From: Coniferiporia sulphurascens
Taxonomy: Eukaryota > Basidiomycota > Agaricomycetes > Hymenochaetales > Hymenochaetaceae
Length of the DNA stretch: 64,000 bases
Assembly: GCA_002794785.1 (NCBI GenBank)
Contig: NBBA01000017.1
Coordinates: 806,001 to 870,000, forward strand
Reading direction: 5' to 3'
Shown: positions 1 through 64,000 of the stretch, piece by piece
How positions within the stretch are numbered: position 1 is the stretch's first letter
How the letters are laid out: every line of letters starts with the position of its first letter
Made by a program: the position numbers and the translations under genes
The notes under the pieces: model-generated
The model's database searches: none
What the model was told of the DNA's origin: nothing
The model's input: only the letters and a program-made list of their open reading frames with translations

Positions 1-235
1 CAATAGATGGGGATGGTGCAAGCCGGAGGGCGTCTGGAGACGATGCCGGGAGTCCTGGGTCGATTTGGGCAGGGGTGGGGGTCGTGCCGTGCAGAGCAGC
101 AGCGACGTTGCCAGCGGCCACCCAATTGGTGGCGGTCCTGGTGGCCCTGTCCGCATCGGCACTGGCCAATGAGGGAGGTGGGAGGGGTGGTCAAGTCAAA
201 CATAGAGCATTCCTGTATCCACTGGGGTTCGACAT
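1..235 (-). pseudogene. LINE ORF1 (gag-like), N-terminal fragment
   Basis: Start of the gag-like ORF1. It begins MSNPSGYRNAL, like the ORF1 copies at 35758 and 62914 (minus strand). Codon 15 is TGA (191-193) where the intact copy has CGA. Neighbouring codons TGT and TTG replace CGT and TCG, so three CpG transitions fall within five codons. The rest of the N-terminal Pro/Ala-rich region can be followed to the window edge. It is not functional. ORF1 proteins of this class bind the element RNA. Confidence 0.85.
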
Positions 236-293
236 GGGGGAGTTTTAGCTGCCCACACTAGTCAATGGTGGTGGTTACTGGTCAAGAAGGATG
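1..293 (-). mobile_element. LINE subfamily A, 5' end (runs off window)
   Basis: Minus-strand 5' end of a subfamily A non-LTR retrotransposon. The tip (complement of 283-293) reads CATCCTTCTTG. A 58-nt leader ends at the ORF1 ATG at 235, the same spacing as in the other copies with a 5' end. The element sits in the RNase H/C-terminal part of an older minus-strand LINE segment that resumes at 294. Its 3' part and the second target-site copy lie outside the window. Confidence 0.88.
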
Positions 294-793
294 GTGTCTG
301 TGTTGGTAGGCTGAGTCAAAGCTCAGCCAGTAGCCCCCATAGGGACCGGCACGACAGAGGACCTGCGCCACCGCAGTAAGCTCCGAGCAGGGGTGGTCAA
401 CTGAGATAGTGACTAGCTTTCTCGGTTGTCTGGTGGGGGGCCCCGTCACTGCTAAGTACTTGTCAGCCAGAATTAAGAGTGCCCTTGCGGGACTCAAGCA
501 ACACGTGTACCTTCCTTGGGATATGCAGCCGACCAAAACTGCTCCTGCTGTCCTCTATGACATATGGGCACTATATTGGAACACTAGGGTAAGGTGTGCC
601 GCACTAGGAGGCCACCCTGGGTGAAGGTTGCGGCGCCATAGGCACTACTCCACCCATATGGAATGACCCCCCTACCCTACACATTCCCTCCCCAACCATA
701 GAGGTCCTGTAGAGTACCACTGCGCTTCTGGGAATCAACTTAAGCCCATAGTGGGAATTACCCCCACACGAACCGACAGAGGATTTAGTCCTC

Positions 794-831
<38 letters not shown>

Positions 832-1978
832 CTGCAGTATTACATAATTACAAGCTGCCCCCCCAAAGGGGGGCCCTAACTACATAACAACAGAGGTGCC
901 TGTCATTGTGCATCGCACAAAACTGGGTGGGGGCTCTGCTCCCTGAGGGGTGCTGAAGTGTGAAGAGCCCCTATTGGGATATAAGATGAACAAAAAGAAG
1001 GAGGGATACATATTGCTACGAACTGGTCAAATGGACGAAGGCAGGCCAAGTAAGAAGCTTAGAAGTGGTAAGGGGATGGCAAGAGCACCGGCCAAGACGT
1101 ATTCATGGGAATTCGAAAGGCAGGCTTCAAGACAGAGGAAAGGGAGGAGTCATACCTGATAGCTCCAAGAGGGCCGGGTCCGAGTCCTGGGTTCTGGGTC
1201 CGAGCATACAACGCATGTAATCCCTAAGGAGGTCCAGGTCCATGTCTTCGTCAGTGGGGTGGCCGTCCAGGTCCATCGCAGCAAATGCTAGCCTGATGGC
1301 GCCTGTGGCACGGTCGGAGAGGCGGTTTAGGTGTCCCGTTAGCTTAAGCCAGCGGTGCAAAACTGGGAGGCAGTGTTCGTCAGCCCACTCAGAGTGGTGG
1401 ACTGGGAGGGGGTCTCGAGGTGGCCAGACACGTCGTATCCACAAGTGGAAGGTGCTACAGCCGCCGAGGATGTGGGCGGTCGACTGTGCGGGCCAGGGTG
1501 GGTGGTTATGCCATCAGCAGTGCGAAATCAGGCCATGTCTGTGCCGGTAGGATGAGTAAAAACTCAGCCAGTAACCCCCATAGGGACTGGTGCAGCAGAG
1601 GACTTGCGCTACTATGGATAGCTCGCTGCGGGGGTGGTTGACTGAGTGCATGAGTAGCTTCTGGGGTCATCGTGATGGGAGGCCGTGTACCGCTAGGTAT
1701 TTGTCTGCGGTTGAGGCGAGGGGGTGGGCAAGCGAGAGAGTCCACTGGTCCATGAGGGTGCGGATGGCGACTTCTTTTAGTGCGGAGATAGAGGGCTTTA
1801 AGTCGGAGGGGGGAGCTCAGTTGCCAGTTTTGCTTCCGTGTCAGCCCATTCATTTCCGGGGATGTCCGAGTGACCGGGGCACCACATGAAGTGAACGGTG
1901 AGCTGGGGGTACGAGTCTAGCAGAGTTTCCACGCCCGCCTTCCATATGTGGAGGAGGTGGGCACCTGGGGCAGCAGTG

Positions 1979-4679
1979 CCCCGCCCATACTCCTCACGGA
2001 GCTCATGGGGGCACTGTCTGACACCTCCAACTTGTCGGCTCCGGGCCTCTCAGGGATCGGCTACTGCCCACTAAAATGGGTGGTAGATGCATACCCTGCC
2101 GAGATCCTTACCCTTTTCAACGACTGCCTACACATGGGGCACCACCCTAAGTGCTGGCGGGCGGCAAAAGTAGTAATGCTACGGAAGCCTAACAAGAAGG
2201 ACCCCTTCTCACCAAGATCTTATCAGCCCATCACCCTTGAGGAGACCCTAGGGAAACACCTCGAAAAGGTAATAGCTAACTGGCTCCAGTTCCTCGCTAA
2301 CACAAGGGATTGGCTGCCACCCAACCAGTACAGGGGGCGTCAGGGACACTCAGTCTACAACGCTGCCCAACACCTTTTACAGATTGTAGAGTGTGCCCAT
2401 GCAGAGGGCTGTGTATGTTCGGTCCTAGCAGTCGACATACAGGGGTTCTTCGACTCAGTACACCCACAGCTCCTCCACCGACAACTGCTGGACCTCCAGT
2501 GCCCGCCCGACATGGCAGACTGGTGTTTGTCCTTCATGATGGACTGGCAGGTCGCCATCGCTTTCAACGGCACCACCCTCCCAACCGCCCAGAAACCCGA
2601 CCTCGGCACCCCCCAGGGGTCACCAGTATCCCCTATCCTCTCAACCATATTCATGGGCATGGTCCTCCAGAAATTTCACCAAACCGGCACCACCGCCCTC
2701 GCGTATGTGGATGACCACCTCCTCATGTGCATCGGACCCAGCATGGCATCCAACTGCCAGCAACTGTCCAATGCCTATCACCAACCAACGCTCACTTTGG
2801 CGACATTGGTCTCAACATTGAGGCTGCCAAGACCAAGTGCCTACACTTCCACCCACCCCGGCGCTGATCACCAGCATACACCAACTGGGACACCGCCGGG
2901 GTTCAAGTCGACCCCACCACCCTCGTCTGACCCTCTATCCTGCTCCGATGGCTCGGGATCTGGTGGGACCCTGCCCTCACCTTCAAGGCCCATGTTGAGC
3001 GAATGTGTTCCAAAGGCCTCTCCACCCTCGCCGCCCTCCACATCCTCAGCAACACCGAACACAGCATTTCGGCCCTTCTCCTATGTTGCCTATATATCGC
3101 CTGTGTCCACTCGGTACTCACATGGGGCGTGCCGGTTTGGTACCATGGCCAGTGCCAAAAAACTTTAGTAAGCCACCTGCAGGCTGTGCAAAACACAGCA
3201 TGCAGATGGATCCTCAGCATCTACAAAGGCACCTCCCCTTTTTCCACAAACTTCCTTTGTTCCCTTCCCCCCCTTTCTTATTATTTTGAATATGCTAAGA
3301 CTCTCCATTCTCTTTGCCTATGGCGCACCCCGCACTCCATTGGTAGAAAACATTTTTATAAAACAGTAACTAACTGCCCCTTTTCCACTTCTCTGCAGGT
3401 CCGGGTCCCTCGGGTTCAACTGGTCCCTGCATACACTCATCCCCCGTGGATGGACCCTCTGGCATTTACAAATGGTCGAGTTTCGTTTGCCTCTCCTATC
3501 ACTCCGGTCAGCAAAGACACCTGTGAGGAATTCATGGAAGCCGCACCCTCCCTGAGCACCCTCCCCCACCTCCAGGTCTTCACTGATGGCTCCCGCATGG
3601 GCACGAAGTCTGGATCAGCAGTCTGCGCCATGCAGGGCATCACCCACCTCAAATCGCGCTGACTAGCCTCCCCCACTTGTGCCACTGCCACGGACATGGA
3701 AATTTTCTCCCTCACCTCCGCTCCGACATGGGCTGCACACCACCTCTGGGAACTACTGCCTGTCGCATCAGACATCTTCTTTTTGTCTGATTCGCTGACA
3801 GCCCTCCACCTTATCCATACACGGGCGCTGGCCCCAGGTGCCCATCTCCTTCACCAATGGAAGGCTGGGGTCCAGACCCTCTTGGACTCGTATCCGGATC
3901 TCTCCATTCACTTCGTCTGGTGCCCGGGTCACTCGGACATCCCCGGGAATGAATGGGCCAACAGTGAGGCCAAGTTTGCCACAAACCTACCCCCATCTTC
4001 CCTCACACCCTCCACCTCCGCACTGAAAGAGGCTGCCATTGACACTTTGATGGAACAATGGTCACTCTCACTCGCCCGCCCTCTAGCCTCGACTGCTGAC
4101 AAGTATCTTGCTGTCAATGGGGCCCCCTCCTGCCGACCCCATAAGCTATTAATGCACTCAGTCGACCACCCATGAAAAGAGCTCGCAGCGGTTGCCCAGA
4201 TCCTCTGTCGTGCCGGTCCCTACAGGGGTTACTGGCTGAGCTTCAACTCAGTCTACCGATGCAGACATGGTCTGATCTCACACTGCCGATGGCACAACCA
4301 CCCCCCCTGGCCTGCTCAATCCACCACCCATGTTCTGGGCAGCTGCCGTACTTTCCGGCCATGGATCCATAAGGTCTGGCCACCATGTGACCCCCTCCCG
4401 ACCCACCACACTGAGTGGGCCGACGAAAACCGCCTCCAGGCTCTGCATTGCTGGCTAAAGCTGACAGGACACATGACCCACCTCTCTGACCGCACCTCTG
4501 CTACCATCCGTTTGGCCTTCGCCATGATGGAGCTGGAGGGACACCCAACCAACAATGATATGGACCTGGACCTCCTCCAGGATTACATGAGTTGTATGCT
4601 TGGACCCCGTTCCCAGGACCCGGACCCGGCTCTCTTGGAGCTTTCAGGTACGCTTCCTCCTCTTCCCTCTACTCTGTGA
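1979..4679 (+). pseudogene. LINE ORF2 (RT, RNase H, C-terminus), broken
   Basis: RT domain up to YVDDHLLMCIG (about 2703-2735) is open. The catalytic YVDD is intact and fingers KPNKKDPFSPRSYQPI and FFDSVHP are clear. A small deletion near 2790 shifts the frame. RNase H follows from about 3570 (FTDGSRMGTKSGS, then EIFSL, then SDSLTALHL, then PGNEWANSEAK). The conserved C-terminus ends LPPLPSTL-stop at 4679. TGA replaces CGA at 3660-3662 and 4173-4175. No endonuclease, because of 5' truncation. Confidence 0.87.
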
Positions 4680-4829
4680 CCACCTTTCAGACTCTCCCTT
4701 GTATGTCCTGGCTGGCGCTCTCACCCTCCCTTTCCAATTCTAAGTTACCCCCATTACCTGCCCTCATCCGCTTGGTTTGGTTGTAGTGATATGTATTCCT
4801 CTCTCCTTCTCCTCCTCTTCTTCTAAATA

Positions 4830-4871
4830 GGGGCCCTTCCCACCTTGGCACCCTTTGGGGAGCAGGGCCCC
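4830..4871 (+). other. LINE 3' UTR hairpin 1 (covarying stem)
   Basis: GGGGCCCT at 4830-4837 pairs with AGGGCCCC at 4864-4871. The equivalent stem in other copies is GGGGCTCT/AGAGCCCC (19354-19361/19388-19395), GGGACCC/GGGTCCC (23379-23385/23414-23420) and GGGCGCGT/ACGCGCCC (43140-43147/43173-43180). Both arms change together, so the paired RNA form is probably conserved. A role in recognition of the RNA 3' end by the RT is inferred from other LINEs with 3' stem-loops. Confidence 0.75.
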
Positions 4872-4927
4872 CGCCCAGTTTTGTGCGTTGTGCGATGACG
4901 GGCACCTCTGTTGTTATGTAGTTAGGG

Positions 4928-4944
4928 CCCCCCCTTCAGGGGGG
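4928..4944 (+). other. LINE 3' UTR hairpin 2 (CCCCCC-TTCR-GGGGGG)
   Basis: A short perfect stem with a TTCA loop (TTCG in many other copies, the UUCG tetraloop class). It lies about 40 nt before the tail. Nearly every 3' end in the window has it. Subfamily C has a different but still self-complementary version (GGCCCC-TCT-GGGGCC near 43237). Confidence 0.7.
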
Positions 4945-6173
4945 CAGCTTGTAATTAGGTAATACTGCAGGAATAATTTTTAAAAAAAAAAAAAAAAAAA
5001 CCTGGGGCAGCAGCCCAGGTGCGGAGGAGGTGTAGTGCAGTCAGTGAATCAGACAAGAAGAAGACATCTGATGCAACATGCAGTTGGGCGGGAAGGCAGC
5101 GCACGGCCCAGCCTGGTGCCATAGCAAGGGAGAATTCCTCGGCATCCATGGCGGTGGTGCATGTGGGGGACTCCAGTCGACGTAACCAGAGGCGGGTAGG
5201 GCCTAGCATTGCGCAAATGGAGGAGCCTGACTTGTCGTCGATGTGTGATCCATCTGTGAATACTTGGACATGGGGGGTGGAGCCTAGGGCTCGGGCGGCA
5301 CGCACGAATTGTTTGCAGGTGTCGGCACTGACCGGAGTGGGTGGAGTGGTGAAGTGGACTCAGCCATTGGTGAAGGCCAGGGGGTCCGTCCATGGGGGAT
5401 GCGTGTATGCAGGGACTTGCTGAACCCAGGGGGCTCGGACCTGCAGAGAAAGGGAAAAAGGTCTGTTAGCTATGTTTTTAAATAATTTGCAGCCAATAGA
5501 GTGGGGGGTGCGCCAAAGGCGCAGAGCATGGGTAGTCTTTATATATTCAAAATAGAAAGAGAGAGGGGGAATGGAACAAAGGAAATTGGTGGAGTGGGGG
5601 GAGGCGCCCTTAAAGATGCCTAGGGTCCAGTGACAGGCCGTATTTTGTACGGTCTGAAGGCAGTTTACCAGTGTTTTTTGGCAGCGGCCATGGAACCAGA
5701 CTGGTGCTCCCCAGGAGAGGACAGAGCGGATGCAGGAGGTATAGAGGCGGCAAAGGAGGAGGGCCGAGATGCTGCATTGGGTATTGCCCAGGATGCAGAG
5801 GGTGGCGAGTGTAGAGAGCCCCTTAGAGCGCATGCGCTCCATGTGGGGCTTGAAGGAGAGGCCCGGATCCCACCATATCCCCAGCCACTGAAGTGGGATT
5901 GAGGGGCGGATCAGGGTGTTTGGGTTGACCTGTATACCGGTGGTGTCCCAGCTGTCATAGCCGGTGCGTTGCCGCAGTGGATGGAAGTGGAGGCACTCTG
6001 TCTTCACAGCTTCAATGTTGAGACCGATGGTGCTGAAGAGGGTGTCTAGTTGTTGGTATGCGCAGGCGAGGGCGCGGCAGTTGGATGCCACTGAGGGACC
6101 TACGCAGATTAGTAGATGGTCATCGACATATGCCAGAGCTGTGGTGCCGGCTTGGTGGAAGCACCAGAGGACC

Positions 6174-6426
6174 TATTAAATAAATATAATGAACGATATA
6201 ATTATAGTACGTGGTCATATGAACAACCATCTTACTAAGTGAACGATAACGCAATGATAACGCCATACGATAGGAGCTATGATAGTTATAGTATACATAG
6301 CTCACAGTAGATGTATATAAGGAGAGCTGGTCTCTACCATGAAATACATCGGTTTATGCTGATAACCCACCTTGTCTGAACTTCACCACTGCACCTCATC
6401 ATCTACCACAACGTGCGTAGGTTTTA
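6174..6426. mobile_element. Unclassified 253-bp AT-rich insertion
   Basis: It interrupts the RT of the minus-strand LINE. AGAGGACC precedes it (6166-6173) and follows it (6427-6434), an 8-bp apparent target duplication (5-7 bp cannot be excluded). It is much more AT-rich than its surroundings, has no coding capacity, and contains TATATAAGGAG near 6313. It has no TG...CA ends and only a weak terminal similarity (TATTAAA / TTTTA). It could be a small non-autonomous DNA transposon or an unusual solo LTR. Only one copy is present here. Confidence 0.6.
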
Positions 6427-7751
6427 AGAGGACCACACCTGTGAATATCATCAACAAGATGGGGGAGACTGGTGATCCTTGTGGGGTGCCCAGGTCGGGT
6501 TTTGGGGTGGTGGGGAGGGTGGTGCCATCGAAGGCTATGGCAACCTGCCGATCCATCATGAAAGACAAGCACCAGTTGGCCATGTTGGGGGCACAACCGA
6601 GGTCTAACAATTGTCAGTGGAGGAGATGGGGGTGCACTGAGTCGAAGAAGCCCTGAATGTCGACTGCAAGGACCGAACAGATGAGGCCCTCGGAGTGGGC
6701 GCATTCCGCAATCTGTAGAAGGTGTTGGGCGGCGTCGTAGACCGAATGGCCTTGACACCCCCCATACTGGTTAGGTGGCAACCAGTCCTGTGTGTTCATG
6801 AGGTACTGGAGCCGGTTAGCTATTATCTTTTCGAGGAGTTTCCCTAAGGTCTCCTTGAGGGTTATGGGCCGGTATGAGCGCAGTGAGAATGGGTCTTTCT
6901 TGTTAGGCTTCCATAGCATCACCACCTTTGCCACCCACCAGCACTCAGGGTGGTGCCCTTGGTGCAGACAGTCGTTGAAAAGTGAGAGAATCTCATCAGG
7001 GTAGGCTTCGACCACCCATTTCAGGGGTCGGTAGCCTATTCCTGAGAGGCCCAGAGCTGACAAGTTAGAGGTGTCGGACAGTGCCCCTGTAAGCTCTGTG
7101 AGGAGTATGGGTGGGGCAGCTGGGTGGGGTGGTGGCGGCAGGGTGTTGGCCGCTGCCAGGGGGATTTAGTCCTCTGGAGCCACTGAGGGGAACTCTCCCA
7201 CAGCACTACAGCCCAAGACACTACACTTCAGCATGCTGGGATGCCGACACACACTCCATGCAGGCCCTTTCCCATGCCCTGGCATGTGCTTCAGAAACAG
7301 CCATTACAGCCAGAATACTCAGGAACCAAGGTCATGGGACAAGCGCCCAGTCAACCCCCGGCCCCCGCTTCTGGATCCATGGTCGTACCAAGATCTCCGT
7401 CTCACATACCCGACCCTGGTGGCAAAGCTGTCCCAGGGAGTAGAGGATACTAACCACCTCAAGGGGGTCCAACCCACCCAAGAGGCCCATAGTGCCCTGT
7501 CGCTTTTCAGCATCGGGTGGTTCTTACTGCCATGCCATGTGTTATGAGCCCCCTATCTCCTTTTAGCACAAAGTGCTGTCATCAGAGACCCTTTCGGGAA
7601 TTTGGGGGGGCAGTTTTTGATTTGTCATGCCAGGGACAATGTGGGCCCTGAGGTACCCAGGAGGGCATTGCTCAGCACCCAAAGGTGTGATCTGGGTTGC
7701 CCCAAACCAAGATCTCCCAACCAAAGTCACCCACTGCGAGGCAGGGGGTTT

Positions 7752-10700
7752 TTTTTTTTTTTTTTTTAAAAAAAATTATTCCTGCAGTATTACATAATTA
7801 CAAGCTGCCCCCCTGAAGGGGGGGCCCTAACTACATAACAACAGAGGCGCCCATCATTGCACATCGCACAAAACTGGGTGGGGGCCCTGCTCCCCGAAGG
7901 GTGCCAAGGTGGGAAGGGTCCCTATTAGTAGATGAGAAGCCAGAGGGAGGAATACATATTGCTACGACGAAACCAGGCGGGTGAGGGCAGGTAAAGGGGG
8001 TAGCTTAGAATTGGAAAGGGGGGGCGAGAGCGCTGGCCAGGACATACGCAGGAGAGTCCGAAAGGCAATCACTGAGTAGAGGGAAAGGGGGGAAGCATAC
8101 CTGAAAGCTCCAAGAGAGCCGGGTCCGGGTCCTGGGGTCGGGGTCCAAGCATACAACTCATGTATCCCCTGAGGAGGTCCAAGTCCATATCTTCGTTGGT
8201 GGGGTGCCCCTCCAAATCCATTGCTGCAAAGGCCAGGCGAATGGTGGCAGAGGTGCGATCGGAGAGGCGGTTTAAGTGCCCGGTCATTTTCAGCCAGCGG
8301 CACAGAACCTGGAGATGGTTTTCGTCGGCCCACTCAGTGTGGTGGGTTGGGAGTGGGTCGCGAGTAGGCCAGACCCTTCGGATCCATGGTCGGAACGTAC
8401 GACACCCGCCCAGGACATGGGCGGTGGATTGGGTGGGCCAGGGGGGGTGGTTGTGCCATCTGCAGTGCGAGATCAGGCCGTGCCTGCGCCGGTAGACTGA
8501 GTCGAAGCTCAGCCAGTAGCCCCCGTAGGGACCGGCACGACAGAGGACCTGGGCAACTGCTGAGAGCTCCTGGTGGGGATGGTCGACCAACTGGTTGAGT
8601 AGCTTCCATGGTCGGCAGGATGGGGTGCCGTTGACAGCCAAGTACTTGTCAGCTGTCGAGGCCAGGGGACGGGCAAGAGAGAGAGACCACCATTCCATTA
8701 GGGTGTTGATGGTGGCTTCCTTCAGAGCGGAGGTGGAGGGGGCGAGGGAGGACAGGGGGAGGTTCATTGCGATCTTGGCCTCATGGTCGGCCCATTCATT
8801 CCCTGGGATGTTGGAGTGACCCGGGCACCAGATGAAATGTACGGAAAGTTCCGGATACAAGTCCAAGAGAGTCTGGACCCCAGCCTTCCATTGATGAAGG
8901 AGATGGGCGCCTGGGACTGGTGCCCATGTGTGTATAAGGTGTAGTGCCATCAGCGAATCTGACAGAAAGAAGATGTCAGATGCAACAGGCAGTAATTCCC
9001 GGAGGTGGTGTGCAGCCCATGTAAGCGTGGAGGTGAGGGAGAAAATCTCCGTGTCTGTTGCTGTGGCACATGTGGGGGAGGCAAGTCGGCGAGATTTTAG
9101 GCAGGTGAGGCCCATCATGGCGCAGACGGTGGAACCAGACTTCGTCCCCATGTGCGAGCCATCGGTGAAGACCTGGAGATGGGGGAGGGTGCTCAGGGAG
9201 TGTGCAGCCTCCACAAATTGTTCGCGGGTGTCCTTGCTAACTGGTGTGATAGGAGAGGCAAACGATACTCTGCCGTTCGTAAATGCCAGAGGGTCCATCC
9301 ACGGGGGATGAGTGTATGCAGGGACCTGTTGAACCCGAGGGACCCGGACCTGCAGAGAAGTGGAAAAGGGACGGTTAGCTATGGTTTTGTAATAATGTTT
9401 TCTACTGATGGAGTGAGGAGTGCGCCAAAGGTGCAGGGAGTGAAGGGTCTTTGCATATTCGAGATAAAAAGAAAGAGGGGGAAGGGAACAAAGGAAATTT
9501 GTGGAGAATGGAGAGGCGCCTTTATAGACGCCGAGGATCCATCTGCATGCTGTGTTTTGCACAGCCTGCAGGCGGCTTACTAAGGTTTTTTGGCACTGCC
9601 CGTGATACCAGACCGGTGCCCCCCATGTGAGGACAGAGCGGACACAGGCGATGTATAGGCGATGTAGGAGGAGGGCCGAGATGCCGCATTCGGTGTTGCC
9701 AAGGATGCGGAGGGCAGCAAGGGTGGAGAGGCCTTTGGAGCACATTCGCTCCACGTGGGCCTTGAAGGTGAGGGCAGGGTCCCACCAAATCCCCAGCCAG
9801 CGGAGGGGGATCGAGGGTCGGATGAGCGTGGTGGGGTCGACCTGAACCCTGGCTGAGTCCCAGTTGGTGTATGCTGCGGAACGGCACCGGGGTGGGTGGA
9901 AGTGTAGACACTCTGTCTTGGCAGCCTCGATGTTGAGACCGATGTCGCCAAAGAGAGCATCGAGTTGGTGGTAGGCGGCGGCAAGTTGCTGGCAGTTGGA
10001 TGCCATGCTGGGGCCAACGCACACAAGGAGGTGATCGTCGACATATGCAAGGGCAGTGGTGCCGGTTTGGTGAAAGTTCCGGAGGACCACGCCCGCAAAT
10101 ATGGTGGAGAGGATAGGGGATACCAGCGATCCCTGGGGGGTGCCAAGGTCAGGTTTCTGGGCAGTTGGGAGGGTGGTGCCATTGAAAGCGATGGCGACTT
10201 GCCGATCCGTCATGAAGGACAGGCACCAGTCCACCGTGTTGGGCGGGCACTGGAGGTCCAGCAGTTGTCAGTGGAGGAGTTGCGGGTGCACTGAGTCGAA
10301 GAAGCCCTGTATGTCGACCACGAGGACCGAGCATACCAGGCCCTCTGCGTGGGCGCATTCTGCAATCTGTAGGAGGTGTTGGGCTGCGTCATAGACTGAG
10401 TGTCCCTGACGCCCCCCATATTGGTTAGGGGGCAGCCAGTCCCTCATGTTTGCGAGGAACTGGAGCCTGTTAGCTATGATCTTTTCGAGGAGTTTCCCTA
10501 GGGTCTCCTTGAGGGTGATGGGCTGATAAGATCTCAGCAAAAACGGGTCCTTCTTGTTAGGCTTCCGCAGCATTACCACCTTTGCCACCCACCAGCACTT
10601 GGGGTGGTGCCCCATGCACAGGCAGTCATTGAAAAGGGTAAGTATCTCTTCCGGGTATGCGTCTACCACCCATTTGAGTGGGCAATAGCCGATCCCTGAG

Positions 10701-10776
10701 AGGCCTGGAGCCGACAAGTTGGAGGTGTTGGCCAGTGCCCCCATAAGCTCCATGAGGAGTATAGGCGGGGCAGCTG
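7752..10776 (-). mobile_element. LINE, 5'-truncated, minus strand
   Basis: A LINE of about 3.0 kb with its tail at 7752 and its truncated 5' end at 10776. The duplication GAGGCAGGGGGTTT at 7738-7751 and 10777-10790 lies within the 1.29-kb unit of the old chimera. Its 3' UTR keeps both hairpins. The upstream stem arm has one G-to-A change that is not compensated. Confidence 0.9.
8069..10776 (-). pseudogene. LINE ORF2 (RT, RNase H), nearly open
   Basis: Read 10776 to 8069. The 161-codon part (RT fingers to SVHPQLLH) ends in a TGA at 10268-10270. The following 721 codons are open to the natural stop at 8069. This part holds GTPQGSLVSPI, YVDDHLLVCVG (intact catalytic Asp pair), thumb, RNase H (FTDGSHMGTKSGS, DTEIFSL, SDSLMALHL, PGNEWADHEAK) and the His/Cys C-terminus. 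The single TGA comes from CGA in HRQ, and the same codon is hit in the copies at 6614 and 44108. It is one stop from a complete RT-RNase H, but has no endonuclease. Confidence 0.88.
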
Positions 10777-11227
10777 GAGGCAGGGGGTTTCCCCCCCCCC
10801 TGTGAGGACATTAACGTTGTGTCCCCCCCCGCTGAGCCCACATACAATGCAGGCCCAACAAGAACGCCACCCCGAGAGAGCAGCACAGACGCCAGAAGGA
10901 TACAGGCTCACCGAGAATCCGACCAGTAGCAACGTTTTCGATGGGTTGCCTAGACCGCCGGTGAGCTCCGTGCCCATTCCCCACCACATTACGGCGACTG
11001 ACGACCAACCCCAGTGCACTAGGGTGAGTTGGAACCTTCTCTTGTATGATGCCCAGTCCCAGAGAGTCCAGACAAGGTCGGGTAGCTGCGACTTCCCCCC
11101 ACCAACCCCAGTTGCAAAACCAAGATGGTGGTGGTAAGAGGACAAGAAGGATGACTACTCATTTTAGTGGCACCTTCTTGACCAGTAACCACCACCATTG
11201 ACTAGTGCAGGCAGCTAAAACTCCCCC

Positions 11228-13260
11228 ATGTTGAACCCCAGTGGATACAGAAATGCTCTATGTTCAACTTGACCACCCCTCCCACCCCCCTCATCAGCCA
11301 GCGCCAATGCCGACAGGGCCGCCAGGGCCACCGCCAACTGGGTGGCCGCTGGCAATGTTGCCGCCACTATGCATGGTACGACCCCCACCCCTGCCCAAAT
11401 TGACCCAGGCCTCCCAGCATCGTCCCCAGATGCGCTCCATCTCACCCCATCCCCCGTCATCGGAGTCTCGAACACAGAGTTCACCAGAATGTTCGAGCAC
11501 GTAAGCCGCCCCCCCTCTGGAGGCTCCAACCCCCCGGTCAGCGACCAGGGAGAAATGGAAGACATCCTCGAGAACCCGCACACCCCATCGCTGCCACTCA
11601 CCAACAAGAGGTCGTCAGAGAACCTGTCCCCGCACACCCCCCGACCCCGCCCTCGAGCCCAGTTCGAGCTGCACACTTTGGGCTTCATGTACGCAATTTC
11701 CCGAGCGCTGGAGGACTTTGATAGGAAGACCCACTGCTACAACCCCGATGAGATTGACCGTGCGGCAGCCAAGTTTGTAGGCAACCTCCTCTGGAACGTC
11801 CAACAGACCATCGCTGGAGTTTTGAGAGATGAGAAGGACCCCCAATACATCATCTCACACAACATAGAGATGGCCTACAACATCGCAAGAGGGGGGGCGG
11901 AAGCCTCCCTGCCAGCGCCCTTCGCCCCAGCTTGCCCCCAACAAAGGACCCCAACCACCGCTACCCAACCCTCTGCCCTTACCAGGACCCCTGGAACCAC
12001 TAATGTATCACCCGATGTGGCTGTGCTGACCAACATTGTCAAACAGCTGTCCACAGAGGTTGCCACCATCTCATGGCAGGTCTCAACTCTCGTAAACCGG
12101 CCCACCCCCCGGGCCCCACAGGCCCAGAAGGCCCAGGCTGCCACCACCACCACCACCCAGACTGCTCCCACTGCGGCACCGACAAATTCCTATGCCCAGA
12201 TGGCGGCCGCCCCGGCCCCACCTACTGCCTCCAACCCCAACCCCATTGCACCGACCTCGGGCACAGTCTTTACGACAGTGACCCACAAAAAGAAGAAAAA
12301 GCAACGCCAGGTCCCACCACCGCCCCCAGTTTACGCCAAGGACCCAACCCTGGTCCTAATCCCTGCCGTCGTCCCCAAGACCGAGCTGCAGCTCCCCACC
12401 ATGTGCCTTACCGCCACCACCCGTGAGTTCTTCTCCTCCCTCCCCACTGCTGACCAGGTCACAGTCCTCGCCTCCTCCTTCAACGTGAAGGGGAACCTTG
12501 TGACCTCCTTCGCCAAGCGCCCAGCCTCTGCCTCCCCCGCCACAGATACGATCATTGATTGCCACTCCGCGGCGTTTGCGGCCCACATGCGCAACAGGTG
12601 TTTATCTGTGACGGCTGACCAAATCTCTGCCTGGTTCACCCTCACCCCTGTCCGTGTCCGCCCTCAGTCCTCCCTCCGCATCTCTATGGTGCCCTGCATG
12701 GACTACCTCTTCAGCCAGAACGGCCACACCATCTCCCCAAAGGCCCTGATGGCCGAAATCCAGAACAACCCGGCGCTCTGCCCCTTGACTTTGTAGTCAA
12801 CCCCCACTTTGCCGCCACAGAGGATCACCTCCCCTCCCTTCAGAAGTGCCCTGTGGCTTTCTCCTTCTCCGACCCGAATGGCTCAATCCGCACGCAGCTC
12901 CTCAAGCGCCCACGAGTATGGCTGTTCGGCTCTGCCCTCTCCCTCTCCGTCCTGCCCTATCGCCCCAGCCTCACCCAATGTGAGCGCTGCCAGGGCTTAG
13001 GTCATGGGACAAAAGGATGCCGCGCCCAGCCCTGCTGCGCCGAATGCGGAGGAGGACATCTGTCCCACAACCACCGCAAGTCGTGCGCTTCCTGCGCCAC
13101 CGAAGCCATCGAGGGCGACCACTGCCCTCACCCTCGCTACTGCACCAACTGCAAAGGCGACCACCCCGCTACCCTCCCTCAATGCCCCAAGAAACAGCGA
13201 TTCCGCCAGATCCTCGAGGCAGTTGAAGGAACCAACGACGAAATCATGGAGGACCAATGA
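11228..13260 (+). pseudogene. LINE ORF1 (gag-like, CCHC knuckles), broken
   Basis: It starts MLNPSGYRNAL at 11228. Codon 15 is TGA (CGA in the intact copy at 35758, minus strand). From 11342 it is open for 484 codons: a Pro/Ala/Thr-rich N-terminus, a helical region (FMYAISRALEDFDRKTH), a KKKKK basic patch, and an RRM-like central region (FFSSLPTADQV to LRISMVPC). One base is missing near 12785 and the frame resumes for the zinc knuckles: CERCQGLGHGTKGC (CX2CX4HX4C), CAECGGGH and CTNCKGDHPATLPQC. It ends EIMEDQ-TGA at 13260. ORF1 proteins coat element RNA. Confidence 0.88.
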
Positions 13261-15411
13261 ATAGAGACATCTCTATTCTTCAGTGGAATGCCACCCACTC
13301 TTTGGCCGCGGTCCATTCCCTTATTCCGATCCTCACCACTGACCCATCCCCACCCACCATAATTTTGATCCAGGAACTGCCCTGGTACCAGATAGGCCTC
13401 CAGCCCTCACTCACTGACCCTGCCAGCATGCCAGTATTCAATGTCCCATCCCTACCCGGATACACAGCCGTTCTTCCCCCAGCCACCCGGCCAAGGGTCG
13501 TTACGTATGTATCCCGGACCATCCCATCCACCGCCTGGTCAATTCTCGGCACTGCATCCTCCGGCACCAATGTCCTCACCATCGAAATTCATTCCCAGTG
13601 GACGATCCGCCTCTGCAACTACTACAGAATGCATGCCCTGGATTGTACTACAGCCACCCCACTCTATCCCAGTGAGCTGTTCCTTTTTACAATCCCACTG
13701 GCTTTGGCCTCCACTCTCCTGGTGGCAGGCGACTTTAACCGCCGCCACCATTTGTGGTCCGAATTACTTGCTGCACGGCAGGAGGACTTGAGAGCTCAAT
13801 CTCTCGACGACTTCTTCCGGGAGCACGGCCTTGCGCCAGCCCACCTCCCAGATTCGGACTCCAGGCCCGTCAACAATCATCAGCAGTGCCCAATTGACAT
13901 GATCTGGTCCCCTCCCACGATCAACCCCGACTCTATACTAGATTTGTGCACCTCAACCACCTCCACACTATCCGACCATGCCATTGTACACTGGTCGCTG
14001 CCGACTCGGCCCCCACCTCCCATTGTCAAAACCCGCCGGCTAACACTGGACAACAAGGAGGAGTGGACTGACATCGCCTTCCCACTACTCAAAGCCGCCT
14101 TTACATTACAGGTGAACGACACCTCCACCCTCAACATTAAAGCACAAGCCGTGGCTGACTCCATGATCTCGGCCCTCACCCCATTCACCCGCATCACCAA
14201 GCCGTCCAAAACCGAGGTCCCCTGGTGGACCCCGACATGCAAAACGCTCCTACGGGCAATTTCAACGGCCTCCACCCCCCTTCAACGGTCAGCAGCCCAC
14301 CACGCCTTTAAGCGGGGCATATGGGCGGCAAAGCGAAATTTTTACGCTGAGCAAGCCGACCAAGCAGATGCCTCCAACATCTGGGGCTGGGCCAAACACG
14401 GCCTTGGCAACCGACCTACTCCAATACCCTCGCTCAAAAAGCGTGACGGCACCTTCACCCAATCAGACAATGAGAAAGGTGAGCTCTTCTGCACCACTTT
14501 TTTCACGCCCCCGCCACCATGACAAGTGGAAGACACACAGCCGCCCCCCCCCAACCAGCTGCCCCGCCCATCCTCCTCACGGAGCTAATGGGGGCACTGT
14601 CCAACACCTCCAACTTGTTGGCTCCAGGCCTCTCAGGGATCGGATACTGCCCTATAAAATGGGTGGTAGACACTTACCCAGATGAGATCCTTGCCCTTTT
14701 CAACGACTGCCTGCGCATGGGGCACCACCCTAAGTGCTGGCGGTCGGCAAAAGTGGTCATGCTCCGGAAGCCAAACAAGAAGGACCCTTTCTCACCACAC
14801 TCATACCGACCCATCTCCCTCAAAGAGACCCTAGGGAAACTCCTCGAAAAGATCATTGCTAACTGGCTCCAATTTCTCGCTAACACAAGGAATTGGCTGC
14901 CACCTAACCAATACAGGGGGCGTCAAGGACATTCTGTCTACGACGCTGCCCAGCACCTCCTTCAGATTGCAGAATGCGCCCATGCCGAGGGCCGCATATG
15001 CTTGGTCCTTGCGGTCGACATACAAGGTTTCTTTGACTCGGTAAACCCTCAACTCCTCCACCGACAATTGCTGGACCTCCAATGCCCACCAGACATGGCG
15101 GATTGGTGTTTGTCCTTCATGACGGATCAGCAGGTAGCCATCGCTTTCGATGGCACCACCCTCCCAACCGCCCAGAAACCCGACCTCAGCACCCCCCAAG
15201 GGTCGCCGGTATCCCCAATTCTCTCGACCATATTTACGGGCATAGTCCTCTGGAAATTTCACCAAACCAGCACCACTGCCCTAGCATATGTTGACAACCA
15301 CCTCCTAGTGTGCGTCAGACCCAGCGTGGCATCCAACTGCCAGCAACTGTCTAATGCCTACCACCAACTCAACGCCCATCTCGGCGCCATCGGGCTCAAT
15401 ATCGAAGCCGC
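13257..15411 (+). pseudogene. LINE ORF2 (APE endonuclease and partial RT), broken
   Basis: The ATG at 13257 overlaps the ORF1 stop as ATGA. Endonuclease motifs in order: ILQWN, LIQELPWYQ, YVSRTIP, LLVAGDFN, CPIDMIW, LSDHAIVHW. The first 421 codons are open, then a shift at 14520 in the poly-C linker moves the frame. The RT goes on to 15411 with KPNKKDPFSPHSYRPI, FFDSVNP and GSPVSPI. The catalytic box is YVDN (15287-15298) instead of YVDD. The protein is cut off by the chimera at 15412. Confidence 0.87.
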
Positions 15412-16059
15412 CATCCTTCTTGTCCTCTTACCACCACCATCTCTGGTTTTCACTGGGGGTCGTCTGGGGGTTCATCGCAGCAACCCATGCTCTGGTCTGG
15501 TATTCTACTGGGTCGACATGGGAGAAGGCTTCCGACTGCGCACCTTTTGTAAAGGAGCGCTGCTTGCTGGTCACCGAGGCACTGTAGCGGCATCGTCTGA
15601 TGGCGCAAAAGGGGTTCACACCCGCCAGGGGGCAAGCAACCCGTCATTAACGTTGCAATGGGGGGGGATGGCTCAGTGAGTACCAAGATCCTCTCTCACG
15701 TCTGCTGTGCTCTCTCGGGGCATGGTGCTCGGCTGGTCTGCCTCTCGGCGGTGCAAGGGGCACATGCCTGCCAGTCGGGGGGGGACATGACGTTAACGTC
15801 CCCACACCCATGCAGGGGGGGGTAACCCTCTGCCCTTCAGCAGTTGGCTTCAGTCGGGAGACCTCGGGTTCAGGGAAACTCGGATCTAACCTTCGGGTTG
15901 TGCCCTTGGGCATGGGGCCGCATTGTCCTTGGCATGACAAACCATAAAAACTGCTGCCCCAAATCCTGAAAGGGTCTCTGATGATGTCACTAGTTGATAT
16001 AAGGAGATAGGGGCTTCTTAACACATGGCGTTGCAGTAAGAACCAGCCGATGCGAAAGC

Positions 16060-16618
16060 TGTTACAATTTTCCTTTACTTTCCCTTAATGCGCTGACTCA
16101 CTTCCTCTTCGTCATCATCAGTCAGCGCAACTCCCCCATTTCTCTACCTTACTCATCCTTATTCGCCTTACACCATAAGACACCATGATAACACCTTATT
16201 GCACCATCATGACGTGCTTTGCTTACTGATCACCGCACTTGTATTACCAAGGCATTCCTTGAGTTTCCATGACCCTCCATAGTCTGGTAAACACACCTAA
16301 CCAAGTCGCTACAGTAACAAACACATAGAGTAGTATATAAGCATGTAACTTCAGTAGCACAAGCCCTAAGCTTGTGCTCTTTGTTCATACAAGCCCATTA
16401 TCTGCTACCACCAGTCTACTGTGTGCCACTTGGCCATTAGTCGCTTCGTCGTAACCTGACTCCGCTAAGAAGCATACCACATCCACATCGCCAATCAGGA
16501 AGCCCCACGACGATCCCCCCCTCGACTTACGACATCTAAGAAGCCCCGTTGCTGTATCATCAGTCATGACGATCAGGAAGCCCCGACGTCAATCACTGCA
16601 TAACCGTTGAGCTTAACA
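16060..16618 (+). mobile_element. Solo LTR (559 bp)
   Basis: It starts TGTTACAATTTTCC and ends GAGCTTAACA, giving TGTTA...TAACA inverted ends. It is flanked by the 5-bp duplication AAAGC (16055-16059 and 16619-16623). Inside are TATATAAGCATG and then the repeat AAGCCCTAAGCTTGTGC, typical of a promoter and RNA start. No internal gag/pol is present. A 5-bp duplication and TG...CA ends fit a Ty3/gypsy or Ty1/copia LTR. It entered the 1.29-kb unit after the chimera formed, because the other unit copies are uninterrupted here. Confidence 0.93.
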
Positions 16619-17262
16619 AAAGCGACAGGCCACCATGGGCCTTTTGGGGGGGTGTGGCTGGCCTTAGCCCTTTTGAGGGTAGGCATTGGTGCCCCCCGAG
16701 AGGTGGTTAGTCAAGCGGACTCCCTGGCAACCTCGGAAGAGATAGGCCGGGGTCCAAGCCTCTGGTGACACATCAACTCCGGTACACCGCGGATCCAGAA
16801 GCGGGCCTTGTGCCTGAGTATTCCCCTTCGGGGTTCTGAAGCATGTGCCAGGGAACAGGAAACTCCGGGGGGGCCTAGGAAACCCCTCCACTATGGAGTG
16901 AACTGTAGCAGTGGGGGATAGTTCCCTCCACTGGCTCCAGAGCACTAAATCTAGCATGGGTGTGTGTAGGAGTAAGTCCTATTGCGTGCTTAAGTTGATT
17001 CCCAGAAACGAGCAGCACTCTACAAGGGTAAGTGGGGTAAGGGGGGGAATGTGTAGGGTAGGGGGGGCACCCAATGGGTGGGGTAGTGCCTATGGCGCTG
17101 TGACCCTCACTCGGAATGTCTCCCTGGCGTGGCATGCCCTTCCCAAATCCAGCGCACCGTAGAGGACAGCATGTCGGGTATAAGTCCTACCGGTCAGGCA
17201 TCTATGTCACAAGGAAGGTGCATGCGTAGTGGGGCCCCGCAAGGGTGCCCTTTAATTCTGGC

Positions 17263-17460
17263 CTCTCTGACTGCACCTCTGCCGCCATCTGCCTGGCTTT
17301 TGCTGTGATGGAGCTGGAGGGGCACCCAACCGACGAAGATATGGACTTGGACCTCCTCAGGGAATACATGAGTCGTATGCTTGGACCCCATACCCAGGAC
17401 CTGGACCCGGCTCTCTTGGAGCTTTCAGGTATGCTTCCTCCCTTTTCCTCTGATCTATGA
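17263..17460 (+). pseudogene. LINE ORF2 C-terminal remnant
   Basis: The last 65 codons of ORF2 (LSDCTSAAICLAFAVMELEG, DEDMDLDLLREYMSRMLGP, LLELSGMLPPFSSDL-stop). It is joined directly to the 3' end of the 1.29-kb unit. The bases GCCTCTCT are shared between donor and LINE at the join, a possible microhomology. It is not a functional coding region. Confidence 0.85.
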
Positions 17461-18019
17461 CTGCCTTTCGGACTCCCCCACGAATGTCCCGGCTGGCGCT
17501 CTCGCCATCCCTTCCCAATTCTAAGCTACCCCCTTTGCCTGATGTCGTCCGTTTGGTCTGGCTGTAGTGATACGTATTCCTCTCTCCTTCTGTGTACTTA
17601 CCAATAGGGGCCCTTCCCACTCTGGCTCCCTCTGGGGAGCAGGGCCCCCGCCCAGGTGTGTTGCGCAATGACAGGTGCCTCCGTTGTTATGTAGTTAGGG
17701 CCCCCCCTCTGGGGGGGCAGCTTGTAATTATGTAATACTGCAGGAATAATTTAAAAAAAATAATTTAAAAAAAAGAAGGATGACTACTGACCCATCCCCA
17801 CCCACTGTCATTTTGATTCAGGAACCCCCCTGGTACCAAATTGGCCTCCAGCCATCCCTTATTGACCCCACTGGAATGCCGGTCCTCAACGTACCCTCCC
17901 TCCCCGGGTACATAGCTGTCCTACCCCCAGCCACTCGGCCATGGGTGGTCACTTATGTTTCCTGCGCCATCCCCACCACATCATGGTCTGTCCTTGGGGC
18001 CGCCTCATCCGGCACCGAT

Positions 18020-19195
18020 ACCCCAGTTAGTGCCGACACATGAAAAGCTTTCATGACAGCCACACGCCAACTCGGAGGCACCCCCCATGTCCAGGTATTC
18101 ACAGACAGCTCCTGCATTGACAATAAGTCTGGCTCAGCTATCTGCGCTATGCTAGGCCATACCCGTCTCCAGTCACGATGACTGGAATCCCCTACCTGCG
18201 CCACAGCCACGGATGCCGAGGAGTTCTCCCTCGCAACGGCCCCCGGCTGGGTGGCACGCCGCCTCCCGGCGCAACTGCGTGTCACATCAGACATTTTCTT
18301 CCTGTCCGATTCACTGACTGCTCTCCACCTTTTCCAAATGTGGTCCGCCACCCCTGGCGCCCACCTCCTACACATCTGGAAAGCCAGAGTGGAGACCCTG
18401 CTGGACTCGTTCCCCCTGCTCACCATTCATTTTGTGTGGTGCCCCGGACACTCGGACATCCCCAGCAATGAATGGGCTGACACGGAAGCGAAACTGGCAA
18501 CAGAGCTCCCCCCATCCGACCTAAAGCCATCCACCTCCGCACTAAAAGAAGCCGCCATCCACACCCTCATGGATCGGTGGACCTTCTTGCTAGCCCACCC
18601 TCTGGTCTCGACCGCTGACAAATACCTGGCAGTGCACGGCATCCCTTCTCGCCAACCTTGAAAGCTACTCATGCACTCGGTTGACCACCCACGAAATGAG
18701 CTCTCCGCAGTAGCTCAGGTTCTCTGCCACACTGGTCCCTACAGGGGTTACTGGCTGAGCTTTGACTCAGCCTACTGGCGTTGACATGGCCTGATCTCCC
18801 ACTGCAGGTGGCACAACCACCCCCCATGGCCGGCTCAGTCGACCGCCCACATCCTCGGCGGCTGCAGCACCTTCCATCCATGGATACGACAAGTATGGCC
18901 ACCACAAAACCCTCTCCCCATCCACCACTCAGAGTGGGCAGATGAATGCCACCTCCCGGTTTTGTGCCGATGGCTAAAGCTAATGGGACACCTAAACCGC
19001 CTTTCTGACCGCGCTGCAGGCGCCATCCGGCTAGCATTCGCCGTGATGGACCTAGACGGACACCCAACTGATGAAGATATGGACCTGGACCTCCTATGGG
19101 ACTATATGCGTCGTATGCTCGGACACTGAACCCAGGACTCGGACCCGGCCCTTTTGGAGCTATCAGGTACGCTCCCCCCATTTCCTCATGATTAA
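18020..19195 (+). pseudogene. LINE ORF2 RNase H and C-terminus, broken
   Basis: RNase H motifs VFTDSSCIDNKSGS (Gly lost from TDGS), DAEEFSL, SDSLTALHLF and PSNEWADTEAK, then the C-terminus ending SGTLPPFPHD-stop at 19195. CGA-type stops occur at 18179-18181, 18659-18661 and near 19127 (GHstopTQ). The first of these is the same codon as the stops at 3660, 37919 and 47238. Confidence 0.87.
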
Positions 19196-19522
19196 CGCCT
19201 GCCTTTCGGATTCCTACAGATACGTCCCAGCTGGCGCTCTCGCCCTCCCTTTTTTAATTCTAAGCTTCCTACTTTGCCTGCCCTCACCTGTTTGGTTAGT
19301 TCGTAGCAATATGTACTCCTCCTTCTACCATTCCTTCCCTTTCTAACCCAATAGGGGCTCTCCACACTTCGGCACCCATTCGGGAGCAGAGCCCCCACCC
19401 AGTTTTGTGCGATGCGCAATGACAGGCGCCTCCATTGTTATGTAGTTAGGGCCCCCCCTTCAGGGGGGCAGCTTGTAATTATGTAATACTGCAGGAATAA
19501 TAATAATAATAATAATAATAAA
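18020..19522 (+). mobile_element. LINE, 5'-truncated short copy
   Basis: A 1.5-kb LINE 3' fragment beginning in RNase H (CCCCAGTTAGTGCCGACAC) and ending in (TAA)n. It is flanked by the 13-bp duplication ATCCGGCACC(G/A)AT at 18007-18019 and 19523-19535. It is inserted in the endonuclease of the LINE at 17775-23537 in the same orientation. Its 3' UTR stem is GGGGCTCT/AGAGCCCC. Confidence 0.9.
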
Positions 19523-22500
19523 ATCCGGCACCAATGTCCTCACTATTGAAATCCGCGCCCACCTGACAATCCGACTGTGCAACTTCTACGGGATGCACAT
19601 GCCGGACCGTACCACCACCACCCCACAATACCCAGGTGAGTCGTTCCTCTATATGATACCACCAGCCTTGGCCTCCACCCTCCTGGTGGCAGGCGACTTC
19701 AACCGTCGCCACCATTCATGGTCCGAACTCCTCGCCACTCGGCAGGAGGACTTGAGGGCCCAACCCCTTGATGACTTCTTCCGAGAGCACGGCCTCGCAC
19801 CAGCTCACCTCCCAGACTCTGACTCATGGCCCATCAACAATTGTCAGCGGTGCCCTATTGACATGATCTGGGCCCCACCCACCATCAACCCTGACTCCAT
19901 CATAGATTCGGGCTTGTCAACCACCTCCCCACTGTCTGACCATGCTATGCTATGCTGGTCGTTGCTGTCTCGACCCCCACCCCCTGTCATGAAAACATGC
20001 TGGCTCCTCCTGGACGACAGAGAACCCTGGACCGATATCACCTTTCCACTACTCGAAACTGCCTTCCGCCTCCCGGCGAGCGACACCCTCACACTAGACG
20101 TCAAAGCACAGGCAGTGGTCGACTCCATGATTGCCGCCCTTGCCCCTTTTACCCGACTCGCCAAGCCGTCCAAAACCGAGGTCTCCTGGTGGACCCCAAC
20201 ATGCAAATTGCTCCTTCAGGTGATCTCAACGGCCACCACCCCCCTTCAGCAATCAGCAGCCCGCCACGTCTTCAAATGTGGTATACAAGCGGCCAAGCGG
20301 CATTTCTATGCCGACCAAGCCGAAACTGCGGATGCCTCCAACATCTGGAGCTGGGCCAAACGCAGCCTCGGCAACTGACCTACACCCATCCCATCGTTAA
20401 AAAAGGGCAATGGCACCTTCACCCAATCGGACGATGAGAAAGGTGAGCTCTTCCGCAAGACCTTCTTCATGCCCCCCCCACCCCTGGTAGTGGCCATCAC
20501 CCCACCACCCCCCCCCCCCCCAACCAGCTGCCCCACCTATACTCCTCACGGAGCTCACAGGGGCACTGGCCGACACCTCCAACTTGTCGGCTCCAGGCCT
20601 CTCCAGGATCGGCTACCGCCCACTCAAATGGGTGGTAGATGCTTACCTGGAAGAGATCCTTACCCTTTTCAATGACTGCCTGTGCATGGGACACCACCCC
20701 AAGTGCTGGTGGGTGGCAAAGGTGGTAATGCTACAGAAGCCTAACAAGAAGGACCTGTTCTCGCCGAGATCTTATCGGCCCATCACCCTCAAGGAGACCT
20801 TAGGGAAACTTCTCGAAAAGATTATAGCTAACTGGCTCCAGTTCCTCACTAACATGTGGGACTGGCTGCCACCTAACCAATACAGGGGGCGTCAAGGACA
20901 CTCAGTCTACGACGCCACCCAGCACCTCTTACAGATTGCAGAATGCGCCCATGCAGAGGGCCTTGTATGCTCAGTCCTTGCGGTTGACATACAAGGCTTC
21001 TTCGACTCAGTGCACCCACAACTCCTCCACCGACAACTGCTGGACCTCCAGTGCCCGCCTGACCTGGCGGACTGGTGCCTGTCCTTCATGATGGATCAGC
21101 AAGTCGCCATCGCTTTCGACGGCACCACCCTCCCAACTGCCCAGAAACCTGACCTTGGCACCCCCCAGGGATCACCAGTATCCCCTATCCTCTCCACCAT
21201 ATTCGTGGGTGTGGTCCTCCGGAAATTTCACCAAACCGGCACCACCACCCTCGCATATGTCAACAATCACCTCCTGGTACGGGTCGGCCCCAGCATGGCA
21301 TCCAACTGCCAGCAACTAGCTGCCGCCTACCACCAACTCGACACTCTCTTCGGTGACATTAATCTCAACATTGAGGCCGCCAAGACCGAGTGCCTACACT
21401 TCCACCCGCCCCGGTGCCATACCTCAGCATACACCAACTGGGACACCGCTGGGGTACAGGTCGACCCGACCATGCTCATCCGACCCTCGATCCCCCTCTG
21501 CTGGCTAGGGATCTGGTGGGACCCCGCCCTCACCTTCAAGGCCCATGTTGAGCAAATGCGCTCCAAAGGCCTCTCCACCCTCGCCACCCTCTGCATCCTT
21601 GGCAACACCAAATGCGGCATCTCGGCCCTCCTCTTACGTCGCCTATACATCGCCTGTATCCGCTCTGTCCTTACATGGGGGGTGCCAGTCTGGTATCACG
21701 GGCAGTGCCAAAAAACCCTAGTAAGCCGCCTGCAGGCTGTGCAAAACATGGCATGCAGATGGATTCTTGGCATCTACAAAGGCGCCTCTCCATTCTCCAC
21801 AAATTTCCTTTGTTCCCTTCCCCCTCTCTCATATTATTTTGAATATGCGAAGACCCTTCACTCTCTGTGCCTCTGGTGCACCCCGCACTCCATCGGTAGA
21901 AAACGTTATTATAAAACCGTAGCTAACTGCCCCTTTTCCACTTCTCTGCAGGTCCGGGTCCCTCGGGTTCAACAGGTCCCTGCATACACTCATCCCCCTT
22001 GAACGGATCCTCTGGCATTTACAAATGGCCGAGTATCCTTTGCCTCTCCTATCACTCTGGTCAGCAAAGACACCCGTGAATAATTCGTGGAAGCTGCATG
22101 CTCCCTGAGCACCCTCCCCCACCTCCAGGTCTTCACCGATGGCTCACGCATGGGGACAAAGTCTGGTTCTGCCGTCTGCACCATGAAGGGCCTCACCCAC
22201 CTAAAATCTCGCCAACTCGCCTCCCCCACTTGTGCCACAGCAACGGACATGGAGATTTTCTCCCTCACCTCCGTGCCCATGTGGGCCGCACACCACCTCT
22301 GGGAGCTACTGCCTGTCGCATCTGACATCTTCTTTCTGTCTGATTTGCTGACAGCACTCCACCTTATCTGCACATGGGCGCCGGTCCCAGGCACTCATCT
22401 CCTCCACCAATGGAAGGCTGGGGTCCAGACTCTCTTGGACTCGTATCCAGAACTTTCTGTACATTTCATCTGGTGCCCAGGTCACTCCAACATCCCAGGG

Positions 22501-23537
22501 AATGAATGGGCCGACCAGGAGGCCAAGTTCGCAATGAATCTCCCCTCATCCTCCCTCGCCCCCTCTACCTCCACTCTGAAGGAAACCGCCATCAACACCC
22601 TGCTGGAACGGTGGTCTCTTTCCCTTGCCTGCCCTCTGGCCTTGACAGCCAACAAGTACTTGGCTGTCAATGGCGTCCCCTCCCGCAGACTGAGGAAGCT
22701 TCTCAACCAGTCGGTCGACCATCTCCACCATGAGCTCTTGGCAGTCGCCCAGGTCCTCTGCTGTGCCGGTCCCTATGGGGGCTACTGGCTGAGCTTCGAC
22801 TCAGTCTACCGGCGTAGACACAGCCTGATCTTGCACTGCAGGTGGCACAACCACCCCCCCTGGCCTGCCCAATCCACCACCCACGTCCTGGGCGGGTGTT
22901 GTACTTTCCGACCATGGATCCGAAAGGTCTGGCCCCCCTGTGACCCACTCCCGACCCATCACACTGAATGGGCCGACGAAAACCACCTACAGGTTCTGCG
23001 CCACTGGCTAAAACTGACCGGGCACCTGAACCGCCTATCCGACCGCACCTCCGCCACCATCCGCCTGGCCTTCGCCGCAATGGACTTAGAGGGGCACCCT
23101 ACCGACAAAGATATGGACTTGGACCTCCTCAGGGGATTCATGAGTCATATGCTTGGACCCCGACCCCAGGATCCAGACCTGGCTCTCTTGGAGCTTTCAG
23201 GTACACTTCCTCCCTTTTCCTCTACTCAGTGACTGCCTTTCAGACTCTCCCTCATATGTCCTGGCTGGTGCTCTTGCCCTCCCTTTCCAATTCTAAGTTA
23301 CCCCCGTTACCTGCCCTCATCTGCTTGGTTTTGTTGTAGCGATATGTATTCCTCCCTCTGGCTTCTCTTTTACGAATAGGGACCCTTCCCACCTTGGCAC
23401 CCTTTGGGGAGCAGGGTCCCCACCCAGTTTTGTGCGTTGTGCGATGACGGGTGCCTCTGTTGTTATGTAGTTAGGGCCCCCCCTTCGGGGGGGCAGCTTG
23501 TAATTAGGTAATACTGCAGGAATAATAATAATAATAA

Positions 23538-24198
23538 GCTTTAGCCAGCGGTGCAGAACCTGAAGATGGTTTTCGTTGGCCCACTCTGTGTGGTGGGTCG
23601 GAAGTGGGTCATGGGGGGGCCAGACCTTGCGGATCCAGGGTCGGAATGTGCAACAGCCACCCAATATGTGGGCGGTCGACTGGGCTGGCCAGGGGGGGTG
23701 GTTGTGCCATCTGCAGTGTGAGATCAGGCCGTGCCTGTGCCAGTAGGCTGAGTCAAAGCTCAGCCAGTAGCCCCCATAGGGACCGGCATGACAGAGAACC
23801 TGGGCAACTGCAGAGAGCTCCCAGCGGGGGTGGTCTACCAATTGCATAATAAGCTTGTGGGGACGGCGGGAAGGGATGGCGGGCCTAGAGCTGATGGAAG
23901 CCATCTGACATGAAATAGAAGCCACATCAGTAGTCAGGCGCTTGACTGCATCCATCAGCACCTTCATTTCTGGGGTCACAGGGGCGGTGGCAGGGGTCCT
24001 GGTGGTGGCCGGGGGCTCCTGTTGGGGGTTAGCTGGGGCGAAGGGTTCCGGGAGGGCAATTTCCACCCCTCCCTTCGCGAAGTTATAGGCCATCTGCATG
24101 TTGTGGTAGATGATGAAGTGGGGGTCCTTCTTTTCCTCCCATAGGCGTGCAATCATTAGTTGGGCCTGCCAGAAGAGGTCCCCAACAAACTGTGCCGG
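23538..24198 (-). mobile_element. Inverted LINE deletion derivative (ORF1 fused in frame to ORF2 C-terminus)
   Basis: Read on the minus strand from 24198: subfamily B-like ORF1 (MQMAYNFAKGG, ALPEPFAPANPQQ, VKRLTTDVASISCQMASISS), then at about 23880 a switch to ORF2 C-terminus (SRRPHKLIMQLVDHP to LHRWLKL). The frame stays open across the join, so endonuclease, RT and most of RNase H are missing by one internal deletion. It ends at the (TAA)n tail of the LINE on its left. On its right it abuts a plus-strand LINE 3' part, a 5'-inverted arrangement. Confidence 0.72.
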
Positions 24199-24870
24199 CC
24201 CTCCATCTCCGCCCTCAAGGAAGTGGCCACCAAGACCCTGGTCAAACAGTGGACACTATCATTGGCCCGCCCTCTCACCTCCACCGCCGACAAATACTTG
24301 GCAGTGCATGGCATCCCCTCTTGCTGCCCATGGAAACTCCTCACCCACTCCATGGACCACCCATGCCATCATCTCACTGCAGTCACACAAGTCCTCTGCC
24401 ATGCCGGTCCCTATGGGGGCTACTGGCTGAGCTTTGACTCAGCCTACAGGCGCAGGCATGGCTTGATCTCCCACTGCAGGTGGCATAACCACCCACCATG
24501 GCCAGCACAGACAACTGCCCACATTTTGGGTGGGTGCACCACATTCCGACCCTGGATTCGGCGCATTTGGCCAGCCAAAATCCCCCTCCCAGCCCACCAC
24601 TCAGAATGGGCTGAGGAGAACCTTATACTGGTTCTGTGCTGCTGGCTTAGGCTAACGGGGCACTTGAACTGCCTCTCCGACAGAACTGTGAGCACCATCT
24701 GTTTGGCCTTCGCCATGATGGAACTTGATGGCCACCCTACCGACGAGGACATGGACTTGGACCTCCTTTGGGACTATATGCATCATATGCTCAGACCCCA
24801 TACCCAGGACTCAGACCCGGCTCTCTTTGAGCTTTCAGGTGCACTCCCACCCTTTTCCTCTGATTTATGA
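24199..24870 (+). pseudogene. LINE ORF2 C-terminal third
   Basis: An open frame from the end of RNase H (SISALKEVATKTLVKQW) through ADKYLAVHG and the His/Cys region (SHCRWHNHPPWPAQTTAHILGGC) to LPPFSSDL-stop at 24870. It has no RT or full RNase H and so no activity. It is listed because it is uninterrupted for its whole length, unlike most copies. Confidence 0.83.
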
Positions 24871-24990
24871 CTGCCATTCGGACTCCTACTTGCATGTCCC
24901 AGCTGGTGCTCTCACCCTCCCTTTCTCCATTCTAAGCTACCTCCTTTGCCTGCATTCATCTGCTTGGTATCATTGTAGTAATATGTATTC

Positions 24991-27863
24991 TTTTTTTTTT
25001 TTTTTTAAATTTATTATTCCTGCAGTATTACATAATTACCAGCTGCCCCCCTGAAGGGGGGCCCTAACTACATAACAACAGAGGTGCCCGTCATCGCACA
25101 ACGCACAAAACTGGGCGGGGGCCCTGCTCCCCGAGGGGAGCCAGAGTGGGAAGGGCCCCTATTAGTAAGTAAATGGAAGGAGGAAGGAATACATGTAACT
25201 ACGGCCAAGCCAAACGGATGACATCAGGCAAAGGGGGTAGCTTAGAATTGGAAAGGGAGGGCAAGAGCACCGGCCGGGACATATGCAGGAGAGTCTGAAA
25301 GGCAGTCATAGATCAGAGGGAAAGGGGGGAAGCACACCTGAAAGCTCCAAGAGAGCCGGGTCCGGGTCCTGAGTACGGGGTCCAAGCATATGACTCATGT
25401 ATTCCCTGAGGAGGTCCAAGTCCATATCTTCGTCGGTAGGGTGTCCCTCCTGCTCCATCGCAGCATATGCCAGGCGGATGGCAGCAGAGGTGCGGTCTGA
25501 GAGGCAGTTCAGGTGCCCTGTCAGCTTAAGCCAGCAGCGCAGAACTTGGAGACAGTTTTCATCGGCCCACTCAGCATGGTGGGTCAGAAGTGGGTCACAG
25601 GGGGGCCAGACTCTGCGGATCCATGGTTGGAAGGTGGAACATCTGCCCAATACATGTGCTGTTGACTGGGCCGGCCAGGGGGGGTGGTTGTGCCATCAGC
25701 AGTGCAAAATCAGGCCATGCCTGTGTCGGTAGGCTGAGTCAAAGCTCAGCCAGTAGCCCCCATAGGGACCGGCACAACAGAGAACCTGAGCGACTGTGGA
25801 GAGCTCCCGGTGGGGGTGGTCAACCGACTGCATGATGAGCTTTCGGGGGTGGCGAGAAGGGACACCATGGACAGCTAGGTATTTGTCAGCTGTCGAGGCG
25901 AGGGGGCGGGCGAGTGAGAGAGACCATCGCTCCATAAGAGTGTTGACGGTGACCTCTTTCAAGGCTGAGGTGGAGGGTGCAAGGGGAGACGGGGGTAGAT
26001 TCGTTGTGAACTTTGCCTCGTGGTCTGCCCATTCATTCCCAGGGATGTCGGAGTGACCCGGACACCAAATGAAGTGAATGGAGAGATCCGGGTATGAGTC
26101 CAAGAGAGTCTGGACCCCTGCCTTCCATTGGTGGAGGAGGTGCACGCCTGGAACTGGCGCCCATGTGCGGATCAGGTGGAGTGCAGTCAGCGAATCCGAA
26201 AGGAAGAAGATGTCGGATGTGGCAAGCAGGTGCTCCTGGAGATGGTGTGTGGCCCAGCTTGGTGCGGAGGTGAGGGAGAAAATCTCTGCATCCGTAGCGG
26301 TTGCACAGGTAGGGGAGGCGAGCCGGCAGGACTTAAGGCAGGTGAGGCCTTCCATGGCGCAGACTGCTGATCCAGATTTTGAGCCAATGTGGGAGCCATC
26401 AGTGAAGACCTGGAGATGGGGGAGGGTGCTCAGGGAGCATGCAGTGCCTACAAATTCCTTGTGGGAGTCTTTGCTAACCGGAGTGATAGGAGTGGCAAAC
26501 AAGACTCATCCATTCGTAAATGCCAGAGGATCTGTCCACGGGGGATGAGTGTATGCAGGGACCGGTTGTACTCGAGGGACCTGAACCTGCAGAGAAGTGG
26601 AAAAGGGACGGTTAGTTACGTTTTTATAATATCGCTTTCTACCGACAGAGTGCGGGGTGCACCAGAGGCGCAGAGAGTGGAGAGTCTTAGCATATTCAAA
26701 GTAGTAAGAAAGGGGGGGAAGGGAACAAAGAAAATTTGTGGAGAAGGGGGAGGCGCCTTTATAGATGCCCAGAATCCATCTGCATGCCGTGTTTTGCACA
26801 GCCTGCAGGCGGCTTACTAGTGTTTTTTGGTGTCGGCCATGGTACCATACTGGGGCGCCCCATGTGAGGACAGAGTGGATGCAGGCGGTGTATAGTCGAC
26901 AGAGGAGGAGGGCCGAGATTCCGCATTCGGTGTTGCCCAGGATGTGGAGGGCGGCAAGGGTGGAGAGGCCTTTGGAGCACATGCGCTCCACATGGGCTTT
27001 GAAGGTGAGGGCGGGGTCCCACCATATTCCCAGCCAACGGAGGGGATAGATGGTCGGATAAGTGTGGCGGGGGCGACCCAAACTCCGGCAGTGTCCCAGT
27101 CAGTATATGCAGCGGAATGGCGTTGGGGTGGGTGGAAGTGAAGGGCTTCCGTTTTGGCAGCTTCGATGTTGAGACTGATGGCCCCAAAATGGGCGTTGAG
27201 TTGGTGGTATGTGTTGGACAGTTGCTGGCAGTTGGATGCCACACTAGGTCCCACGCACACGAGGAGGTGGTCATTGACGTATGTGAGGGCAGTGGTGCTG
27301 GTTTGGTGAAATTTCCAGAGGACCGCACCTGCGAATATGGTTGATAGGATCAGGGATACCAGTGACCCTTGGGGGGTGCCGAGGTCAGGTTTCTGGGCTG
27401 TTGGGAGGGTGGTGCCATCGAAGGCGATGGCTACCTGCCGATCCATCATAAAGGACAAACACCAGTCCGCCATGTCTGGCGGGCACTGGAGGTCCAGCAG
27501 TTGCCGGTGTAGGAGTTGTGGGTGTACCGAGTTGAAGAAACCCTGTATGTCGACAGCAAGGACCAAGCATACGTGGCCCTCGGCATGGGCTCTTTCCGCA
27601 ATCTGTAGGAGGTGCTGGGCAGCGTCGTAGACAGAATGTCCTTGACGCCCCCTGTATTGGTTAGGTGGCAGCCAATCCCTCGTGTTAGCGAGGAACTGGA
27701 GCCAGTTAGCTATAATCTTTTCAAGGAGTTTCCCTAAGGTCTCCTCGAGGGAGATGGGCCGGTATGAGTGTGGCGAGAAAGGGTCCTTCTTGTTTGGCTT
27801 CCGGAGCATTACCACTTTTGCCGACCGCCAGCACTTGGGGTGGTGCCCCATGTGCAGGCAGTC
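24991..27863 (-). mobile_element. LINE, minus strand, 3' part (outer member of a same-orientation pair)
   Basis: The T-rich tail complement starts at 24991, right after the duplication AGTAATATGTATTC. The 3' UTR and ORF2 run up to the RT fingers, stopping at 27863 where the tail of a second minus-strand LINE begins. The matching duplication copy is at 35817, beyond the 5' end of that second LINE. This element therefore once extended to 35816, and the two same-orientation copies appear to have recombined. Confidence 0.8.
25306..27863 (-). pseudogene. LINE ORF2 (RT, RNase H), broken
   Basis: RT from MGHHPKCWRSAKVVMLRKPNKK (27851) with a YVNDHLLVCVG box, where the first catalytic Asp is Asn. 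The thumb is frameshifted near 27055. RNase H is open from 26502 (FTDGSHIGSKSGS, DAEIFSL, SDSLTALHL, PGNEWADHEAK). The C-terminus ends LPPFPSDL-stop at 25306. Stops and shifts separate the segments, so it is inactive. Confidence 0.85.
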
Positions 27864-28195
27864 TTTTTATTATTATTATTATTATTATTATTCCTGCAGT
27901 ATTACCTAATTACAAGCTGCCCCCCCGAAGGGGGGGCCCTAACTACATAACAACGGAGGCGCCCGTCATCGCGCATCACACAAAACTGGGCAGGGGCTCT
28001 GCTCCTGTGAGGGTGCCGAAGTGTGTAGAGCCCCTATTCATTTCGGAAACAAGGGAAGGAGAAGGAGGAGTACATATCGCTACAAACTAACCAAGCATGC
28101 AAGGGCAGGTAAAGTAAGAAGCTTAGAATTGAGAAAGGGATGGCGAGAGTGCCAGCTGAGATGTATCCATAGGAGTCTGAAAGGCAGGCGTTAAG

Positions 28196-31100
28196 CGTGA
28201 GGAAATGGGGGGAGTGTACCTGAGAGCTCCAAAAGGGCCGGGTCCAAGTCCTGGGTTCGGTGTCCGAGCATACGATGCATGTAGTCCCTTAGGAGGTTCA
28301 CGTCCATATCCTCGTTGGTTGGGTGTCTGTCGAGGTCCATTGCGGCATACGCTAGCTTTATGGCCCCTGCGGCGCGGTCTGAAAGGCGGTTTAGGTGCCC
28401 TGTTAGCCTTAGCCATCAGCACAAAACCGGGAGGTGGTTCTTGTCTGCCCACTCAGAGTGGTGGACTGGGAGGGGGTCTCATGGTGGCCATACTCGTCAT
28501 ATCCACGGTTGGAAAGTGCTGCAGCTGCCGAGGATGTGGGTGGTCAACTGGGCAGGCCATGGGGGGTGGTTGTGCCACTGGAAGTGTGAGATCAGGCCAT
28601 GTCGTTGATGGTAGGCTGAGTCAAAACTCAGCCAGTAACCCCTGTAGGGACCAGTGCAGCAGAGGACCTGCGCTACTGCAGAGAGCTCGCTTCGTGGGTG
28701 GTCAACCGCATGCATGAGTAGCTTTCGGGGTCGGTGTGATGGGGTGCCTTGTACTGCCAGGTATTTATCGGCAGTTGAGGCAAGGGGGCGGGCAATTGCG
28801 AGAGTCCACCTGTCCATGAGAGTGCGGATGGCAGCTTCTTTTAGAGCTGAGGTGGATGGTTTCAAGTCGGATGGGGGGAGCTCTGTTGCCAGTTTCGCCT
28901 CTGTGTCAGCCCATTCATTGCCAGGGATGTCCGAGTGGCTGGGGCACCACACAAAATGAACGGTGAGCTGGGGGTACGAGTCCAGTAGAGTCTCCACTCT
29001 GGCTTTCCAGATGTGTAGGAGGTGGGCGCCAGGGGCGGCCGCCCACATTCGGAAGAGGTGGAGGGCAGTCAGCAAATCGGACAGGAAGAAAATGTCTGAT
29101 GCGACATGCAGTTGCGCCGGGAGGCGGCATGCCACCCAGCCAGGGGCCGTTGCAAGGGAGAACTCCTTGGCATCCATGGCTGTGGCACAGGTGGGGGATT
29201 CCAGTTGTTGTGACTGGAGACGGGTGTGGCCTAGCATTGCGCAGATGGCCGAGCCCGACTTATTGTCAATGCGGGAGCCATCTGTGAATACCTGGACATG
29301 GGGGGTGGAGCCGAGCTGTTGTGTGGCCATTGCGAAAGACTTTCACGTGTCCGCACTGACTGGGGTAGCGGGGGTGGTGAAGCTGACTCGGCCTTGCGTG
29401 AAGGCTAGGGGTCCGTCCATGGGGGATGCGTGTATGCAGGGACTTGTTGAACCTGGGGGGCTTGGACCTGCAGAGAAAGGGAGAAAGGTCTGTTAGTTAT
29501 GTTTTTAAAAAGTTTACGGCCAATAGAGTGAGGGGTGCGCCATAGGCGCAGAGAATGGATCGTCTTTATATATTCGAAATAGAAAGAAAGAGGGGGAACA
29601 GAACAAAGAAAATTAGTGGAATGGGGGGAGGCGCCTTTAAAGACACCTAAAATCCAGCGGCAAGCCGTGTTTTGCACAGCCTGCAGGCAGTTTACCAATG
29701 TTTTTTGGCGGCTGCCATGATACCAAACTGGTGCTCCCCATGAGAGGATGGAGCATACACAGGAGGTGTAGAGGCGGCAGAGGAGGAGGGCCGAGATACC
29801 GCGTTGGGTGTTGCCTAGAATGCGGAGGGCGGCGAGTGTGGAGAGCCCCTTGGAGTGCATGCACTCTACATGGGATTTGAAGGAGAGGCCCGGATCCCAC
29901 CATATCCCCAGCCATCTTAGTGGGATTGAGGGTCGGATTAGGGTGTTGGGGTCTACCTGAACCCTGGCGGTGTCCCAGCCTTGGTAGCTGGTGCGTCGTC
30001 GGGGTGGGTGAAAGTGGAGGCACTCCATCTTGGCGGCTTTGATGTTAAGACCGATGGTGCCGAAGAGGGTGTCGAGTTGGTGATAGGCGTGGGCGAGAGC
30101 GCGGCAGTTGGATGCCATGGAGGGTCCTACACAGATTAGTAAGTGGTCGTCGACATATGCCAAGGTGGTAGTGCCGGCTTGGTGAAAGCACTGGAGGACT
30201 ACGCCTGCAAATATCGTTGACAGGATTGGGGACACTGGTGATCCCTGAGGGGTGCCAAGGTCGGGTTTCGGGGCAGTTGGGAGGGTGGTGCCGTCGAATG
30301 AGATAGCGACCTGCCGGTCCGTCATGAAGGACAAACACCAGTTGGCCAAGTCGGGCATGCAACCGAGGTCCAGCAATTGCCGGTGGAGAAGTTGGGGGTG
30401 GACTGAATCGAAAAAACCCTGTATGTCGACCGTGAGGACCGAGCAGACAAGGCCTTCTGAGTGGGCCCGTTCCGCAATCTGTAAGAGGTGTTGGGCGGCA
30501 TCGTAGACCGAATGGCCTTGACGCCCCCCATATTGGTTAGGTGGCAGCCAGTCCCTCGTATTTGCAAGGAATTGGAGCCAGTTAGCTATGATCTTTTCAA
30601 GGAGTTTCCCTAGGGTCTCCTCGAGGGTGATGGGCTGGTACGAGCATGGCGAGAATGGGTCTTTCTTGTTAGGTTTCCGGAGCATCACTACTTTTGCTGC
30701 CCACCAGCATTCAGGGTGGTGCCCTAAACAGAGGCAGTCATTGAAAAGTGAGAGAATCTCTTTGGGGTAAGCGTCCACCACCCATTTGAGTGGGCGGTAG
30801 CCCATCCCCGAGAGGCCCGGGGCCGACAGGTTGGAGGTGTCGGTCAGTGCCCCCATAAGCCCCGAAAGGAGTATGGGCGGGGCAGCTGGTTGGGGGGGGG
30901 GTGGCCGCATGTCGGCCGCTTGTTGGGGTGGCAGGGGCATGAAGAAAGTAGTGCGGAAAAGCTCACCTTTCTCGTTGTCCAATTGAGTGAAGGTGCCGTC
31001 TCGTTTTTTAAGCGAGGGGATCGGTGTAGGTCGGTTGCCGAGGCCTCGTTTGGCCCAGCCCCAGATGTTGGAGGCGTCTGCTTGATCTGCTTGCTCTGCA

Positions 31101-33725
31101 TAAAAATTTCGCTTAGCTGCCCGGATGCCCCACTTGAATGTGCGGCGGGCTGCTGACCGTTGGAGGGGGGTGGGGGCCGCTGAAATCACCTGGAGGAGCG
31201 TTTTGCATGTCAGGGTCCACCAGGGGACCTCGGTTTTGGACGGCTTGTTGGTGTGGGTGAAGGGGGCGAGGGCAGTGATCATGGAGTCGACTACTGCCCG
31301 CGCTTTGGCGTTGAGGGTGAGGGTGTCATCCACTTGTTTTAAGAAGGTGGCTTCAAGTAGCGGAAAGGCGATGTCGGTCCACTCCTCCTTGTCAGCTGGT
31401 AGTAGCCGGCGGGTTTTGATGGTGGGAGGTGGGGGCCGAGACAGCAAGGACCAACGTAGGATAACATGGTCGGACAAAGCGGAGGCAGTTGAAATGCCCG
31501 AGTCTAGAATTGTGTCGGGGTTTATCGCGGGGGGGGACCAGATCATGTCAATTGGGCACTGCCGACAATTGTTGATGGGCCTAGAGTCTGAGTCTGGGAG
31601 GTGAGCTGGCGCAAGGCCGTGCTCCCAGAAGAAGTCATCGAGGGGTTGGGCCCTCAAGTCCTCCTGCCGTGTGGCAAGGAGTTCAGACCATGAGTGGTGG
31701 CAATGGTTGAAGTCGCCAGCCACCAATAGAGTAGAGGCCAATGCCGGTGGGAGTGTAAACAGGAACGACTCACCAGGATAGAGGGGGGTGGCAGTGGTAT
31801 GATCTGGCATGTGCATGCCATAGTAGTTGCAGAGGCGGATCATTGGTTGTGAATGGATTTTGATGGTGAGGATGTTGGTGCCGAAGGATGCGGCACCTAA
31901 GACTGACCAGGCGGTTGTTGGGATGGTTCGGGATACGTACATCACTACCCTTGGCTGGATGGCTGGGGGGAGAATGGCTGTGTATCCTGGGAGGGATGGG
32001 ACATTGAATACCGGCATCATCCTTCTTGTCCTCTTACCACCACCATCTCTGGTTTTCACCAGGGGTCGTCTGGGGGTTCGTCACAGCAACCTGTGTACTG
32101 GTCTGGTATTCTACTGGGTCGACATGAGAGAAGGCTTCCAACTACACACCTTTTATAAAGGAGTGTTGCTCACTGGTTGCCGAGGCGCTGTAGTGGTGTC
32201 GTCTGATGGCACGAAAGGGGCTCACACCTGCCAGGGGGCAGGCAACCCGTCATTAACATTGCAATGGGGGGGGATGGCTCAGTGAGTACCAAGATCCTTC
32301 TTCACGTCTGCCATGCTCTCTTGGGGCATGGTGCTCGGCTGGTCCGCCTTTCGGCAGTGCAAGGGGCGCACGCCTGCCAGTAGGGGGGGGACATGATGTT
32401 AACGTCCCCAAACCCGCATGGGGGGGGGGTAACCCTCTGCCCTTCAGTGGTTGGCTTCGGTCGGGAGACCTCGGGTTCAGGGAAACTCGGATCTGACCTT
32501 CGGGTCGGGACTTAAAAATCCTGGGGCCGCGTTGTCCTTGGCATGACAAACCATAAAAACAGCCGCCCCAAATCCCAAAAGGGTCTCTGATGACGGCACT
32601 AGTTGCTATAAGGAGATAGGGGCTTCATAACACATGGCGTTGCGGTAAGAACCAGCCGACGTGAAAGCGACAGGCCACCATGGGCCTCTTGGGGAGACAA
32701 CGCTGGGGCTCACCTAGCAGTCGCGGGAAGTTCCTGGTAGCTGGCCCTCTCTCATCAAAGTGGGAAGGAAGCTGGTACCCCTCGAGAGGTGGTTAGTCAG
32801 AGCGGACTCCCTGGCGGCTGTAACAAGCACTGGGGTCCAAGCAACGGCAACACGTCAACTCCGATACATTGCGGATCCAGAAGCAGGCCTTGTGCCTGAG
32901 TATTCCCCCTCGGGGCTCTGAAGCGTGTGCTGGGGAACAGGAAACTCCGGGGGGGCCTAGGAAACCCTCCCACTATGGAGCGAGCTGTAGCGGTGGGGGA
33001 TAGTTCCCTCCACTGGCTCCAGAGCACTAAATCTGGTGTGGGTGCGCGTAGGAGTAAGTCCTATTGCGTGCTTAAGTTGATTCCCAGAAACTAGCGGCGC
33101 TCTACAATGGAAAGCAGGGTAAGGGGGGGAATGTGTAGGGTAGGGGGGGCACCCAATGGGTGGGGTAGTGCCTATGGCGCCACGACCCTCACTCGGAATG
33201 CCTCCTGGCGTGGCATGCCCTTCCCAATCCAGCATGTCATAGAGGACAGCGTGTCGGGGATAAGTCCTTTGGTCAGGCATCTATGTCACGAGGAAGGTGT
33301 ACATGTAGTGGGGCCCCACAAGGGCGCTCTTTAATTCTGGCTCTCTCGAGTTGTTTCTTACTAAATAGGGGCTCTCCACACTTCGGCACCCTTCAGGGAG
33401 CAGAGCCCCCACCCAGTTTTGTGCGATGCGCAATGACGGGCACCTCCGTTGTTATGTAGTTAGGGCCCCCCCTTCGGGGGGGCAGCTTGTAATTATGTAA
33501 TACTGCAGGAATAATTTAAAAAAAAAAAAAAAAAAAGACATTGAATACCGGCATGCCAGCTGGGTCAGTGAGTGAGGGTTGGAGGCTGATTTGATACCAG
33601 GGCGGTTCCTGGATCAAAATAATGGTGGGTGGGGACGGGTCAGTGGTGAGGATCGGAATAAGGGAATGGACTGTGGCTAGTGAGCAGGCGGCATTCCACT
33701 GAAGAATAGAGATGTCTCTATTCAT
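28196..33725 (-). pseudogene. LINE ORF2 (endonuclease, RT, RNase H), few breaks
   Basis: It starts MNRDISILQWN at 33725, overlapping the ORF1 stop as ATGA. The chimera at 32018-33536 interrupts it after about 57 codons. From 32017 to about 29410 it is open: LLVAGDFN, CPIDMIW, LSDHVILRW, KPNKKDPFSPCSYQPI, NQYGGRQGHSVYDAAQ, FFDSVHP, GTPQGSPVSPI and intact YVDDHLLICVG. One lost base near 29410 shifts the frame. RNase H (FTDGSRIDNKSGS, DAKEFSL) is open to a CGA-type TGA at 28497-28499 (WIRR). The C-terminus is further disrupted, so the end coordinate is approximate. It is among the least decayed endonuclease-RT copies here. Confidence 0.85.
32018..33536 (+). mobile_element. Chimeric element with 18-bp target duplication
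   Basis: The unit at 32018-33341 (1324 bp, CATCCTTCTTGTCC to TTTAATTCTGGC) is followed by LINE 3' UTR only (from TCTCTCGAG, then AATAGGGGCTCTCC..., hairpins) and poly(A). GACATTGAATACCGGCAT flanks it exactly at 32000-32017 and 33537-33554, inside a LINE endonuclease. This proves that unit and LINE 3' end inserted together in one event. The LINE part is only ~195 bp, so very little 3' LINE sequence was enough for mobilisation. Confidence 0.92.
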
Positions 33726-35758
33726 TGGTCCTCCATGGTTTCATCTTCGGGTCCCTCAACTGCCTCTAGGATCTGGTGGAATCGCCATTTCTTGGGGCAT
33801 TGAGGGAGGGTAGTGGGGTGGTCGCCCTTGCAGTTGGTGCAATAGTGGGGGTGAGGGCACTGGTCACCCTCGACGGCTTCGGTGGCGCAGGATGTGCAGG
33901 ACTTATGGTGGTTGTGGGTTAAATGACCCCCTCCGCAGTCCGTGCAGCAGGGCTGGGTGCGGCAGCCTTTCGTCCCATGGCCTAGACCCTGGCAGCATTC
34001 ACATTGGGTGAGGCTGGGGCGATAGGGCGGGATGGAGAGGGAGAGGGTGGAGCCGAACAGCCAAACTCGTGGGCACTTGAGGAGCTGCGCACAGATTGAG
34101 CCATCGGGGTCGGAGAAGGAGAAGGCCACAGGGCATTTCTGGAGAGTCGGTAGGTGATCCTCTGTGGCAGCAAAGTGGGGGTCGACTACGAAGTCGAGGG
34201 GGCAGAGCACCAGGTTGTTCCGGATTTCAGCCATGAGGGCCTTTGGGGATATGGTGTGTCCATTTTGGCTGAAGAGGTAGTCCATGCAGGGCACCATAGA
34301 GATGTGGAGGGCGGACCTTGGGCGGACTCGGACTGGGGTGAGGGTAAAACGGGCAGAGATTTGGTCGGCAGTCGCAGTTAGGCATCTGTCACGCATATGG
34401 GCCGCAAACGCCGCTGAGTGACGATCAATAATCGTGTCGGTGGCAGGCGAGGCGGAGGCTGGTCGCTTGGCAAAGGAGGTCACAAGGTTCCCCTTCACAT
34501 TGAAGGAGGATGTGAGGACCATGACCTGGTTAGCGGTGGGGAGGGAGGAGAAAAACTCACGTGCTGTGGCCGTGAGGCGCATGGCCAGGAGCTGCAGTTC
34601 GGTTTTTGGGACAACGGCCAGGATGAGGACCAGGGTTGGGTCCTTGGCATAGACCGGGGGTGGGGGCAGGACCTGGTGTTGCTTTTTCTTCTTTTTGTGG
34701 GTCACTGTGGTGAACACAGCGCCCTGGGTCGGGGCAGTGGGGTTGGGGTTGGATGTGGTAGGTGGGGCCGGGGTGGCTGCCACCTGGGCATAGGAGTTTG
34801 TCAGTGCCGTGGTGTTAGCGGGCTGGGCGGTGGTGGTGGTAGCCTGGGCCTTCTGGGCCTGTGGGGCACGGGGCGCGGGCTGGTTGACAAGCATGGAGAC
34901 TTGCCGGGAGATGGAGGCCACTTCTGTGGAGAGCTGTTTGACAATGTTAGTCAGCACAGCCACGTCAGGTGATATGTTAGTGGTTCTGGGGGTCCTGGTT
35001 GGGGCAGAGGGTTGTGGAGTGGTGGTCAGGGTCCATTGTTGGGGGCGAGCTGGGGCAAAGGGCGCTGGTAGTGAGGCTTCCGCCCCCCCCCTCGCAATGT
35101 TGTAGGCCATCTCAATGTTGCATGAGATGATGTATTGGGGGTCCTTCTCATCCCTCAAAACACCGGCGATGGTCTGCTGGATGTTCCAGAGGAGGTCGCC
35201 TACAAACTTCGCCGCAGCTCGGTCAATCTCTGTGGGATTGTAGTGGTGGGTCTTCCTGTTGAAGTCCTCTAGTGCTCTGGAAATGGTGTACATAAAGCCC
35301 AATGTGTGCTGCTCGAACTGGGCTCGAGGGCGGGGTTGGGGGGTGTGTGGGGAGAGGTTTTCGGACGAACGCTTGTTGGTGAGTGGTGGCGAGGGAGTGT
35401 GCAGGTTCTCGAGGATGTCTTCCATCTCGCCCTGCTCATTGGAGCTGGCGGGGGGGTTGGAGCCTGCGGACGGGGGGCAGCTGACGTGCTCGAACACATG
35501 GGTGAACTCCGTGTTCGAGACTCTGATGATGGGGGATGGGGCGAGACGGAGTGCATCCAGGGATGACGCCGGGAGGCCTGGGTCGATTTGGGCAGGGGTG
35601 GGGGTCGTACTGTGCAAAGCAGCGGCAATGTTGCCAGCAGCCACCCAGTTGGCGGCAGCCCTGGCGGCCCTGTCCACATCGGCACCGGCCGATGAGGGAG
35701 GTGGGAGGGGTGGTCGAGTCGAACGTAGAGCATTCCTGTATCCACTGGGGTTCAACAT
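33722..35758 (-). CDS. LINE ORF1 protein (gag-like, CCHC knuckles), intact 678 aa
   Basis: The only complete ORF1 in the window. ATG at 35758 (MLNPSGYRNALRST), stop TGA at 33722-33724, overlapping the ORF2 ATG. Layout: Pro/Ala-rich N-terminus; conserved segment with FMYTISRALEDFNRKTH and AAKFVGDLLWNIQQTI (about 150-200); Thr/Pro/Ala-rich linker; KKKKK patch (about 355); conserved RRM-like region (about 390-560); knuckles CECCQGLGHGTKGC, CTDCGGGH and CTNCKGDHPTTLPQC near the C-terminus. In LINEs this protein binds element RNA and helps form the RNP. Codon 15 is CGA, the codon that is TGA in two other copies. Expression cannot be judged from sequence. Confidence 0.88.
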   Translation of the reverse strand: MLNPSGYRNALRSTRPPLPPPSSAGADVDRAARAAANWVAAGNIAAALHSTTPTPAQIDPGLPASSLDALRLAPSPIIRVSNTEFTHVFEHVSCPPSAGSNPPASSNEQGEMEDILENLHTPSPPLTNKRSSENLSPHTPQPRPRAQFEQHTLGFMYTISRALEDFNRKTHHYNPTEIDRAAAKFVGDLLWNIQQTIAGVLRDEKDPQYIISCNIEMAYNIARGGAEASLPAPFAPARPQQWTLTTTPQPSAPTRTPRTTNISPDVAVLTNIVKQLSTEVASISRQVSMLVNQPAPRAPQAQKAQATTTTAQPANTTALTNSYAQVAATPAPPTTSNPNPTAPTQGAVFTTVTHKKKKKQHQVLPPPPVYAKDPTLVLILAVVPKTELQLLAMRLTATAREFFSSLPTANQVMVLTSSFNVKGNLVTSFAKRPASASPATDTIIDRHSAAFAAHMRDRCLTATADQISARFTLTPVRVRPRSALHISMVPCMDYLFSQNGHTISPKALMAEIRNNLVLCPLDFVVDPHFAATEDHLPTLQKCPVAFSFSDPDGSICAQLLKCPRVWLFGSTLSLSIPPYRPSLTQCECCQGLGHGTKGCRTQPCCTDCGGGHLTHNHHKSCTSCATEAVEGDQCPHPHYCTNCKGDHPTTLPQCPKKWRFHQILEAVEGPEDETMEDQ

Positions 35759-36031
35759 GGGGGAGTTTTAGCTACCCACACTAGTCGATGGTGGTGGTTA
35801 CTGGTCAAGAAGGATGAGTAATATGTATTCCTCCCTCTTTTGTTTTTGCCTCATACTAATAGGGGCCCTTCACACTTCGGCACCCTTCGGGGAGCAGGGC
35901 CCCCGCCCAGTTTTGTGCATTGCACAATGACGGGCACCTCTGTTGTTATGTAGTTAGGGCCCCCCCTTCGGGGGGGCAGCTTGTAATTATGTAATACTGC
36001 AGGAATAATTTAAAAAAAAAAAAAAAAAAAA

Positions 36032-36594
36032 GACACATCCAACTTGTCAGCTCCGGGCCTCTCAGGAATAGGCTACCACCCCCTGAAATGGGTGGTGGAC
36101 GCCTACCCCAATGAGATACTCACACTTTTCAATGACTGCCTACACTTAGGGCACCACCCTGAGTGCTGGTGGGCAGCAAAAGTTGTAATGCTCAGGAAGC
36201 CAAACAAGAAGGACCCTTTCTCACTGCGCTCATACCGGCCCATCACCCTCAAGGAGACCCTAGGGAAACTCCTGGAGAAAATCATAGCTAACCGGCTCCA
36301 GTTCCTCGCCAACATGTGGGACTGGCTGCCACCTAACCAATATGGGGGGCACCAAGGCCACTCAGTCTATGATGCTGCCCAACACCTCCTACAGATTGCT
36401 GAGTGTGCCCACTCAGAGGGCCTCATCTGCTTGGTCCTAGCAGTCAACATTCAGGGTTTCTTTGACTCGGTACACCCCCAACTCCTCCACCAACAATTGT
36501 TGGATCTTGGTTGCGCCCCAGACATGGCGAACTGGTGCCTATCCTTCATGATGGACCAGCAGGTTGCCGTTGCCTTCAACGGTACCACCCTCCC
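36032..36594 (+). mobile_element. LINE RT fragment, plus strand
   Basis: An ORF2 piece from DTSNLSAPGLSGIGYHPLKW through KPNKKDPFSLRSYRPI, NQYGGHQGHSVYDAAQ and FFDSVHP to DQQVAVAFNGTTLP, open throughout. The left edge abuts the poly(A) of the LINE 3' part ending at 36031. The right edge is the T-rich tail complement of the next minus-strand LINE. The palm motif YVDD is missing, so it is only a remnant. Its other half is not found in the window. Confidence 0.8.
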
Positions 36595-39177
36595 TTTTTT
36601 TAATTTTTAATTTTTTTTAATTTTATTATTCCTGCAGTATTACATAATTACAAGCTGCCCCCCGAAGGGGGGGCCCTAACTATGTAACAATGGAGGTGCC
36701 CATCATTGCGCATTGCACAAAACTGGGCAGGGGCTCTGCTCCCTAGGTGGGTGCCAATGTGTGAAGAGCCCCTATTTAGTAAGGGAAACCGGGGAGAAGG
36801 AGGAATACATATCGCTATGAACAAACCGGGTGGTTAAGGGCAGGTAAAAGTAAGAAGCTTAGAATTGGAAAGGGAGGGCGAGAGCGCCAGCCAGGACGTA
36901 TTCAAGGGAATTCGAAAGGCAGGCGCTATTCAAGAGGAAAAGGGGGAAGCATACCTGAGAGCTCTAAAAGGGCTGGGTCCGAGCATATGACACATGTAAT
37001 CCCATAGGAGGTCCAGGTCCATATCCTCATCAGTCGGGTGTCCGTCTAGGTCCATAGCGGCGAAGGAGAGCCGTATGGCGCCCACGGCGCAGTCAGAAAG
37101 GCGGTTTAGGTGCCCCGTCAGCTTAAGCCATCGGCACAAAACTGGGAGGCGGTTTTTGTCAGCCCACTCTGAGTGGTGGGTTGGGAGAGGGTCTCGAGGT
37201 GGCCAGACATGTCGTATCCATGGGTGGAATGTGCTGCAGCCGCCTAGAATGTGGGCGGTCGACTGTGCGGGCCAGGGGGGGTGGTTGTGCCACCTGCAGT
37301 GCGAAATCAGGCCATGCCTGCAACGGTAGGCCAAGTCAAAACTCAGCCAGTATCCCCATAGGGACTGGCGCAACAGAGGACCTGTGCGACTGCAGATAGC
37401 TCGCTATGTGGGTGGTCGACTGAATGCATGAGCAGCTTTCTTGGTTGGCGTGAGGGGAGGCCATGGACTGCCAAGTACTTGTCAGCAGTCGAGGCCAGGG
37501 GGCAGGCTAGCGAGAGTGTCCATCGTTCCATGAGGGTGCGGATGGTGACTTCTTTTAGTGCAGAGGTGGAGGGTTTAAGGTCGGATGGTGGGAGCTCCAT
37601 GGCCAGTTGCGCCTCCGTGTCAGCCCATTCATTCCTGGGGATGTCCGAGTGGCCGGGACACCATACGAAATGAATCGTGAGCTGGGGGTACGAGTCCAGC
37701 AGAGTCTCCACACCCGCTTTCCAGATGTGGAGGAGGTGGGCGCCTGGGGCGGCAGCCCAAGTACGGAAGAGGTGGAGAGCAGTCAGCAAATCGGATGGGA
37801 AGAAAATGTCCAATGCGACATGCAGTTGTGCCGGGAGGCGGCGTGCCATCCAGCCGGGGGCCGTTGTGAGGGAGAACTCCTCGGCGTCCGTGGCTGTGGC
37901 ACAGGTGGGGGATTCCAGTCATCGAGACCGGAGTTGGGTGTGGCCCAGCATGGCACAGATGGCCGAGCCCGACTTATTGTCAATGCGGGAGCCATCGGTG
38001 AATACCTGGACGTGGGGGGTGGAGCCTAGTTGGCGCACAGCTGTTACAAATGATTTTCAGGTGTCGGCACTAACCGGAGTGGTGGGGGTGGTAAAGCGGA
38101 TCTGGCCTTCTGCAAATGCCAAAGGGTCTGTCCATGGGGGATGCGTGTATGCAGGGACTTGTTGAACCCGGGGGGCTCGGACCTGCAGAGAAAGGGAGAA
38201 AGGTCTATTAGTTACGTTTTTATAAATTTTTCGGCCAACAGAGTGCAGGGTGCGCCATAGGCGAAGGGAATGGGTAGTCTTTATATATTCGAAATAGAAA
38301 GGGAGAGGGGGGACGGAACAGAGAAAGTTAGTTGAGTGGGGGGAGGCGCCTTTGAAGACACCCAGGATCCATTGGCAGGCCGTGTTTTGCACGGCCTGTA
38401 GGCAGTTTACCAGGGTTTTTTGGCAGCGGCCATGGTACCAGACCGGCGCTCCCCATGACAGGATGGAGCGGACGCAGGAGGTATAGAGGCGGCAGAGGAG
38501 GAGGGCCGATATGCCGCATTGGGTGTTGCCCAGGATGTGGAGTGCGGCGAGGGTGGAGAGCCCCTTGGAGCGCATTTGCTCAACATGGGGCTTGAAGGAG
38601 AGGCCTGGATCCCACCATATCCCCAACCACCGGAGTGGGATTGAGGGGCGGATTAGCGTGGTGGGGTCAACCTGTACGCCGGCTGTGTCCCAGCCATTAT
38701 AGCCGGTACGTCGCCAAGGGGGGTGGAAGTGGAGGCATTCCGTCTTGGCAGCTTCGATGTTGAGACCGATGGTGCCGAAGAGGGTGTCGAGTTGTTGGTA
38801 GGCGTTGGCGAGCTCATGGCAGTTGGATGCTACTGAGGGTCCTACACATATAAGTAAGTGGTCATCAACATAAGCCAGGGCCGTGGTGCCGGCTTGGTGA
38901 AAGCACTGGAGGACCACCCCTGCAAATATTGTTGACAGGATGGGGGAGACTGGCAATCCCTGGGGGGTGCCGAAGTCTGGTTTAGGGGCGGTTGGGAGGG
39001 TGGTGCCGTCAAAGGCAACTGCGACCTGCCGATCCATCATGAAGGACAGACACCAGTTGGCCATGTCTGGCACACAACCGAGGTCCAACAATTGCCAGTG
39101 GAGGAGCTGTGGATGCACCGAGTCGAAAAAGCCCTGGATGTCAACCGCAAGGATCGAGCACATAAGGCCCTCTGAGT
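36595..39177 (-). mobile_element. LINE, minus strand, cut at its 5' side
   Basis: The tail complement (T/A-rich) begins near 36595. The 3' UTR has a GGGGCTCT/AGAGCCCC type stem. ORF2 runs to 39177 in the RT (LCSILAVDIQGFFDSVHP), where a plus-strand LINE 5' tip begins. No matching duplication is visible because the right-hand part of this element is not in the window. Confidence 0.82.
36930..39177 (-). pseudogene. LINE ORF2 (RT, RNase H), broken
   Basis: RT from FFDSVHP and GTPQGLPVSPI through intact YVDDHLLICVG to the thumb (442-codon open frame down to 38057, its first ~70 codons being an artefact of the next element). RNase H follows in another stretch (FTDGSRIDNKSGS, DAEEFSL, SDLLTALHLF, NEWADTEAQ). 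There is a CGA-type stop at 37919-37921 and a shift near 37350. A small deletion near 36975 alters the C-terminus. Confidence 0.83.
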
Positions 39178-39235
39178 CATCCTTCTTGACCAGTAACCAC
39201 CACCATCGACTAGTGCAGGCAGCTAAAACTCCCCC
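39178..39235 (+). promoter_or_regulatory. LINE 5' UTR / probable internal promoter tip
   Basis: A 58-nt leader from CATCCTTCTTG to the ORF1 ATG at 39236. The same tip, at the same distance from ATG, is seen on the minus strand ending at 293, 35816, 57640 and 62972. The 1.29-kb unit starts with almost the same ~29 nt (CATCCTTCTTG, then four or five differences, then ACCACCACCAT). An element with so short a leader probably carries start-site signals at +1 onward, as in other LINEs with internal Pol II promoters. That is inference. Confidence 0.6.
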
Positions 39236-41286
39236 ATGTCGAACCCAGGTGATTACTGGAATACTCTCCATCGAACAAATCGAACCAACCCCCCACCCAC
39301 CCCATCGGCCAATGCTGATCCAGATCGGGTCGCCAGGATGGCCACCAACTGGGCCTCCACCGGCGCCAGCGCCGCTCACCTCCATGGAGCGGCCCCCACC
39401 ACCCCCACCCCCAACACCCCCCAGGAACCGACGTCCTCCCCAGACATCCTCGCACCATCACCAGCCATCGGCGACTCCCAAATGATATCGGCCTGCGACT
39501 TCACCGCCCAAGCGTGCACGGAATCCAGGGCAGCATCCCGAGTCGGCTCCCCAGCCGCCTTGGTAGGGTCGATCCATGGCTCCATTGAAACCAGTGAGAC
39601 AGCCCCAGCAATGGTGGTTGACCCCCATACCCCCCTGCAACAGGTGGGAGGTGCAAGCCTCGGGCAGAAACACTCCTCGGCCACCATGTCACCTCTCACC
39701 CCAAGAGGACCCCCAGCCCAACAACATGAACAGCACACCACAGGGTTCATGTACTCCCTCACCCACGCCCTGGATGACTTCGACCAGCAAACCAGGGATG
39801 CCACCACCGAGATGATTGACATCAAGGCCGCGCAGTTTGTGGGAGACCTCCTATGGAACGTCCAACAAATGCTGGTCAATATAGAGCAAGACAGGACATA
39901 CCCACAGAACATCATCTACCGCAATGCGGTGATGGCCTACAACTTCACGAGGGAGGGGACAGTAATCGCCCTCCCGGAACCCTTCGCCCCAGCTCGCCCC
40001 CCCCAAAGGGCCCCGGTCACCTCCGGGACCCCCGGCACTGCCCCCGTGACCCCAGAAATGAGGGCGCTGACAGATGCAGTCAAGTGCCTGACAACTGACA
40101 TAGCTTCTATTTCACGTCAGATGGCCTCCATCAGCTCTAGGCCCGCCCCACGTCAACAGCAACAACAACAACAGCAACCCGCCACACAGGCCACCACCCA
40201 GACCGCCCCCATCTCCTATGCGCAAGTCGCCGCATCAGCGGCCCCCCAACAGCCAACAACCCAGCTCCAGTGGCCCCAGCCACTGGGGCGGTCATCAACC
40301 CAGTGCAGAAAAAGAAGAAACGCCAGAGGAAGGTGCCCCCACCACCCACAATGTACACCAAGGACCCAACCTTGGTCCTCACCCCCACAGTCGGCATACA
40401 GGCCAAGAACCAGAAGTCAGCCATGGCCCTGACAAAAACGTCCCATGAGTTCTTCGCCTCCCTCCCCACTGCAGACCAAGTCCCGGTCCTGTCCTCTTCC
40501 TACAATGTGAAGGGGAACATCGTGACCACATTTGCGGTGTGCCCATCCTCTGCTAACCCGACCATGGAAACGATCATTGATCGCCACTCCGTGGCCTATG
40601 CCTCCCATATGCGCACAGAGTGCATCGCGGTGGGGATTAACGTCCCAACCGCCTTCTCCCTAACCCCTTCCAGAGTCCGCCCCCGGTCCACACTGCGCAT
40701 CTCTATGGTGCCCTGCAAGGACTTTTTGTTCGGCCAAAACGGACACACCATAAACGAGAAGGCCCTCATGGCTGAAATCCGGCACAACCCGGCACTCCAT
40801 AACCTTGACTTCATAGTCACCCCCCACTTCGCCGCCACTGAGGAACACCTGCCGACACTCGACAGATGCCCAGTGGTCTTTTCCTTCGTCAACCCCAGCG
40901 GCTCCATCCGTGAGCGCCTCCTCAAGAGGCCATGCGTCTGGATGTTCGGATCCGCCCTCCGACTCTCAGTTCCACCCATCCGCCCCACCCTCACTCAATG
41001 TGAGCAGTGCCAGGGCCTCGGCCATGGAACCAAGGGCTGCCGAGCCCAACCCTGTTGCACCGACTGTGTGGGAGCCCACCTCACCTGCAACCACCGCAAA
41101 TTGTGCGCCCACTGCGTGACAGATGCAGTGCCCGAAGGCGACACATGCCCTCACCCCTGCCTCTGCAACAACTGCAAGGGCGACCACCCCACCACCCTGC
41201 CGGCCTGCCCCAAGAAGAGGCACTACTGCCAAATCGAAGAGGCCCTTGCCACCGACCCTACCGACGATCAGATGGAGGAAATATGA
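39236..41286 (+). pseudogene. LINE ORF1 (gag-like, subfamily B), one frameshift
   Basis: It starts MSNPGDYWNTLHRTN. Open for about 355 codons through FMYSLTHALDDFDQQT, AAQFVGDLLWNVQQM, ALPEPFAPARPPQRAP and a poly-Gln tract. A shift near 40270-40310, close to the KKKKR patch, moves the frame. The second part is open to the TGA at 41284-41286 and holds FFASLPTADQVPVLSS, LRISMVPCKDFLFGQNGHTI and the knuckles CEQCQGLGHGTKGC, CTDCVGAH and CNNCKGDHPTTLPAC. It overlaps ORF2 by ATGA. Confidence 0.87.
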
Positions 41287-42303
41287 TAGAGACGATCTCT
41301 GTCCTGCAGTGGAATCCCGCCCGCTCTCTAGTGGCAATACATTCCCTAATCCCTGTCCTTACAACTGACCCCTCCCCCCTGCACCTAATTCTTATCCAGG
41401 AACCCCCCTGGTACCAAATAGGCCTACAACCATCACTCACCAATCTGACCAGCACCCCGGTCCTCAATGTCCCCACCATCCCAGGCTACACCCCCATCCT
41501 ACTGCCAGAGGTTTGCCCTCAGGTAGTCACATATGTATCCAGGGCCCTCCCTCCTACCTCCTGGTCGATCCTCGGAGCCGCATCCTATGGCACCGACGTA
41601 CTGACAGTGGAGGTACGATCCCAACTCACCTTCTGGGTATGCAACTACTACGGCATGCACCCCCTGGATCGAGAGAACGCCTCCCCCCAGCACCCCGGTG
41701 AGTCCTTCTTATTCTCACTCCCCTCAGTGCTAGCCACTACTCTACTTGTGGCGGGCGACTTCAACTGTCGCCACCACACGTGGTCCGACTTCACCGTCCC
41801 ACGGCGGGATGACTTGGGGGCACAACCCCTCGACGACTTTTTCCATGGGCATGGCCTGGTGCCTGCCCACCTTCCTGACTCTGACTCGAGACCCGATGGT
41901 AACCGCCGCTGGTGTCCCATTGACATGATCTGGGCCCCACCCGCAGTCAACCCTGACTCTATTCTAGACTTGGGCTCCTCTGAACCCTCACCGCTGTCAG
42001 ACCATGCTATCTTACGCTGGTCGGTGCCATCTTGGCCCCCCCCTCCTGTCCTAAAGACGTGCCAGCTACTCCCAGCCGACAAAGAGGAATGGACTGACAT
42101 AGCCTTCCCTCTACTCGAAACAGCCTTCGGTCTTCCGGGGCACAACACCCATGCCTTGGACATCAAAGCTAAAGCAGTCATCGACTCCATGGTTGCCGCC
42201 CTCCAGCCATTCACCCGCCTCTCAAAGCCGTCGAAAACGGAAGTCCCATGGTGGTCACCACACTGCAAGACCCTCTTATCTGCCATTACAACAGCAACCA
42301 CCC

Positions 42304-42978
42304 GCCCCCTCTATCTCCGCACTGAAGGAAGTGGCGACACGCACACTTAGCAAACGCTGGTCCCTTCAGCTGGCCCGTCCCCTCGCCTCTACCACTGACA
42401 AATACCTGGCAGTAACAGGGCCCCCCACACAATGACCAAGAAAACTCCTTACTATCTCAGTTGACCACCCCTGCCCGGAGCTCACTGCAGTGGTGCAGGT
42501 CCTCTGTTGTGCCAGTCCCTATGGGGGCTACTGGTTGAGCTTCGACTCAGCCTACCGACACAGACACAGCCTGATCTCCCACTGCAGGTGGCACAACCAC
42601 CCACCCTGGCCAGCACAGTCAACCTCACATATCCTTGGTGGATGCGAAACCTTCCAGCCCTGGATACGACGTGTATGGCCCAAGAGCGACCCCCTCCCTG
42701 TCCACCACACAGAATGGGCAGACGAAAACCATCTCCTGGTCTTACGGCGCTGGCTACACCTTACAGGCCACCTCAACCGGATGTCTAACCGCACAGCTGG
42801 GGTGATACGCCTTGCCTTTGCGGCTATGGAACTGGACGGACTCCCCACCGACAACAACCTGGACTTGGACTCCCTCAGGGGCTATGTGTGCAGGTTGCTT
42901 GGACCCAGGACTCAGGACGCGGACCTGGCCCTTTCGGAGCTCTCAGGTATGCTCCCCCCATTTCCCTCTGACTTGTGA
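42304..42978 (+). pseudogene. LINE ORF2 C-terminus (subfamily C), broken
   Basis: SISALKEVATRTLSKRWSLQ, ADKYLAV(T)GPPT, a TGA at 42433-42435 where a CGA is expected, the His/Cys region SHCRWHNHPPWPAQSTSHILGGC, and the C-terminus ending MLPPFPSDL-stop at 42978. The same GPPT-stop occurs in the other subfamily C copy near 48910, so the stop may have been inherited from a common source. Confidence 0.84.
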
Positions 42979-43139
42979 CTGCCCTTCAGATTCCCCACTG
43001 GTTTCTTCTATGGCAATCACAGCCACTCCTTTCCGCTTCTAAGGGACTCGCTTTTCCTGATCTCGTTTTAACTTGCTTGGGTTCTATGTAGTCATGATAT
43101 GTATTCCTCCCTCTTCCCCTCCCCTATTTACCCCTAATA

Positions 43140-43180
43140 GGGCGCGTAAGTACACTTGGCCTCCTCGGAGGCACGCGCCC
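43140..43180 (+). other. Subfamily C 3' UTR hairpin
   Basis: GGGCGCGT at 43140-43147 pairs with ACGCGCCC at 43173-43180. It occupies the same place as GGGGCCCT/AGGGCCCC in the main subfamilies, just after CCTAATA and just before CGCCCAGTTT. Nearly every stem base differs, yet pairing is kept. The minus-strand subfamily C copy shows the same stem at 48168-48210. Confidence 0.75.
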
Positions 43181-44662
43181 CGCCCAGTTTCACTCAATGA
43201 GCGATGATGGGTGCCTCAGTAGTTAGGTAGTTTACAGGCGGCCCCTCTGGGGCCACAGGTGTATCACATAACACAGTAGGAATAATAAATTTAAAAAAAA
43301 AAAAAAAAAATGGCAACCACCCCCCTCCAGTGTGCATCAGCAAGAAGAGCCTTTAAAAGGGGTGTACAGACGGCCAAACAGCAGTTTTACGCAGACCAGG
43401 CATTGGAAGCAGACGCCTCCAACATCTGGAACTGGGCCAAACGTGGCCTCAGCAACCGACCCACTCCTATCCCATCGCTGAAACAGCGAGACGGTACCTT
43501 CACCCAAACGGATGAAGAGAAAGGTGAGCTCTTTTGCAAAACTTTCTTCATGCCCCCCCCACCTCAAGCAGTGGCCAACAATCCGCCGCCACCACCCCAA
43601 CCAGCTGCCCCACCCATACTCCTAGCGGAGCTTACGGGGGCACTGTCCGACACATCCAACTTGTCGGCACTGGGCCTCTTGGGAATAGGTTACCACCCCC
43701 TGAAATGGGTGGTGGACACCTACCCCGAGGAGATTTTGTCACTTTTCAATGACTGCTTGCATTTGGGGCACCACCCCGAATGCTGGCGAGCAGCAAAGGT
43801 GGTAATGCTCCAGAAGCCAAACAAGAAGGATCCCTTTTCGCCACATTCATACCAGCCCATCACCCTCAAGGAGACTCTAGGGAAACTCCTCGAAAAAGTT
43901 ATCACTAACAGGCTCCAGTACCTCGCAAACACGAGAAACTGGCTGCCACCTAACCAATATGGGGGGCGTCAGGGCCATTCGGTCTACGACGCTGCCCAAC
44001 ACCTTTTACAGATCGCAGAACGTGCCCACTCAGAGGGCCTTGTGTGCTCGGTCCTTGTGGTCGACATTCAGGGCTTCTTCGATTTGGTGCATCCACAGCT
44101 CCTCCACTGACAACTGCTGGACCTCGGCTGTGCCCCAGACATGGCCCACTGGTGTCTGTCTTTCATGATGGACTGGCAGGTAGCCATCGCCTTTGATGGC
44201 ACTACCCCCCAACTGCCCCTAAACCCGATCTCGGCACCCCCCAGGGATCGCCGGTCTCCCCCATCCTGTCAACAATATTCACAGGGGTGGTCCTCCGGCG
44301 CTTTCACCAAGCCGGCACCACTGCCCTAGCATACGTTGACGACCACTTACTTATCTGTGTAGGACCCTCAGTAGCATCCAACTGCTGCGAGCTCACACGA
44401 GCCTACCAACAACTAGACACCCTTTTCGGCACCATCGGTCTCAACATCGAAGCTGCCAAGACGGAGTGTCTCCATTTCCACCCCCCTTGGCGACGCACCG
44501 GCTACAACGGCTGGGACACCGCTGGAGTACAAGTCGACCCCAACACCCTCATCCACCCCTCAATCCCACTCAGGTGGCTGGGGATATGGTGGGACCCAGG
44601 CCTCTCCTTCAAGCCCCATGTCGAGCAAATGCGCTCCAAGGGGCTCTCCACCCTCACCGCAC

Positions 44663-46605
44663 CCATCCTTCTTGTCCTCTTACCACCACCATCTCTGGTT
44701 TTCACTGGGGGTCATTTGGGGGTTCATCACAGCAACCCATGCTCTGGTCTGGTATTCTACTGGGTCGACATGAGAGAAGGTTCTCGACTGCACACCTTTT
44801 GTAAAGGAGTGCTGCTCACTGGTTGCCAAGGCGCTGTAGCGGTGTCGTCTGATGGCATGAAAGGGGTTCACACCTGCCAGGGGGCAAGCAACCCATCGTT
44901 AACGTTGCATTGGGGGGGGATGGCTCAGTGAGTACCAAGATCCTCTCTCACGTCTGCCGTGCTCTCTCGGGGCATGGTGCTCGGCTGGTCTGCCTCTCGG
45001 CGGTGCAAGGGGCGCATGCCTGCCAGTCGGGGGGGGACATGACGTTAATGTCCCCACACCCACGCAGGGGGGGGTAACCCTCTGCCCTTCAGTGGTCGGC
45101 TTTGGTCGGGAGACCTCAGGTTTGGGGAAACTCGGATCTAACCTTCGGGTTGTGTCCTTGGGCATGGGGCTGCGTTGTCCTTGGCATGACAAACCATAAA
45201 AACGGCCGCCCCAAATCCCGAAAGGGTCTCTGATGATGTCACTAGTTGATATAAGGAGATAGGGGCTTCATAACACATGGCATTGTGGTAAGAACCAGCC
45301 GACGCGAAAGCGACAGGCCACCATGGGCCTTTTGGGGGGGTGTGGCTGGCCTTAGCCCTTTTGAGGGCAGGCATTGGTGCCCCCCGAGAGGTGGTTAGTC
45401 AAGCGGACTCCCTGGCAGCCTCAGAGGAGATAGGCCGGGGTCCAAGCCTCTGGTGACACGTCAACTCCGGTATGCTGCAGATCCAGAAGCGGGCCTTGTG
45501 CCCAAGTATTCCCCTTCAGGGCTCTGAAGTGTGTGCTGGGGAACAGGAAACTCCGGGGGGGCCTAGGAAACCCCTCCACTATGGAGCGAACTGTAGCAGT
45601 GGGGGATAGTTCCCTCCACTGGCTCCAGAGCACTAAATCTAGCATGGGTGTGTGTAGGAGTAAGTCCTATTGCATGCTTAAGTTGATTCCCAGAAACAAG
45701 CGGCACTCTACAGTGGTAAGCAGGGTAAGGGGGGAATGTGTAGGGTAGGGGGGGCACCCAATGGGTGGGGTAGTGCCTACGGCGCCACGACCCCCACTCG
45801 GAATGTCTCCCTGGCACAGCATGCCCTTCCCAATCCAGTGCACCATAGAGGACAGTGTGTCGGGTATAAGTCCTACCGGTCAGGCATCTATGTCATGAGG
45901 AAGGTGCACGCATAGTGGGGCCCTGCAAGGGCGCCCTTTAATTCTGGCACTTTCCGACCCAGGATCCGCAAGGTCTGGCCCCCCCTGTGACCCACTTCCG
46001 ACCCACCACGCCGAGTGGGCCGATGAAAACCACCTCCAGGTTTTGTGCTGCTGGCTTAAGCTGACAGGGCACCTCAATCGCCTCTCTGACTGCACCTCAG
46101 CTGCCATCCGCCTAGCTTTCACCGCGATGGAACTTGGGGGGCACCTGACCGACGAAGATATGGACTTGGACCTCCTCCGGGAATACATGAGTCATATGCT
46201 TGGACCCCGTACTCAGGACCCGGACCCGGCCCAATTGGAGCTCTCAGGTGTGCTTCCTCCCTTTTCCTCTGATCTATGACTGCCTTTCGGACTCTCCTGT
46301 GTATGTCCTGGCTGGCGCTCTTGCCATCCCTTTCCAATTCTAAGCTACCCCCATTTGGCCTGATGTTGTCCGTTTGGCTTGGCTGTAGTGACACGTATTC
46401 CTTCCTCTTTCCAATTACCTACTAATAGGGGCCCTCCCCACTCTGGCTCCCCCTGGGGAGCAGGGCCCCCACCCAGTTTCGTGCATTGTGCAATGATGGG
46501 TGCCTCTGTTGTTACGTAGTTAGGGCCCCCCCTTCAGGGGGGCAGTTTGTAACTAAGTAATACTGCAGGAATAATTTAAAATTTAAAATTTAAATTTAAA
46601 AAAAA
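44663..46605 (+). mobile_element. Chimeric element with imperfect target duplication
   Basis: The unit at 44664-45948 (1285 bp) joins LINE ORF2 C-terminus at ACTTTCCGACCC. A LINE 3' UTR, hairpins and a T/A-mixed tail follow. The flanks CCCTCACCGCAC (44651-44662) and CCCTTGCCGCAC (46606-46617) match at 10 of 12 bases, inside an RT thumb. The join is at the same LINE position as in the chimera at 59175. Confidence 0.87.
45949..46279 (+). pseudogene. LINE ORF2 C-terminal remnant
   Basis: It starts at TFRPRIRKVW-like sequence. A shift from an extra C near 45980 precedes the open stretch LKLTGHLNRLSDCTSAAIRL to VLPPFSSDL-stop at 46279. It is the LINE portion of the chimera and is not functional. 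Confidence 0.82.
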
Positions 46606-49600
46606 CCCTTGCCGCACTCCGCATCCTGGGCAACACCCAATGCGGCATATCGGCCCTCTTACTCCACCACCTATACACCTCCTGTGTCCACTCTGTCCTG
46701 TCATGGGGAGCACCGGTCTGGTATCATGGCCGCCGCCAAAAAACCTTGGTAAACTGCCTCCAGGCTGTGCAAAACACGGCCTGTCGCTGGATCCTGGGTG
46801 TCTTCAAAGGCGCCTCCCCCCATTCCACTAACTTCCTTTGCTCCATTCCCCCTCTCTCTTTCTATTTCAAATATATAAAGACTACCCATTCCCTTCGCCT
46901 CTGGTGCACCCCTCACTCGATTGGCCGAAAATTATTTAAAAATGTAGCTAACAGACCCTTCTCACTTTCTCTGCAGGTCCGAGCCCCCCAGGTACAACAG
47001 GTCCCTGCATACATGCATCCCCCATGGATGGACCCACTGGCATTCACGAAGTGCCGAGTCTGCTTCACCACCCCCGTCACCCCGGTTAGCGCTGACACTC
47101 GGAAGTCTTTCGTAATAGCCGCGCGCCAACTAGGTTCCACCCCCCACATCCAGGTCTTCACCAATGGCTCCCGCATTGACAATAAGTCGGGCTCGGCCAT
47201 ATGTGCAATGCTGGGCAACACCCGACTCCGGTCACGCTGACTGGAGTCCCCCACCTGTGCCACAGCCACGGATGCCGAGGAGTTCTCCCTCACCACGGCC
47301 CTGGGCTGGGTGGCACACCGCCTCCTGGCGCAATTGCATGTTGCATCGGACATCTTCTTTCTGTCCGATTCGCTGACTGCTCTCCACCTCTTCCGTACAT
47401 GGGCCACCGCCCCTGGCGCCCACCTCCTACACACTTGGAAAGCGGGTGTGGAGACTCTGCTGGACTCGTACCCCCAGCTCACCATCCATTTCGCATGGTG
47501 CCCCAGACACTCGGACATCCTGGGAAATGAATGGGCTGATGCGGAGGCAAAGCTGGTAACCGAGCTCCCCCCATCCAACCTCAAACCTTCCACCTCCACT
47601 CTAAAAGAAGCTGCCATTCACACCCTCATGGAACGTTGGACACTCTCACTAGCCCGCCCTCTAGCCTCGACCGCCAATAAATACCTGGCAGTCCACGGCC
47701 TACCATCATGCCGACCTCAAAAGCTCCTCATGCATTTGGTCAACCACCCATGCAATGAGCTATCGGCAGTCGTGCAGGTCCTCTGCCACACCGGTCCCTA
47801 CGGGGGCTACTGGCTGAGCTTCGACTCAGCCTACCGACGCAGGCACGGCCTGATCTTGCACTGCAGATGGCACAACCACCCCCCTTGGCCAGCGCAGCTG
47901 ACCGCCCACATCCTCGGCGGCTGTAGCACCTTCCACCCGTGGATATGACATGTGTGGCCACCTAGAGACCCTCTCCCAGCCCACCACTCCGAGTGGGCTG
48001 ATGAAAACCGCCTCCCGGTTTTGCGCCGTTTTTTTTATTTTTATTTTTTAAATTTATTATTCCTACTGTGTTCTGTAATACACCTGCAGCCCCGTAGGGG
48101 CCACCTGTAAACTACCTAACTACTGAGGTGCCCATCATCGCTCATCGAGTGAAACTGGGCGGGGCGCGTGCCTCCGGGGAGGCCTAGTGTACTTACGCGC
48201 CCTATTAGGGATAAATAAGGGAGGGGAAGAGGGAGGAATACATATCGCAACTACAAAGAACCCAAGCAAGTTAAAATGAGGTCAGGAAAAATGAGTCCCT
48301 TAGAAGCAGAAAGGAGTGGCTGTGATTGCCATAGAAGAAACCAATGGGGGATCCGAAGGGCAGTCACAAGTCAGAGGGAAATGGGGGGAGCATACCTGAG
48401 AGCTCCAAAAGGGTCTGGTCTGTGTCCTGAGTCCTGGGTCCCAGCAACCTGCGCACGTAGCCCCGGAGGGTATCCAAGTCGAGGTTGTTGTTGGTGGGGA
48501 GTCCATCCAGTTCCATAGCCGCAAAGGCAAGGCGAATCGCCCCGGCTGTGCGGTTAGACATCCAGTTGAGGTGGCCTGTAAGGCATAGCCAGCACCTTAA
48601 GAACAGAAGGTGGTTTTCGTCTGCCCATTCGGTATGGTGGACAGGGAGGGGGTCGCTCTTGGGCCAAACACGTGGTATCCAAGGCTGGAAGGTTTCGCAT
48701 CTGCCAAGGATATGGGAGGTTGACTGTGCTGGCCAGGGTGGGTGGTTGTGCCACCTGCAGTGAGATATCAGGCCGTGTCTGTGTCAGTAGGCTGAGTCGA
48801 AGCTCAGCCAGTAACCCCCATAGGGACTGGCACAGCAGAGGACCTGCGCTACTGCAGTGAGTTCTGAGTGGGGGTGGTCGACCGAGATTGTGATAAGCTT
48901 TCTTGGTCATCATGTGGGGGGCCCTGTTACCGCCAGGTATTTGTTGGTGGTAGAGGCGAGGGGACGGGCCAGCTGAAGGGACCAGCGTTTGCTAAGTGTG
49001 CGTGTCGCCACTTCCTTCAGTGCGGAGATAGAGGGGGCAAGGGAAGATGGAGGAAGCTTGGTTGCTAGCTTCGCCTCGGAGTCTGCCCATTCATTCCCAG
49101 GGATGTCCTCGTGGCCCGGGCACCATCGGAAATGAACGGTTAGATTCGGAAATGAGTCGAGGAGGGTCTCAACTCCTGCCTTCCAGAGGGGAAGGAGCTG
49201 GGCCCCCGGTGCGGAGGGCCAGGTGCAGAAAAGGCCGAGTGCCGTCAGGGAGTCCGAGAGGAAGAAGATTTCTTGGACGTCTGGCAGTAGGTGGTGGAGT
49301 CGTCTAGCCGCCCAGCCCGGGGCCGTCGCCAGTGAGAAGATCTCGGCGTCTGTTGCTGTGGCACAAGTGGGAGAGGCGAGCCTGAGGGAGCAGATGTGAA
49401 GTGTCCCCTTCGTGCCACAGATGGCTGATCCTGAGGCATTACCGATGTGTGAGCCATCTGTAAATACCTGCAGGGAGGTGTCGGTGCAGCATGTCCTGGC
49501 CTGGGTGACGTAATGTTTGCGTAGGTTCGCAGAGACAGGCTGCCTTGGGACGGAGAAGACGATGCGCCCGTTACCGAAGGCAAGGGGGTCCGTCCAGGGG

Positions 49601-50919
49601 GGGTGCATGTACGCTGGGATCCATTGGACTCGGGGGATGTGGACCTGCAACGAAAGTGAAAAAGGGGTGTTAACATTAGGATTGAACTTTTTCTGCCCTA
49701 CACGATGGGGGGTGCGCCAGAGGTGCAAGGCATGTGTGGTCTTTAAGTATTCGAGATAAGCAAAGAAAGGAGGAGTGGAACAAAGAAAATTTGTAGAGTG
49801 AGGAGATGTGCCCTTGTAGACGCCCAATATCCAACGGCAAGCAGTGTTCTGCACGGCCTGTAGTTGGTTGACTAGTGTTTTTTGTTGGTGTCCATGGTAC
49901 CATACTGGTGCACCCCAGGATAGGACAGTGCGCATGCAGGCGGTGTATAGTCGGCGGAGGTGGATGGCTGAGAGGCCCCTCTCGGTGTTGCCGAGGATGT
50001 GGAAGGCCGCCAATGTTGATAGTCCCTTGGAATGCATGCGTTCCACATGTAGTTTGAAAGTTAGGCTCGTGTCCCACCAGATCCTGAGCCAGCGCAGGGG
50101 GTTGGTGGGTCGGACCAGGGTTGTGGCGTCGATTTGGATCCCCACGGAGTCCCAGCGGTGGTAGCCGGTTCTCCGCCTGGGTGGGTGGAAATGGAGAGCC
50201 TCCATCTTTGCTGGTTCGATGTTGAGGCCGATTTGGCAGAAGAGGAGGTCGAGTTGTTGGTATGCCTGTGCAAGAGATCGGCAGTTAGCTGTCACCGAGG
50301 TGCCCATGCAGGCAATGAGGTGGTCATCGATGTATGCTAGCAGTTGGGAGCCACGCTGTTGGAAGTGCTGCAATACAATGCCTGCAAAGATTGTCGAGAG
50401 GATCGGTGAGACTGGGGACCCTTGTGGGGTGCCAAGGTCCGGTTTTGGTGTTGTCGGTAGGGTTGTGCCATCAAATGAGACGGCCACTTCCCTGTTCGTC
50501 ATGAAGGAGAGACACCACTCTGCCATGTCTGGTGGGCATCCCATCTCCAAAAGCTGGTGGTGGAGTTGTCTTGGGTGCACTGAGTCGAAAAAGCCCTGGA
50601 TGTCTATCACTAGGATAGAGCATACAAGGCCTTTTGCTTTTTTTTTTTTTTTTTTTTTAAATTATTATTCCTGCAGTGTTACCTAATTACAAGCTGCCCC
50701 CCCAAAGGGGGGGCCCTAACTACATAACAATGGAGGCACCCGTCATGGCGCATTGCACCAAACTGGGTGGGGGCTCTGCTCCCCGAAGGGTGCCAACATG
50801 TGAAGAGCCCCTATTTAGTAGAGAAACTGAGAGAAGGAGGGATACATATCGCTATGAACAAACCAAGCGGTTGAGGGCAGGTTAAAGTAGGAAGCATAGA
50901 AGTGGTAAGGGAGGGTGAG

Positions 50920-51478
50920 TGTTACAATTTTCCTTTACTTCCCTTTACTGCGCTGACTCATTTCATCTTCCTCATCATCAGTCAGCGCAACTCCCCCATT
51001 TCTCTTCCTTACTCATCCTTATTTCACCTTGCGCCATAAGACGCCATGATGACACCTTATTGCACCATCATGACGTGCTTTGCTTACTGATCACCGTACT
51101 TGTATTACCAAGGCCTTCCTTGAGTTTCCATGACCTTCTATAGTCTGGTAAACACACCTAACCAAGTCGCTACAGTAACAAACACATAGAGTAGCATATA
51201 AGCATGTAACTTCAGTAGCACAAGCCCTAAGCTTGTGCTCTTTGTTCATACAAGCCCATTATCTGCTACCACCAGTCTACTGTGTGCCGCTGTGCCACTA
51301 GTCGCTTCGTCGTAACCCAACTCCGCTCAGAAGCCTACCGCATCCACATCGTCAATCAGGAAGCCCCTCGATGATCATCTTCGACTTATGACATCTAGGA
51401 AGCCCCGTTGTCATCACCATCAGTTCCAATGATCAGGAAGCCCTGACGTCAATCACCATGTAACCGTTGAGCTTAACA
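50920..51478 (+). mobile_element. Solo LTR (559 bp)
   Basis: The same LTR as at 16060-16618 and of exactly the same length: TGTTACAATTTTCC to GAGCTTAACA. Flanks GTGAG (50915-50919) and GCGAG (51479-51483) form a 5-bp duplication with one C/T change. It sits in the 3' UTR of the full-length LINE at 50638-57640, so it is younger than that LINE. Confidence 0.92.
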
Positions 51479-51527
51479 GCGAGAGCACTGGCTGGGATGT
51501 ATCATGTGGGGATCCGAAAGGCAGGCT

Positions 51528-54500
51528 TTACTCGAGCAGGAAGGGGGGGAGCGTACCTGAAAGCTCCAAAAGGGCTGGGTCCGAGTCCAGGGTTTGTGGT
51601 CCGAGCATACGACGCATGTGTTCCTGTAGGAGGTCCAAGTCCATATCCTCGTCGGTGGGGTGTCCATCCAGGTCCATCGCTGCAAAAGACAGTCGGATGG
51701 CGCCTGCGGCGCGGTCAGAGAGGCAGTTAAGGTGCCCTGTTAGCTTAAGCCAGTGGCACAAAACCAGGAGGCAGTTTTCGTCAGCCCACTCTGAGTGGTG
51801 GACTGGAAGAGGGTCCCGAGGTGGCCAAACACATCGTATCCACGGATGGAAGGTGCTACAGCCACCTAAGATATGGGCAGTTGACTGTGCTGGCCAGGGG
51901 GGGTGGTTGTGCCATCTGCAGTGTGAGATAAGGCCATGCCTGTGGCGGTAGGCCGAGTCGAAACTCAGCCAGTACCCCCCATAGGGTCCAGCATGGCAGA
52001 GGACCTGTGCAACTGTGGATAGCTCGCTGCATGGGTGGTCGACCAAATGCATGAGGAGCCTTCGAGGTTGGCGTGATGGTAGGCCATGGACTGCTAGATA
52101 TTTATCGGCAGTTGAGGCAAGGGGGCGGGCTAGTGAGAGCGTCCATTGTTCCATGAGGGTGCAGATGGCAACTTCCTTTAAGGCGGAGGTGGAAGGTTTA
52201 AGGTCGGATGGGGGGAGCTCGGTTGCCAGCTTTGCCTCTGTGTCAGCCCAATCATTTCCAGGGATGTCCGAGTGTCTGGGACACCATGCGAAATGGATGG
52301 TGAGCTGGGGGTATGAATCCAGCAGAGTCTCCACACCCGCTTTCCAAATGTGGAGGAGGTGGGTGCCAGGGGCGGCAGCCCAAGTTCGGAAAAGGTGTAG
52401 AGCAGTCAGCAAATCGGATAGAAAGAAGATATCCGATGCGACATGCAGTTGCACTGGGAGATGGTGTGCTACCCAGCCTGGGGCCGTGGCGAGTGAGAAC
52501 TCCTCGGCATCCATGGCTGTGGCACAGGTGGGGGATTCCAGTTGGCGTGACCAGAGGTGGGTGTTGCCCAGCATTGCACAGATGGCCGAGCCCGACTTAT
52601 TGTCTATGCGGGAGCCATCGGTGAAGACCTGGACATGGGGGGTGGAGCCTAGTTGGTGTGCCGCCATTACAAATGATTTTCGTGTGTCGGCGCTGACCGG
52701 GGTGATGGGGGTGGTGAACTGGACTCGGCCCTTCGTGAAAGCCAGTGGGTCCGTCCATGGGGGATGCATGTATGCAGGGACCTGTTGAACCTGGGGGGCT
52801 CGGACCTGCAGAGAAAGGGAGAAGGGTCTGTTAGCTACGTTTTTAAATAGTTTATGGCCAATAGAGTGAGGGGTGCGCCAGAGGCGAAGGGAATGGGTAG
52901 TCTTTATATACTCGAAATAGAAAGAGAGAGGGGGAATGGAGCAAAGAAAATTAGTGGAGTGGGGGGAGGCGCCTTTGAAGATGCCCAAGATCCAACGGCA
53001 GGCCGTGTTTTGCACAGCCTGGAGGCAGTTTACCAGGGTTTTTTGGCATCGGCCATGGTACCATACCAGTGCTCCCCATGACAGGATGGAACGAATGCAG
53101 GAGGTGTATAGGCGGCGGAGTAGTAGGGCTGATATGCTGCGTTGGGTGTTGCCCAGGATGCGGAGTGTGGCGAGGGTGGAGAGCCCCTTGGAGCGCATTT
53201 GCTCAACATGGAGCTTAAAGGAGAGGCCCGGGTCCCACCATATCCCTAGCCATCTTAGTGGGATTGAGGGGCGGATAAGGGTATTAGGGTCGACCTGTAC
53301 CCCAGCGGTGTCCCAGCCATTGTAGCCGATGCATCGCCAAGGGGGGTGAAAATGGAGACACTCTGTCTTGTCAGCTTCAATGTTGAGGCCGATGGTGCCG
53401 AAAAGTGTGTCGAGTTGTTGGTAGGCGCATGCTAGTTCGCGGCAGTTGGATACTACTGAAGGTCCTACACAAATAAGTAAGTGGTTGTCAACGTAAGCTA
53501 GGGCGGTGGTGCCGGCTTGGTGAAAGCGCCGGAGGACCACTCCTGTGAATATTGTTGACAGGATGGGGGAGACTGGCGATCCCTGGGGAGTGCTGATGTC
53601 GGGTTTCGGGGTGGTTGGAAGGGTGGTGCCGTCGAAGGCAATGGCTACCTGCCGGTTCGTCATGAAGGATAGGCACCAGTTGGCCATGTCAGGGGCACAA
53701 CCGAGGTCCAGCAGTTGTCGGTGGAGGAGCTGTGGGTGCACCGAGTCGAAGAAGCCCTGTATGTCGACCGCAAGGACCGAGCACACACAGCCCTCTGAGT
53801 GGGCACGTTCCGCGATCTGTAAAAGGTGTTGGGCGGCATCGTAGACCGAATGGCCTTGACGTCCCCCATATTGGTTGGGTGGCAGCCAGTCCCTCATGTT
53901 CGCAAGGTATTGGAGCCTGTTAGTGATGACTTTTTCGAGGAGTTTCCCTAGGGTCTCCTCGAGGGTGATGGGCCGGTATGATCTTGGAGAGAAAGGATCC
54001 TTCTTGTTTGGCTTCCAGAGCATTACCACCTTTGCCACCTGCCAGCATTCGGGGTGGTGCCCCAAATGTAGACAGTCATTGAAAAGCATAAGAATCTCAT
54101 CGGGGTAGGCATCCACCACCCATTTCAGGGGGCAGTAACCTATTCCCGAGAGGCCCGGTGCCAACAAGTTGGATGTGTCAGACAGTGCCCCCATAAGCTC
54201 TGAAAGGAGTATTGGCGGGGCAGCTGGTTGGGGTGGTGGCGGTGGGGTGTTGGCCGCTGCCTGGGGGGGGGGGGCATGAAGAAAGTTTTGCGAAAGAGCT
54301 CACCTTTCTCCTCGTCTGTTTGGGTGAAGGTGCCATCTCGCCGCTTTAGCGATGGGATGGGAGTGGGTCGGTTGCCTAGACCGCGCTTGGCCCAGTTCCA
54401 GATGTTGGAGGCATCTGCTTCCGATGCCTGGTCGGCGTAGAACTGCCGTTTGGCCATCCTAACGCCTCTTTTAAAGGCTCTTCTTGCTGATGCATGCTGG

Positions 54501-55523
54501 AGGGGGGTGGTTGCCATTGTAATGGCGGATAACAGGGTCTTGCAGTGGGGTGACCACCATGGGACTTCCATTTTCAACAGCTTTGATATGCGGGTGAATG
54601 GCTGTAGGGTGGTGACCATGGAGTCGAGGATCACTTTCGCTTTGGTGTCCAGGGTGTGGGTGTTGTGCCCTGGAAGACCAAAGGCTGTTTCAAGGAGAGG
54701 GAAGGCTATTTCGGTCCATTTCTCCTTGTCGGCTGGAAGTAGCCAGCGTGTCTTTAGGACGGGAGGGGGGGTCGAGATGGCACCGTCCAACGCAGCATGG
54801 CGTGATCGGACAATGGGGAGGGGTCAGAGGAGCCCGAGTCTAAGATAGAGTCTGGGTTGACTGTGGGTGGGGCCCAGATCATGTCAATGGGACACCGGTG
54901 GCGGTTACCATCGGGTCACGAGTCAGAGTCAGGGAGGTGAGCAGGTGCCAGGCCATGCCCGCGGAAGAAGTCGTCAAGGGGTTGTGCCCCCAAGTCCTCC
55001 CACCGTGGGACAGGGAAATCGGACCATGTGTGGTGGCAATGGTTGAAGTCACCTGCCACAAGTAGAGTGGTGGCTAGCACTGAGGGGAGTGAGAATAAAA
55101 AGGACTCACCAGGGTATTGGGGGGATGCATTCTCTCAATTCGGGGGGTGCATGCCGTAGTAGTTGCACACCCTGAGGGTGAGTTGTGATTGTACTTCCAC
55201 TGTCAGTACATTGGTGCCATAAGATGCGGCTCCGAGGATCGACCAGGAGGTGGGGGGAGGGCCCTGGATACATACGTAACTACCCGAGGGCGAACCTCTG
55301 GTGGTAGTATGGGGATGTAGCCTGGGATGGTGGGGACATTGAGGACCGGGGTGCCGGTTGGGTCAGTGAGTGATGGTTGCAGGCCAATTTGATACCAGGG
55401 GGGTTCCTGTATGAGAATTAGGTGTGGGGGGGAGGGGTCAGTTGTAAGGACAGGGATTAGGGAATGTATTGCCGCTAGTGAGCGGGCGGCGTTCCACTGT
55501 AGGACAGAGATTGTCTCTATCAT
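51528..55523 (-). pseudogene. LINE ORF2 (endonuclease, RT, RNase H), few breaks
   Basis: It starts MIETISVLQWN at 55523, overlapping the ORF1 stop. The endonuclease (LIQEPPWYQ, VAGDFN, CPIDMIW) is broken by a shift near 55255 and others near 54780 and 54240. From 54194 it is open for 888 codons to the natural stop at 51528: KPNKKDPFSPRSYRPI, NQYGGRQGHSVYDAAQ, FFDSVHP, thumb, RNase H (FTDGSRIDNKSGS, DAEEFSL, PGNDWADTEAK), SHCRWHNHPPW...HILGGC, LPPFLLE-stop. The RT box is YVDN (about 53483-53494), so the longest open RT frame here lacks a catalytic Asp. Confidence 0.88.
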
Positions 55524-57582
55524 ATTTCCTCCATCTGGTCGTCAGTGGGGTCGGTGGTGAGGGCCTCTTCGATTTGGCGGTATCGCCTCTTCTTAGGGCA
55601 GGCCGGCAGGGTGGCGGGGTGGTCACCCTTGCAGTTATAGCATTGGCGGGGGTGAGGGCAGGTGTCGCCTTCGGGCACTGCGTCCGTTGCACAGTGGGCG
55701 CACAATTTGCGGTGGTTGCGGGTCAGGTGGGCCCCTGTGCACTCGGTGCAACAGGGTTGGGCTCGGCAGCCCTTGGTTCCATGACCAAGGCCCTGGCACC
55801 ACTCACATTGAGTGAGGGTGGGGCGGATGGGTGGGACTGATAGGCGGAGGGCAGATCCAAACATCCAGACACATGGCCTCTTGAGGAGGCATTCGCAGAT
55901 GGAGCCATCAGGGTCAACAAAGGAGAATACCACTGGGCATCTGTCGAGTGTCGGCAGGTGGTCCTTGGTGGCGGCAAAGTGGGGGGTGACTACAAAGTCG
56001 AGGTTGCGGAGTGCCGGGTTGTGCCGGATTTCGGCCATGAGGGCCTTCTCATTGATGGTGTGTCCGTTTTGGCCGAACAAAAAGTCCTTGCAGGGCACCA
56101 TAGAGATGCGCAGTGCGGACCGGGGGCGGACTCTGGAGGGGGTTAGAGAGAAAGCGGCTGGGATGTTAATTCCCTCTGCGATGCATGCATTGCACATATG
56201 GGTGGCATAGGCTGCGGAGTGCCGATCAATGATCGTTTCTGTGGTTGGGTTAGCTGAGGATGGACGCGTTGCAAATGTGGTCATGATGTTCCCCTTTATG
56301 TTGTAGGAAGAGGAAAGGACCGGGACTTGGTCTGCGGTGGGGAGGGAGGCAAAGAACTCACGGGATGTTTTTGTCAGGGCCATAGCTGACTTCTGGTTCT
56401 CGGCCCATATGCCAACTGTGGGGGTGAGGACCAAGGTTGGGTCCTTGGTGTACATCGTAGGTGGCGGGGGTACCTTCCTCTGCCGCTTCTTCTTCTTTTG
56501 TGCCGGGTTGATAACTGCCCCAGTGGTCGGGGCCACTGGGGATGGGTTGGCAGTTGTCAGGGGGGCCGCTGCTGCGGCCACTTGAGCATAGGAGGTGGGG
56601 GCGGCCTGGACGGCAGCTTGGGGGGCCGGTTGTTGCAGTTGTTGTTGCTGTTAGCGCTAGGTGGGCCTAGAGCTGATGGAAGACATCTGCCGTGAGATAG
56701 AAGCCAGGTCAGTAGTCAGGCGCTTGACTGCCTCAGTCAACGCCCTCATTTCTGGGGTCACAGGGGCGGTGCTGGGGGTCCCGGCGGTGGCTGGGGCCCT
56801 TTGGAGGGGGCGAGCTGGGGCGAAGGGTTCCGGGAGGGCAATTACCACCCCCTCCCTCACAAAGTTATAGGCCATTACCATGTTGCGGTGAATGATGTTG
56901 TCGGGGTATGTCCTGTCTTGCTCTATGTTGGCTAGCGTTTTTTGTATGTTCCATAGGAGGTTGCCTACGAACTGTGCTGCCTTGACGTTGATTGTCTCGG
57001 TGGTGGTGTTCCTGGTTTGCTCATCGAAGTCGTCCAGGGCACGGGTAAGGGAGTACATGAACCCCGCTGTGTGTTGTTCGTGTTGTCGTCTGGGGGGTCC
57101 TCTCGGTGTGAGAAGCAACATGGCGGCGGAGGAGCATTTCCGCTCGAGGCTTGCGCCTCCCACCTGTTGCAGGGGGGTATGGGGGTCAACTGCCATTGCT
57201 GGGGCTGTCTCACCTGTTTCGATGGAGCCATGGGTCGACCTTACTGAGGCGGCTGGGGAGCCGGCCCAGGATGCTGCTCTCGATTCTGCGTGCGCTTGGG
57301 CAGTGAAGTTGTAGGCTGAGATCAATTGTGAGTCGCCAATGGCTGGGGAAGGTGCCAGGACGTCTGGGGAGGAGGTCAGCAGTGGGAAGTCGGTCAGAGG
57401 TGCCTGTTGGGGGGTGGTGGGGGCGGTGGTGCCATGCCTCGTGGCAGCGGCGGCACCAGCAGAGGCCCAGTTGGCGGCCATCCTGGCTACCCAGTCGGGA
57501 TTGGCATTGGCCGATGGAGCGGGTGGGGGTTGGTTCGGGTTGTCCAATGAAGAGTATTCCTGTAATCACCTGGGTTTGACAT
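55520..57582 (-). pseudogene. LINE ORF1 (gag-like, subfamily B), two frameshifts
   Basis: It starts MSNPGDYRNTLHWTT at 57582. One C is missing near 57540. The main frame is then open for 296 codons (SANANPDWVARMAANWASAG, FMYSLTRALDDFDEQT, AAQFVGNLLWNIQKT). It breaks near 56655 beside the poly-Gln-coding region. The last 353 codons are open: KKKKRQRKVPPPPTMY, FFASLPTADQV, LRISMVPCKDFLFGQNGHTI, knuckles CEWCQGLGHGTKGC, CTECTGAH and CYNCKGDHPATLPAC, ending DDQMEEI-TGA at 55520. Confidence 0.87.
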
Positions 57583-58105
57583 GGGGGAGTTTTAGCTGCC
57601 TGCACTAGTCGATGGTGGTGGTTACTGGTCAAGAAGGATGTATGAGGCCTTTTGCATGTGCATCTTCGGCGATCTGTAAAAGGTGCTGGGCGGCATCATA
57701 GACCAAATGGCCCTGACGTCCTCCATACTGGTTCGGTGGCAGCCAGTTCCTCGTGTTTGCGAGGTACTGAAGCCGGTTAGCGATCATCTTCTTGAGTAAC
57801 TTGCCCAAGGTCTCCTTGAGGGTAATGGGGCGATAGGATCGGGGGGAGAATGGGTCCTTCTTGTTTGGCTTCCGTAGCATCACAACTTTTGCCATCCGCC
57901 AGCAGGCTGGGTGATGGCCCAGTTGCAGACAGTCGTTGAAAAGCGTAAGTACCTCATCGGGGTAGGCATCTACCACCCATTTAAGGGGGCGGTACCCAAT
58001 CCCCGAGGGGCCCAGAGCCGACAGGTTGGAGGTATCGGCCAGTGCACCTGTGAGCTCGGTGAAGAGTAGTGGCAGTGCAGCTGGGGTAGGGGGAGGCAGG
58101 GGGCC

Positions 58106-58665
58106 TGTTAAGCTCAACGGTTACGCGGTGATCGACGTCGGGGCTTCCTGATCATCGGGACTGATGGTACGGCAATGGGGCTTCCTAGATGTCGTAAGTC
58201 GAGGGGATCGTCAATGGGGCTTCCTGATCGGCAATGTGGATGCAGGGAGTTTCTAGAGCGAGTCGGGTTACGACGAAGTGACTAATGGCCAAGTGGCACA
58301 CAGTAGACTGGTGGTAGCAGATAATGGGCTTGTATGAACAAAGAGCACAAGCTTAGGGCTTGTGCTACTGAAGTTACATGCTTATATGCTACTCTATGTG
58401 TTTGCTACTGTAGCGACTTGGTTAGGTATGTTTGCCAGACTATGGAAGGTCATGGAAACTCAAGGAGGGCCTTGGTAATATAAGTACGGTGATCAGTAAG
58501 CAAAGCACGTCATGATGGTGCAATAAGGTGTCATCATGGCGTCTTATGGCACAAGGCGAATGAGGATGAGTAAGGTAGAGAAATGGGGGAGTTGCGCTGA
58601 CTGATGATGATGAAGGGGAAGTGAGTCAGCGCATTTAAGAGGAAAAGTAAAGGAAAATTGTAACA
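58106..58665 (-). mobile_element. Solo LTR (560 bp)
   Basis: A reverse-oriented copy of the same LTR (TGTTAAGCTCAACGG on the left, AAAATTGTAACA on the right). The exact 5-bp duplication GGGCC lies at 58101-58105 and 58666-58670. It is inserted in the pre-RT linker of the subfamily C LINE. It differs from the other two copies by scattered substitutions and one net base. Confidence 0.93.
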
Positions 58666-59174
58666 GGGCCAAGGCCCACAGCCGGGAGTGGGGGGGGCGG
58701 TGGGAAGAAAGTAGATCTGAAGAGCTCACCTTTCTCATCGTCCAATTGGGTGAAGGTGCCATCCTTGCGTTTGAGCGAGGGTACTTGGGTTGGGCAGACG
58801 CCTAAGCCGCGTTTGGCCCATGCCCAGATGTTAGAGGGGTCAGCCTCTGATGCCTGTTCCACGTAGTATGTCCGTTTAGCAGCTCGCACACCTTGCTTGA
58901 ATGCACGTCTTGCTGCTGCTTTCGCGGTTGTTGTTTGGGCACTGTGGATCATGTTCAGTAAGTCCCGGCAGTTGGACGACCACCAGGGGACAGCTGTTTT
59001 CGATGGAGTGCGAATCTGGGTGAATGGTTGTAGTGCGTCTGTCATGGCTTTGAGGACGGCGCTCGCTTTCAGATCTAGGGAGTTAGCATCCACTACTGGT
59101 AGGGTAAATGCTTTTGTGAGGGCTGGGAAGGCAGCTTCTGTCCAGCTGTCCTTATCCTCATTGCTGAGTTTCCG

Positions 59175-61117
59175 CATCCTTCTTGTCCTCTTACCACCAC
59201 CATCTCTGGTTTTCACTGGGGGTCGTCTGGGGGTTTGTCGCAGCAACCCATGCTCTGGTCTGGTATTCTACTAGGTCGACATGAGAGAAGGTTCCCGACT
59301 GCACACCTTTTGTAAAGGAGTGCTGCTCGCTGGTCGCCAAGGCGCTGTAGCGGTGTCGTCTGATGGTGTGAAAGGGGTTCACACCCACCAGGGGGCAAGC
59401 AACCTGTCATTAACATTGCATTGGGGGGGGATGGCTCAGTGAGTACCAAGATCCTCTCTCACGTCTGCTGTGCTCTCTCAGGGCATGGTGCTCAGCTGGT
59501 CCGCCTCTCGGCAGTGCAAGGGGCGCATGCCTGCCAGTCAGGGGGGGGACACGACGTTAACGTCCCCACACCCACGCGGGGGGGGTAACCCTCTGCCCTT
59601 CAGTGGTCGGCTTTGGTCGGGAGACCTCGGGTTTGGGGAAACTCGGATCTAACCTTCGGGCTGTGTCCTTGGGCATGGGGCCGCGTTGTCCTTGGCATGA
59701 CAAACCATAAAAATGGCCGCCCCAAATCCTGAAAGGGTCTCTGATGATATCACTAGTTGATATAAGGAGATAGGGGCTTCATAACACATGGCGTTGCGGT
59801 AAGAACCAGCCGATGCGAAAGCAACAGGCCACCATGGGCCTTTTGGGGGGGTGTGGCTGGCCTTAGCCCTTTTGAGGGTAGGCGTTGGTGCCCCCCGAGA
59901 GGTGGTTAGTCAAGCGGACTCCCTGGCAGCCTCGGAAGAAATAGGCCGGGGTCCAAGCCTCTGGCGACACATCAACTCTGGTATGCTGCGGATCCAGAAG
60001 CGGGCCTTGTGCCCGAGTATTCCCCTTCGGGGCTCTGAAGCATGTGCCGGGGAACAGGAAACTCCAGGGGGCCTAGGAAACCCCTCCACTATGGTGTGAA
60101 CTGTAGCAGTGGGGGATAGTTCCCTCCACTGGCTCCAGAGCACTAAATCTGGTGTGGGTGCATGTAGGAGTAAGTCCTATTGCATGCTTAAGTTGATTCC
60201 CAGAAACAAGCGGCACTCTACAGTGGTAAGTGGGGTAAGGGGGGGAATGTGTAGGGTAGGGGGGGCACCCAATGGGTGGGGTAGTGCCTACAGCGCTGTG
60301 ACCCCCACTCGGAATGTCTCCCTGGCACGGCACACCCTTCCCAATCCAGCGCACCGTAGAGGACAGCGTGTCGGGTATAAGTCCTACTGGTCAGGCATCT
60401 ATGTCACAAGGAAGGTGCATGCGTAGTGGGGCCCCACAAGGGTGCCCTTTAATTCTGGCACTTTCCGACCCTGGATCCGCAAGGTCTGGCCCCCCTGTGA
60501 CCCACTTCCGACCCACCATGCCAAGTGGGCCGATGAAAACCGCCTCCAGGTTTTGCACTGCTGGCTTAAGCTGACAGGGCACCTCAACCACCTCTCTGAC
60601 CGCACCTCAGCCACCATCTGCCTGGCTTTCACCACGATGGAACTCAAGGGGCACCCGACCGACGAAGATATGGACTTGGACCTCCTCCAGGAATACATGA
60701 GTTGTATGCTTGGACCCTGTACTCAGGACCCAGACCCGGCCCAATTGGAGCTCTCAGGTGTGCTTCCTCCCTTTTCCTCTGATCTATGACTGCCTTTCGG
60801 ACTCTCCTGCATATGTCCCGGCCGGCACTCTCGCCATCCCTTTCCAATTCTAAGCTACCCCCATTTTGCCTGATGTCATCCATTTGGCGTGGCTGTAGTG
60901 ACACATATTCCTTCCTCTTTCCAATTACCTACTAATAGGGGCCCTCCCCACTCTGGCTCCCCCTGGGGAGCAGGGCCCCCGCCCAGTTTTGTGCATTGTG
61001 CGATGATGGGCGCCTCTGTTGTTACGTAGTTAGGGCCCCCCCTTCGGGGGGGCAGTTTGTAACTAAGTAATACTGCAGGAATAATAATAATAAAAATAAA
61101 AAATAAAAAGTAAAAAA
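59175..61117 (+). mobile_element. Chimeric element, mismatched flanks
   Basis: The unit at 59175-60459 (1285 bp) joins LINE ORF2 C-terminus at ACTTTCCGACCC, the same join as at 45949. A 3' UTR with hairpins and a T/A-mixed tail to 61117 follow. The left flank is subfamily C ORF2 (minus) and the right flank is subfamily A ORF1 knuckles (minus). No duplication is present, so a deletion or exchange has removed one original flank. Confidence 0.85.
60460..60789 (+). pseudogene. LINE ORF2 C-terminal remnant
   Basis: An open frame TFRPWIRKVWPPCDPLPTHH to VLPPFSSDL-stop at 60789, in frame with a few codons of the unit's 3' end. It is the LINE part of the chimera. The homologous part of the chimera at 45949 has an extra C and is shifted, so this is the better-kept copy. 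Confidence 0.83.
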
Positions 61118-62914
61118 GCAGGGCTGGGCGTGGCATCCTTTCGTCCCATGATCTAAGCCCTGGCAGCGCTCACATTGGGTGAGGCTGGGGTGATAGGGCG
61201 GGATGGAGAGGGAGAGGGCGGAGCCGAACAGCCATACTCGTGGGCGCTTAAGGAGCTGTGCACAGATTGAGCCATCCAGGTCGGAGAAGGAGAAAGCCAC
61301 AGGGCACTTCTGAAGGGAGGGGAGGTGGTCCTCTGTAGCGGCAAAGTGAGGGTCAACTACAAAGTCGAGGGGGTGGAGTGCTGGGTTGTTCCGGATTTCG
61401 GCCATCAGGGCCTTCGGGGAGATGGTGTGGCCGTTCTGGCCAAAGAGGTAGTCCATGCAGGGCACCATAGAGATGCGAAGGGAGGACCGAGGGCGGACAC
61501 AGACAGGGGTGAGGGTGAACCGGGTGGAGATTTGGTCAGCCATCGCAGATAAACACCTGTCATGCATGTGGGCCGCGAACGCCGTGGAGTGGCGATCAAT
61601 GATTGTATCCGTGGTGGGGGAGGCAGAGGCTAGGCACTTGGCGAAGGAGGTCACAAGGTTCCCCTTCACGTTGAAGGAGGAGGCAAGGACTGTGACCTGG
61701 TCAGCAGTGGGGAGGGAGGAGAAGAACTCACGGGTGGTGGCGGTAAGGCGCATGGCGGGGAGCTGCAGCTCGGTCTTGGGGACAACAGCAGGGATTAGGA
61801 CCAGGGTTGGGTCCTTGGCGTAAACCAGGGGTGGTGGCGGGACCTGGCATTGCTTTTTCTTCTTTTTGTGGGTCACTGTCATAAAGACCGTGCCTGAGGT
61901 CGGTGCAATGGGGTTGGGGTTGGAGGCAGTAGGTGGGGCCGGGGCGGCCACCACCTGGACGTAGGAATTTGTTGGTGCCACAGTTGGAGCAGTCTGGGCA
62001 GTGGTGGTGGTGGCGGCCTGGGCCTTCTGGGCCTGTGGGGCCCGGGGGGTGGGCCGGTTTACGAGAGTTGAGACCTGTCATGAGATGGTGGCAACCTCTG
62101 TGGACAGCTGTTTGACAATGTTGGTCAGCGCAGCCACATCGGGTGATACGTTAGTGGTTCCAGGGGTCCTGGTAAGGGCAGAGGGTTGGGTAGCGGTGGT
62201 TGGGGTCCTTTGTTGGGGGCGAGCTGGGGCGAAGGGCACTGGCAGGGAGGCTTCCGCCCTCCCTCTTGCGATGTTGTAGGCCACCTCTATGTTGCGTGAG
62301 ATGATGTATTGGGGGTCCTTCTCGTCTCTCAAAACTCTGGCGATGGTCTGTTGGACATTCCAGAGGAGGTCGCCTACAAACTTGGCCGCCGCATGGTCGA
62401 TCTCATCGGGGTTGTAGCGGTGGGTCTTCCTATCGAAGTCCTCCAGCACTTGGGAAATTGCGTACATGAAGCCTGAAGTGTGCGGCTCGAACTGGGCTCG
62501 AGGGCGGGGTCGGGGGGTGTGCGGGGACAGGTTCTCTGATGACCTCTTGTTGGTGAGTGGCGGTGACAGGGTGTGGGGGTTCTTGAGGATGTCTTCCATT
62601 GCTCCCTGGTCGCTGACCGGGGGGTTGGAGCCTCCAGAGGGGGGGCGGCTTATGTGCTCAAATGTTCTGGTGAACTCCGTGTTCAAGACTCTGATGACGG
62701 GGGATGGGGCGAGACGGAGCACGTCTGGGGATGACGCCAGGAGGCCTGGGTCGATTTGGGCAGGGGTGGGGGTTGTGCCGTGCATAGTGGCGGCAATGTT
62801 GCCAGCAGCCACCCAATTGGCGGCCCTGTCGGCATCGGCGCTGGCCAATGAGGGAGGTGGGAGGGGTGGTTGAGTCGAGCGTAGAGCATTTCTGTATCCA
62901 CTGGGGTTCGACAT
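61118..62914 (-). pseudogene. LINE ORF1 (subfamily A), truncated, one stop
   Basis: It starts MSNPSGYRNALRSTQPPL at 62914. It is open for 278 codons to a TGA at 62078-62080 (ATIS-stop-Q, where other copies have ISRQ or ISWQ). The same reading frame is then open to the chimera: KKKKKQCQVPPPP, FFSSLPTADQVTVLAS, LRISMVPCMDYLFGQNGHTI, first knuckle CERCQGLDHGTKGC, where Gly is replaced by Asp. The other knuckles are missing. Confidence 0.86.
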
Positions 62915-62972
62915 GGGGGAGTTTTAGCTGCCTGCACTAGTTGATGGTGGTGGTTACTGATCAAGAAGGATG
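61118..62972 (-). mobile_element. LINE subfamily A 5' part, minus strand
   Basis: 5' tip AAGAAGGATG ending at 62972, a 58-nt leader, and ORF1 from 62914 down to the zinc knuckles, where the chimera tail at 61117 interrupts it. The rest of ORF1 and all of ORF2 are missing from the left side. It abuts subfamily B-like ORF1 sequence on its right. Confidence 0.85.
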
Positions 62973-64000
62973 TCCATGGCTCCTTAGAAACTGGTGAGAC
63001 AGCCCCAGCAATGGCGGTGGACCCCCATACCCCCCTGCAACAGGTGGGAGGCGCAAGCCTCGGGCAGAAACACTCCTTGGCCACCATGTCGCCTCTCACT
63101 CCGAGAGGACCCCCTGGCCGACAACATGAACAGCACACTGCAGGGTTCATGTACTCCCTCACCCGCGCCCTGGACAACTTCGACCAGCAAACCAGGGATG
63201 CCACTACTGAGACAATCGACATGAAGGCAGCACAATTTGTAGGCGACCTCCTATGGAATGTACAAAGGACGCTAGCCAACATAGAGCAAGACAGGACATA
63301 CCCCGACAACATCATTCACCGCAACGCGGTAATGGCCTACAACTTCACGAGGGAGGGGGCGGTAATTGCCCTCCCAGAACCCTTCGCCCCAGCTCGCCCC
63401 CCCCAAAGGGCCCCGGCCACCTCCGGGACCCCCAACACTGCCCCCGTGACCCCAGAAATGAGGGCGCTGACTGATGCAGTCAAGCGCCTGACTACTGACG
63501 TAGCTTCTATCTCATGTCAGATGGCCTCCATCAGCTCTAGGCCCGCCCCCAGACAACAGCAACAACAACAACAGCAACCCGCCCCTCAGGCTGCCATTCA
63601 GGCTGCCCCCACCTCCTATGCACAGGTCGCCGCAGCTGCGGCCCCCCCAACATCCACCAACCCAGCCCCAGTGGCCCCAGCTGCTGGAGCAGTCATCAAC
63701 CCGGCCCAGAAGAAGAAGAAACGCCAAAGGAAGGTGCCCCCACCACCCACAATGTACGCCAAGGACCCAACCTTGGTCCTCACCCCCACCATCGGCATAC
63801 AGGCCGAAAACCAGAAGTCAGCTATGGCCCTGACCAAAACATCCTGTGAGTTCTTCGCCTCCCTCCCCACTGCAGACCAAGTCCTGGTCCTTTCCTCTTC
63901 CTACAACATAAAGGGGAACATCGTGACCACATTTGCGGCACACCCATCTTCCGCTAACCTGACCACGGAGACGATCATTGACCATCACTCCGTGGCCTAC
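62973..64000 (+). mobile_element. LINE subfamily B-like ORF1 region, plus strand (runs off window)
   Basis: It begins inside ORF1 (TCCATGGCTCC, matching 39571 onward) directly beside the 5' tip of the minus-strand LINE at 62972. It continues to the window end. The 5' part of this copy is not present on the left. Confidence 0.82.
62973..64000 (+). CDS. LINE ORF1 (gag-like), partial, open to window end
   Basis: An uninterrupted frame of about 340 codons with no stop in the window: GSLETGETAPAMAVDPHTPL, FMYSLTRALDNFDQQT, AAQFVGDLLWNVQRTL, ALPEPFAPARPPQRAP, VKRLTTDVASISCQMAS, an eight-Gln run (near 63555), AQKKKKRQRKVPPPPTMY, FFASLPTADQVLVLSS. It lacks its start and, within the window, the zinc knuckles. 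The subfamily B copies at 39236 and 55520-57582 are both shifted at the poly-Gln/KKKKR region, whereas this one is open there. It could belong to an intact ORF1, but the missing 5' end makes that unlikely. Confidence 0.8.

Follow-up and report, generated by a model that had tools for sequence, protein, structure and literature searches.

How does one and the same piece of DNA come to be joined, by one fixed end, to the 3' ends of LINE retrotransposons that begin at different positions? The question is raised by the window analyzed here, a stretch of 64,000 nucleotides (C17:806001-870000) from the 39.35-Mb, 31-contig genome of Coniferiporia sulphurascens, in which an initial annotation had described five copies of a 1.29-kb unit fused to LINE sequence and had proposed that the LINE reverse transcriptase (RT), having started on the LINE tail, jumped to the 3' end of a second, full-length RNA. 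The starts given for the five copies (15412, 32018, 44664 and 59175 on the forward strand, 11153 on the reverse strand) were all exact, and the LINE sequence was indeed joined in four regions, namely ADKYLAV (LINE position about 5533), LSDCTSA (5918), the 3' UTR (6237) and TFRPW (5786, twice) (Table 1). The supposed common end was found in the four forward-strand copies, which end in TTTAATTCTGG followed by C, but the fifth (466, reverse strand) ends in CTTAATTCTGG and belongs to another subfamily. The C after TTTAATTCTGG need not be part of the unit, since LINE relatives carry it in 39 of the 43 independent joins having a C. The sharing of GCCTCTCT or GCTGACAA at some joins had been overestimated, the overlap being about one or two bases (G or GC). 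At 15412 the start and the join stood, but a 559-bp insert extends the expected 1.29 kb of the unit to 1.85 kb; a direct repeat was looked for around this chimera and none was found. Relatives of this solo-LTR-like insert (16060-16618, 0.56 kb) lie at 50920-51478 and 58106-58666 in the window, and the units of loci L013 and L028 also hold inserts close to it in size.

Table 1. Unit copies, joined LINE parts and related features of the window (positions counted from its first nucleotide).
Feature	Position	Strand	Remarks
Unit (type I/II) split by solo-LTR-like insert	15412-17262	+	Spans 1.85 kb
Solo-LTR-like insert TGTTA...TAACA	16060-16618	.	559 bp; 5-bp duplication AAAGC
LINE 3' part fused to 15412 unit, LSDCTSA region	17263-17774	+	A-rich tail at end
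Target duplication (18 bp) GACATTGAATACCGGCAT, left copy	32000-32017	+	Right copy 33537-33554; repeat exact
Unit (type II), locus L018	32018-33341	+	Flanked by exact 18-bp repeat
LINE 3' UTR part and tail	33342-33536	+	Joined to 32018 unit
Unit (type I), reference copy	44664-45948	+	
LINE 3' part, TFRPW region to tail	45949-46604	+	End approximate
Unit (type I), join identical to 44664 copy	59175-60459	+	
LINE 3' part and tail after 59175 unit	60460-61117	+	End approximate
Unit of type IVa, split by nested LINE sequence (e.g., 7775-10787)	466-11153	-	5' end 11153, 3' end 466
LINE part fused to type IVa unit, ADKYLAV region	294-465	-	LINE 5' end next, at 293
LINE's own 5' end	57611-57640	-	Near-identical to unit 5' end
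Further LINE 5' ends	62943-62972, 35787-35816, 264-293, 39178-39207	-, -, -, +	
Near-complete LINE (ORF1, ORF2)	51528-57640	-	LINE coordinate reference

Pattern counts over the whole genome, which miss decayed copies, gave 254 unit 5' ends and 292 LINE 5' ends (at most three mismatches each) and 923 LINE tails (at most two mismatches), the unit 5' ends thus amounting to about 28% of the LINE tails. Unit 3' ends of all subfamilies numbered 185, with 70 of types I/II (0 or 1 mismatch) and 115 of other types (exact matches). The 22-nt pattern of the type I/II 3' end, when allowed up to three mismatches, gave 71 matches, of which 70 had no mismatch or a single one, whereas the same pattern written backwards matched 2, which argues that these ends do not arise by chance; one three-mismatch match (C11:651231) lacked unit homology and was discarded as fortuitous. 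The LINE carries ORF1 and ORF2, and the nearest named relatives of ORF2 are proteins of the basidiomycete Coniferiporia weirii (57-82% identity over the aligned part), whose Pfam accessions we take to denote endonuclease, RT and RNase H domains; the element presumably belongs to a Tad-like clade. Among the matches listed, LINE and unit copies crowd in one block of about 0.2-0.5 Mb per large contig examined (1.31-1.59 of 4.98 Mb in C1, 1.49-1.73 of 3.02 Mb in C2, and 0.62-0.92 Mb in C17), and the centromeres of some fungi show comparable crowding of elements into one block.

The sequence following the unit was read at 107 of the 185 3' ends, comprising all 70 of types I/II and 37 of the 115 others (4 of type III, 5 of IVa, 26 of IVb and 2 of V); further type IVa and V copies were listed, with flanks outside these 107. 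In 105 of them (70/70 for types I/II, 35/37 for the others) the unit is directly fused to a LINE on the same strand. The remaining two are L104, where a nested insertion follows after a few bases, and L092, which meets an inner piece of another unit. In L092 a type IVb end is joined, from the unit 3' end at 1362 onward, to an inner type II piece, as if an earlier chimera RNA had served as first template. The search for a source locus suggested by the initial annotation covered the 3' ends read (70/70 of types I/II and 37/115 of the others), and a LINE-free unit was found at none of them. Leaving aside L077 (insert near the join) and L092 (unit-unit join), 85 joins were examined, in all of which LINE relatives start no more than 4 nt from the join, and collapsing those with like flanks left 58 independent joins; the claim of one donor end with many same-strand LINE joins is borne out across the genome. 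With L095 as the one unplaced, 57 of the 58 were located on the LINE, at positions 1670-6248, of which 1 falls in ORF1, 2 in the endonuclease, 5 in the RT, 36 between the end of the RT and RNase H, and 13 in the 3' UTR, the domain borders being set roughly.

The LSDCTSA site is used by units of types I/II and IVa, and other sites also recur across unit types; their recurrence with different unit types indicates separate events at hot spots. The closest LINE reference of the 70 type I/II joins is R1 in 30, R2/R6 in 38 and R3 in 2, and the LINE partners of these units belong to at least two subfamilies. On C11, well away from that contig's main block, a type V unit with a LINE part closest to R4 (39140) is also a chimera (L098, C11:719300-721100). 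Joins held in common occur as well: the four type III copies read have one common join, and the members of the pairs L001/L002 and L025/L026 have a join in common and are nearest unit neighbors, so that these chimeras were probably recopied whole. Three unit pairs with common joins (L056/L064, L057/L065 and L058/L066) extend across contigs C14 and C26, which suggests a duplicated or allelic stretch.

The LINE bases at each join were read as the majority base of up to five other LINE copies, with exclusion of relatives that were at least 99% identical or resembled another unit end. Over the 58 joins, C was the majority base at -3 in 74% and at -2 in 79%, G or A at -1 in 81%, and C at 0 in 69%, which gives CC(G/A)|C as the switch-site motif in the LINE. 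CCR (R being G or A) stands at the switch in 26 of the 58 joins (14 CCG and 12 CCA, the latter perhaps partly decayed CCG), against a background of 5.8% in the LINE references (p about 2e-17). A later set of 18 type IVb joins, retrieved once the motif was already known (20 less L104, which was not clear, and L107, which repeats the flank of L106), had CCR in 11 (p about 5e-10); two of its members, L106 and L109, reuse sites of the first set, both without strict CCR. At plain LINE truncations, whose edges come from local alignments and are possibly off by a few bases, CCR was found in 0 of 64 usable cases. As this join motif was absent from the plain truncations, random RT fall-off does not fully account for the joins.

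Further, the LINE base opposite the last G of the unit is G in 50% of joins vs. 23% in a shifted-join control. The C's of CCR sit upstream of the join and are absent from the chimera, and the motif is independent of the third-last base of the unit (U or A). Pairing of the last three unit bases (UGG) with CCR was considered, and its third base is unsupported: IVb units end in AGG, and their 25 joins with a LINE base (one, L104, being not clear) include 12 CCR and 4 CCT. All unit types end in GG, hence they offer no contrast for a GG-CC pairing. Splicing was rejected as well, an AG acceptor upstream of the join being present in 0/58 cases if the unit ends in GG and in 1/58 if it ends in GGC.

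Insertion of unit and LINE as a single event is borne out. Among 36 testable copies, that is, those with the unit 5' end and the LINE tail both in the fetched stretch, a direct repeat scored at 14-20 bp (at most two mismatches) brackets unit plus LINE in 15, while by the scoring rule used a repeat of at least 11 bp is absent in 21; shuffled left/right pairs yielded one of at least 11 bp in 3 of 347. In L029/L071, a minus-strand chimera nested in a unit duplicates 16 nt of it (unit positions 1-1008, then 993 onward). A real minority of copies leaves the unit at inner points, and at least four of these have LINE sequence no more than about 12 nt away: L074, stopping about 20 nt before the unit end, L078 near position 790, L082 at 628, with the target repeated over 11 nt, and L091 near 398. 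L081 runs from unit position 737 directly into the 5' end of a LINE, possibly a nested insertion. Twenty loci (L078-L097) were chosen because they show a unit 5' end but lack a 3' end of type I/II; 9 of these close with the fixed 3' end of a different type, 3 close with an inner end and 5 are interrupted by opposite-strand LINE, the remaining three being L081, plus L086 and L090 without clear class.

As judged from its sequence, the unit is probably the copy of a structured RNA, about 1.28 kb long and non-coding, whose two ends are both defined. Most copies read are full-length with fixed 5' and 3' ends, some being cut short at the 5' side. Six type representatives share an almost unchanged first 32 nt, patches of strong conservation in between and a common end, GCAAGGGCG(C/T)(C/T)CTT...GG or close to it, and their indels do not come in threes. 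RNAalifold, compared with column shuffles that do not preserve dinucleotides, gave z < -2 in 14 of 18 windows of 160 columns (best, -8.3). Of 227 predicted pairs, 54 showed changes in both partners and no more than three misfits, vs. a shuffle mean of 17 and maximum of 28 (n = 100), a control biased toward structure, the alignment being the one to which the fold had been fitted. None of the 4227 models of Rfam 15 reached its gathering score in the window, the best match in the unit (E = 1.7) lying below the cut-off, and a search of viral contigs returned nothing. Telomerase RNA and a group I intron were dropped as candidate identities, no template or matches being found. The unit ends in ...GG without a LINE tail of its own, the tail being that of the joined LINE part, and it does not show the 3' end mimicking a LINE tail that marks a SINE.

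The single second RNA of the initial annotation has given way to about six diverged subfamilies, whose 5' end resembles that of the LINE: full-length LINEs start with CATCCTTCTTGACCAGTAACCACCACCATC and units with CATCCTTCTTGTCCTCTTACCACCACCATC, 26 of 30 bases being alike at the same place, and this match may mark a common transcription start. Median non-CpG divergence is 3.7% within type I, 8.4% in II, 1.4% in III, 1.7% in IVb and 2.0% in V-Vb, with 3.7% for one IVa pair, whereas the medians between the subfamilies range from 11 to 41%. Types I and II are separated by length alone, type II being mixed, and some I-II pairs are accordingly only 2% apart. Many units have a same-type neighbor at 0.5-4% non-CpG divergence, and many members of type II have one at 1-4%. 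This deep divergence between but low divergence within types indicates that several donors were active over roughly the same period. Most of the recent changes that separate copies are CpG-type transitions, of the sort that methylation-linked decay produces, and CpG-type differences per pair have medians of about 70-110 within types and about 100-140 between them; L058 and L066 differ at 0 non-CpG and 33 CpG-type positions.

These features bear on the nature of the unit, which could be a single host housekeeping RNA gene accidentally caught by the LINE, as WEIRD was taken to be. The patchwork conservation and the paired changes suggest a structured RNA and would fit such a gene, and WEIRD is described as non-coding, expressed and no transposable element (PMC2104539). 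Nevertheless, about six subfamilies lie 11-41% apart with same-type neighbors at 0.5-4%, several sources having been active together, the unit begins with 30 nt that match the start of the LINE, and a LINE-free copy was found at 0 of the 107 3' ends read; we therefore consider a host gene rather unlikely. The unit resembles a mobile RNA family more than a single housekeeping gene. Tentatively, and with some reserve, it may be regarded as a selfish RNA replicator that would use a LINE-like 5' end for transcription, offer a hairpin and a ...GG 3' end to the LINE enzyme working at CC(G/A)|C, and acquire a new tail at most insertions. The joining step might be performed or guided by the unit RNA itself.

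Regarding the formation of the chimeras, we think it probable that the LINE RT, on reaching CC(G/A)|C in the LINE RNA, passes to the unit RNA and copies it from its 3' to its 5' end. The enzyme would start on the LINE tail, which is observed at the 3' end of the chimeras, with direct repeats in part of the copies; it would depart from the LINE RNA at the CC(G/A)|C sites, where the motif is observed, and would resume at the ...GG 3' end of the unit RNA, the end that is fixed in most copies, to copy this RNA as far as its 5' end. The unit RNA would probably be transcribed from inserted copies, since its initial 30 nt correspond to the LINE's own start, a likely promoter site, and some finished chimeras would be recopied whole, as the one join of the four type III copies suggests. 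The template switching put forward initially agrees with the donor end, the scattered joins and the single insertion, but had not foreseen a motif at the joins, a donor that is a diverged family, or inner ends. Against an RT jump stand the inner-end copies, which slightly lower our confidence in it, the 21 of 36 testable copies without a repeat of at least 11 bp, and the fact that none of the 3' ends read is a LINE-free source; moreover, the C's of CCR, lying upstream of the join and missing from the chimera, are hard to explain by a simple jump.

Such features would fit a model in which RNA joining comes first: LINE RNA, cleaved at CC(G/A)|C, receives the 3' end of the unit RNA by ligation or transfer, and the resulting chimeric RNA is copied by the LINE machinery. 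We regard this as the less likely alternative. For the U6/LINE-1 chimeras, a 2019 study reportedly proposed ligation by RtcB. Prior joining is consistent with a motif that is found at 0 of 64 plain truncations and includes bases missing from the product, and with unit ends that are exact and without poly(A); for U6/LINE-1, both ligation and template switching are still under consideration (PMC13174262). On the other hand, the G or A opposite the last G of the unit in 81% of the 58 joins fits a one-base overlap in an RT jump too, and exact ends together with such a G overlap fit an RT jump and prior RNA joining alike. The case named at the outset as refuting, in which the unit is an ordinary 5' segment of a longer LINE and the joins are internal deletions or splicing, is highly improbable, since apart from the common first 30 nt (26/30 alike) the LINEs have their own 5' end (292 places) with ORF1 close behind, 0 of the 57 placed fixed-end joins lie at the LINE start, AG acceptors are lacking (0/58 or 1/58), and deletions are not expected to pair a single exact donor end with dozens of different partners.

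Among known systems, trypanosomatids have non-autonomous retroposons such as NARTc, a non-coding element in which the initial tens of nucleotides are common to it and its LINE partner, the autonomous L1Tc. Retroposons of the NARTc type have a fixed 3' end of their own, unlike the unit, whose 3' tail is taken from the LINE at variable points. The parallel drawn at first to MINE (WEIRD-MGL) of Magnaporthe holds, with a full-length 5' unit, a truncated same-strand LINE, scattered joins and repeats. MINE of Magnaporthe grisea combines a 1.1-kb full-length non-coding RNA (WEIRD) with a 5'-truncated LINE (MGL); 33 chimeras with 28 join sites and a switch motif GCC*A/U are described there, and no pairing between the two templates was found (PMC2104539). 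In both, the partners lie on the same strand, direct repeats occur, the joins occupy many sites, among them shared hot spots, and the switch motif is rich in C and G; a LINE-free donor copy was found in neither, here among the 107 3' ends read. They differ in scale (33 chimeras vs. about 254 unit 5' ends here), in the donor, which has about six subfamilies and a 5' end common with the LINE, unlike MINE as described, in the motif, CC(G/A)|C here vs. GCC*A/U, the latter not being encountered, and in the host, a basidiomycete vs. an ascomycete. By analogy of architecture, the unit chimeras are the MINE kind of element. Mammalian chimeras of U6, 5S, U3 and other small RNAs with LINE-1, for which 253 insertions of known types are catalogued (PMC13174262), are likewise composed of a full-length structured RNA at the 5' side and a truncated LINE at the 3' side, on the sense strand and with target duplications; their donors as described are known RNAs, whereas here one donor family accounts for a similar number, 254 unit 5' ends in 39 Mb. 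Among the open-licence papers searched, no title described chimeras of this sort in Hymenochaetales.

LINE chimeras have so far mostly been studied as accidents with abundant host RNAs. The many events found here, with one donor family in one compact genome, provide a site rule, CC(G/A)|C, and its contrast with ordinary truncations, along with a donor diversifying like a mobile element. Two questions thereby become testable: at which stage, RNA or cDNA, the joining takes place, and which of the two, host gene or LINE parasite, a WEIRD-like RNA is. The MINE kind of chimera is now present in a basidiomycete, at a larger scale, and our results suggest an RNA that spreads by being picked up midway through LINE copying.
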